From the NCBI GenBank assembly GCA_018648585.1, contig JABGQW010000018.1:1-35362 (forward strand): a stretch of 35,362 nt of DNA, in the 5' to 3' direction. This stretch comes from a bacterium (GTDB lineage: Bacteria; Patescibacteriota; Gracilibacteria; UBA4473). The translations under genes were made by a program, and so were the position numbers. Below the pieces are notes generated by a model that worked only from the letters and a program-made list of their open reading frames with translations, did no database searches and was not told the origin of the DNA. Positions 1 through 35,362 of this stretch are shown here, in pieces; the first letter of the stretch is position 1; every line of letters begins with the position of its first letter.

Positions 1-67
1 CTTCATCATGACTACAGATTAGCATTTTTTATTTCGCTATTCTAGGCATGACCCATTTTTTAAAATA

Positions 68-253
68 TTAAATTTCTGAAGATTTTCGAAAACTACCAGT
101 TGTTTTTTTTGCCTCCTCCAATTTTTTCAACGCATCGTTGAGCTCGATCGTTTTCTTTTTTATTTTTTCCGTTGAACTATTGAATGAAGATTCAATCATC
201 ACAGTTGAAACACGTGCCATGCTGCTCACCAACAATTTCAAAATTTCAACCAC
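68..253 (-). CDS. Small hypothetical protein (61 aa)
   Basis: I do not recognise this gene. The chosen start is the GTG at 253, because it is preceded by AAGGAGGG with a 6-nt spacer, the only strong Shine-Dalgarno sequence I see in the window. The frame is open further upstream, to an ATG at 307 (79 aa) and beyond, so a longer product is possible. The 61-aa form has a short amphipathic or hydrophobic stretch near its N-terminus (residues about 2-20). A Lys/Glu-rich helical, probably coiled-coil part follows at about 31-52. No signal peptide is evident. It is divergent from ftsW, and its upstream sequence overlaps the ftsW promoter zone. It could be a spurious ORF, but the ribosome binding site argues for a real one. 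Confidence 0.45.
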   Translation of the reverse strand: MVEILKLLVSSMARVSTVMIESSFNSSTEKIKKKTIELNDALKKLEEAKKTTGSFRKSSEI

Positions 254-392
254 AATATTCCCTCCTTTTTTTTCATTTTTTATTTCTGGAATTTTTTCGT
301 TTTCCATAGTTCTCATTTGAAAAATATAAACCTCAAACCACAACTAGAATATTTCAAACACATTGTCAATTCTTTTCCAAAAAGTTTTCTGT

Positions 393-406
393 TACAATTT
401 CTCCCG
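393..406 (+). promoter_or_regulatory. ftsW promoter: extended -10, leaderless layout
   Basis: TACAAT at 393-398 is preceded by TGT, an extended -10. It ends 8 nt before the ATG at 407, so transcription would start at or next to the start codon. The -35 is weak (TTCTTT at 370-375, 17-nt spacer). Confidence 0.6.
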
Positions 407-1516
407 ATGAAAACGATCGACCGAGGACTTCTTTTTGCCATCGCGGGACTCACTATTTTCGGGCTAGTGATGATGAGCTCAATGTCAATCGCATCGAGTT
501 ACGAAATTTCGCAACGCAACGATTTTTATTTTTGGCGGCATTTTTGGCATATTTTGGCGGGAATTCCAATTTTTTGGATCGCGCTGCGGTTTCCACTCGA
601 AAAACTTCGGCAACTTTCGGTACCAATTTTTTTGGTCGGCGTAATTTTATTGATTTTGACGTTCGTGATTGGAACTGATTTTGGGACAACCGCGAAACTG
701 TGGCTGCGGATCGGCGGATTTTCGTTTCAACCGGTAGAAATGATGAAACTAGCGGTGATCATTTTTTTGGCCGCAATTTTTTCCAGTGGAAAACTCACGC
801 CGGACTCGATCGAGGGCGGATTTTTACCGTTTGCCGTGGCACTCAGTATCCCCGCGCTGCTCCTGATCGTTCAGTCTGATTTTGGATCGTTGCTCGTGCT
901 GACGCTGACCGCGGCGGGAATGTATTTTGTTGCCGGCGCAAAAGTGAAACATTTTTTCGTCGGAGGTGCCGCGCTCGCGTTCTGCGCCACAATTGTGACA
1001 CTGACGGTTCCGTACATCGGGCGCCGCGTGAATGTTTTTTTGAATCCAGATCTCGATCCACTCAACACTGGATTTCAAATCAAACAAGCCATGATCGCGA
1101 TCGGTTCTGGGGGCTGGTTTGGACGCGGATTTCAAAATTCAATTCAAAAATTCAACTACCTGCCGGAAGTGCAATCCGACACAATTTTCGCCGCAATTTC
1201 GGAAGAACTCGGATTTTTTCGGATTCTGTTTTTGATCGCGGTGTACGGATTTATCGCATGGCGCGGGTACGAAGTGGCGCTCCGCACAAAAAATGAATTT
1301 GCAAAATATCTCGCAGTTGGAATCACGACGTGGATCGTCGGGCAAGCATTCGTCAACATCGCCGTGAATCTCGCGCTCATTCCAAACACCGGAATCACGC
1401 TTCCATTTATTTCGTACGGCGGCAGCTCGATGCTGATGACGCTCGCCGGCTGCGGAATTTTACTGCAAATTTCTAGTCTCCTGCCGGAAAAAAATCAGCG
1501 ACGCTGGTACCGGTAA
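407..1516 (+). CDS. ftsW: FtsW/RodA/SpoVE-family lipid II polymerase (cell division type)
   Basis: This is an integral membrane SEDS glycosyltransferase that polymerises lipid II into peptidoglycan, normally with a class B PBP at the septum. The 369-aa product has about ten hydrophobic segments. Near residues 333-341 it carries the family signature PFISYGGSS. A block from about 243 on (NSIQKFNYLPE, then EELG) is typical of FtsW rather than RodA, and FQPVEMMK matches the conserved FQPxE-K loop. The ATG at 407 is preferred over an in-frame TTG at 317, because the 30 extra residues are not hydrophobic in the family pattern and a -10 box (393-398) ends 8 nt before the ATG. murG follows directly, as in dcw clusters, but no other dcw gene is present here. 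Confidence 0.93.
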   Translation: MKTIDRGLLFAIAGLTIFGLVMMSSMSIASSYEISQRNDFYFWRHFWHILAGIPIFWIALRFPLEKLRQLSVPIFLVGVILLILTFVIGTDFGTTAKLWLRIGGFSFQPVEMMKLAVIIFLAAIFSSGKLTPDSIEGGFLPFAVALSIPALLLIVQSDFGSLLVLTLTAAGMYFVAGAKVKHFFVGGAALAFCATIVTLTVPYIGRRVNVFLNPDLDPLNTGFQIKQAMIAIGSGGWFGRGFQNSIQKFNYLPEVQSDTIFAAISEELGFFRILFLIAVYGFIAWRGYEVALRTKNEFAKYLAVGITTWIVGQAFVNIAVNLALIPNTGITLPFISYGGSSMLMTLAGCGILLQISSLLPEKNQRRWYR

Positions 1517-1537
1517 TTTTTTGAAAGTATGTCGCGG

Positions 1538-1565
1538 TTGAGTTGTCACATTTTTTTGGTACACT
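1538..1565 (+). promoter_or_regulatory. murG promoter: -35 TTGAGT, extended -10 TGG-TACACT
   Basis: TTGAGT at 1538-1543, a 16-nt spacer and TACACT at 1560-1565 preceded by TGG. The -10 ends 8 nt before the ATG at 1574, again predicting a leaderless message. The promoter lies inside the upstream part of the longer open frame, which argues against the ATG at 1529 as the start. Confidence 0.65.
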
Positions 1566-1573
1566 CGTCCCCG

Positions 1574-2599
1574 ATGAAATCGAAAATTTTGTTGGTGGGA
1601 GGCGGCACGGGCGGACATATTTTTCCGCTGCGAAATCTGATCGACGAACTCAAAAAACGTGGCGCAGAAACAGAGCTCGTCGTCGCAGAGGCACCGCTGG
1701 ATCGCAAAATTGTCAAAGAAAATTTTGGAGACGTAAAAACTCATTTTTTCCGCACAGACAAAATCCGTCGGTATTTTTCGATGGAAAATTTGGCAGCACC
1801 AATTCGGATTTTGAAATCGGTGCGCACGGCACAAAAATTATTGCAAAAAATTAATCCAGACGCGATTTTTTTCAAAGGTGGTTTCGTTGGATTTCCATTT
1901 TTGATCGCAGCAAAACTCGGAAAATTCCGCGGAAAAATTTTTACGCACGAATCCGATATTTCTGCAGGTGTCATGACGAAATTTGCGCGCAGAGTTGCCA
2001 ACGAAACATTCGAAAGTTTTGGAAATCCACAAACTCCCCTCTTTTTTTCAAACGCGGAAAAACCCGCACCAAAGAAAGAGAAAACCACTCCCCCGCTTTT
2101 TAAAATACTCATTTTTGGCGGCTCGCAGGGCGCACGCAATTTGAACGAACTTTTTTTGAAAAACGCACAATCGCTCCTAAAAAATTGTCACTACATCGTG
2201 GTGACGGGCCGAGAAAAAAAGTTGAATTTTTCGCATCCAAATTTCGAGCAATTTGAAATGCTGCCAGCGACAGAACTTTCCCAAAAAATCGCCGAATCAG
2301 ATTTTGTAATTTCTCGTGCCGGAGCAAATTCGTTGTTTGAAATCGTTGCCGCGAAAAAACCAAGTTTGATTATTCCCCTCCCCTCGGCCGCCCGCGATCA
2401 CCAGCGGAAAAATGCGGAATTTTTTGCAGAAAAAAACCTCTGTCACGTGTACGAACAGGACTCGAAAGCAAGTTTCCCAGCAGCGGTGAAATCAGCGATC
2501 ACGGATGAAAAAATGCGCACCGCGCTTTCCACCTCGCAGATTCGAAATGCGGCACCAGAAATCGCAGAAAAGATTTTGAAATTTTTAGAAAAAAACTAA
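1574..2599 (+). CDS. murG: UDP-GlcNAc:lipid I N-acetylglucosaminyltransferase MurG
   Basis: MurG adds GlcNAc to undecaprenyl-PP-MurNAc-pentapeptide on the inner membrane face to make lipid II, the substrate of the FtsW encoded just upstream. The 341-aa protein is a GT-B (GT28) enzyme. The glycine-rich loop GGGTGGH sits at residues 9-15, followed by the second-domain motif FGGSQGARNLN. The nucleotide-sugar region has SRAGANS and then PLPSAARDHQRKNA. The usual HEQN motif reads HESD at 125-128, so the acidic Glu is kept but the following QN is not. The start at 1574 places the conserved loop right at the N-terminus, as in the family. The earlier ATG at 1529 would add 15 residues overlapping the promoter. 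Confidence 0.95.
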   Translation: MKSKILLVGGGTGGHIFPLRNLIDELKKRGAETELVVAEAPLDRKIVKENFGDVKTHFFRTDKIRRYFSMENLAAPIRILKSVRTAQKLLQKINPDAIFFKGGFVGFPFLIAAKLGKFRGKIFTHESDISAGVMTKFARRVANETFESFGNPQTPLFFSNAEKPAPKKEKTTPPLFKILIFGGSQGARNLNELFLKNAQSLLKNCHYIVVTGREKKLNFSHPNFEQFEMLPATELSQKIAESDFVISRAGANSLFEIVAAKKPSLIIPLPSAARDHQRKNAEFFAEKNLCHVYEQDSKASFPAAVKSAITDEKMRTALSTSQIRNAAPEIAEKILKFLEKN

Positions 2600-2602
2600 A
2601 CT
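2574..2602 (+). promoter_or_regulatory. Possible dnaX promoter
   Basis: TAAACT at 2597-2602 overlaps the murG stop codon and ends 9 nt before the dnaX ATG. TTTTGA at 2574-2579 lies 17 nt upstream as a possible -35. The match is weaker than at the other genes, so read-through from murG may also supply transcripts. Confidence 0.4.
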
Positions 2603-2611
2603 CTCGGCGAA

Positions 2612-4198
2612 ATGACGACACTTTTTTTGAAATATCGGCCACAAATTTTTGCTGACCTCGTGGGACAGGACTCTGTCGTACGAACGCTGAAAAACGCGTT
2701 GAAATCGAATCGACCAGCGCACGCGTACTTGTTCGCCGGAAGCCGCGGAACAGGAAAAACGTCGATGGCGAGAATTTTTGCGAAAGGTCTGAACTGCACC
2801 AATCCAAACGACGGCGCTCCGTGCGGCGAATGTGATTTTTGTCGCGGAACGGCGGACGGATCACTCGTGGATGTGATTGAAATTGACGCCGCGTCCAATC
2901 GCGGAATTGGTGAAATTCGAGATCTGCGAGAAAAAGTAAATTTTATGCCGAATCGCGCGAATCGAAAAATTTACATCATCGACGAAGTGCACATGCTGAC
3001 GAACGAAGCGTTCAACGCACTGCTAAAAACGCTCGAGGAACCGCCATCGCACGCATTCTTTTTGCTGGCGACAACCGAACTGCACAAAATTCCCGAGACG
3101 ATTATTTCCCGCTGCCAGACGTTCACGTTCGGTCGATTCACCGTGGAAAAATTGATCGAACGACTGCGAAAAATCTGCGACGAAGAAAAATTTTCTGCTG
3201 ACGAGGAATCGTTGAAAATGATCGCACGAAAAGCTGAGGGCGGACTGCGCGATGCGATCGGGCTGCTGGAACAAACCGCCGCGGAAACCGAACACAAACT
3301 CACCGCTGAAAATGTGCGCGCGAGTCTCGGCGTTTCGTCGACGGAAATGTTGGAAAATTTTTGGGATGCGATCGATCAATCAGAAGCGGAAAATGCGTTT
3401 GAAATTTTGCAAGAAATCTCGCGTTCCGGCGGAGATTTTCGAACATTCGGTCATGATTTTCTGGGATTTTTACGAGAAAAAATGCACACAGAATTGCGAG
3501 CAAAATCGAGTGTTGGAAAAATTGTTTCTGTAATCGAAGAAATCGAAATCGCGCTCGGACGACTCAAAAGTTCACCGATCGTCGAACTACCACTCGAAAT
3601 CGCAGTCGTGAAATTGTGTCACGGGAAACCGACCGGAAATTTTTCAGAACAAAAAATCGCACCGAAAAAAGTTGTGGCTCCACCCGAACCGAAATCAGTG
3701 GAAAAATCGCCCGAAATTTTGGAGAAAAAGATTCTCCCGACTGAGACAGAGAAAAAAGTGGAAAAAACGTCGCCTGCACCACTCGATGAAACTTCCGGAT
3801 TTTTATTCGATGGAGTTCCTGCGCCAAAACCAGCACCGAAACCCGCAGCAGCGGCGCCACAGACACCGATGCCAACGAGTGGAGAACTCACCGTTCCGGT
3901 GGTGCGGGAACGAATGGAAGAAATGGCGAAAAAATCTGGAATTCCTGTTTTTGTGAAAAAAAGTTTTCTCTCGTCGTGTACTCCGGAAATTTCAAATGAG
4001 AAAATTCTGTTCCGATCGGATTCAAACTTTCATTTGAACCAGCTCAACAACTCGGAAATCAAAAACAAACTCAGTGGTTGCACCGAAGAAATTTTCGGGA
4101 AAAAATGGCTCGTCGATTTTACGCATGCGAGTACGATCACACAAACCGAGGAAAAAACGGAAGAAGTTGCCACTGCCGATGATTTTTTGAAATTCTGA
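2612..4198 (+). CDS. dnaX: DNA polymerase III clamp-loader subunit gamma/tau
   Basis: This is the ATPase subunit of the clamp loader that places the beta sliding clamp on primed DNA. The AAA+ core occupies about residues 1-220. It has Walker A GSRGTGKTS (43-51), a zinc-binding cysteine set (C62, C71, C74, C77), Walker B DEVH (124-127) and the sensor/arginine-finger motif SRC (166-168). A helical collar domain follows to about 350. Residues about 355-425 are a Lys/Glu/Pro/Ala-rich linker, and the last 100 residues form a small C-terminal domain. At 528 aa it resembles a tau-length product. I see no convincing slippery heptamer with a quick stop for a shorter gamma form. The stop is TGA. Confidence 0.95.
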   Translation: MTTLFLKYRPQIFADLVGQDSVVRTLKNALKSNRPAHAYLFAGSRGTGKTSMARIFAKGLNCTNPNDGAPCGECDFCRGTADGSLVDVIEIDAASNRGIGEIRDLREKVNFMPNRANRKIYIIDEVHMLTNEAFNALLKTLEEPPSHAFFLLATTELHKIPETIISRCQTFTFGRFTVEKLIERLRKICDEEKFSADEESLKMIARKAEGGLRDAIGLLEQTAAETEHKLTAENVRASLGVSSTEMLENFWDAIDQSEAENAFEILQEISRSGGDFRTFGHDFLGFLREKMHTELRAKSSVGKIVSVIEEIEIALGRLKSSPIVELPLEIAVVKLCHGKPTGNFSEQKIAPKKVVAPPEPKSVEKSPEILEKKILPTETEKKVEKTSPAPLDETSGFLFDGVPAPKPAPKPAAAAPQTPMPTSGELTVPVVRERMEEMAKKSGIPVFVKKSFLSSCTPEISNEKILFRSDSNFHLNQLNNSEIKNKLSGCTEEIFGKKWLVDFTHASTITQTEEKTEEVATADDFLKF

Positions 4199-4215
4199 AG
4201 AACCGAGAAAAAGTT

Positions 4216-4243
4216 TTGACAAAACCAGTGAAATCCTGAGAAT
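4216..4243 (+). promoter_or_regulatory. Promoter of the secE-nusG-rplK-rplA run
   Basis: A perfect -35 TTGACA at 4216-4221 is followed by a 16-nt spacer and a -10-like GAGAAT at 4238-4243. The ATG of secE lies 20 nt beyond the -10, giving a short leader of about 13 nt. It lies in the 65-nt gap after dnaX and marks the likely start of the translation-gene operon. Confidence 0.6.
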
Positions 4244-4263
4244 GTCGGCGAACAATTTTTGAA

Positions 4264-4434
4264 ATGGAAAAATTTCTTACCGATCGAGTCAACGAACTGC
4301 GCGCCGTGACCTGGCCGACAAAAAAGCAAGCCGTGCATTCGATGATCACGGTTCTCATCATCATGCTCATAATTGGCGTGGGAATCACATTCATTGACGG
4401 CGTTTTCAATCGCATCATTCTTGAACTGTTGTAA
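4264..4434 (+). CDS. secE: Preprotein translocase subunit SecE (56 aa)
   Basis: SecE is the essential single-span subunit that clamps SecY in the protein-conducting channel. Translation from the ATG at 4264 gives 56 residues, the usual size of the short bacterial form. The conserved cytoplasmic amphipathic helix contains the motif ELRAVTWPTKKQA (residues 11-23), the family hallmark. One hydrophobic transmembrane segment follows at about 27-46. The gene is followed by nusG with only 2 nt between the TAA stop and the nusG ATG, the classic secE-nusG arrangement, so the two are co-transcribed. Confidence 0.95.
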   Translation: MEKFLTDRVNELRAVTWPTKKQAVHSMITVLIIMLIIGVGITFIDGVFNRIILELL

Positions 4435-4436
4435 AA

Positions 4437-4985
4437 ATGTCAAAACAGGATCTCGCCGCCGGTCGATGTTTGTACGCTGTCCACACGTACTCTGGGTACG
4501 AGGACACGGTGAAACAAGCGATTGATCAGCGCATCGAATCGATGAACATGCAGGATCATATTTTTGAAGTAATTGTTCCCAAAGAAAAAGTCGCACAAAT
4601 CAAAGGCGGAAAACGCGTTGTGGTAGAAAAAAATCTTTTTTCTGGGTACGTACTCGTGGACATGATTGTAACTGACGCGTCATGGTTTATGATTCGAAAT
4701 ACGCCAAATGTGACCGGATTCGTTGGTTCTGGAAATATTCCAGTTCCCGTTTTGCCCGAAGAATTTGGAATTATCAAAAAACGGATGGGCGAAGCCAATC
4801 CAACCACTGACATTAAACTTTCGATAAAAGATTTGGTAAAAATCAAAGAAGGTCCGTTTGCAAATTACGAAGGAATTGTTTCTGAAATCAACAAAGCAAA
4901 AGGAAAAGTTACCGTCATGGTTTCGATTTTTGATCGGGAAACACCCGTAGAGCTCGACTTCGATCAAATCATTAAAAAAATATAA
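4437..4985 (+). CDS. nusG: Transcription termination/antitermination factor NusG
   Basis: NusG binds the RNA polymerase clamp and modulates pausing, Rho action and transcription-translation coupling. The 182-aa protein has the NGN domain at about residues 10-120. Its start shows CLYAVHTYSGYEDTVKQ, and a later part carries LFSGYVLVDM and the NTPNVTGFVG segment. A linker leads to a C-terminal KOW domain at about 132-165, with IKEGPFANYEG and then INKAKGKVTV. Length and domain order are standard, without an extra inserted domain. It lies 2 nt after secE and 45 nt before rplK. The A-rich sequence before the ATG lacks a Shine-Dalgarno motif. Confidence 0.96.
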   Translation: MSKQDLAAGRCLYAVHTYSGYEDTVKQAIDQRIESMNMQDHIFEVIVPKEKVAQIKGGKRVVVEKNLFSGYVLVDMIVTDASWFMIRNTPNVTGFVGSGNIPVPVLPEEFGIIKKRMGEANPTTDIKLSIKDLVKIKEGPFANYEGIVSEINKAKGKVTVMVSIFDRETPVELDFDQIIKKI

Positions 4986-5030
4986 TTATTACGCACGCCG
5001 CTTCACTTTTCATTTTTTATCCTCTGGAAA

Positions 5031-5468
5031 ATGCCTCCCAAAAAACCATTTAAATCAAAATTCAAAATCCAACTCCTCGCCGGAGTAGCAACACCTGCGC
5101 CACCCGTCGGACCTGTGCTCGGACAGCACGGAGTAAATATTCAGGCGTTTTGTTCTGAATTCAACGATAAAACTGCCGAACTCAAATCCAGCGGACTCAA
5201 AGTTCCTGCAATCTGCTACGTTTTTGAAGACAAAAGTTTCCAGATGGAAATCAAAACGCCACTCACAAGTGCGTTGATCAAACAAGAATTGAAAATCAAA
5301 AAAGGATCGGGAAGACCAAACACTGAAAAAATTGGAAAAATTTCGCGTGCGCAACTTGAAAACGTTGCCGAAAAAAAGATGCGAGATCTGAATGCAAACG
5401 ACATGGATGCCGCAGTCAAAATTGTCGCCGGAACGGCCAAACGAATGGGCCTCGAGCCGGAAGTTTAA
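5031..5468 (+). CDS. rplK: 50S ribosomal protein L11
   Basis: L11 binds the 23S rRNA GTPase-associated centre and organises the factor-binding site and stringent-response sensing. The 145-aa protein shows the N-terminal proline-rich switch segment TPAPPVGPVLGQHGVNI (about residues 21-37). The C-terminal RNA-binding domain begins near 75, including GSGRPNTEKIGKIS and an ending of the usual AGTAKRMG type. Length is normal for the family. It sits 45 nt after nusG and 68 nt before rplA. A TATCCT hexamer ending 7 nt before the ATG could be an internal -10, but I see no good -35, so an operon internal position is more likely. Confidence 0.96.
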   Translation: MPPKKPFKSKFKIQLLAGVATPAPPVGPVLGQHGVNIQAFCSEFNDKTAELKSSGLKVPAICYVFEDKSFQMEIKTPLTSALIKQELKIKKGSGRPNTEKIGKISRAQLENVAEKKMRDLNANDMDAAVKIVAGTAKRMGLEPEV

Positions 5469-5536
5469 AATCGCCACAGTTCGTGGGAGTCTCGAAAAAA
5501 AACCCGGGACGCCAATTACCACTTAATTTTTTTAAA

Positions 5537-6220
5537 ATGACAAAACTGTCAAAAACGCTCCGATCAGCGTACAAAACAATTGATCGGGAAAAATTGTACA
5601 CCATCGAAGAAGCAGTAAAATTGATGAAAAAAACTTCATCGGTAAAATTTGATGCCACTGCGGAATTACACGCAAAATTGGCAATCAATCCAAAACACGC
5701 AGAACAACAAGTTCGCACCACAACGACACTTCCAAATGGAACCGGAAAAAAAGTTCGAGTCGCCGCGTTTTGTGAAGATGATCAACAAAAAGCAGCAAAA
5801 GCAGCTGGTGCGACAGCAGTCGGTGCCGAAGAATTAGTCGAAAAAGTCACAAAAGGATGGCTCGATTTTGATGTTGCCGTTTCGACACCAGGAATGATGA
5901 AACATTTGGCAAAAATCGCGCGAGTGCTCGGACCAAAAGGTTTGATGCCAAACCCAAAAGCCGGAACTGTCGGACCAGACGTTGCAAAAATTGTGACAGA
6001 AGTTGCTGGCGGACGACTTGAATTTCGAAACGATAAAAGTGGAATTATTCACACCGTTTTTGGAAAACTTTCATTCGACGAAAAAAAGCTCACAGAAAAT
6101 CTCACCGCGATGATCGATGCGATCAAAACAGCACGACCAGCAGCCGTCAAAGGAACGTACATCGAAACAATTTCGGTGAATGCAACAATGGGAGCAGGAA
6201 TAAAAATTAATCCTGCATAA
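5537..6220 (+). CDS. rplA: 50S ribosomal protein L1
   Basis: L1 forms the mobile stalk next to the ribosomal E site and in many bacteria represses its own operon by binding its mRNA. The 227-aa product has the family signature around VLGPKGLMPNPKAGTV (about residues 133-148) and the conserved C-terminal GTYIETISVNATMG. The ATG at 5537 is preferred over a GTG at 5483. The 18 extra residues of the longer frame do not fit L1, and MTKLSKTLRSAY resembles a normal N-terminus. Some CPR lineages lack L1, so its presence narrows the candidate lineages. The 68-nt leader contains a GC-rich imperfect hairpin that could be an L1 target, but I cannot show that. Confidence 0.96.
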   Translation: MTKLSKTLRSAYKTIDREKLYTIEEAVKLMKKTSSVKFDATAELHAKLAINPKHAEQQVRTTTTLPNGTGKKVRVAAFCEDDQQKAAKAAGATAVGAEELVEKVTKGWLDFDVAVSTPGMMKHLAKIARVLGPKGLMPNPKAGTVGPDVAKIVTEVAGGRLEFRNDKSGIIHTVFGKLSFDEKKLTENLTAMIDAIKTARPAAVKGTYIETISVNATMGAGIKINPA

Positions 6221-6222
6221 AA

Positions 6223-6594
6223 ATGGTTGAAAAAAAACTCACCTGGCTTCGTGATTTGATCACGCTCGGCGGCGCGCTCACTGGAATTATCATGACCGCG
6301 ATCGGCGGAGTTCTCGTTCTCAACGCAGTTTTAAAATTGTACGTGTTTCAATTTCAAACAGCAGAATACTCCATCGTGACCACGGAAGAATGCCGAATGG
6401 ATTATTCAAGAATGAAAGAAAGCGAGCCAACCGTTCGCACTCCCGAAGAAATCGAACAGTGCAAAACGGATCGACAAGAAGAAAACCTGCTTCGTTTTGA
6501 GCGACAAAAAAAAGAAAACTTGGTCGACGGACTCGCGATGTTACTCGTCGGAATTCCGTTTTGGATGATATTTTGGCGTCGACGCAAATTGTAA
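6223..6594 (+). CDS. Small two-helix membrane protein, function unknown
   Basis: I do not recognise a family. The 123-aa product has a hydrophobic helix at about residues 16-38 and another at about 100-117, followed by a positively charged end (WRRRKL). Between them is a polar, Glu/Arg/Lys-rich segment of about 60 residues with two cysteines (EECRMD and EQCKTD). If the positive C-terminus is cytoplasmic, the central segment would lie outside the membrane and the cysteines could pair. The start is only 2 nt after the rplA stop, so it is surely co-transcribed with the ribosomal genes and probably translated by coupling. In many bacteria rplJ and rplL occupy this place; here they are missing. 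Confidence 0.75.
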   Translation: MVEKKLTWLRDLITLGGALTGIIMTAIGGVLVLNAVLKLYVFQFQTAEYSIVTTEECRMDYSRMKESEPTVRTPEEIEQCKTDRQEENLLRFERQKKENLVDGLAMLLVGIPFWMIFWRRRKL

Positions 6595-6617
6595 GTTTTT
6601 GAAAAGAATTGGAATAC

Positions 6618-6655
6618 AAAAAAAATCTTGGAAATAAAAAGCCAGGATTTTTTTT
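6618..6655. terminator. Bidirectional Rho-independent terminator
   Basis: An 8-bp stem pairs AATCTTGG (6624-6631) with CCAGGATT (6642-6649), with one G-U pair and a 10-nt A-rich loop. On the plus strand it is followed by eight T; on the minus strand the A-run at 6618-6625 gives eight U. It ends both the plus-strand ribosomal operon and the convergent trxA gene. Confidence 0.8.
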
Positions 6656-6663
6656 AAAAAAAA

Positions 6664-6981
6664 CTACGCGTGTTTCTGAAATAATGCGAGCAAATTTTCT
6701 TTTGCCTGCATTCCCATCGCCTCGTCAACAACCGCCCCGTTTTTGAAAACTTTAAACGTTGGAATCGACATCACGCCGTATTGTGACGCCAACCCTGCGG
6801 CCTGATCAATGTCGACTTTCACCACCGCTGCGTCCGCAGGAAGTTCAGAGCCCAGTTCTTCAAGAACGGGCATCATCGCCTGGCACGGACCGCACCACGT
6901 GGCAAAAAAATCAACGAGCACAACACCTGAATGCTGCAGTACTTCTGCGTCAAAATCTGCTGCTGTCACTTGTTTTGCCAT
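6664..6981 (-). CDS. trxA: Thioredoxin
   Basis: This is a small cytoplasmic disulfide reductase that keeps protein thiols reduced. The 105-aa protein has the canonical active site WCGPC at residues 29-33, the buried acidic residue D24 in the VDFFATW strand, and the cis-proline P74 in SIPTF. Length is standard. There is no signal peptide or membrane anchor, so it acts in the cytoplasm despite the neighbouring genes for cysteine-containing exported proteins. It has its own strong promoter just after the TPR gene and ends at the shared bidirectional terminator. The next plus-strand gene ends 69 nt away in convergent orientation. Confidence 0.96.
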   Translation of the reverse strand: MAKQVTAADFDAEVLQHSGVVLVDFFATWCGPCQAMMPVLEELGSELPADAAVVKVDIDQAAGLASQYGVMSIPTFKVFKNGAVVDEAMGMQAKENLLALFQKHA

Positions 6982-7003
6982 TTTCGAAAATTAAAGTACG
7001 GCA

Positions 7004-7032
7004 ATTATACGCAGGAGGAAAATTTTTCGCAA
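7004..7032 (-). promoter_or_regulatory. trxA promoter: TTGCGA-N17-TATAAT
   Basis: On the minus strand, TTGCGA (7027-7032), a 17-nt spacer and a perfect TATAAT (7004-7009). The start codon lies 22 nt beyond the -10, so the leader is about 15 nt. It is the only perfect -10 seen in the window. It abuts the stop codon of the TPR gene. Confidence 0.8.
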
Positions 7033-7035
7033 ATT

Positions 7036-7644
7036 TTATCGTTCCGTGGAACCGTCTCTTTTTTTTCGTAAATTCAAAACGCGCAAAAACCGACGACATT
7101 CATCCGCCTGTTCAGAGTTTGGATTCATTGAAATTACTTTTTCAAAAAGATCGTTCGCCAATCGAAACTGCGACGAATTCATGTAGCACACGCCGAGATC
7201 GCAGAGAATATTCGGATCGTTCGGCGACAAACTGCACGACCGCTCGAGCAACGCAACGCCCTGCTGTGAGCGACGATTTTGGTTGTAAAAACTCCACCCC
7301 AGACAGCGCAAAATTTCAGGATGATTTGGCGAAAGATTGTCCGCCGTTTCGAGCGCCTCGACCGACGCGTGCCATTTTTGTTCCTGAGAAAAAAGAAATC
7401 CTAGCAAATAATGCGCATTCGCCGATTTCGGATTTATTTTTATTGCCTGCCGCAACGCTTTTTCTGCTTTTTCCGGCTGCTTCATCGAGAGAAAATTGTC
7501 ACCAATTTCTTCGAGCGCTTCGAAACAATCTGGTTCGTGCACCAAAATTTTCTGAAGCAACTCGATCGATTTTTCGTGCTCATTCGAAAGTTTCAATTCC
7601 TCACTTCTGAGCAACAAGTCGGAAACAAATTCGTCATATTCCAT
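7036..7644 (-). CDS. Tetratricopeptide-repeat protein
   Basis: A 202-aa protein made almost entirely of TPR helical hairpins, about five units, which act as protein-interaction scaffolds. Repeats can be followed by the spacing of A/G and terminal NP residues, such as AEKALRQAIKINPKSANAHYLLG and, later, DPNILCDLGVCYM. The last 15 residues are basic (LRKKRDGSTER). No signal peptide or membrane span is visible, so it should be cytoplasmic. The frame opens at a TTG at 7680, but the promoter's -10 overlaps the ATG at 7653. The ATG at 7644, 7 nt after the -10, is therefore the best start. It follows the giant gene with a 76-nt gap; a functional link is unproven. Confidence 0.85.
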   Translation of the reverse strand: MEYDEFVSDLLLRSEELKLSNEHEKSIELLQKILVHEPDCFEALEEIGDNFLSMKQPEKAEKALRQAIKINPKSANAHYLLGFLFSQEQKWHASVEALETADNLSPNHPEILRCLGWSFYNQNRRSQQGVALLERSCSLSPNDPNILCDLGVCYMNSSQFRLANDLFEKVISMNPNSEQADECRRFLRVLNLRKKRDGSTER

Positions 7645-7651
7645 TCCGTCC

Positions 7652-7680
7652 ATTTTACCAGAAATTATGCGGTTTTTCAA
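7652..7680 (-). promoter_or_regulatory. TPR-gene promoter: TTGAAA-N17-TGG-TAAAAT
   Basis: On the minus strand, TTGAAA (7675-7680), a 17-nt spacer ending in TGG, and TAAAAT (7652-7657). The ATG at 7644 starts 7 nt after the -10, a leaderless layout. This decides the start codon of the TPR gene. Confidence 0.75.
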
Positions 7681-7720
7681 GTATTTTTGCGCGGTGATTC
7701 TGTTTTTTTGGAGAAAAAAG

Positions 7721-10700
7721 TCAATTTGGTTTTTTTGGTGACGAAACCGTCACATTTTTTTCGACGGGAACAAAAAATTCCCCGAGCACTTTTTCGTTCA
7801 AAATTTCAAACACCACCGGCTCAGAAATGGAAACCGATCTTTTTGGGCGGAGTGACAGATTTTTTTGCAGCGAGTGAAAATTTCCAAATCGATCGAGCAC
7901 GCCGAGCGTCTCGTGCTGCAAAGAATCCACGAGCGCCACCGCGCCAGAAAATTTTGGTTCGCGTCCGGAAATTTTTTCCCACCGAATTGAGTCCGACAAA
8001 TTCCGATCGAGCGCCTGCACCGCTGAATTTTGGAAAAACTTTTTTGAATCGATTTTTTCTCCGGATAAAATTTCGACCGAATTTTCCCCGCTCGGTGCGA
8101 TTGAAATTTCTGCAACAATCTGATTTTTTGTGTCGCGAATTTCCGTTTTTTGTGGAGAAATTTCGGTCGCCGATTGCACTGAAATTGTGAGATTTTTATT
8201 TTCCAAAATGACGCGTCCCGTCGGCAAAATCGCGGCTGCAAGATTTTTATTTTGATCCAAAATTTCCACATTTCCCTCCGCCGACAATTCCCCAAGTTCA
8301 AACATTCCCGCCGCATCCGTCGTCACCGTTTTTGGCAAAAAAATCTCGCGATCATTTCGTTCACGCGAAAACGAAATTTCAAGATTTTCAATTTTGGACA
8401 ATAATTTTCCCAAAATTCGCCCCTCGCGCTGCGAAACTTCGAGCAATCGAAGCGGCGGCGATTCGAGTGAAATTTCGATCGTCGCAGTCGCCTCGTTTCC
8501 AGACAAATCGGTCACGTGCAAAATGAACGAAACTTTTTCTGGTTTTTCGCGCGCGGGAATTTGAATTTTGAGTGCGCGCTGCGGATTTTGAAAAACTTCG
8601 GGAAATTTTTTCTGATCGGCGGTGTCGAGAATCACCGCTCCGTCAAATTCCCACCACACGCGGTCAATCGCCTGCTCCTCGATCGTGCGCGTCGCGTCAA
8701 TTTCGATCGGTTCTCCAAAATATTCCGTGCGTTTTTTTCCGCGCAACAACGAAATTTGTGGCGCCACCGTGTCGTCCGCCGGCTGCGGATCGTGCAACAA
8801 TTTTTGAACGGAGAAACTCTGATCGCGCCCGTCAAATCCGACAAAAGATCCGTAGTGATTTCCGAGATTTAATTTTTTAAAATACGCGATCGCGGAATCT
8901 TCCGTGGTGAAATGATGCATTTCGTACGTTTCGCCGCCCTCGATCGTGATCGGAGTTTCGTCAAAAAGATCCAGTTGCACTTCGTCATTTTTCCCAAGTT
9001 CGAGCCGCATGTTGTCGATAAAATATCCATTTTCTCGCACTTCGAGTTTTTCTATTTTTCCCGGTTCCGCGTACTGCGCCTCGCCAAAAGTTGCACAAAC
9101 TTCCGCAAAATCCACGATCGTTTCTTCGCCCGCCCGCAAATCAATTTCACGTCGTTCCGCCTGCTGTCCGTCGCGCGGGAGCGTTTTTATGACCATCCGC
9201 GTGTGCGGCGCCACGCCGACAAAAACAGTTTCGGTCGGAAAAAACGGTTTTTCAATTTCTGAATTTTCGCACTCCTCGAGCGTAAAATTTTGAATCGTGT
9301 GAATTTTGGAACCGTACAAAATCGGCGCTCCGGTGATTTTTCGAATCAAACTGGAAACCCGCCGAATATCGTACTTCGTGCCGCGCGGGCGAATTAAAAA
9401 TGCGATTCGTCGCCACTCGTCTGCCGCGCGATCGGAAGAAATTTTTCCTCGTTCGAAAATATGATCCGGACGATCCGAAATCACCCACTCAAAATACTGC
9501 AAATTTTTATTCCACGGCGGCTGAAATTTAAACGTCGTTCCCGACGCATCGACAAAATTTTCTGCAGAAAAAGTTGGCGTAAAATTTCCGACAAATTTTT
9601 CAAATTCCCAAAAAGTGTACCGATCTGTCGGCGCTTCAAACTCGGCGTCTGACTGCTCGGATGTGAAATCAAAATCGACTCGACGTTTGAAATACAACTC
9701 CGATCCGATCGCGTAAAAAATTTCTTTTTCGCCGTCGAGATCCAAATCCGAAATCGTCGCGGTGTACGATTTTCCATCGAGCGACACGGGCGTGATTTCC
9801 TCGGCGAGCGACTGCTCGGAATCGAAAAAATACATTTTCGGTTCGCTGGTCATCCCGCGCGTTTTTTCGAGTTGCTCGTCCACATCGAAATCGGTCGGCA
9901 GCTCCGTCGGAATTTTTGACGGATCGATAAATTCCGTCGACGCGAGCCACGATTTTTGCGCCGGAGCGAGTCGCGCCCAGGTTTCTGGCTGCTCGAAAAA
10001 GTCCGCCAGCGCATTTTTCATTTCGGGAATTTCAAAATCGGAATCCGAATTTTCGAGCGAGTACGCAAGAAATTTTTGAAGCCAATCCACTGATTTTTCA
10101 AGTTCAGGTGAACGCGGATTTTCCCCGGGAGAAAAAAGTGACACGCGCTCAGAATTTGCATTCGAAAAAAAGTTTGAACGATTTTCCAAATTTTCCACGC
10201 GAGAAATTTTCATTTCTTCCGCACCAGAGCCCGAACAATTTTGAAGCGAACCCGCGCCTTTTGCCTGCGCGTCGAGCTGATCGAGAACACAGCTCATTTT
10301 TTGTTGCACCTGATCGATCTGATCGTTCATCATTTCGAGCGCCGGAACAAATTTTGATTCCATTTTTACCGTGACATTCGACGCGTCGAAATCCGCACTC
10401 ACCCGCACGCCGGAAAAATCCTCGGGAAGTTGGTCCGCGGCGTTTTGCATTTTTTTGAAAATCGGTGACAACAAACCGCCAGAAGAAGACGGCGGACTCG
10501 GCAGCGCGGGAGACAGCGCCGCCGAAACAAAATCCAGTGGCATCAACGATGTTCGATTTGTCATCGCCACAACTTGTGTCGCAACTTTCCACTCCGGAAT
10601 CGGCAACAAACCGCGATTGAGCAGACAGAAAAATTTCAACAGCGTTTTTGGAATCACGAGAATTGCCTGTAATTTTTCAAGAAAATCTGGCAACTTCGGC

Positions 10701-13700
10701 GGTTCGATCAATGTCGGCAACGTCGGAATTGACACCGGTGGCGGATTGAAATCGAGGTTGAGCAATTCCGCCGGCAGCGACGGCAAAATCGGAATTTCTG
10801 GAATATTTTGTATAAATCCGGCGAGCCCCGGGATCTGCAACGACGCGAGCAAATCCAAAATCATCTGATCAAAATTTTCGGTGAGAAAAGCTTCGAGCCA
10901 CGCCGGAATCGACGCGGTGAAACTTCCGTCTAAAATTTGTACCACCAGATTTTTGAGCGCGCCAAACGTGATCGAAATTTTCAAAATCTGCTCTCCGAGC
11001 TGTCCCATAAATTGTTCCAGCAAAAAATCCACGCTCTCTCCCGGCAATCCCGGCAATTTCGGAACAGAAAATTCCACCGGCTTGGGCACGATGTCGGGAA
11101 CCGTGATCTGCGTCCCAATCGCAACGCGGCTCAAATCAAATGTCACGTCTGGAATCTGCGGCGCAGGAATCACCGGCAATTTCACTTTTCCGAGCAAAAC
11201 GCGCATCAGCCACTCCTCCATCGTCCCACGATTGACGGGACACGTTCCGCAATCTTTTGTAAATTGGCGAAAAATATCAGGAATACTTTCCCAAAGTTTG
11301 TACATACTTTCCAGATTTTGTTCGAATTGTTGCCATTTTGAAACCGAGCGTTTGTTCGTTTTGATCCAATTTTCCCAGTACTCCGTGAGAAAAAAATTTG
11401 TTTCTTCGATTTGTTTGAAAAGTTTTTTAAATTCTTGTGGCAGCTCCTGGATTCGTTCGCCCGTCTCGCGGTACGATTCGATCGCCTGCACATTTTTGTC
11501 CACGGCAACCATCATTTCTTCCACTTTGTCGATAAAAACATCGACCGCGAGCAGCTGTTTCATCAATTCTTTCGCCGCCATTTTTCGCGCAAACTCAATT
11601 CCTTCATTTTTCATTTCGCGCAAATCCGGTTTTTCCAATTTTCGTTTTTCTTTTTCTTCCGCGAGTTTTTTCTTTTTTTCTTTTTTCAAATTTTCCCGCT
11701 CGGCTTTCCGTTCCGCGCGAGATTTTTTAATATTTTCTTTTTCTGATTCGGACGCTGCGAATGAAATTTTGAGCGCGGCGATCCGCTCCCACTCGGCAGA
11801 AATCTGTGTTTCTAACTTTTCAGAATTTTCCAAATCCTCCGTCGCCACCGCCACGGCCTGCTCCGCCGTCGTCGCCGCCAGGGAAATTGCGGACTGCGCG
11901 CTGGCGAGCAAAGTTTGTGCAGAATCGCGGAGCATCGACGTTTCGTCTGCATTTATTTTCGACGAAAATTCGGACAAAATTTCCGCAAGTGCCTCCACCG
12001 ATTCGCCCGCTTCGTCTAAATTATCCACCGAACGCGCGGCCTGATCCGCCGAATTTTCAACTGATTTTTCTGCCGATTGCAGTTGTTTTTCTGCCGAGGC
12101 GGTCAACGATTTTTTGGTGGAAATTTCGGAAGTTTTTTCCGCCGTGGAAATTGTGGTTTGAGCGATTTTCAATTTTTTTTCTGGCGCCGCAACCGCGTCC
12201 AAACTTTGTTTCGCGTCGAGCAGCGTGTTGAAAAATTCCGTGTAAAATTGCGCGCGCGTTTCAATTTTTTTGAGCTGAATCAGCGTGTCGAGTCCGATCA
12301 AATTCGTCGATTCTTCGCAAATTCCGTCCGCAGTTTCTTCGCCCGCGTCCCATTTTCCTTCGGCGACCAACTCGCACTCCGAGCGTCGAATCGACTTTTT
12401 CGTTTCGTGTTTCCAGATTTGAAAATCTTTTTTCCACGTGCTGAAATCCGATTTTAAAGTTTGAATTTGTTCGATCGAAAATTGTGGGTACGGAATCGCC
12501 ACTTCTCGTTTTTTGATTTGAACAAATGGAGAACTTTCGATTTTTGCCAACGAATTTTGAACGCTCGGATCTTCGAGCAATCGGTACCCCGTTTCGTCTG
12601 CGCCATTCGCGCCGCTCGGAGAATTTTGTGTCGCGGATTTTTTCGTTTTTGGAAACGCCGGCAACACCATTTCAAAACTCGGCAATCGAATATTCGAAAA
12701 CTCGCGCATCTGCTTCTGCACCCACGTCGTGATAATATCCGCGGCCGCAATTTGTTTGTTTTTCAGCTCCGCTTTGTTGCGCGGAATAAACGATCCCAGG
12801 TTTTCCCCGCCCGCGGCAAACATCGGCTGCAAAGATTTTCGTGATTCCTGCGCCGCCAAATCGAGATCGAGAAAATTCCCCGGACACGCGCCCAAAAGTT
12901 CGAGCAGCGGCGGAACGACAACAAAACACGTCGACGGATCGGGAAATGGAACGCCCGTCGCAATCATCGTGGGATTCGTCACATTTGGATTCAAACAAAA
13001 TCCGAGCGCAACCTGCGCCGTCGTCGTCGGCATCACGTACAATCGAAACTGCGAAGTCGGCATCGGTCCCGCACCAACAAATGGCGGTGTCGCGCCCACC
13101 CACAAAACGGGAGTGCCCGGCAGCGGCGGCATCGGAAACGAAATCGGCGGCAAATACAACGACTGCGCCCCCGGTGCGAGAAACGCGTACGACGGAATCG
13201 GCAACCCGCAGCCACTTCCGCACGAACTTTGATTCAACGATTCGTCGATGTCCGCCGTCTGGTAGTGCACCGGAATTCCATCAGAATTATTCGAAAAACC
13301 CTGCAGCGCAGAAACGATGTCCGCTGCCTGCGCTTCCGCATCGAAATCAGAGGGGAAATTTTCGCCAAACGCGTCGACAATTTTTCTCGTGTGCGTTTCT
13401 GAAATAATCGAACCGGGCGAATCTTCTGTCGCGTCCGAACTTTTTCCTGTCGTCGGAAAACTCCGCGGCGGATCATCGGAAAGAAACTGAATCAACTTTT
13501 TTTCGTCGTCGATTTCCCACGCCACCGCGATGTCGTCGATCCCGTCGTTGCCAGAAAAATCGTACGCAGAAAACGTGATCGGCGGAACCGAAGTCGCAGA
13601 AAATTCCCAGGAAAATGTTGTTCGAGTGCGCAGCGGAATTTCTGAAATTCCGAGCAAAAATCCGTTTCGTCCCGCAGTAAATTTCAAATCAGCATTTGAA

Positions 13701-16700
13701 AGATCGACCGAAATCGAATCCGCGTTCAAATTCATCCCGACAAAATCTGGAATCCAGAGCGTAAAATCTTCGAGTTTTTCCGTGGAAAAAATTTCAAGTT
13801 TCGCTTCGAGCGTGTCGCCCGGTTCGATCGTCGTTTTTGCGTTGGAAAGTTCGAGTGAAAACTGCGCGTCAAATTTTTTATTTTCAGAAATCCGCGCGAA
13901 ATTTCGTTCTGCAATTTGTTGAATTTCGTCGGTGAACGTGGAATTTTCCACGCCATCGAAACTCGCCAAAATCGTCGAAAGTTGTGGGAAACTTCGGCGG
14001 CCAAAATAATCTTCGTCCAAGTTTTGTTGCGCCGCAAAATCGTAATTTTCTTCAATTTTTTCAAACGACGGCGCAAACTGATCGAGTCGCTGCGCGGCGA
14101 AAAATCCGTTGGCATCGACGTCAAATCCGCTCGGTTCGTCCGCCGGGAGTTCGCGACCGTACGCGAAATGCAGCGTGTTGGTTTCGTCCAAAATTACAAG
14201 ATCTTGAAATTTGTCGCCGTTGAGTTGTGCGACGACAATTTTTAAAATTTCGTTTTCGAGCCCGAGATTTATTTTTTCACGAGAAAATTTTCCGTTGAAA
14301 TCACGGTGAAAAATAAGTTCGCCCGCGTCGTTGACCTGGATCAGCCAGAGCAATTCCCCGCGCGAATTTGGGTACACCGCCGCGTCGCGCACGCCGTCTT
14401 CAAAACGGAGAATCGGTCCCATGTCGCGAAAATTGTCGAGTTCGTGCATCGAGTGGTACAGCGCGAAAATATTTTTTCCCACGCGTGTCAAAATTTCTGC
14501 GCGCGCATCTCGATTTACATCCGCGATCAAAATTTGGTCAATCGCACCGGCCGAACTTTTCCAGAGTGGCACGCCCAAATCCGGAGAAATCCCCAGCGAC
14601 GATTTTGTGTTTTCTGTTTGAACCGACAAACTCGGATCGCCGAGCAAAATCACCGCGTCGCTCGCACCCCACTGTGTCGCGCGTCCGATCGACGCTCCCG
14701 CGGAAAAAAGTGGTCCCGGTTTCCACGCCGATTCCCAGCCGACCGACCGATCCGTGTCCACATCTTCCGCGGAAAACTGCGGGCCACCGAGCGACCGATT
14801 TTGAAGTTCTGTCAGTTTTTTTGAAAAAATTCCCACGCCCGATTCCCCCGCCGTCGACGCGCCCGTCCAAATTTTTTGGAGCGAAACGTCGGGATCCGTT
14901 GCCAAAATTTCGATCGCGTCGCTCAAAATTTCAGTGGAAAATTCGTCAACAATTTTTGTCTCGAAATTTTCGAGATGAAATTCGAGTTCACCGATTTTTT
15001 TGCTGCGAAAAAGAACCGTCCATTTCAAAATTGATTTTTCGATCGGGTACAACGAAACTTCATTCGACGCAAAATCTAGTCCCCCGCCGTGCCGCAGTGA
15101 AAAAAGATTTTCACCCTGAAATTGCAGCGTCCCGTCCGAAATTTCGAAATCAGAAATCTCCGACGCGGGAGAAAAATACACGCCCGATTTTGTGCGCATT
15201 TTTGCCCCGACAAAAAGTGACGGCGGTTCTGAAAAAATCAGCCGCGCGCGCGCCAATTTCCCACCACTCGCGACAAAATTTGTGGAGAAAAAATCGTCCG
15301 GAAAAAAGATCGGATTCGCCGCCTGCACCACCGCCTGGGCAGAAATTTGACCGAGCAACCGCGGAGCGTTGGGATTCGCGATCAGCGTCGCGACCGCCTG
15401 CGATTCGCCGTCGAACAAAAATCGCGAGCCCAAATTTGGAGCGTCCAATTTTCCGCCCGGAAATCCGAGCAGCATCGTCAATTGTGATTTCGGAGAAAGT
15501 GTTTGAAAATCGCTGCGCGCCAAAACCCGCGTCACTTCAAATTCAAATGTCGCCGGCAAAATATTTTGATCGGAAACACTCGCCACGAGAAATCCTTTTC
15601 CCGTCTGTCCGTTTTCAAAAATATTCGCGGTTCCTTCGCCCGAAAAAATCGGAACGTCCGCCGGATCGAGCACGACAAAATCAGAAAATTGTTCCGCCTG
15701 CGAATCAGAAATTTCGTCGTCGAGAAAACTTTTGATGCTGAAATCGTCGTCGCCGATCACGCCGAGATCGACCAAATCTGTTTTTGCCGCGGACGAAATT
15801 TTTTCTGCCGGATTGAGCACCAACGAAATTTTTTGATCGAAATCCGGAACCAAATTTCCAAACCGATCGACGACGCGAAACGACAAATGCAGCGGATCGG
15901 TCGACGCGGAATTGAGTGTTTTTTGGTCGGCGGATATTTCAATTTTCGCGGGATCGCCCGGCGCAATGTCAAACTCGAACGCGTGCTCGACAAATCCCAA
16001 ACTTTTCAGTGTGATCGAAGTTTTTCCCGCACGCTCGCCGGCGAAAAATTCAAATTCGCCCGTTCCATTTTTGAGCGTGAAATTTTGTGGAAAAATTCCC
16101 ACATCCGCGGGTTCAATTTTGAGCGAAACCGGATAATTTCCACGCAGCAGATTTCCGGCTGGATCGACCGCCCGAACGGAAACTTTTTGTGGAGTCGCCG
16201 TTCCCGCTGGAATCAAATCGGGAGAAAATTCGGTTTCGAATGTCGGATTTTTAATGATGAAAAATTCGGTGGAAAATTTTTGAGCGGGCAAAATTTCGGT
16301 GCTCGCCGTCAATTTTTCAGGAGAAAGTTTTTGAGTCGCGGCGTCCGCGGAAATTTTTTCTGCCGGAGAAATTAATGAGTCGCGCAGATTTTGAAAAATG
16401 TTCGGCTCCGAACTTTTTTGTTCGCCTTTTTCTGCATTTTTTGTGTTTGAAAATTTTTCCGGCACTCGAACGCGAACCGATTTTGGCCCGTCGATATTTT
16501 GGATTTCCAGCCCCGCGCCGCGCCACTGGATCGTCCCGTCGTGCGCCGGAATCGGATTTCCAAATTGATCCTGCACCGATCCAGAAACCGTGATCCACGC
16601 GCCACCGAGCACCAAATCTTGCGCGTCAGAATCGAGCGAAATTTTCGCGGGCAAATCCGGAACGATGTCGAAAAATATTTTTTCGGGCGGCAGCATCGTC

Positions 16701-19700
16701 TGCGGATCCGCGGGCGAAATTTGAATTTCTGCCTCGCCAGATTTTTTCCCGGGAAAAAAGAGAATCGACGCGCGCGCGTCAGAAATTTCTGCCGTTCCGT
16801 CGTCGGAAAAAGTCCCCCACTCCGATTCAAATTTCAAAACTTCTCCATCATTTTTTCGAGAAATTTCGTCCTCCAAATTCTGCACCACCACGTCGATTTT
16901 CATCCCGTCCCAGTCGTCCGCGACGATTTCAGATTTTTCAGAAAATGCTTCGATTTTTTGTGTCGTGACGCGCACGTCCAATTTTTGCGGAGAAATTTCG
17001 AGCGCAGAAAATTCGAGCGAAAACCAGCCGCCCACGTCGTCCGTTTTGGGAACGAGGAAAAAATCCGCCGTCCCAAATTTCGCAGTCGCAGACTCCCCCG
17101 GGCTGATCGAAAAAAGTCGCAGCGCGTCCGAACCGATTGTTTTGAGGGAAATTTTTGTGGAAAAATCTGTCGTCAAAATGTCGCCATTTTCGTCCAAAAG
17201 TTCGACCGCAATTTTTTGCGGAACCGTGTCTCCCGCAGAAATTTTCAATTTTTCTGGCGACACGCGAATCGCCACCGGAACTGGAATTTCTCCGTGCGCC
17301 GACACCGATTGAAACGGATTTTTGAAATCGTCAAAATTTGAACTCAAACCCCCAAGTTGGTCTGGAATAATCGTGGAAAGTTTTCCGAGAAAATCCGGCA
17401 AATCGCTCAGCCACGGGATCAAACACTGCGTCGGCCACTCGATCAAACTCGCGTTCTCGCACGCACCTTTCGAAATTTTGTTCGGATCGTCGTCAGAATT
17501 TTGTCCCAAAATATCGCTCGCAAATTCGCCGCCCAAAAACTCGATCGCCTCCTCGCTCTGCCCGAGATTGAACATTTGTTCGGAAAGTTGCGCCGCCCGG
17601 AACGTGTTTGTCGGAAGCTCGCTCCCGCGCTCGAACGCCACTCCGACGCTGCCACCAGGGATCGTGTCCGATTCTTTTCCGATGATTTCAATAATTTCGT
17701 AGCCGTGGAAATCCGGATTTTTCAAAACCGATCGCCCCGTCGCATCGTCAGAAAGTGCCGCGATCAAAACTTCGATATTTTTGGTTTCCAAGTCCTCGCC
17801 GAGCCACTGGATCGCATCGATCACTTCGTCAAAACCGAGTTCGGAAAACACGTCGTCGAAAACGGTTTCGGCAATCGTCGCGCCCATTTTGAATTTTTTC
17901 GCGTGAGAAAATTTTCCAAATCCGCAGTCGCGATCGTACGAAATCGAAACGTCCGCGTCGCCTGAAATCGTCGCGGCAACGTCAAAATATTCGCAGTCGT
18001 CGTCAAATCCCGCCACGACATCCCACGCCGAAACAATCGTCCCAAAATCATCGATCGCGGTTTCGAGCGTTTCCAGATTTTCTTGATTCGTCGCGATCTG
18101 CGTCAGCAACTCGGATTGAAAAGTCGGCAAATCGCCGCCGGTGTCCGTGATTGCGTCGTCAAAATTTTGAAATTCGAGCAGCACATCCGTCTCGAGCTGA
18201 TTCGCGTCGGCGATCGTGGAGATCAAACTTGCCGTGATCGCGAGCGCGTTGACCGCAGAATATTTTGTTGAAATTGTGTCAGAAATTTCGGTTTCGGCCA
18301 GATTCAAATTTGTTTCGAGTGCAGAAATTCCGGCAGTTTTTTCGTCAAAAAGTTCGGGCAATTCGATCGTCTGAATTTTCAAAACTCGAAATTTGAATGC
18401 GAGCAAATTTTCTCGCAGCCGTTCCAATTTTTCGTTGAAATCGGGAAATTGTGCGGACAAATCCGTCGAGGAATTTTTTTGAGAAATCAGCAAATCCAAC
18501 GCAATTTCTTCAAAATTGAGCGCCGAAATATAATCTGTTTTGTACGCCGAAGTGAAACTCTGCGCGGCAATTTTTTCGGCCTGAATTTCGGATTTTTGTT
18601 GCTGCAAAAAACTCAAACTCACGTACGAAATCACGCGGTTTTGAAAAATGGAATCCGTCGCGTCGAGCACGTTTTCGAGACTGGAAAATTGCGGTTCCAA
18701 AATCGTGGAAAAATCCGACAAATTTTCATCGAGTTCTGTTTCGAGCGCAGAAATTTCAGTGGAAAAATCCGTGGAAAAATTTTCGAGCGCGTTGCCGCTG
18801 GCGACGGAAATTGAATTTTTCAAATTGTCGTTCGTGGCGATCAAACACGTTTCGAGATTGTTCGCGATCGTCGTGGTGAAATTGTACGTCGCGCACCCGC
18901 CGCCGCTCCAAGTCGTGCACGCCGCAGCGCGCGCGGAATCGAAACACGTTTGAATTGCAAAATTTCCCGTTGAAATTTCGTCGGAAAATTCGGTGCTGCT
19001 GGCCGGAAATTGTGCGGTGAAATTTTCGGTACCGACACGAAATCGTTTCAAAAGATCCGTGCGCGGATTCAAAAAATTCATTTGAAATTCCCACTCCGTT
19101 CCAATTTCAGGAAGTTCGCCGAGAAAAATCGTGCCGCCCCACCCGCTCGAATTCTGCGCAGAAACGGGAAAAGTTTGTCCCGGACCGCCGCTCGTGACAT
19201 TTCCGCTCGCATCAATTTGCACGGAAACATCGCCGATCTGCGCGAGTAAATTTGTGTCATTTTCGCGATCAGAATCGCTCGCATAAATTTTGAGAAAATT
19301 TTCTTCCGCCGCATTTTCAACAAATTTCAAAAAAAGTTTCGGCACCGCCGCCGTGTCCCAGCCGGTGATTTGTGAAAAATCAAAAACGTACGGATCGTAC
19401 TCGTACTCCCACGTTTCGCCGATCTCCGGAACGGAATCCAGCACGATCGATCCGCCCCAGCCGCTGGAATTTTGCGCCGCGATCGAAAAAATTCCCGCGC
19501 CGCCCGAAACATCGCCCGTCGTGGCGAGCAGAATCGGAAGCTCCGCGCCAGAATTATTCGGATCTTCGATTTTTCCCCAGATTTTCAAAAAAGTCGAACC
19601 CACAGAAAAAACCGTCTGCAAATAAATTTCCGGAAACTGCGTCGTGTTCCAGCCGGTGATCTGCGAATAATCCGTCGCGTGGCGATCGACCACCGCCGCG

Positions 19701-21802
19701 GAAATTTCTGATTCCATCGTGCGCCCCGACTCGAGTCCGAAATTTTCAAGTTCGTCGACGAGATTTTCGTTGGAAATTAAATTCGCGTCCTCGACGATGC
19801 CGTTGACTTCCGAAATTTTGGATTTCAAAAGCGCCCAAATTTGTGTTTCAAGATTTTCGTCCGTCAAATTTTGTGGAAAAAATTCGAACAAATCCGGAAA
19901 AACAACGTACTGAAATTGATCGCCCAAATCGTAAAATGAAAATCCGCGCGGATCGTCCACCGGAATCGAATTTGTCGACATTTCTGAAAGTTGTGTTTGA
20001 ATCGTTTCGATTCGCGGTTCGTCGTGTTTCATCAGCGACGAGAATGTTTTTGTTTCTCCCGCTTTTTCTTCCAAAACGAGAATCTGCGAACAGCCGCTCG
20101 CGCCACGAAATCCGGCGAAAACTTCGCGCGTTCCCGCGATGTCAAAAACCGGACTCGTCGCACCAAAATGTTCCCACGCGCCCGCCAGCCGATGAATCGA
20201 ATTGTACGGCGGCGCCGGCGAAACGTAGCACGTTCCGTTTCGGGTTAAAACACACGGCCACGTGTCCCACTCCGATCCGGTGTCGCAGTCGCCGTTCGAC
20301 ATTTCAAAAGTGTCCGAATTGATGTCCGTGTTCATCGCGCAGCAGCCCTCGAAAATATCTGCTTTTTGATCTTTTGGTTGCGTGTCGTCGCCGTCCCAGT
20401 CGACGCAATCTTCTTCCGGACGAGAAAGTTCTGGATCGGCGGTGGAGAAATTGTACGAGCGATTTGCCTCGACCATTTGTGCGATTGGAAAGTCTGTCGT
20501 CCGCGGCGTTCCGCGCAGCAACGTGCAATCTTCGGCGCTGTCCATTTCGGAGCGGCGAATTCCATTCCAGTACAAATCTTTTTCGTACCGGCGCGCCACA
20601 GCAAAAAATGGAGGAATCGGCAGCGGAGTCGCGTACGCAAATTTTTCTTTTGTCGGCACGATCAAATCTTTGTCCAAGTTCTGCGTTTCAACATAATTCC
20701 AGAGCGTGTCTTCGATCGCATCGTTCGCATTTTTCAAAAGTTCCGCCGCCCACTGATCTTTCCGCGCGACGAGGGAAAATGTCGTGTCCACGTCCGACGG
20801 CTGCCAGCGTCCCGTGCGCAAAATCCACGTGTTGAATTCTTCGATTCGGTTTCTCGCTGCTTCGAAATATCGTTTTGTCAAATTGTCGATCACGCCTTTT
20901 GCGTGCACGTCCGGAATTCCGCCGAACGAAACCGCGGTCGACTCGGTTGGCCGCAATTCTTCATCCAAAATTTCTGGCGGAACCAATTCTTCGAGATCAA
21001 TGTCGCCAAAAAGTTCCTGCGCCCAGTGTTTGTTGAAACGCAAATACATAATGTCGTCGACGTGATCGATCCAATTTTGGTACTGCTGCAATAATTCTGG
21101 CGAAAGTCCCTCGCGCTGCCGCGGCAAATCGACGAACAAAACTTTTTTTGGAAACTCAGTTTTTTCCTCGTGGACGAGATGATTTCGCTGCAAAAATTGC
21201 AAAATTTCGTGCGCGCGCGCGTCGTCCGAATCCGCGTCCGATCGAATCACGCCGTGCCAAATTTCTGGTTCGTTGTCGCCAGACTGCCAGACAAATTGAG
21301 ATTTTTCAAAATCCCACTCGTAATTTTTATTCTCGAAATCGACGTACGGAAAAATCGTCGGCCAACTCCGTCCATTTTTGTCGACCACGGGAAATGGAAC
21401 ATCACCGATCAAAACTGTTCCGATCAACTGCGACCGATTGTCGTTTTCGATTCCAGAGAAAAAAAGATGCGCGTTTCCCTCGGCAATTTCGAAAACATCC
21501 GCATCCTCCGGCACCGGAATCAAAACGACACGCGCATTTAATTTTTTTTGAACGTCCATCGCGTACCGCTCGATCGCCGTGAAAAGTTCGCCGCGATCCA
21601 GCAACGAATTGGCAACGAGCACCGAAACAATTTTTACACGTTCGATTTCTGGCGGCGATTGAAATGAAATTTCCGCATCGGGCGCACTTTCCCACGGCCA
21701 AGAAAACGCGAGCGCCGTCGGCGAAAACGCACTGAAACACAACGAAAAAAGAGCGAGCGCGCTCGTAATTTTTTTTCTTAAATTTTTACGCCGAAAAATC
21801 AT
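7721..21802 (-). CDS. Giant secreted multidomain surface protein (4693 aa)
   Basis: The ATG at 21802 is chosen over a TTG one codon earlier. Residues 1-34 form a Sec signal peptide (basic start, hydrophobic core, ALA before FSWPW). Residues about 45-230 weakly recall C25 gingipain-like folds (LIGDVPFP, PYVDF). An acidic DWDGDD cysteine patch lies near 465-495 and two tandem about 98-aa repeats at 712-908. About 920-1270 is mainly helical. Ig-like/invasin-type beta units run from about 1512 to 2130. FG-GAP-like motifs lie near 2424-2560 and 4020-4040. A DUF11-like unit lies near 2645, a Pro-rich stretch at 2870-2970, a long coiled coil at about 3150-3520 and a Pro/Leu-rich segment at 3540-3785. 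The end has beta-sandwich repeats (PQISLL, LSGNEATATI). No LPXTG motif or C-terminal membrane anchor is visible. A role in attachment to other cells is inferred from the architecture only. Confidence 0.85.
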   Translation of the reverse strand: MIFRRKNLRKKITSALALFSLCFSAFSPTALAFSWPWESAPDAEISFQSPPEIERVKIVSVLVANSLLDRGELFTAIERYAMDVQKKLNARVVLIPVPEDADVFEIAEGNAHLFFSGIENDNRSQLIGTVLIGDVPFPVVDKNGRSWPTIFPYVDFENKNYEWDFEKSQFVWQSGDNEPEIWHGVIRSDADSDDARAHEILQFLQRNHLVHEEKTEFPKKVLFVDLPRQREGLSPELLQQYQNWIDHVDDIMYLRFNKHWAQELFGDIDLEELVPPEILDEELRPTESTAVSFGGIPDVHAKGVIDNLTKRYFEAARNRIEEFNTWILRTGRWQPSDVDTTFSLVARKDQWAAELLKNANDAIEDTLWNYVETQNLDKDLIVPTKEKFAYATPLPIPPFFAVARRYEKDLYWNGIRRSEMDSAEDCTLLRGTPRTTDFPIAQMVEANRSYNFSTADPELSRPEEDCVDWDGDDTQPKDQKADIFEGCCAMNTDINSDTFEMSNGDCDTGSEWDTWPCVLTRNGTCYVSPAPPYNSIHRLAGAWEHFGATSPVFDIAGTREVFAGFRGASGCSQILVLEEKAGETKTFSSLMKHDEPRIETIQTQLSEMSTNSIPVDDPRGFSFYDLGDQFQYVVFPDLFEFFPQNLTDENLETQIWALLKSKISEVNGIVEDANLISNENLVDELENFGLESGRTMESEISAAVVDRHATDYSQITGWNTTQFPEIYLQTVFSVGSTFLKIWGKIEDPNNSGAELPILLATTGDVSGGAGIFSIAAQNSSGWGGSIVLDSVPEIGETWEYEYDPYVFDFSQITGWDTAAVPKLFLKFVENAAEENFLKIYASDSDRENDTNLLAQIGDVSVQIDASGNVTSGGPGQTFPVSAQNSSGWGGTIFLGELPEIGTEWEFQMNFLNPRTDLLKRFRVGTENFTAQFPASSTEFSDEISTGNFAIQTCFDSARAAACTTWSGGGCATYNFTTTIANNLETCLIATNDNLKNSISVASGNALENFSTDFSTEISALETELDENLSDFSTILEPQFSSLENVLDATDSIFQNRVISYVSLSFLQQQKSEIQAEKIAAQSFTSAYKTDYISALNFEEIALDLLISQKNSSTDLSAQFPDFNEKLERLRENLLAFKFRVLKIQTIELPELFDEKTAGISALETNLNLAETEISDTISTKYSAVNALAITASLISTIADANQLETDVLLEFQNFDDAITDTGGDLPTFQSELLTQIATNQENLETLETAIDDFGTIVSAWDVVAGFDDDCEYFDVAATISGDADVSISYDRDCGFGKFSHAKKFKMGATIAETVFDDVFSELGFDEVIDAIQWLGEDLETKNIEVLIAALSDDATGRSVLKNPDFHGYEIIEIIGKESDTIPGGSVGVAFERGSELPTNTFRAAQLSEQMFNLGQSEEAIEFLGGEFASDILGQNSDDDPNKISKGACENASLIEWPTQCLIPWLSDLPDFLGKLSTIIPDQLGGLSSNFDDFKNPFQSVSAHGEIPVPVAIRVSPEKLKISAGDTVPQKIAVELLDENGDILTTDFSTKISLKTIGSDALRLFSISPGESATAKFGTADFFLVPKTDDVGGWFSLEFSALEISPQKLDVRVTTQKIEAFSEKSEIVADDWDGMKIDVVVQNLEDEISRKNDGEVLKFESEWGTFSDDGTAEISDARASILFFPGKKSGEAEIQISPADPQTMLPPEKIFFDIVPDLPAKISLDSDAQDLVLGGAWITVSGSVQDQFGNPIPAHDGTIQWRGAGLEIQNIDGPKSVRVRVPEKFSNTKNAEKGEQKSSEPNIFQNLRDSLISPAEKISADAATQKLSPEKLTASTEILPAQKFSTEFFIIKNPTFETEFSPDLIPAGTATPQKVSVRAVDPAGNLLRGNYPVSLKIEPADVGIFPQNFTLKNGTGEFEFFAGERAGKTSITLKSLGFVEHAFEFDIAPGDPAKIEISADQKTLNSASTDPLHLSFRVVDRFGNLVPDFDQKISLVLNPAEKISSAAKTDLVDLGVIGDDDFSIKSFLDDEISDSQAEQFSDFVVLDPADVPIFSGEGTANIFENGQTGKGFLVASVSDQNILPATFEFEVTRVLARSDFQTLSPKSQLTMLLGFPGGKLDAPNLGSRFLFDGESQAVATLIANPNAPRLLGQISAQAVVQAANPIFFPDDFFSTNFVASGGKLARARLIFSEPPSLFVGAKMRTKSGVYFSPASEISDFEISDGTLQFQGENLFSLRHGGGLDFASNEVSLYPIEKSILKWTVLFRSKKIGELEFHLENFETKIVDEFSTEILSDAIEILATDPDVSLQKIWTGASTAGESGVGIFSKKLTELQNRSLGGPQFSAEDVDTDRSVGWESAWKPGPLFSAGASIGRATQWGASDAVILLGDPSLSVQTENTKSSLGISPDLGVPLWKSSAGAIDQILIADVNRDARAEILTRVGKNIFALYHSMHELDNFRDMGPILRFEDGVRDAAVYPNSRGELLWLIQVNDAGELIFHRDFNGKFSREKINLGLENEILKIVVAQLNGDKFQDLVILDETNTLHFAYGRELPADEPSGFDVDANGFFAAQRLDQFAPSFEKIEENYDFAAQQNLDEDYFGRRSFPQLSTILASFDGVENSTFTDEIQQIAERNFARISENKKFDAQFSLELSNAKTTIEPGDTLEAKLEIFSTEKLEDFTLWIPDFVGMNLNADSISVDLSNADLKFTAGRNGFLLGISEIPLRTRTTFSWEFSATSVPPITFSAYDFSGNDGIDDIAVAWEIDDEKKLIQFLSDDPPRSFPTTGKSSDATEDSPGSIISETHTRKIVDAFGENFPSDFDAEAQAADIVSALQGFSNNSDGIPVHYQTADIDESLNQSSCGSGCGLPIPSYAFLAPGAQSLYLPPISFPMPPLPGTPVLWVGATPPFVGAGPMPTSQFRLYVMPTTTAQVALGFCLNPNVTNPTMIATGVPFPDPSTCFVVVPPLLELLGACPGNFLDLDLAAQESRKSLQPMFAAGGENLGSFIPRNKAELKNKQIAAADIITTWVQKQMREFSNIRLPSFEMVLPAFPKTKKSATQNSPSGANGADETGYRLLEDPSVQNSLAKIESSPFVQIKKREVAIPYPQFSIEQIQTLKSDFSTWKKDFQIWKHETKKSIRRSECELVAEGKWDAGEETADGICEESTNLIGLDTLIQLKKIETRAQFYTEFFNTLLDAKQSLDAVAAPEKKLKIAQTTISTAEKTSEISTKKSLTASAEKQLQSAEKSVENSADQAARSVDNLDEAGESVEALAEILSEFSSKINADETSMLRDSAQTLLASAQSAISLAATTAEQAVAVATEDLENSEKLETQISAEWERIAALKISFAASESEKENIKKSRAERKAERENLKKEKKKKLAEEKEKRKLEKPDLREMKNEGIEFARKMAAKELMKQLLAVDVFIDKVEEMMVAVDKNVQAIESYRETGERIQELPQEFKKLFKQIEETNFFLTEYWENWIKTNKRSVSKWQQFEQNLESMYKLWESIPDIFRQFTKDCGTCPVNRGTMEEWLMRVLLGKVKLPVIPAPQIPDVTFDLSRVAIGTQITVPDIVPKPVEFSVPKLPGLPGESVDFLLEQFMGQLGEQILKISITFGALKNLVVQILDGSFTASIPAWLEAFLTENFDQMILDLLASLQIPGLAGFIQNIPEIPILPSLPAELLNLDFNPPPVSIPTLPTLIEPPKLPDFLEKLQAILVIPKTLLKFFCLLNRGLLPIPEWKVATQVVAMTNRTSLMPLDFVSAALSPALPSPPSSSGGLLSPIFKKMQNAADQLPEDFSGVRVSADFDASNVTVKMESKFVPALEMMNDQIDQVQQKMSCVLDQLDAQAKGAGSLQNCSGSGAEEMKISRVENLENRSNFFSNANSERVSLFSPGENPRSPELEKSVDWLQKFLAYSLENSDSDFEIPEMKNALADFFEQPETWARLAPAQKSWLASTEFIDPSKIPTELPTDFDVDEQLEKTRGMTSEPKMYFFDSEQSLAEEITPVSLDGKSYTATISDLDLDGEKEIFYAIGSELYFKRRVDFDFTSEQSDAEFEAPTDRYTFWEFEKFVGNFTPTFSAENFVDASGTTFKFQPPWNKNLQYFEWVISDRPDHIFERGKISSDRAADEWRRIAFLIRPRGTKYDIRRVSSLIRKITGAPILYGSKIHTIQNFTLEECENSEIEKPFFPTETVFVGVAPHTRMVIKTLPRDGQQAERREIDLRAGEETIVDFAEVCATFGEAQYAEPGKIEKLEVRENGYFIDNMRLELGKNDEVQLDLFDETPITIEGGETYEMHHFTTEDSAIAYFKKLNLGNHYGSFVGFDGRDQSFSVQKLLHDPQPADDTVAPQISLLRGKKRTEYFGEPIEIDATRTIEEQAIDRVWWEFDGAVILDTADQKKFPEVFQNPQRALKIQIPAREKPEKVSFILHVTDLSGNEATATIEISLESPPLRLLEVSQREGRILGKLLSKIENLEISFSRERNDREIFLPKTVTTDAAGMFELGELSAEGNVEILDQNKNLAAAILPTGRVILENKNLTISVQSATEISPQKTEIRDTKNQIVAEISIAPSGENSVEILSGEKIDSKKFFQNSAVQALDRNLSDSIRWEKISGREPKFSGAVALVDSLQHETLGVLDRFGNFHSLQKNLSLRPKRSVSISEPVVFEILNEKVLGEFFVPVEKNVTVSSPKKPN
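19079..19669 (-). repeat. Two tandem ~98-aa repeats inside the giant protein
   Basis: Residues 712-808 and 809-908 align along their whole length. Both begin with (Y/F)SQITGW(N/D)T and share the block QNSSGWGG followed by PEIGxxWE(Y/F). The DNA copies have diverged, so the duplication is old at the nucleotide level but conserved in the protein. Each unit looks like an all-beta module of unknown family. Confidence 0.8.
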
Positions 21803-21828
21803 CAAATTTTGTGTGTTTTGTCCTGTCA

Positions 21829-21857
21829 GTTTTATCGTTCCAGCGCGGAAATTTCAA
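21829..21857 (-). promoter_or_regulatory. Giant-gene promoter: TTGAAA-N17-TAAAAC
   Basis: On the minus strand, TTGAAA (21852-21857), a 17-nt spacer and TAAAAC (21829-21834). The start codon lies 26 nt beyond the -10, the longest leader in the set. It sits in the 118-nt gap after the 1803-aa gene. No clear terminator separates the two genes, so read-through is possible. Confidence 0.55.
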
Positions 21858-21920
21858 GGAAAAACGACTGGACAAATTTAAAAAATCTGCCGCTGAATTT
21901 TCACGAAAAAAAATCAAAAA

Positions 21921-24900
21921 TTACGCCGCCGCCGAAAGATCATCCGAACTCGATTCCGAAGTTTCCATTTTCACCACTTTTCCGCCGCCGGATTCCGGGC
22001 GAGAAAATCGTCCCGCGTGGTACATTTTGTCCAGATTTTTCCAGATCAAATCTTTATTTCGAAAAACAGTGTCGCCCGCCTCACCATCCACCAGTTCATC
22101 AATATTTTTTCGCGCTTTTGCAACTCTTGGATCATTTCCTTGGCGAACATTCCAACCGGATTTTTTCCCGCAAGTTGTTAATAAATATCCGTACTCCTGT
22201 CTCAGATTTCCTGCATCCAAAAAATCTCCCACAAAATCGTGAACCATGTCTCGGACAAACGCAGCGTTTTGAGAATAATTCGAATTAAAATTCCACTCAT
22301 CGTCTTCAAACGTCGTACTTCCGTGATTTCCCTCCGTTCGATTCCCAAGAAGCGTTTGAATCGCAATAAACGAAGCCCTCAGCCGCGATCCAACTTCCTC
22401 CAGCAAATTATTTTTTTTCGCTTGCCAGCCCGGAGCATCTCCGTACTGAGCATCTCCGTCACGAATAATTTCGTATTGTTGCTCGAAAAATAATCGATAT
22501 CCATCCAAGAAATTACGCCAGAAATCCTTCGTCATTTTTTCTTTCTGCGACGAATCCATATTGAGCGATCCCGCCACATCGTTCGCCGTAAATTCTGCGG
22601 AAAATGCCTGCGCGTCGTCGTGATCAAATTTTGCCGTTGCACTACGAACCGCCCGTCGCACGCGCGAATTTGCCGTCGGAGAACTGTGCGCAATTTCGTA
22701 AAAAAATCGAATCATCCGATTTTGCCCTTCTTTGTTATTTTTCACGTTGTACGTTCCCTCCGCGTCGCCGAGCATTTTTCCCCACTCGAGATAATCTTCA
22801 AACAACCAGCCGCCTCCGTGCGCACCAGGCGTTCCCTCGGGAACAATTCGTCCATCTTTTTTTGGCGATTCTCCATCCGTAAAAAAGTCCACGTGCGGAA
22901 AAAAGTACAGAAAATCTTTGTTCATTCGCATCACCGCATTTCGCGAGAGAAGCGGTTCTCCTTGCGCATTCAAACACGTCGCGCCCTGAATCAAAAACCA
23001 AAATCGACGATCGGGTTGCCCGTTCATTTTTCCCGCCGTGAATGCGTGTTTGATAAAAGCTTCGTATTTTCCTGGATCCACATTTGTTGTTTCCCCACGT
23101 TTCCAACGGCGCAACATGTCCGACAAAATTGCGTCACGTGCTTCTTTGTCATCTTCGTAATTTGTAAATTCTTCTTCGTACGAATCGGTCACCGTTTTCA
23201 ATTTTCCAGACAGCGTCGTTTCCCATTCTCGGAAAACTTCTTTTGACCAAATAAATTCCGCGGCGTTTCGCACTTTGTCCAAAATTTCTTTGTACGTCAA
23301 ATTGATCGTCCCTGCGGGAAATGTTTCGATGGGCGGTTTTCCCTGCAGCCGCTCAAAAACGCGCCAAAGTTGCGGATCGTCCCATTTGAGAAATCCTTTT
23401 TCATTCAAAAGATTAATACACGCTCGCACTTCGTCTTCGTCCGACGAATTGTACATTTGCGCTTTGATCGACCATCCCTCCTGATCATGGTACTGCGATT
23501 CAAATTCTTTGATTCGCGCGCCCTCAGAATCTTCGAGCCGTCGATGAAATTCTTTTCCCCAGACTGATTCTTTTCCAAAAAAATGAGTTCCCAGAGCTCC
23601 GACAGATTTATCTTCGCGGCGTTTAAATCGCGTGTCGTTCACTTCCACTGCGTCCTGAACAATTTTGATGATACTGTAAATTGAAAATCGCGTGAACGTT
23701 CTGTGCGACGTCGGTTTTTTCATCCATTCCTCGTAGCCATCAATCCATTTTTTAAATTCACCGGATTGTTCTTTTGCCAAATCTGCTGACGCACCAATTC
23801 CATCAAATTGCGCCATTTGATCGAGTGCTTCAGCTCGAGTTTCTGGCGATTCATCGTACTTGGACAGCCAACGATCGAGAAATTTTGAATCCAAAAATCG
23901 TTCTGAATTTTGTTTTAATTGTTTGGCAACTTTTACGTGATTTTTAACAATTTCTTGGACGTGCGTGCTGTCGAGTCCGTATTTTTCATAAAAATCATCC
24001 TCGCTCAATATTCGCTCATCATTTTCAACGCGGGACTTGATCCCAGTGAGATTTTTTTCGAAATCGAAATAACTTTTTTTGTACCCGGCGGCGATATTTT
24101 GAAAACGCGCACGAAATTCGTCTTTGTCCGGCGATTGATCGTCAAAAAAATCAAGTCGCTCAAGCGTTTCTGCTGCTTTTGTCGAACCCTCGAGAGAAGT
24201 GTCCAATTCTTTTCCCAGCGCGGCGAGATCCCCGTTTCGAAAATTGAGAAATCCCAGCAAAACTTTGCACTGTTTTGGAATTTTTGTCCAAAACGGTTCT
24301 TGCCCTGAAAATTCAAAATTCTGTTTCGGCGCCGCCGCGCGAATTTCTGAAATCGCAGAATCCATTTCTTCGAGCGCGTTCTCGGGAAACTGAAAATATT
24401 TTTCGATAAAATTTTCTGGCGCCGTTCCCTCCGGAACGAGCTCGCGAACAATTCCGCGCATGTCGTTCATAATTTTTTCAAACTCAGAACGCGTCCCCGG
24501 CCAGTCGGCTAAAATTTCGCGCATTCCCCGCTCCGCGTCTTTTTTCTTCTGAATTTTTTCGTCGCCCGACGCGGCGTTGTACGCTTTGTACAAATCGCCG
24601 ACGCGGGAAAATTGAGACGTGAAATTTTCAGAAAGTTTTTTCGCCGATTTCGCCAGCGAATCGGTGTGCAATCCGAGAGTTTGGATCAGTTCGCGCCCCG
24701 GCGCCCAGTACCGAATTTCTTCGCCGTCGGACGTAATTTCCGAAATATTTCGCCCCGATCGGTACCCGTCGAGCTGAAATTGGAACGCGGCATCGAGTCG
24801 CGCCGCTTCGTCCAAAAGATTTTGTTTTTTTGCCGGATCGGTTTCGTGTTTCGCTTTTTCTTCAAGATTGAAAATGTGCGCTCGCTGTTTTTCGTGCGCG

Positions 24901-27332
24901 TCTTCAATTTTCAAATCAAAATCTTTTTTTTCTGCGGCCTGCTGCGAGTACGCACCGTTCATCGAATCTAAATTTTGCGGACTCGCGTACAATCCGCGGT
25001 GAATCCGGTTCCAGCCGGTGACAAAATCGTCCCAATCTTCGGTCGCGATGTGCGGACGAAGTTTTTCCAAAATATCGTCGCGGAAAAATCCGAGCGATCC
25101 CTCCAAAACTTGCGCCAGCTGCTGCGATTCGGGAAATTCTTTTTTGAGATCAATTCCCTGCTCCCGCAGTTCGTCGATCAAATTTTCGTACGAAAGTTTT
25201 TCATCAAGTTCCGCGTACCACGGCGCGAATTTGTCGTCGCTGTCGGAAATCGCCGGCAACGAAATTCCGTCGAAAACCGTGTCAACCACGGCAGAAAATT
25301 TTTCGCGAAAATTCTGAATTTTTTCCCAGTTTGGAAGTCCGTGGAGCGCTGAAAATTTTTCGGGCATTTCTGCCGCCAATTCTTCGTCCCACAAAATGCT
25401 GAAATCCGCCGCGTGCAGCGAGTGCGTTTCGACGCGTTTTTGAAGGGCGGAAAAATACGAATCTTGAATTTCGTGCGCGCGTTTTTCTGGATTTTCAAAC
25501 ACATTTTTCCAATCTTCGTACAATTTCAAATCGACCATTTTTTCGCCCCGATCTTTTTCCAATTCTTTTCGCTCGGTTTCAATTTTGTCGATCTGTGATT
25601 TTGTCGCAACGGCGAACGGAAACGCCTGTTTCGCCAAATCCATTTCGTCCTCGGATTTTTTTCGATCGGTTTTGAACGCTTCAAATTTTTCTCGAAAATG
25701 CAAAATCCACGGCACTTCTTTTTCAAAATTTTCTGGTTTCGCGCGATTCGCAAGTTCGTTCGAAATTTCGAGTGAAAACTTTTCGATCAATTTTTCACGC
25801 GCGTCGTCATCGGAAGTTTGTGAAATTTTTTGTCGAAACTCTTCAAATTTTTCTTGAGATTTTGTGAGATATTCTGTCTGGCGTCGCTGCAATTCCGTCA
25901 AATTAGTTTCGTACGTTTGCAATTCTTCCGCTTTCAAATCCCCGTCTCGATGCGCTTTTCGCATTTCCGCAAGTTTCTCGGTTTGTGCTGTTTCGTGTTT
26001 TTTGTTGTCGCCCCACTGTTTGAGCAATTCGCCAAATTTTTCGTCGGAGAAAAACTCGTCCCAAAAACCGGAAACTGTTTTTTTCTGTTTTTCCGCCGCG
26101 TCACGGTACATCGCGGCGTTGTCATTTTCCGGATGTTCGGTGAGAAATTTTTGAACTTCCACCGATTCAACCTGTTTTTGTTCGTCTTTGAGTTCTTGAA
26201 TTTTTTTACCTTTTTCGTGAATTTCTTTCGCGAGCGGATGAAAATCCTGCCACGAATTTTCGGGCATTTTTTCAAACAAAAGTTTGTCCGGCTGCGCCAA
26301 AATCGCCTGCAACGATCGCACGTGCGTCGGGAGAAAAATCTGCTGCCGCGACGCAAATTGCAAAAACTGCACCGCGTTTCCGCGTTCGACGAATCGCTCG
26401 AGTTTTTCTTTTTTTTCTGGAGAAAGTTTCGTGCCCAAAATTTCGTCGCTTTCGTTTTCGAGAAATTCCGCGACCAATTCCCACGTCGCCAAAAGTTCCG
26501 GATTTGCGTCGAGTTGTTTTTGCGGATCAAAAATTTCCTGCGTCACTCCCGCCGCGAGTTGATTCCAGTGTTCAAAGTTTCGAAAACTTCCCCACCCATC
26601 CGAACTCGGAAAAAGTCGGCGAATTTCGAGCGCCAAAACGCGATCGGTCATCGTGATCGGTTTTTGTTTGTCGCCAGACTGAATCACTTCGACAATTTTT
26701 CCGCCGACCGTTTTGTAATTCGACAAAATATTGACCGTGTGTTCGACAAGTTTTTGTTCCACGCTCAGAAAAAGTTCGGTCAGCGCGCCCTGTTTTCCAA
26801 CGGCAAATTTTTTCTGCAATCTTTTGTACAGCGTGCAAATTTTCGCGCCCTCGAGCGTGCTCCACTGCGCCGGATTTTTCTGGGAAATGGATTTGAGATC
26901 TCGCACCTGCGTGTCGAGTTCCTGGTCGATTTCGCGGCGCATCTGCGGAGAAATCAGATTTCGAAGTTTGGGAAAATCCTGCACCAGCGCCAAAATTCTT
27001 GGCGGCACATTTTCAACGCCACTTTTTCGTGCGACGCTCAAATAATATCCGACCAGATCGCGGAACTGCACTTTTTGTTTGTCTGATAATTTTGAGAAAT
27101 TTTTCTCGAGAAAATCCAAATGCCGCGTGGAAAATTTCAGCGGATTTTTCAACAAATTTTCAATTTTTTCCTCGACGCTCGCCTCGCGTTCTTGTTTTGA
27201 AGTTTTTGATCGCTGCTGATTTTGCGACGTTTCATTTTGTCCCTGCGATTCTTCAGACGCACCGAGATCCTCCTGGAAAATGTATTTTTCCAGCGCTGGA
27301 TCGGCGCAGAATCGAGATCGGAGGAATTTCAT
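21921..27332 (-). CDS. Large helical cytoplasmic-type protein (1803 aa), function unknown
   Basis: I do not recognise a family. No signal peptide or membrane span is visible. After a short conserved-looking start (MKFLRSRFCADPALEKYIF), residues about 25-60 are Gln/Ser/Glu-rich and disordered. Predicted helical and coiled-coil stretches with dense Lys/Glu heptads occur near 370-390, 450-505 and 540-610. The middle stays helical. From about 1200 to the end the composition changes to an aromatic- and Trp-rich, more globular part, with motifs such as RRFWFLIQGATC, GGGWLFEDYLEWGKML and RASFIAIQTLLGN. The C-terminus is Ser/Ala-rich. It has its own promoter 3' of the TrbL-like gene and precedes the giant gene. 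A role as a cytoplasmic partner of the membrane proteins encoded beside it is inference from position. Confidence 0.8.
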   Translation of the reverse strand: MKFLRSRFCADPALEKYIFQEDLGASEESQGQNETSQNQQRSKTSKQEREASVEEKIENLLKNPLKFSTRHLDFLEKNFSKLSDKQKVQFRDLVGYYLSVARKSGVENVPPRILALVQDFPKLRNLISPQMRREIDQELDTQVRDLKSISQKNPAQWSTLEGAKICTLYKRLQKKFAVGKQGALTELFLSVEQKLVEHTVNILSNYKTVGGKIVEVIQSGDKQKPITMTDRVLALEIRRLFPSSDGWGSFRNFEHWNQLAAGVTQEIFDPQKQLDANPELLATWELVAEFLENESDEILGTKLSPEKKEKLERFVERGNAVQFLQFASRQQIFLPTHVRSLQAILAQPDKLLFEKMPENSWQDFHPLAKEIHEKGKKIQELKDEQKQVESVEVQKFLTEHPENDNAAMYRDAAEKQKKTVSGFWDEFFSDEKFGELLKQWGDNKKHETAQTEKLAEMRKAHRDGDLKAEELQTYETNLTELQRRQTEYLTKSQEKFEEFRQKISQTSDDDAREKLIEKFSLEISNELANRAKPENFEKEVPWILHFREKFEAFKTDRKKSEDEMDLAKQAFPFAVATKSQIDKIETERKELEKDRGEKMVDLKLYEDWKNVFENPEKRAHEIQDSYFSALQKRVETHSLHAADFSILWDEELAAEMPEKFSALHGLPNWEKIQNFREKFSAVVDTVFDGISLPAISDSDDKFAPWYAELDEKLSYENLIDELREQGIDLKKEFPESQQLAQVLEGSLGFFRDDILEKLRPHIATEDWDDFVTGWNRIHRGLYASPQNLDSMNGAYSQQAAEKKDFDLKIEDAHEKQRAHIFNLEEKAKHETDPAKKQNLLDEAARLDAAFQFQLDGYRSGRNISEITSDGEEIRYWAPGRELIQTLGLHTDSLAKSAKKLSENFTSQFSRVGDLYKAYNAASGDEKIQKKKDAERGMREILADWPGTRSEFEKIMNDMRGIVRELVPEGTAPENFIEKYFQFPENALEEMDSAISEIRAAAPKQNFEFSGQEPFWTKIPKQCKVLLGFLNFRNGDLAALGKELDTSLEGSTKAAETLERLDFFDDQSPDKDEFRARFQNIAAGYKKSYFDFEKNLTGIKSRVENDERILSEDDFYEKYGLDSTHVQEIVKNHVKVAKQLKQNSERFLDSKFLDRWLSKYDESPETRAEALDQMAQFDGIGASADLAKEQSGEFKKWIDGYEEWMKKPTSHRTFTRFSIYSIIKIVQDAVEVNDTRFKRREDKSVGALGTHFFGKESVWGKEFHRRLEDSEGARIKEFESQYHDQEGWSIKAQMYNSSDEDEVRACINLLNEKGFLKWDDPQLWRVFERLQGKPPIETFPAGTINLTYKEILDKVRNAAEFIWSKEVFREWETTLSGKLKTVTDSYEEEFTNYEDDKEARDAILSDMLRRWKRGETTNVDPGKYEAFIKHAFTAGKMNGQPDRRFWFLIQGATCLNAQGEPLLSRNAVMRMNKDFLYFFPHVDFFTDGESPKKDGRIVPEGTPGAHGGGWLFEDYLEWGKMLGDAEGTYNVKNNKEGQNRMIRFFYEIAHSSPTANSRVRRAVRSATAKFDHDDAQAFSAEFTANDVAGSLNMDSSQKEKMTKDFWRNFLDGYRLFFEQQYEIIRDGDAQYGDAPGWQAKKNNLLEEVGSRLRASFIAIQTLLGNRTEGNHGSTTFEDDEWNFNSNYSQNAAFVRDMVHDFVGDFLDAGNLRQEYGYLLTTCGKKSGWNVRQGNDPRVAKARKNIDELVDGEAGDTVFRNKDLIWKNLDKMYHAGRFSRPESGGGKVVKMETSESSSDDLSAAA

Positions 27333-27341
27333 TGTTCGGTA

Positions 27342-27371
27342 ATTGTAAAATTAAATTCGTGAGTTTGTCAA
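27342..27371 (-). promoter_or_regulatory. Promoter of the 1803-aa gene: TTGACA-N18-TACAAT
   Basis: On the minus strand, a perfect -35 TTGACA (27366-27371), an 18-nt spacer and TACAAT (27342-27347). The ATG begins 9 nt after the -10, a leaderless layout. The TGA inside the -35 hexamer is the stop codon of the upstream 851-aa gene, so the two genes share these bases. Confidence 0.8.
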
Positions 27372-29923
27372 GGTTTTTTAAATTCTTTGTTCTTTGCATC
27401 CCAGATAATCTTTCCTTTTTTCAAACCAACTGCTTCCAGAATTTTCTTCTGCTGCACAGGATCAATATCACCATCAATAGTTTTCATTGCATTATTTAAT
27501 TCTGTCAATTTTTCTAAATTTTCACCTTGACTTTCAGCTACTTTTATATCAATAACTTTTGAAGTTCCACCAACCGTAACAACGTGAAAATACTTATTTT
27601 CCACAGCAGTACCTTGTGTATTCATATCTAATATTTCTCCACTTGGAATTGTTATCTTTCCATTCTGCAGGTGAGTAACCTTTGTTTCCCATTCCGTAGC
27701 ATTTTTCGGAGGTTCTGAAAATTTCTGAGATGCCTTCAAAAGTTCTTGCGGTTGAATTGTTTTTCCTTGTGCATTTTCTATAAATTCACCCCAATTTTCT
27801 ACCGTAGTACCACCAACCACAACTCCTCCAGAAGCATTTATGACAACATTTTTAGCAAATGCATTTTGTTCAGCTACTTCATCATTTCCCACTTTCGTCG
27901 GATTCGTCGAAGTTTTTCCGTCTGTTGCAGTTTTATCTGTCGAAGAAGATCCGCCGTCGTGATCTTTGAATGGTTTGTCTTTGTAGTCTTCGAGAAACCG
28001 CGATTGAGTACTTTTATTTGCAATTTGTTTCATTGCTTCTTCCGTGTGTCCCGTCCACTGCGATTCAGAAATTCCTTCCATCATTTTTTGAACCTCTGGG
28101 TTGTCGTGATTGACCAACCCGTTATAAACACGAGCGTTTCCTGCAGAAGCTGCTCCCGCTGCACTCATTTTTTTGAACACTTCAGAAGCTGTCAAATTTC
28201 TCGATTGAATATCGTTGATTAAATTTGTCGTTTTTTGATCTGCTTCCGTTCCCATTCCAAGCGCAATTTTGAGCGTATCTGCTTGTGTTCGTTGTGCCGA
28301 CTCTTGATTGTATTTTATCGCACTCGGCATCTGTGCCAGCGCCCCGAGCGAAACTTTTTCTTTTCCTGTACCAACCGCAAAAATTGGACGATAAATTGTC
28401 GCTGCTTTTGCCGCGGTAGTTCCCAGTGTTTCAATTCCAGTTTTAATGTAGTTGGTGACGGTTGAAGCAAGATTTCCTTCGATCGCCCAAAACGCTGCCA
28501 TCCAAAAAATCACGATCGTCGCAATTTGCCACAAAATCGCGTACTCGCCCTGTCCCATCTGCGACAACGCCGGACCAAATTGAAACGCCTGTCCGTTGAT
28601 ACTCGCTTCTTTTGCGCTGAAAGTCACCATCGCGGACAACATCACAAAACTTACCGCAAACGCCGCCGCAATTTTGAGCGGCATAATTATGTGCGTGATT
28701 AATTTTTTCCCCAAATCTCCGCCAGATTCTCCAAATCCCATGATCGACGCAGCCACCAGCACCGGAGAAAAAACGAGTCCGAGCCAAAGGACAACAACTC
28801 GCGCGATCAACGCGACAAAAATCGCCACCAGCGCAGTCAAGTAGGCAATCGCCATAATTCCAGAAAAAAGCGTGTTGTCCAAAACACTCGACAGACTTCC
28901 GAGACGTGCGCCGAGCTGCGGCAACCGTTCCAAGTGCATAAAAACAGTTCCAAACGCCATAAAAAGATTTCGTCCTGGTTTGGAATGCGGCGTCAAAACG
29001 CTGGAAGATGTTGAATCTCCGCCGGCGAAATGTTCCTGATTGAGTTTGAAAAGACAATCGTGATCCTCCGCCCACGAGTCAAAATCGGATTCACTTTCCG
29101 CACTACTCTGCCACCCCGCACAAAACGTGTCGTTGATCTGCTCGAGCGCACTCGCGCAAACGTACATTTTTTCCGTGTTTGAATCTTTGACCACGATCTG
29201 CGCAGGATCTGAATCTGATTGTATTTTTTCATTTCCCGCACTTTTCAATTCTGCTCGAACATTCGTGCAATCCTTTCCAATTCCCAAATCGATGATATCT
29301 TCCGGTTTAAAAAAATTCTGCTCTTTCACAGTCTTTTCCAAAATTTCTTTCTTTTCCTCGTTGTCGACGCTGATCCACGCACGCTGTTTCACGATCGAGT
29401 TGAGCGTGTTGGAATCGGTTCCTTCGAGTTTTGTGTCGGCGATTCCGAGAATCGCAACCGTTCCGACGTTGATTCCGTCGATGATCAGTCGAAACCCGAG
29501 CAACGAAAAATTGATCGCCACCAGCGATAAAATAATTTTTGGCAATTTATCTTTGATCGTCCAATTTCCGCCTTCGCCTTTAAACGACGCGAACAAATTT
29601 GAAAAAGCGAGAAACACGATCACACCGACAAAAACGACGTTCACCAGATTTCGCACCCACACCCACATCGGATGAATCGCCGCCATCGCTTCTGGTCCCG
29701 TGATCAAATCCGTTCCGAGCAGTTCGCCGCCAAAATTCAGCAGCAGCAGCGTCAAAAACGTAAAAATATTAATCACGACCGCGGCGACTTCTGCCATCCC
29801 CTGCAACGATTCCGAACCGACGAGCGATGTCGCGAAAGTCACTCCTGGCGCGATCAAAGCGAGCAAAAAAATGCCCGAGATCGCAGGAGAAAATTTTTTG
29901 AATCGGCCGAGAAGTTTTTTCAT
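27368..29923 (-). CDS. TrbL/VirB6-like polytopic membrane protein (851 aa)
   Basis: The pattern resembles the TrbL/VirB6 membrane component of type IV secretion-like systems, as often found in Patescibacteria. This is a fold-level impression, not a motif match. Hydrophobic segments lie at about 12-33 (possibly a cleaved signal), 44-66, 92-112, 127-148, 355-395 (probably two passes), 412-437 and 462-485. A loop at about 190-350 has several cysteines (KDCTN, VCASAL, TFCAGW, DHDCLF) and is probably extracytoplasmic. Residues about 490-851 form a long hydrophilic, Lys/Thr/Gly-rich tail. The DNA coding for that tail is visibly more AT-rich than the membrane part. It lies upstream of the 1803-aa gene and downstream of the PH-like/553-aa pair. 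No VirB4- or VirD4-type ATPase is in the window. Confidence 0.75.
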   Translation of the reverse strand: MKKLLGRFKKFSPAISGIFLLALIAPGVTFATSLVGSESLQGMAEVAAVVINIFTFLTLLLLNFGGELLGTDLITGPEAMAAIHPMWVWVRNLVNVVFVGVIVFLAFSNLFASFKGEGGNWTIKDKLPKIILSLVAINFSLLGFRLIIDGINVGTVAILGIADTKLEGTDSNTLNSIVKQRAWISVDNEEKKEILEKTVKEQNFFKPEDIIDLGIGKDCTNVRAELKSAGNEKIQSDSDPAQIVVKDSNTEKMYVCASALEQINDTFCAGWQSSAESESDFDSWAEDHDCLFKLNQEHFAGGDSTSSSVLTPHSKPGRNLFMAFGTVFMHLERLPQLGARLGSLSSVLDNTLFSGIMAIAYLTALVAIFVALIARVVVLWLGLVFSPVLVAASIMGFGESGGDLGKKLITHIIMPLKIAAAFAVSFVMLSAMVTFSAKEASINGQAFQFGPALSQMGQGEYAILWQIATIVIFWMAAFWAIEGNLASTVTNYIKTGIETLGTTAAKAATIYRPIFAVGTGKEKVSLGALAQMPSAIKYNQESAQRTQADTLKIALGMGTEADQKTTNLINDIQSRNLTASEVFKKMSAAGAASAGNARVYNGLVNHDNPEVQKMMEGISESQWTGHTEEAMKQIANKSTQSRFLEDYKDKPFKDHDGGSSSTDKTATDGKTSTNPTKVGNDEVAEQNAFAKNVVINASGGVVVGGTTVENWGEFIENAQGKTIQPQELLKASQKFSEPPKNATEWETKVTHLQNGKITIPSGEILDMNTQGTAVENKYFHVVTVGGTSKVIDIKVAESQGENLEKLTELNNAMKTIDGDIDPVQQKKILEAVGLKKGKIIWDAKNKEFKKP

Positions 29924-29941
29924 TCGAAAACTATTCCCGCG

Positions 29942-29970
29942 ATTGTACCAGATTTTACGCGAAAAATCAA
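29942..29970 (-). promoter_or_regulatory. Promoter of the TrbL-like gene: TTGATT-N17-TGG-TACAAT
   Basis: On the minus strand, TTGATT (29965-29970), a 17-nt spacer ending in TGG, and TACAAT (29942-29947). The ATG lies 18 nt beyond the -10, so the leader is about 11 nt. It lies just after the stop of the 553-aa gene. Confidence 0.8.
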
Positions 29971-29975
29971 CGTTT

Positions 29976-31637
29976 TCAGCTCTTTTTTTCAGCGGATTCT
30001 TTGCGCACTTCTTCGAGAATTCTTTTCAACGTCGCCGGTTGTTCTGAATATTTAAATTTTCCGTCTTTTTCTTTGTCCTCTTTTTTCTTCAAAGCTTTCA
30101 ATTCTTCGCCATATTTTTTCTTGTCGGCTTTTTTCATTTTTTTCCAAATCGCTTTTTCTTCCTCCGACGTGAACGCGTTTGTCGCTTTTCGATATTTTCC
30201 GATCGATTTTTTGTACATTTTTGTTTTGGCAAAATTAACCGCTGCCAAAAACGGTTTTACCGCAAATTTAATTATTTTTTCTCCATCTTTTTTCCGTTCT
30301 TTCCACCATTCTTTTTGAATCACTCCGTTGAATTTCATCACACCGCTCACGAGTAAAAATGACAAAATCGTCAAGCTCAACGCCATTCCGGTGCCTCCCA
30401 TCGAGAGAAATTGGCGCACTCCGTGTTTTTGAACATCGTTCATTTTTCGCAAATCTGCGTCAGAAATTTCCGCAATATTTCCCTCCGCAAGCGAAAGTGG
30501 ATCAAGATTTCCACGTTCTTTTTTGAGCATCGCATCGGAAAATGCTTCTTGGAATTTTTTCGAAATTTCAGGACGCGCCGGATCAGTGAAAAAAAGTCCG
30601 ATCTCCGTCTGCGCAGAAGTCGCCAGCATTCGACGAATTTGTGCCGGTGAAAATTTCATCCGATCGCTGGTTTTTAATTTCAAATCGTCGTTCGCGATCT
30701 GAACTTTCATTGCCGAAAATTCCTGATCGGTCAGCCGAATTTCTTCCGATTGAACAGAAAATTCCGCTGCTTTTTGAATCAACTGATCTTCTGTGAAATG
30801 ATCCGCGCGCAGTTCGTCGTACAAATGGTACGATTCCATCGCGTCGACAATTTCTTTGAGAGGCGGTGCGAGCGGAAAACTCTCCCGCAGCGAATAAATG
30901 TCCGCCTGCGCATCTCGCAGCGCTTCACGGTTTGTGTCGGCACTGTGTTTTCCGTACCGCGCATATTCGTACAAAGTTTTTCCGTCTTTGAGATTTTCAA
31001 ATAATTTTCCGGTCACAAGTCCGCCAACCAACCGAGGAACCATCACACTGGCGGCAATTCCGGCGGTTTCACCAGCGGCTTTCATCGCCGTGGAAACACC
31101 GTTAAGAATCACCGGATGCGACAACGCGGTCGCCAAAACGCCCCATTTAAGCGTGGCTTTCAATCGAGCTGCGGGCGTTCCTTCCGTCGACATTCCGCCG
31201 ATCAGTCCCGCGACGCCACCGATTTTGAGATTATTTTTGTCAAAACCAAACGATTTTCCCCAGCCGGCATCGCCTTGCCGCTGCAAATACTGATCAAGCG
31301 GACTTTTTTCCCAGAAATCCTGGATCGCCGAATCCCCGTACAATTCGTCAACTTTTTTGGTGAGATTTGAGCTCAGTTGTTTTGGAGTCCAATTTTTTGC
31401 CACTTCCGGATCAAAATTTATTTTTTGTTTGACGATCGAAATAAATTCGCCAGAAATTTCTTTGATTTTTTCCTGATCCAAATTTTGAAGTTCGACGTCG
31501 GTCAAAAGTGTCCCCAACTTTTTTTCAGTTTCAATTTTTTCCGCCACCGGAACAATTTCCGGAAGTTTTGATTTCTCCGGCGAGACACAAATCAAGCGGG
31601 GAAATTTTTCAGAAGAAAATAAAAAAAGATGTTTCAT
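29976..31637 (-). CDS. Membrane-associated protein (553 aa), function unknown
   Basis: I do not recognise a family. The N-terminus (MKHLFLFSSEKFPRLICV) is mildly hydrophobic but not a typical signal peptide, and recalls the start of the 1803-aa protein in having a short basic and aromatic lead. Residues about 136-216 are Gly/Ala-rich and hydrophobic (GGVAGLIGGM, then WGVLATALSHP and a VPRLVGGLVTG segment), which could insert in membranes. A mixed helical part follows. A clear transmembrane helix lies at about 411-437 (LSLTILSFLLVSGV), and the last 100 residues are extremely Lys-rich, suggesting a cytoplasmic tail. The start lies 4 nt after the stop of the PH-like gene, so the two form one transcription unit with translational coupling. 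Confidence 0.75.
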   Translation of the reverse strand: MKHLFLFSSEKFPRLICVSPEKSKLPEIVPVAEKIETEKKLGTLLTDVELQNLDQEKIKEISGEFISIVKQKINFDPEVAKNWTPKQLSSNLTKKVDELYGDSAIQDFWEKSPLDQYLQRQGDAGWGKSFGFDKNNLKIGGVAGLIGGMSTEGTPAARLKATLKWGVLATALSHPVILNGVSTAMKAAGETAGIAASVMVPRLVGGLVTGKLFENLKDGKTLYEYARYGKHSADTNREALRDAQADIYSLRESFPLAPPLKEIVDAMESYHLYDELRADHFTEDQLIQKAAEFSVQSEEIRLTDQEFSAMKVQIANDDLKLKTSDRMKFSPAQIRRMLATSAQTEIGLFFTDPARPEISKKFQEAFSDAMLKKERGNLDPLSLAEGNIAEISDADLRKMNDVQKHGVRQFLSMGGTGMALSLTILSFLLVSGVMKFNGVIQKEWWKERKKDGEKIIKFAVKPFLAAVNFAKTKMYKKSIGKYRKATNAFTSEEEKAIWKKMKKADKKKYGEELKALKKKEDKEKDGKFKYSEQPATLKRILEEVRKESAEKKS

Positions 31638-31641
31638 TTTT

Positions 31642-32190
31642 TCAAAGTTTCAGAGCGCGAATCCACAGATCCGTCAGACTTTCTTTTTTTTCGGTGAGTT
31701 CGGAATATCCCTGCGCCGAAAGTTTTTCGCGGAAAAAATCGGGTGCCAGTTCTCCCATTTGGAGCATTATTTTTTCGTCGCGTTTGGACTGAAGTTGCAA
31801 ATTCAACACGGAAACGGTTTTGTCGTACACAAACCAAAATCCGGAAATTTTTTCGCGCGGCACAAATCGTTCCCCAACAAAAAATCCATTTTCACAAACC
31901 GTCACCTGCTGCGGTTCATTTCCGTGGCGATGCGCCCAAAAATAAACTACCGCCGCAAGAAACAAAGAAAATGCGGGAAGCCAGCCCCAGTCGGTTGTTT
32001 TTGTTTGAAAATCGTCAAAAATTGCCCACGCCGCCAGCCCACAAATCACGAAACAAAAAACCAAAATCCAAATAAATCCGCGCTGGTGCGGATGGTAATC
32101 AAACGCCGTCCAATCGAAAATTTTTGTTCCCGGATCAAACGGATCTGCTGTTTGCTGCGAAGAAATATCGGAAGTCATTTTTGGATTCAT
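31642..32190 (-). CDS. PH-like/DUF two-helix membrane protein (182 aa)
   Basis: Two transmembrane helices are visible at about residues 38-58 (FIWILVFCFVICGLAAW) and 70-88 (WLPAFSLFLAAVVYFWAH), separated by a short polar loop. The C-terminal half (about 93-182) begins VTVCENGFFVGERFVPREKISGFWF. This looks like the bacterial PH-like domain found after two helices in many Patescibacteria proteins encoded near type IV secretion-like genes. That assignment rests on pattern only. The N-terminal 35 residues are polar. It has a strong promoter of its own and is the first gene of the unit with the 553-aa gene. An inner-membrane accessory role for the neighbouring TrbL-like protein is plausible. Confidence 0.75.
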   Translation of the reverse strand: MNPKMTSDISSQQTADPFDPGTKIFDWTAFDYHPHQRGFIWILVFCFVICGLAAWAIFDDFQTKTTDWGWLPAFSLFLAAVVYFWAHRHGNEPQQVTVCENGFFVGERFVPREKISGFWFVYDKTVSVLNLQLQSKRDEKIMLQMGELAPDFFREKLSAQGYSELTEKKESLTDLWIRALKL

Positions 32191-32208
32191 TTTTTAAAAA
32201 TTCTTAAA

Positions 32209-32237
32209 ATTGTACCACAAAGTTCGCATTTTTTCAA
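32209..32237 (-). promoter_or_regulatory. Promoter of the PH-like gene: TTGAAA-N17-TGG-TACAAT
   Basis: On the minus strand, TTGAAA (32232-32237), a 17-nt spacer ending in TGG and TACAAT (32209-32214). The ATG lies 18 nt beyond, exactly the spacing seen at the TrbL-like gene. The two promoters share the same -10, extension, spacer length and leader length. Confidence 0.82.
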
Positions 32238-32286
32238 GGGAAACTCGCGACAAGAATCGCGAGGAAATATGAATTTTGTTTTCTGT

Positions 32287-32311
32287 GATTGGCGAGCGAA
32301 GCGAGCCAATC
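32287..32311. repeat. 25-nt palindrome with GCGAGCGAAGCGAGC core
   Basis: GATTGGC at 32287-32293 pairs with GCCAATC at 32305-32311 around a core containing GCGAAGC. It lies between the nucleotidyltransferase stop and the PH-like promoter. On the minus strand it is not followed by a T-run, so it is not a standard terminator. It may be a dispersed repeat or a processing/termination hairpin. Confidence 0.6.
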
Positions 32312-32335
32312 TTCAAACATTTTTTAAAATTTAAA

Positions 32336-32363
32336 AACTCTCAACTCTGAACTCTAAACTTTC
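32336..32363. repeat. Four tandem heptamers (AACTCTN type)
   Basis: AACTCTC, AACTCTG, AACTCTA and AACTTTC follow one another without gaps. The last unit overlaps the TGA stop codon of the nucleotidyltransferase (32362-32364). The array and the nearby palindrome fill most of this 171-nt gap, which holds no gene. Confidence 0.75.
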
Positions 32364-33312
32364 AACGCTCCGCACGAACCTTTGTTCCCGCTCGCACCAA
32401 CTTTTGATTCAAATCCAAACCAGAAAGATCGCAATTCTGATCGATCACCGAACGCGAAATAATGCAGTTTTCGAGCCGCGCACCGGGGTACACGATCGTA
32501 TCGTGCAAATGACAATTTTTGACCGTTGCTCCGTCGCCGAGAAAATTTTTTCCGGAAAATGTGTTTTTAAATTCCGAAACATTTTTGCCACGAGAAACTG
32601 ATTTTTTTTGCAATTTTTTGTGCGCGTCGAGGTACGTTTCAAAACTTCCGATGTCGAACCATTCGCCGCCGACGGGAACCGCGGAAATTTGGAAATTTTT
32701 TCGCAAAAGTTCGGGGAAAATTCCGCCGAGCGCGTCCGGAAATTTTTTGGAAAAATCGCAGAGAATCGGCAACAAATTTTTTCCGAGTGAAAAAAATCCA
32801 GTCAACACGAGTTTGGATTTTGGATTTTCTGGTTTTTCTTCGAATCCCACGACTCGCTTCCCGTCGCGCTCCACGACGCCAAACTTTTTTGCTTCGTGCA
32901 AATTTGAAACTTCGCGCACGGCGATTTTGGATTCATTTTCCGAACAAAAAAGTTGTTCGATCAAAAGTTCTGGCAGCAAATTATCTCCCGCCAAAATCAA
33001 AATATTTTCGTCGATTTGAAATGTTTCGATCGCCGCAGAAATCGCGCCCAACGCTCCGAGTTTTTCTCCGTCCGAGTGAGAATCTTCGCAGAAAACGGAA
33101 ACATTTTTTCGTCCAATTTTTTGAAGTTCCGTTTCAAAATCCGCGGCAAATTTCGAATTCGTCAGCAACACCGTGGAAATATCGTTCGGCAATTTTTCCA
33201 AAATATGCGCCAAAATTGTTTTCCCATCCAGCAGCAGCAACGGCTTCGCGTGTTTTTCGGACAGCGGCCAGAGCCGCGTCGCAAATCCACCAGCCAAAAT
33301 CAACGCTTTCAT
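32362..33312 (-). CDS. Sugar-1-phosphate nucleotidyltransferase with left-handed beta-helix tail
   Basis: This enzyme family couples a sugar 1-phosphate with an NTP to give an NDP-sugar for glycans. The 316-aa protein has the nucleotidyltransferase core (about 1-230). It shows LILAGGFATRLWPLSEKHAKPLL at the start, the metal-binding AGDN (about 108-111), GFEEKPENPKS and the WFDIGSFETYLDAHKK block. A C-terminal segment (about 245-310) has hexapeptide-like turns (GDGATVKNC, VYPGARLENCII), forming a short left-handed beta-helix. This layout fits COG1208-type mannose-1-phosphate guanylyltransferase or RmlA-like thymidylyltransferases. The sequence does not tell me the sugar or base, so no symbol is given. 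It could feed surface glycans, but no glycosyltransferase is adjacent. Confidence 0.88.
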   Translation of the reverse strand: MKALILAGGFATRLWPLSEKHAKPLLLLDGKTILAHILEKLPNDISTVLLTNSKFAADFETELQKIGRKNVSVFCEDSHSDGEKLGALGAISAAIETFQIDENILILAGDNLLPELLIEQLFCSENESKIAVREVSNLHEAKKFGVVERDGKRVVGFEEKPENPKSKLVLTGFFSLGKNLLPILCDFSKKFPDALGGIFPELLRKNFQISAVPVGGEWFDIGSFETYLDAHKKLQKKSVSRGKNVSEFKNTFSGKNFLGDGATVKNCHLHDTIVYPGARLENCIISRSVIDQNCDLSGLDLNQKLVRAGTKVRAER

Positions 33313-33319
33313 CGCGCGG

Positions 33320-33348
33320 AGTGTGCCAGAATTTGAGTGAAAAAAAAA
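33320..33348 (-). promoter_or_regulatory. Possible nucleotidyltransferase promoter: extended -10 TGG-CACACT
   Basis: On the minus strand, CACACT (33320-33325) preceded by TGG ends 7 nt before the ATG, matching the leaderless layout at other genes. The -35 position falls in the T-tract of the upstream terminator and is poor. Support comes mainly from the extended -10 and the spacing. Confidence 0.45.
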
Positions 33349-33381
33349 GCCCGACTCGTTTTGAGCCAGACTCTTTTTTTT
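33340..33381 (-). terminator. Rho-independent terminator of the 640-aa gene
   Basis: A 10-bp stem (33348-33357 with 33363-33372, three G-U pairs when read on the minus strand) has a 5-nt loop and is followed by an eight-nt T-tract on the minus strand. It lies 25 nt after the stop codon. The plus strand also carries a T-run after the hairpin, so it could work in both directions. Confidence 0.8.
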
Positions 33382-33396
33382 AAAATAAATTTTGTT

Positions 33397-35319
33397 TCAG
33401 CGGACGCACTCGTAACTCGGTTTGTAATTTTTGTACGAACTAACATTTCCGGCGTCTTTCCAGTCGGTGATGTATTCTCGATCATTAAACAAAACAACAT
33501 CCGTTGTCTCTGGCCAAAATTTCTGGCAGTACTGCAACTTTCGATCCGAATAATAATGTGCACCAGAATATCCGTCAGAATCCGTCATCCACTGTCCATT
33601 TTCGAAATGTTGATTCACTTTTCCGTGCCAAAATGAAACTTTTCGAATGTCGATATTCGTATCAAAAGTTTCCGGAGAAATCGTAATTTCTCGATCGAGC
33701 GAATTATTATTTTCTTTTTCATCGGAAGAAGGTTTCACAAACGCAGTCAACATGTGCGTTCCCACTGGAATGTAAATGTGTGAATTGGCGGGATATTCCA
33801 AAACAGCCGTTTTTTCATTCGCGCTCAAGTAATAATATTTACTCTGAAATGGAGCCCCGTTGATGGCAAATCCCCACTCCAAATTTGTATTTCGCGATGC
33901 ATTTTTGTTGGAAATTTTTAAAGAAAGTTTTACTTCTTGATTTCCGTTTGCATCGTAATTTTCTAATTTTTGAACTTTAAATTCTTCCACTGCAATTTCT
34001 GGCTGTGGAATATTTTGTGGCGAAGACAAACATTTTCCGGCGCTGCAGCCGTACTCACAATCGTGATGCACATTGATCACTCGTCCGTCGTCCGTACACG
34101 TGTACTCTGTCAAAACATCATTTGCTCCACACGAATCTGTGTAATGCGTGATGTAATCATTGATTTTAAAAACCGTTGTTCCATACCCATAAATGTCATC
34201 TCCCATGTCAGATTCTTCACAAATGTAATTGTACGTTGGTTCTTCTGAGACTTTCGGAGACAAATAAAATTGTTTTGTAAAAACATTATTATTTTCACTC
34301 ATTTCATAAATATTGTGCGCAGAATCTGCCATAATTTTTACCGTGTACGTTGCCCCTTCAGAAGAAAATTTAGAATAATCACCAAATCCCACAGAAGAAG
34401 AAATTATGCTGTTTCCAACATATTTCAATCCACGAATATCACTCGCAACTTCTTTTCCAGAAATATCATAAATCATAACTTTCGCTGCAAATTCTTCGTT
34501 CATTTCCAATCCCTCTGTCAAAACATCAAAACGAATCATTAATCCACGTTCGGTCGGATTTTCTGAAATTTCAACACTCTCAATGGATAAATCTTTGTAT
34601 GTTGGCGCCTCAGAAATACATTTTCCAGCGCTGCAGCCGTACTCACAATCGTGATGCACGTTGATCACACGATGATCATCCGTACACGTGTACTCTGTCA
34701 AAACATCATTCGCTCCACAAAAATCCGTGTAGTACGTCATGGAATCGTTGATTTTGAAAACCGTTGTTCCGACTCCGTACATATCATCTCCGCCATCAGA
34801 TTCCTGACAAATATAATTGTACGCTGGTTCTTCTTCCGGCGTCGCTTCCCCCAAAAATATTTGTGGCGTAACTTCAATTTCTATTTTCGTTGTGTTGTTT
34901 CCTTTATTTTCAAAAAACATACTGGGATTCACGTACGCTTCGATCGTGTGTTTTCCCGGTGACAAATAGAAATCCGAATATTCGCTTGATTTCTTCAACA
35001 AAAGCTCTGTTTCTGATGGAGAAATATTTCGAATATCGTTAAAAAATCGTTGTCCATCAATTTCAAATCCCCATCCAATCGAAACATTGGTGCGAGCATT
35101 TTGATTTAAAACTTTGAAAGAAAGGTTTACCTTTCGTTCTCCGGATTCATTAAATTCGTCCGGCATTTCAACGAAAACATCTTCTGCGACAACATCATAT
35201 TTTGAAGAATTTTCAACCGAAGTTGTCGATTTTTTGACCGTGTTTTTGTTTTTGAAAACTTCTTCTTTTGTCTCGTAATATAATTTTCGAAGTTCGCGTG
35301 TCGTCACTTTATATCGCAC
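33397..35319 (-). CDS. CARDB-like/Cys-rich module repeat protein (640 aa)
   Basis: Domain order, by residue: a CARDB-like beta-sandwich (about 40-155), a six-cysteine module (about 163-234), a second, different CARDB-like unit (about 240-350), a near-identical six-cysteine module (about 358-430), a third CARDB-like unit resembling the first (about 440-555), and a tail with two cysteines (QYCQKFWPETTDV and a YECV ending). Each cysteine module ends HHDCEYGCSAGKC. Such disulfide-rich modules suggest an exported protein, yet no signal peptide is seen at the N-terminus (MRYKVTTRELRKLYYET). The start is a GTG placed 4 nt after a terminator hairpin, with an in-frame TGA just upstream. The gene may be 5'-truncated, misstarted or a damaged copy. 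The base composition is more AT-rich than the giant gene. Confidence 0.75.
   Translation of the reverse strand: MRYKVTTRELRKLYYETKEEVFKNKNTVKKSTTSVENSSKYDVVAEDVFVEMPDEFNESGERKVNLSFKVLNQNARTNVSIGWGFEIDGQRFFNDIRNISPSETELLLKKSSEYSDFYLSPGKHTIEAYVNPSMFFENKGNNTTKIEIEVTPQIFLGEATPEEEPAYNYICQESDGGDDMYGVGTTVFKINDSMTYYTDFCGANDVLTEYTCTDDHRVINVHHDCEYGCSAGKCISEAPTYKDLSIESVEISENPTERGLMIRFDVLTEGLEMNEEFAAKVMIYDISGKEVASDIRGLKYVGNSIISSSVGFGDYSKFSSEGATYTVKIMADSAHNIYEMSENNNVFTKQFYLSPKVSEEPTYNYICEESDMGDDIYGYGTTVFKINDYITHYTDSCGANDVLTEYTCTDDGRVINVHHDCEYGCSAGKCLSSPQNIPQPEIAVEEFKVQKLENYDANGNQEVKLSLKISNKNASRNTNLEWGFAINGAPFQSKYYYLSANEKTAVLEYPANSHIYIPVGTHMLTAFVKPSSDEKENNNSLDREITISPETFDTNIDIRKVSFWHGKVNQHFENGQWMTDSDGYSGAHYYSDRKLQYCQKFWPETTDVVLFNDREYITDWKDAGNVSSYKNYKPSYECVR
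34029..34247 (-). repeat. Cys-module DNA repeat, copy 2
   Basis: It encodes residues about 358-430 of the 640-aa protein. Long stretches are identical to the copy at 34618-34833, including third-codon positions, which indicates a recent duplication or gene conversion. Confidence 0.9.
34618..34833 (-). repeat. Cys-module DNA repeat, copy 1
   Basis: It encodes residues about 163-234. It differs from copy 2 by scattered substitutions and one codon in length. The six cysteines and the NDVLTEYTCTDD and RVINVHHDCEYGC blocks are the same in both. Confidence 0.9.
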
Positions 35320-35322
35320 GCG

Positions 35323-35347
35323 AAAAACTCAGGAGCTTGCTCCTGAG
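35323..35347 (-). terminator. Terminator-like hairpin upstream of the 640-aa gene
   Basis: A perfect 9-bp stem (35328-35336 with 35339-35347, sequence CTCAGGAGC on the plus strand) is followed on the minus strand by five T. It probably ends a minus-strand gene lying outside the window, or attenuates the 640-aa gene. Confidence 0.65.
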
Positions 35348-35362
35348 ATGGAAAGCGTATAA

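What the first reader, a model, noticed from the sequence alone, without database searches (positions are those of the whole stretch)
21921..27332. 1803-aa helical orphan protein without signal or membrane span
Its size, its Lys/Glu-rich coiled coils and a distinct aromatic C-terminal third of about 600 residues match no family I know. Its place between the TrbL-like and giant genes suggests a cytoplasmic scaffold or a substrate of the membrane complex.
Basis: partly seen in the sequence, partly recalled or inferred. Interest (0 to 1): 0.65.

Follow-up and report, generated by a model that had tools for sequence, protein, structure and literature searches.

The report
Tagged giant protein beside secretion channel
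A 1,803-residue protein with no known relatives sits next to the membrane channel gene of a bacterial secretion machine in a lineage of ultrasmall bacteria, and shares a short front-end tag with other large unrelated proteins, which suggests a previously unrecognised address label for that machine or something like it.

Summary
The ORF is real: 1803 aa, minus strand, ATG at 27332, no signal peptide or membrane span, nearly all helical. It has no match in Pfam, NCBIfam, PHROGs or PDB sequences, and its confident AlphaFold models match no solved or viral fold. It is not a lone orphan: a 577-aa C-terminal domain defines a mostly single-copy, mainly vertically inherited family found in most sampled families of Ca. 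Gracilibacteria and not elsewhere in the phylum sample. The upstream TrbL-like gene belongs to the patescibacterial VirB6 family: in 60 of 77 genomes outside the class it lies within 15 kb of VirB4, and one family of the class has contiguous VirB6-PrgI-TrsD-like-VirB4. A published survey had reported VirB6 absent from Gracilibacteria. The new element is a ~25-aa N-terminal tag, MK-[FLI]-[LIV]-x(8-13)-[RK]-aromatic-[VI]-[FYW]. A model trained only on this family's N-termini picks out the operon-mate P0003 family and about nine other large proteins without Sec signals, at exact ORF starts (0 of 17,598 internal-Met controls reach 6 bits). Best reading: a tag-bearing client of the dispersed T4SS, perhaps translocated, perhaps a docked scaffold. 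Family, linkage and tag are shown; export is inferred.

The parts
21921..27332 (-). P0001, 1803-aa soluble helical protein (the finding)
27258..27332 (-). N-terminal tag, residues 1-25 (MKFLRSRFCADPALEKYIFQEDLGA)
   Evidence: HMM of orthologue N-termini also finds P0003-like and other large proteins
27198..27257 (-). low-complexity linker, residues 26-45, predicted disordered (pLDDT about 32)
23748..27197 (-). N-terminal and middle helical bundles, residues 46-1195, fast evolving
   Evidence: AlphaFold pLDDT 81.9 for residues 1-1195; 36-56% identity to the congener per 200-aa block
22017..23747 (-). conserved C-terminal domain, residues 1196-1772, with DHDD motif at 1570-1573; defines the family
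   Evidence: alignment of 33 sequences, AlphaFold pLDDT 86.8, pTM 0.83, no fold match
27342..27371 (-). promoter-like TTGACA-N18-TACAAT ending 9 nt before the ATG; similar -10 elements precede orthologues
27368..29923 (-). P0002, VirB6-family polytopic membrane protein (the 'TrbL-like' gene)
29976..31637 (-). P0003, orphan protein with one predicted TM segment; its homologues elsewhere carry the same N-terminal tag
31642..32190 (-). P0004, small membrane protein with two hydrophobic stretches, conserved next to VirB6 or next to P0001
7721..21805 (-). P0007, 4694-aa secreted giant with an N-terminal hydrophobic signal, downstream of P0001 in its own family only

Best explanation
P0001 is a lineage-specific client of the dispersed, VirB4/VirB6-type secretion machine of Ca. 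Gracilibacteria. It is made in the cytoplasm without a Sec signal. A short N-terminal tag followed by a disordered linker is read by a receptor at the inner-membrane machine encoded next door, and the same tag recruits P0003 and several other large proteins. The helical body, with its conserved C-terminal domain, then acts in or through that machine; I lean slightly to translocation over permanent docking. Shown by sequence: family, class restriction, linkage to VirB6, shared tag. Inferred: that the tag is read by this machine, and that P0001 crosses the membrane.
For: P0002 belongs to the patescibacterial VirB6 family: its profile hits 186 of 286 phylum genomes, and among 77 genomes outside the class with both genes 60 have it within 15 kb of VirB4, 59 on the same strand; in G049 VirB6, PrgI, TrsD-like and VirB4 are contiguous. 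VirB6 directly upstream of P0001 recurs in families f1, f4, f16, f18, f21 and f22. The tag model trained only on P0001 N-termini scores P0003-like proteins and nine other proteins at 6.3-26.6 bits; the best of 17,598 internal-Met controls is 5.2. Genome-wide, the full-length non-P0001/P0003 hits with E up to 0.21 fall on exact starts of ORFs of 216-1226 aa. One tagged protein has a PG_binding_1 domain above Pfam's cut-off, another a PG-binding-like stretch, and an orthologue pair has conserved Cys and Pro-rich linkers, all typical of exported proteins.
Against: In families f2, f5, f9, f11 and f15 P0001 is not next to VirB6. Co-occurrence is uninformative (40 genomes with both, 3 P0001 only, 15 VirB6 only, 2 neither). 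P0003 has an internal TM segment, which fits docking better than export. P0001's conserved core evolves at housekeeping rate (64-72% identity within the genus against 50% for VirB6 and 68% for DnaX), unusual for an effector. PG-binding domains can also occur in cytoplasmic proteins. No known T4SS signal was matched. The P0003 copy in the window itself fits the tag only by eye.
Confidence: 0.42

Rival explanations
1. P0001 is a permanent cytoplasmic scaffold or adaptor of the VirB6-centred inner-membrane complex; the N-terminal tag is a docking motif that holds P0001, P0003 and other helical proteins on the machine, and nothing of P0001 leaves the cell.
For: Mostly single copy, largely vertical inheritance (families f1, f5, f9, f18 each one clade), slow C-terminal core, all-helical extended architecture, tagged P0003 with an internal TM segment, gene order next to VirB6.
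Against: The tag is on at least nine other large proteins, nearly all non-homologous, including one with a PG-binding domain, more than a scaffold needs; P0001 is unlinked from VirB6 in several families.
Confidence: 0.33
2. P0001 is a cytoplasmic or surface-associated structural protein unrelated to the secretion machine; it lies beside VirB6 because of inherited gene order, and the tag targets the membrane or another receptor.
For: Not adjacent to VirB6 in f2, f5, f9, f11, f15; VirB6 is widespread where P0001 is missing; P0001 has its own promoter-like site rather than depending on an operon.
Against: Adjacency with conserved order and strand in six families; the tag is also on the P0003 family, whose genes lie beside VirB6.
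Confidence: 0.2
3. Artefact: a spurious or misassembled long ORF.
For: None found.
Against: Full-length orthologues in many independent assemblies, confident folds, conserved start.
Confidence: 0.01

Closest known systems
Patescibacterial T4SS related to the MPF-FATA conjugation machinery (PMC12102498)
   Same: The neighbour gene is the VirB6 family of that machine; VirB4, PrgI/VirB3 and a TrsD-like gene are present in the same genome on other contigs.
   Different: P0001 matches no described component. The survey reports VirB6 scarce or absent in Gracilibacteria and TrsD/PrgI not next to VirB4; here a divergent VirB6 is found with a lineage-specific module (P0004, P0003, P0001).
Secretion substrates that share a terminal tag across unrelated bodies (for example LXG proteins of T7SS, prePAAR-bearing T6SS effectors; own knowledge, prePAAR listed)
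   Same: Short N-terminal signature on large, otherwise unrelated proteins without Sec signal, followed in P0001 by a disordered linker.
   Different: The motif MK-[FLI]-[LIV]...[RK]-aromatic-[VI]-[FYW] was not tested against those signatures residue by residue, but no Pfam, NCBIfam or PHROGs model fired on P0001; no export has been tested.
Giant surface proteins of predatory CPR bacteria (Vampirococcus lugosii, PMC8080830)
   Same: Very large proteins in a host-dependent lineage.
   Different: Those are membrane or surface proteins with known interaction domains; P0001 has no signal, no membrane span and no known domain.

Membership tests
VirB6/TrbL family (for the neighbour P0002) | Polytopic inner-membrane protein | tested here: met
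   eight hydrophobic segments
VirB6/TrbL family (for the neighbour P0002) | Encoded with VirB4 and PrgI/VirB3 | tested here: met
   not in this genome, but within 15 kb of VirB4 in 60 of 77 genomes outside the class and contiguous with PrgI and VirB4 in G049
VirB6/TrbL family (for the neighbour P0002) | Match to a curated VirB6/TrbL profile | tested here: not met
   no Pfam match for any of 13 members; NCBIfam none for P0002. So membership rests on gene context, not on a curated profile.
Known T4SS component (P0001) | Match to a described T4SS component model, e.g. VirB4/TraG ATPase or PrgI | tested here: not met
   no Pfam or NCBIfam model matches P0001; VirB4 and PrgI are separate genes
T4SS substrate (P0001) | Secretion signal recognised by the machine | tested here: inconclusive
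   a shared N-terminal tag exists; its recognition is untested
T4SS substrate (P0001) | VirB4-dependent export | not testable with these tools
   needs an experiment
Sec-exported surface protein | Signal peptide or membrane span | tested here: not met
Any known fold (C-terminal domain; residues 1-1195) | Significant structural match in PDB or viral library | tested here: not met
   no hit at E 0.001 or better; TM-scores of listed hits below 0.25. No library of predicted cellular structures was available.

The most novel reading that the evidence does not exclude
Gracilibacteria use a previously undescribed Sec-independent export signal: an N-terminal tag read by a divergent, dispersed T4SS that delivers a set of giant helical proteins, P0001 among them, to the wall or into the host cell.
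Probability: 0.35. Interest if true: 0.88.

Novelty: new variant of a known kind. Interest (0 to 1): 0.62.

Why it matters
How CPR bacteria act on their hosts is largely unknown. Their T4SS is essential in the one tested epibiont according to PMC12102498, yet VirB6 was thought missing in Gracilibacteria. This work points to that VirB6, a lineage-specific module beside it, and a short tag that could be used to list candidate clients genome by genome. That makes the question of what this machine handles directly testable.

Tried and rejected
PrgI identity for P0004: rejected, PrgI (PF12666) is a separate gene on contig 14. Weak Pfam hits for P0001 (Ku_PK_bind, DUF5847, DUF6381): below cut-offs, unrelated stretches. 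Fold matches to exportins, HEAT proteins and tape-measure proteins: rejected, TM-scores below 0.25 and no E at 0.001 or better. Homology of the 1665-aa protein at the same position in G021 (L159:2323-7320) to P0001: not shown (hhalign E 0.49; no relatives). Co-occurrence as evidence: uninformative because VirB6 is near universal. Single-sequence and A1 scans of named genome contigs gave nothing usable; a closer alignment worked.

Full report
What is there. The ORF at 21921-27332 is on the minus strand and encodes 1803 residues with no membrane span or signal. Its start is supported by M-K in the orthologues and by a promoter-like element ending 9 nt upstream. The genome is 1.05 Mb in 32 contigs; close relatives in a named collection are Candidatus Gracilibacteria.

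The family. A single-sequence search finds homologues in 36 of 60 relatives; a profile of the C-terminal domain finds 43 of 60. In an even sample of 381 genomes of the phylum the 32 positives are all of the same class. The C-terminal domain, residues 1196-1772, is the conserved part: invariant Pro1479 and Asp1570, with Ser1217, Arg1238, Gly1248, Glu1270, Asp1300, Gly1313, Trp1317, Gly1413, Gly1434, Lys1435, Gly1450, Arg1557 and His1571 among the nearly invariant positions (numbers converted to the full protein). Families f1, f5, f9 and f18 are each one clade in its tree, with f2 and f15 mixed. A few genomes carry a second partial match. Within the genus the block 1401-1600 is 72% identical, against 36-56% for the first 1200 residues, 50% for VirB6, 38% for P0003, 68% for DnaX and 83% for VirB4.

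Structure. AlphaFold with the 33-sequence alignment gives pLDDT 86.8 and pTM 0.83 for the C-terminal domain, and pLDDT 81.9, pTM 0.70 for residues 1-1195; both are nearly all helix. Residues 18-45 are predicted disordered. Foldseek finds no match at E 0.001 or better in PDB (both models) or BFVD (C-terminal domain only). Sequence searches in Pfam, NCBIfam, PHROGs and PDB are empty of credible hits.

The neighbour is VirB6. P0002 has no Pfam match, but its profile finds 186 of 286 phylum genomes. Of 77 genomes outside the class with this family and VirB4, 60 have the two within 15 kb, 59 on the same strand. In G049, a family of the same class, VirB6-like, PrgI, TrsD-like and VirB4 genes are contiguous (the TrsD-like label rests on position and sequence by eye). 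In the window's genome VirB4 is on contig 13 and PrgI with a TrsD-like gene on contig 14. The published survey (PMC12102498) says VirB6 homologues are scarce or absent in Microgenomatia and Gracilibacteria, 'suggesting extreme sequence divergence', and that TrsD and PrgI are mostly not near VirB4 in Gracilibacteria. P0002 fits that missing gene.

Linkage. VirB6 lies directly upstream of P0001, same strand, in families f1, f4, f16, f18, f21 and f22 (coordinates). In f5 the two are about 20-25 kb apart where on one contig; in f2, f9, f11 and f15 they are on different contigs. VirB6 is in 55 of 60 genomes and P0001 in 43, both in 40, so co-occurrence itself says little. The other module members, P0004 and P0003, sit beside VirB6 in several families.

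The tag. A profile built only from the first 32 residues of f1 orthologues was run on the N-termini of 619 ORFs; the top three hits outside the family were P0003-like proteins. A profile of 14 P0001 and two P0003 N-termini, run on 16 genomes in six frames, hit eight further proteins with matches from model position 1, each at the exact start of an ORF of 216 to 1226 aa; apart from one orthologue pair they show no homology to one another. Scored again with the P0001-only model against 17,598 internal-Met segments, they reach 8.4-26.6 bits, three P0003-like proteins 6.7-15.3, one further own-genome protein 6.3, and the best control 5.2. Selection caveat: the eight came from a search of many genomes, so the position at ORF starts and the control comparison carry the weight, not the E-values of the retrained model. 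The P0003 of the window itself does not score; it fits only by eye. In other families of the class 8 of 15 P0001 orthologues keep an R-hydrophobic-hydrophobic-F-like element near the start, against 4% background. One tagged protein has a PG_binding_1 domain above the cut-off; another in this genome has a PG-binding-like stretch and an N-terminus that fits by eye but scores only 3.2 bits, with 16 controls as high.

Interpretation. Linkage to VirB6, no Sec signal, and a tag shared with unrelated large proteins fit a client of the secretion machine. Translocation is inferred from the exported-type features of a few tagged proteins and is not shown. A permanent scaffold is nearly as likely. The decisive tests are whether the tag binds a T4SS subunit and whether P0001 leaves the cell.

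Noticed in passing
L219:5002-7800 (-), L263:11538-13628 (+), L264:11417-15109 (-), all own genome: Further large own-genome proteins that begin with the tag: 933 aa (16.1 bits), 696 aa (6.3 bits) and, by eye only, 1230 aa (3.2 bits). The 1230-aa one has a PG-binding-like stretch.
   Followed up: partly
L224:834-3044 (+): 737-aa tagged protein with a PG_binding_1 domain (PF01471, 24 bits, cut-off 23) and no Sec signal.
   Followed up: partly
L159:2323-7320 (-), genome G021: A 1665-aa soluble orphan directly downstream of VirB6, in the P0001 position, without detectable homology to P0001 or to proteins in 49 other genomes (one weak 87-residue hit apart).
   Followed up: partly
L152:1975-9946 (-), genome G049: Contiguous VirB6-like, PrgI, TrsD-like and VirB4 genes within Gracilibacteria, unlike the dispersed layout of the window's genome.
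   Followed up: yes
window 27342-27371, 29942-29970, 32209-32237 (-): Promoter-like sites with TACAAT 9-19 nt before the ATG of P0001, VirB6 and P0004; orthologues show TGGTATAAT-like elements close to the start, suggesting very short leaders.
   Followed up: partly
window 7721-21805 (-): 4694-aa secreted giant protein, conserved downstream of P0001 in several genera of the own family.
   Followed up: no
window 33397-35319 (-): 640-aa protein with a CARDB domain near the contig end; a weak match to APP_N (25.3 bits, cut-off 22.1) is probably chance.
   Followed up: no
genomes G030, G032, G039, G041, G050, G057, G058: Relatives whose VirB4 or VirB6 frames contain many TGA codons (recoded lineages) keep VirB6 but lack a P0001 match.
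   Followed up: no

Follow-up and report, generated by a model that had tools for sequence, protein, structure and literature searches.

Introduction

A 640-codon open reading frame (ORF) at the end of a Gracilibacteria contig encodes a modular protein in which two nearly identical six-cysteine modules alternate with CARDB-like units. What kind of protein is this, and does the repeated module account for it? A preliminary description answered with a recently duplicated cysteine module. Its account of the modules and the CARDB-like units was confirmed, but it overlooked an APP_N-type domain at the C-terminus and a repeat that cuts the N-terminus. The two repeated cysteine-rich modules are genuine yet unremarkable, and the surprise of this protein is a C-terminal domain like one in the animal amyloid precursor protein (APP), the precursor known from Alzheimer's disease. 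Sequence profile and predicted structure show that the last 86 residues are homologous to the first domain of APP, its growth-factor-like domain (GFLD). Throughout, the window is the whole stretch of DNA that was analysed, 35,362 nucleotides long.

Layout of the protein and its surroundings

The domains follow one another in the order U1-M1-U2-M2-U3-GFLD (Table 1), with CARDB-like units (U) of ~115 residues each and six-cysteine modules (M). The 640-residue protein first described is present as an ORF, but its start is created by the end of the contig and is not genuine. Only U2 passes the curated cut-off of CARDB (PF07705), and in this the protein is like the surface proteins with CARDB repeats that archaea and bacteria have. 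It is unlike them in that U1 and U3 score below the Pfam cut-off and in the alternation with two near-identical six-cysteine modules. A comparable mix of CARDB, six-cysteine and GFLD-like domains is found in a Kuenenbacteria protein (L009).

Table 1. Coordinates of the features at the contig end, in window positions.
Feature	Residues	Coordinates	Strand	Remarks
ORF of 640 codons plus stop		33397..35319	(-)	modular; GTG start; N-terminus not the true one
U1, CARDB-like unit 1	~41-155	34855..35199	(-)	31% identity to U3; without a Pfam match of its own
M1, six-cysteine module copy 1	163-236	34612..34833	(-)	AlphaFold pLDDT 93
U2, CARDB unit 2	~239-355	34255..34605	(-)	residues 243-349 match Pfam CARDB at 24.1 bits (cut-off 22.7)
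M2, six-cysteine module copy 2	359-432	34024..34245	(-)	repeat of M1
U3, CARDB-like unit 3	~436-553	33661..34014	(-)	resembles U1
APP-GFLD-like domain (PF02177 APP_N), protein C-terminus	555-640	33400..33657	(-)	Pfam, PDB profile and VIA
Terminator-like hairpin and T-run, directly 3' of the stop codon		33340..33373	(-)	read by eye from the sequence
Nucleotidyltransferase gene		32362..33312	(-)	Pfam NTP_transferase E 1e-34
Terminal 55 bases		35308..35362	(.)	hairpin CTCAGGAGCaaGCTCCTGAG and the GTG of the ORF; 53-54 bases common to five other contig ends

U1 and U3 are mutually alike, as had been noticed, with 31% identity over 114 amino acids (BLASTP E 8e-18). No convincing BLASTP match was obtained for U1/U2 or U2/U3 (best E 0.13 and 0.046). 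Synonymous differences between U1 and U3 are near saturation (pS 0.64), and judged by these sites the two units are an old pair. Since U1/U3 are close to saturated and U2 has no convincing match to either, a six-cysteine module and its neighbouring unit were not copied together recently.

The six-cysteine region has no Pfam match, and the whole protein has no NCBIfam or PHROGs match (E <= 0.1). Elsewhere in the window, a 4694-aa ORF (7721-21805) has only weak Pfam matches (FG-GAP_3, Glyco_hydro2_C5), and three more large ORFs on that strand (1803, 851 and 553 aa) carry almost no Pfam signal. An Rfam and tRNA search of the window found nothing.

The C-terminal domain matches the APP GFLD

The Pfam model APP_N (PF02177; cut-off 22.1) scores 25.3 bits (E 2e-5) in the whole protein and 29.9 bits (E 7.7e-7) against the domain alone. 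APP also ranks first when the whole window protein is compared with the PDB by phmmer (E 6e-4). A profile built from 22 prokaryotic relatives recovers vertebrate APP from the PDB at E 1.1e-9 and ten APP/APLP2 sequences at E <= 9.3e-6, and the next, unrelated chain follows only at E 0.35. On their own, 20 of the 22 prokaryotic domains match PF02177 (E <= 0.1). PF02177 itself gave no score in the MGII genomes G397 and G400, though the A2 profile found G397.

The predicted structure agrees. An AlphaFold (AF2) model of the GFLD-like domain was built from 18 rows and has a pLDDT of 85.8 and a pTM of 0.76. In a Foldseek search with this model, all 17 matches at E <= 0.001 are APP/APLP2 (1mwp, E 6e-7), and the next match has E 1.0. 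VIA superposes the predicted model on 1mwp (APP 28-119) with a Z score of 13.4 over 84 of 86 residues, at 1.7 A and 27% identity; the best unrelated chain reaches Z 2.8.

Residues were compared in an alignment of the 22 prokaryotic rows and two APP sequences. Two cysteines are invariant in all 22 rows and align with APP Cys73 and Cys117. G39, N42, G50, W52, D55 and Y72 are common to APP and every prokaryotic row, and H44, G58, P78, T83 and G101 are common to APP and at least 90% of them. The prokaryotic domain is thus like the GFLD of the APP E1 region (PF02177; PDB 1mwp, 3ktm) in its sequence profile, in its predicted fold over 84 residues, in the kept Cys73-Cys117 positions, in the residues G39, N42, H44, G50, W52, D55, G58, Y72 and P78, and in its occurrence in exported proteins.

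It differs in its disulfides. The other two disulfides of the APP GFLD pair as Cys38-Cys62 and Cys98-Cys105. The window copy has two cysteines versus six in APP and lacks counterparts of both these pairs, so it has cysteines for only one of the three APP disulfides. A second cysteine pair is present in one of the 22 rows, the Pacearchaeota protein L015, which has four cysteines, with the pair at the APP Cys98/Cys105 position. The basic character of the APP domain is also not common to all prokaryotic copies.

No other APP-family Pfam match was found in the window protein, where the GFLD-like domain forms the last 86 residues. Unlike APP, the window protein stops there: neither a copper-binding domain nor E2, a membrane segment or A-beta comes after it. 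Because none of the other APP parts follow, the relationship is one of domain homology, not of membership in the APP protein family.

Occurrence and partners of the GFLD-like domain

A profile search of the genome collection with alignment A1 yielded 18 loci from 49 stretches. An earlier scan of the collection with a single sequence had given 17 candidate stretches, none of which was confirmed. Five of the 18 loci are bacterial (Gracilibacteria, Patescibacteria, Kuenenbacteria and two labelled uncultured bacterium). The other 13 are archaeal: twelve are labelled Poseidoniales, Poseidoniaceae, Thalassarchaeum or Euryarchaeota/euryarchaeote, and one is from Pacearchaeota. The prokaryotic relatives are 25-35% identical to APP and 38-58% identical to the window copy.

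Within each group the domain is sparse. It occurs in 2 of 379 genomes of the phylum and 2 of 20 of the family, the window's own genome included in both counts. In the family to which the Poseidoniaceae bin G397 belongs, ten of 145 genomes have it (G397 included), and the only one of 193 genomes in the phylum of the Pacearchaeota bin G398 is G398 itself. At the settings used, none was found in 50,697 phage records, 72,556 plasmid records or viral contigs. This thin scatter suggests gene transfer or frequent loss.

The relatives place the domain beside a beta-lactamase-family hydrolase (L016), PG_binding_1 (L010), CARDB (L009) and fn3 (L008), and tandem GFLD-like domains occur in MGII proteins. 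L016 (4606-6468), from marine group II (MGII), carries the hydrolase together with the GFLD-like domain and, at its C-terminus, a hydrophobic tail that leads into RRR. In L015 (5551-8400), an exported Pacearchaeota protein, a Mucin2_WxxW domain (E 4e-20) adjoins the APP_N-like domain. Both of these domains are best known from animal extracellular proteins.

Export signals were examined in 20 ORFs with the domain, the window ORF among them and one gene present twice, as L003 and L011. In 11 of the 20, the N-terminus has a strongly hydrophobic stretch (>= 1.9). The nine without one include the window and the contig-edge ORFs L021, L022 and L024, and several of the nine have a contig-edge start or a broken frame. 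Seven archaeal ORFs end in a C-terminal hydrophobic tail with RR or RK.

The genome G391 (L004/L007, Candidatus Gracilibacteria) belongs to the same family as the window genome, and its GFLD gene is immediately followed by the nucleotidyltransferase gene that also neighbours the window ORF. Read from its ATG, L007 (5083-6432) begins with a signal-peptide-like segment and then has one in-frame TAG within a charged coiled region, which may be a nonsense change, an error or a site of readthrough.

The six-cysteine module

Thirteen six-cysteine modules were aligned. D11, G20, D35, E45 and the six cysteines are invariant or nearly so, and the eleven modules from outside the window are 25-33% identical to M1. 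In the phylum, 6 of 286 genomes have the module (E <= 1e-3), and in the family 5 of 20 do, counting the window's own genome in each. It stands in one protein with a GFLD-like domain in Kuenenbacteria (L009) and Pacearchaeota (L015). These occurrences bear out the suggestion that modules with similar cysteines exist in exported proteins of Patescibacteria and DPANN. The window copies are like those C-x-DSDGG modules in cysteine spacing and in the D/G/E motif. They are unlike them in being 84% identical to each other as proteins, versus 25-33% for the rest.

Six-cysteine modules commonly come in arrays: relatives in the class carry three modules in one protein (L029) and two in another (L030), at 25-30% identity to M1. 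By eye, L029, L030 and L072 combine six-cysteine modules with S-layer-homology-like repeats.

The AlphaFold model of the module is mostly beta. Pfam gave nothing over the 13 modules but one ShK match (E 0.07). Against the PDB, the best results were E 1.5 with Foldseek, Z 2.5 with VIA among 442 chains and E 0.67 with a profile. For a predicted model, the lack of a convincing PDB match is no proof of a new fold.

Age and extent of the M1/M2 duplication

M1 and M2 form a direct repeat of 223 nt with 84% identical DNA and a spacing of 588. Aligned codon by codon over 74 codons, the copies agree at 187 of 222 bases, the 35 differences are spread out, and the two longest perfect runs are 32 nt each. 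Third codon positions are identical in 51 of 74 cases. Where both copies have the same residue, the same codon is used in 49 of 63 positions, versus 30.2 +/- 3.8 (sd) expected when synonymous codons are drawn independently for each copy at the codon frequencies of ten genes in the window; 49 identical codons were reached in none of 100,000 simulations. The DNA likeness therefore goes beyond protein selection, as had been proposed, and an identity of codons so far above expectation shows the common descent of M1 and M2 at the DNA level.

The synonymous divergence between the copies is dS 0.62 (NG86; bootstrap 0.33-1.23), with dN 0.10. It is uneven, at 0.97 in the first half and 0.39 in the second, which would fit partial conversion, although this is based on few sites. 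The likeness begins within (EEP)xYNYIC and ends sharply after KCxS. Synonymous sites are unsaturated but far from identical, which gives the duplication or conversion a moderate age and does not place it in the very recent past. Of the "recent segmental duplication or conversion" first put forward, the duplication or conversion of the module stands on the excess codon identity. "Recent" and "segmental" are not well supported at this divergence, with homology that covers the module alone and is not shared by its CARDB-like neighbours.

The contig end and the missing start

The window ends in a sequence of 53-55 bases with the perfect hairpin CTCAGGAGCaaGCTCCTGAG, and the same end sequence is found in genome G000 on contigs C1, C3, C7, C17 and C27. 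The window's last 53-54 bases but one have exactly five other occurrences, and all six copies are contig ends. Past the common sequence, the flanking DNA differs among the contigs; at least three of the five others have ORFs that extend into the common sequence. The GTG of the window ORF and its first codons lie inside this end repeat, right after the hairpin with its T-run, and an in-frame stop precedes the GTG by 9 bases. No target-site duplications of 4-9 nt were found at offsets 0-2 when the flanks of the six repeat copies were compared. From these sequences, the contig end is probably the edge of a dispersed repeat, a mobile element missing from the bin, at which assembly stopped.

The window ORF shows no recognisable signal peptide. 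The dispersed repeat at the contig end cuts either the gene or the assembly, and only through it would the signal peptide be absent here.

Alternative explanations

The pair M1/M2 could be an artefact of assembly, given a bin of 32 contigs in which 6 break at a common repeat. This is extremely improbable, as the 35 differences are spread over 222 bases and the frame stays open. The longest identical run, 32 nt, is shorter than the ~55-nt overlap at the contig ends, which makes a collapse or expansion of the repeat in assembly unlikely. It is also quite unlikely that the locus holds only a recent segmental duplication of the cysteine module, with an ordinary repeat-protein tail as its C-terminus. 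The excess codon identity of M1 and M2 would fit such an event. The dS of 0.62 speaks against it, as does homology that is confined to the module, with flanking units that are not in common or are saturated. The C-terminal domain, moreover, has a highly significant independent match by PDB profile, Foldseek and VIA.

For that domain, the likeness to APP might be convergence, in which a small domain of beta-hairpin and helix came to a similar motif with no common ancestry. The domain is short, identity is only ~25-35%, and a branch of 3.2 lies between the APP and prokaryotic rows. Such convergence is nevertheless very unlikely in view of 84 of 86 residues superposed at Z 13.4 (in a predicted model), a profile E value of 1e-9 with no other PDB family near, and an invariant cysteine pair and W/G/D/Y positions in common with APP. 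A move from animals to microbes, by gene transfer or through contaminated bins, is favoured by the domain's known place in animal APP and by its patchy microbial distribution. Yet the relatives occur in several prokaryotic groups, are fused in frame to microbial domains, have archaeal-type C-termini, and are 25-35% identical to APP but 38-58% identical to the window copy, so that we regard this route as unlikely. An ancient animal-to-microbe transfer into a common pool may have taken place. In an unrooted tree of 22 prokaryotic domains and two APP rows, APP is set apart by a branch of 3.2; because the tree is unrooted and this branch very long, it does not tell the direction of transfer.

Origin of the domain

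A tentative proposal, possible but short of probable, is that the GFLD was a prokaryotic extracellular binding domain of marine archaea, DPANN and Patescibacteria that animals acquired and made more stable with two added disulfides. Its ancestral role would be surface recognition or attachment, and animal APP would still use a derived form. The APP family origin has been placed around the rise of animals (PMC3660159), and a word search of the main text of that paper gave no mention of prokaryotes or archaea. No report of a prokaryotic APP_N or GFLD domain was among the open-access literature matches listed, which were often the best rows of longer lists. As the Pfam model scores prokaryotic domains above its cut-off, automatic annotation may already list them.

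Proposed role

Taken together, the window protein is probably an exported modular surface protein with a CARDB/six-cysteine stalk and a terminal extracellular binding module homologous to the APP GFLD. Export to the cell surface is suggested by the export signals found in its relatives. The alternating CARDB-like beta-sandwich units and disulfide-locked six-cysteine modules would form a stiff stalk or rod. Duplication or conversion of the module alone would have supplied the second six-cysteine module and made this stalk longer or stiffer. At its end, the GFLD-like domain would serve as an adhesin tip or targeting module and, going by the architecture, would most likely bind a glycan or a partner surface protein outside the cell. 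Such binding may serve attachment to other cells or matrix, or the placement of attached enzymes.

What is known of APP gives limited guidance on the ligand. Pfam calls the APP GFLD heparin-binding. The net charge of the domain is -1 in the window copy, ranges from -9 to +3 in the 22 rows and is +3/+4 in the two APP rows. With charges from -9 to +3, heparin binding is not carried over from the APP GFLD, and polyanion (heparin) binding as a common property of the prokaryotic domains is not supported by their sequences. APP-contactin binding, as described in PMC8808184 and PMC6638891, goes via the copper-binding domain and not the GFLD, and is therefore no model for the prokaryotic domain.

If it is homologous, the prokaryotic GFLD would either push the beginnings of one APP domain much further back in time or make it a case of gene transfer. 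Its single-disulfide versions are simple material for the study of the basal binding function of the domain. For many ultra-small bacteria and archaea a life attached to other cells is presumed, and the relatives of the GFLD-like domain point to a common kit of extracellular domains in these organisms.
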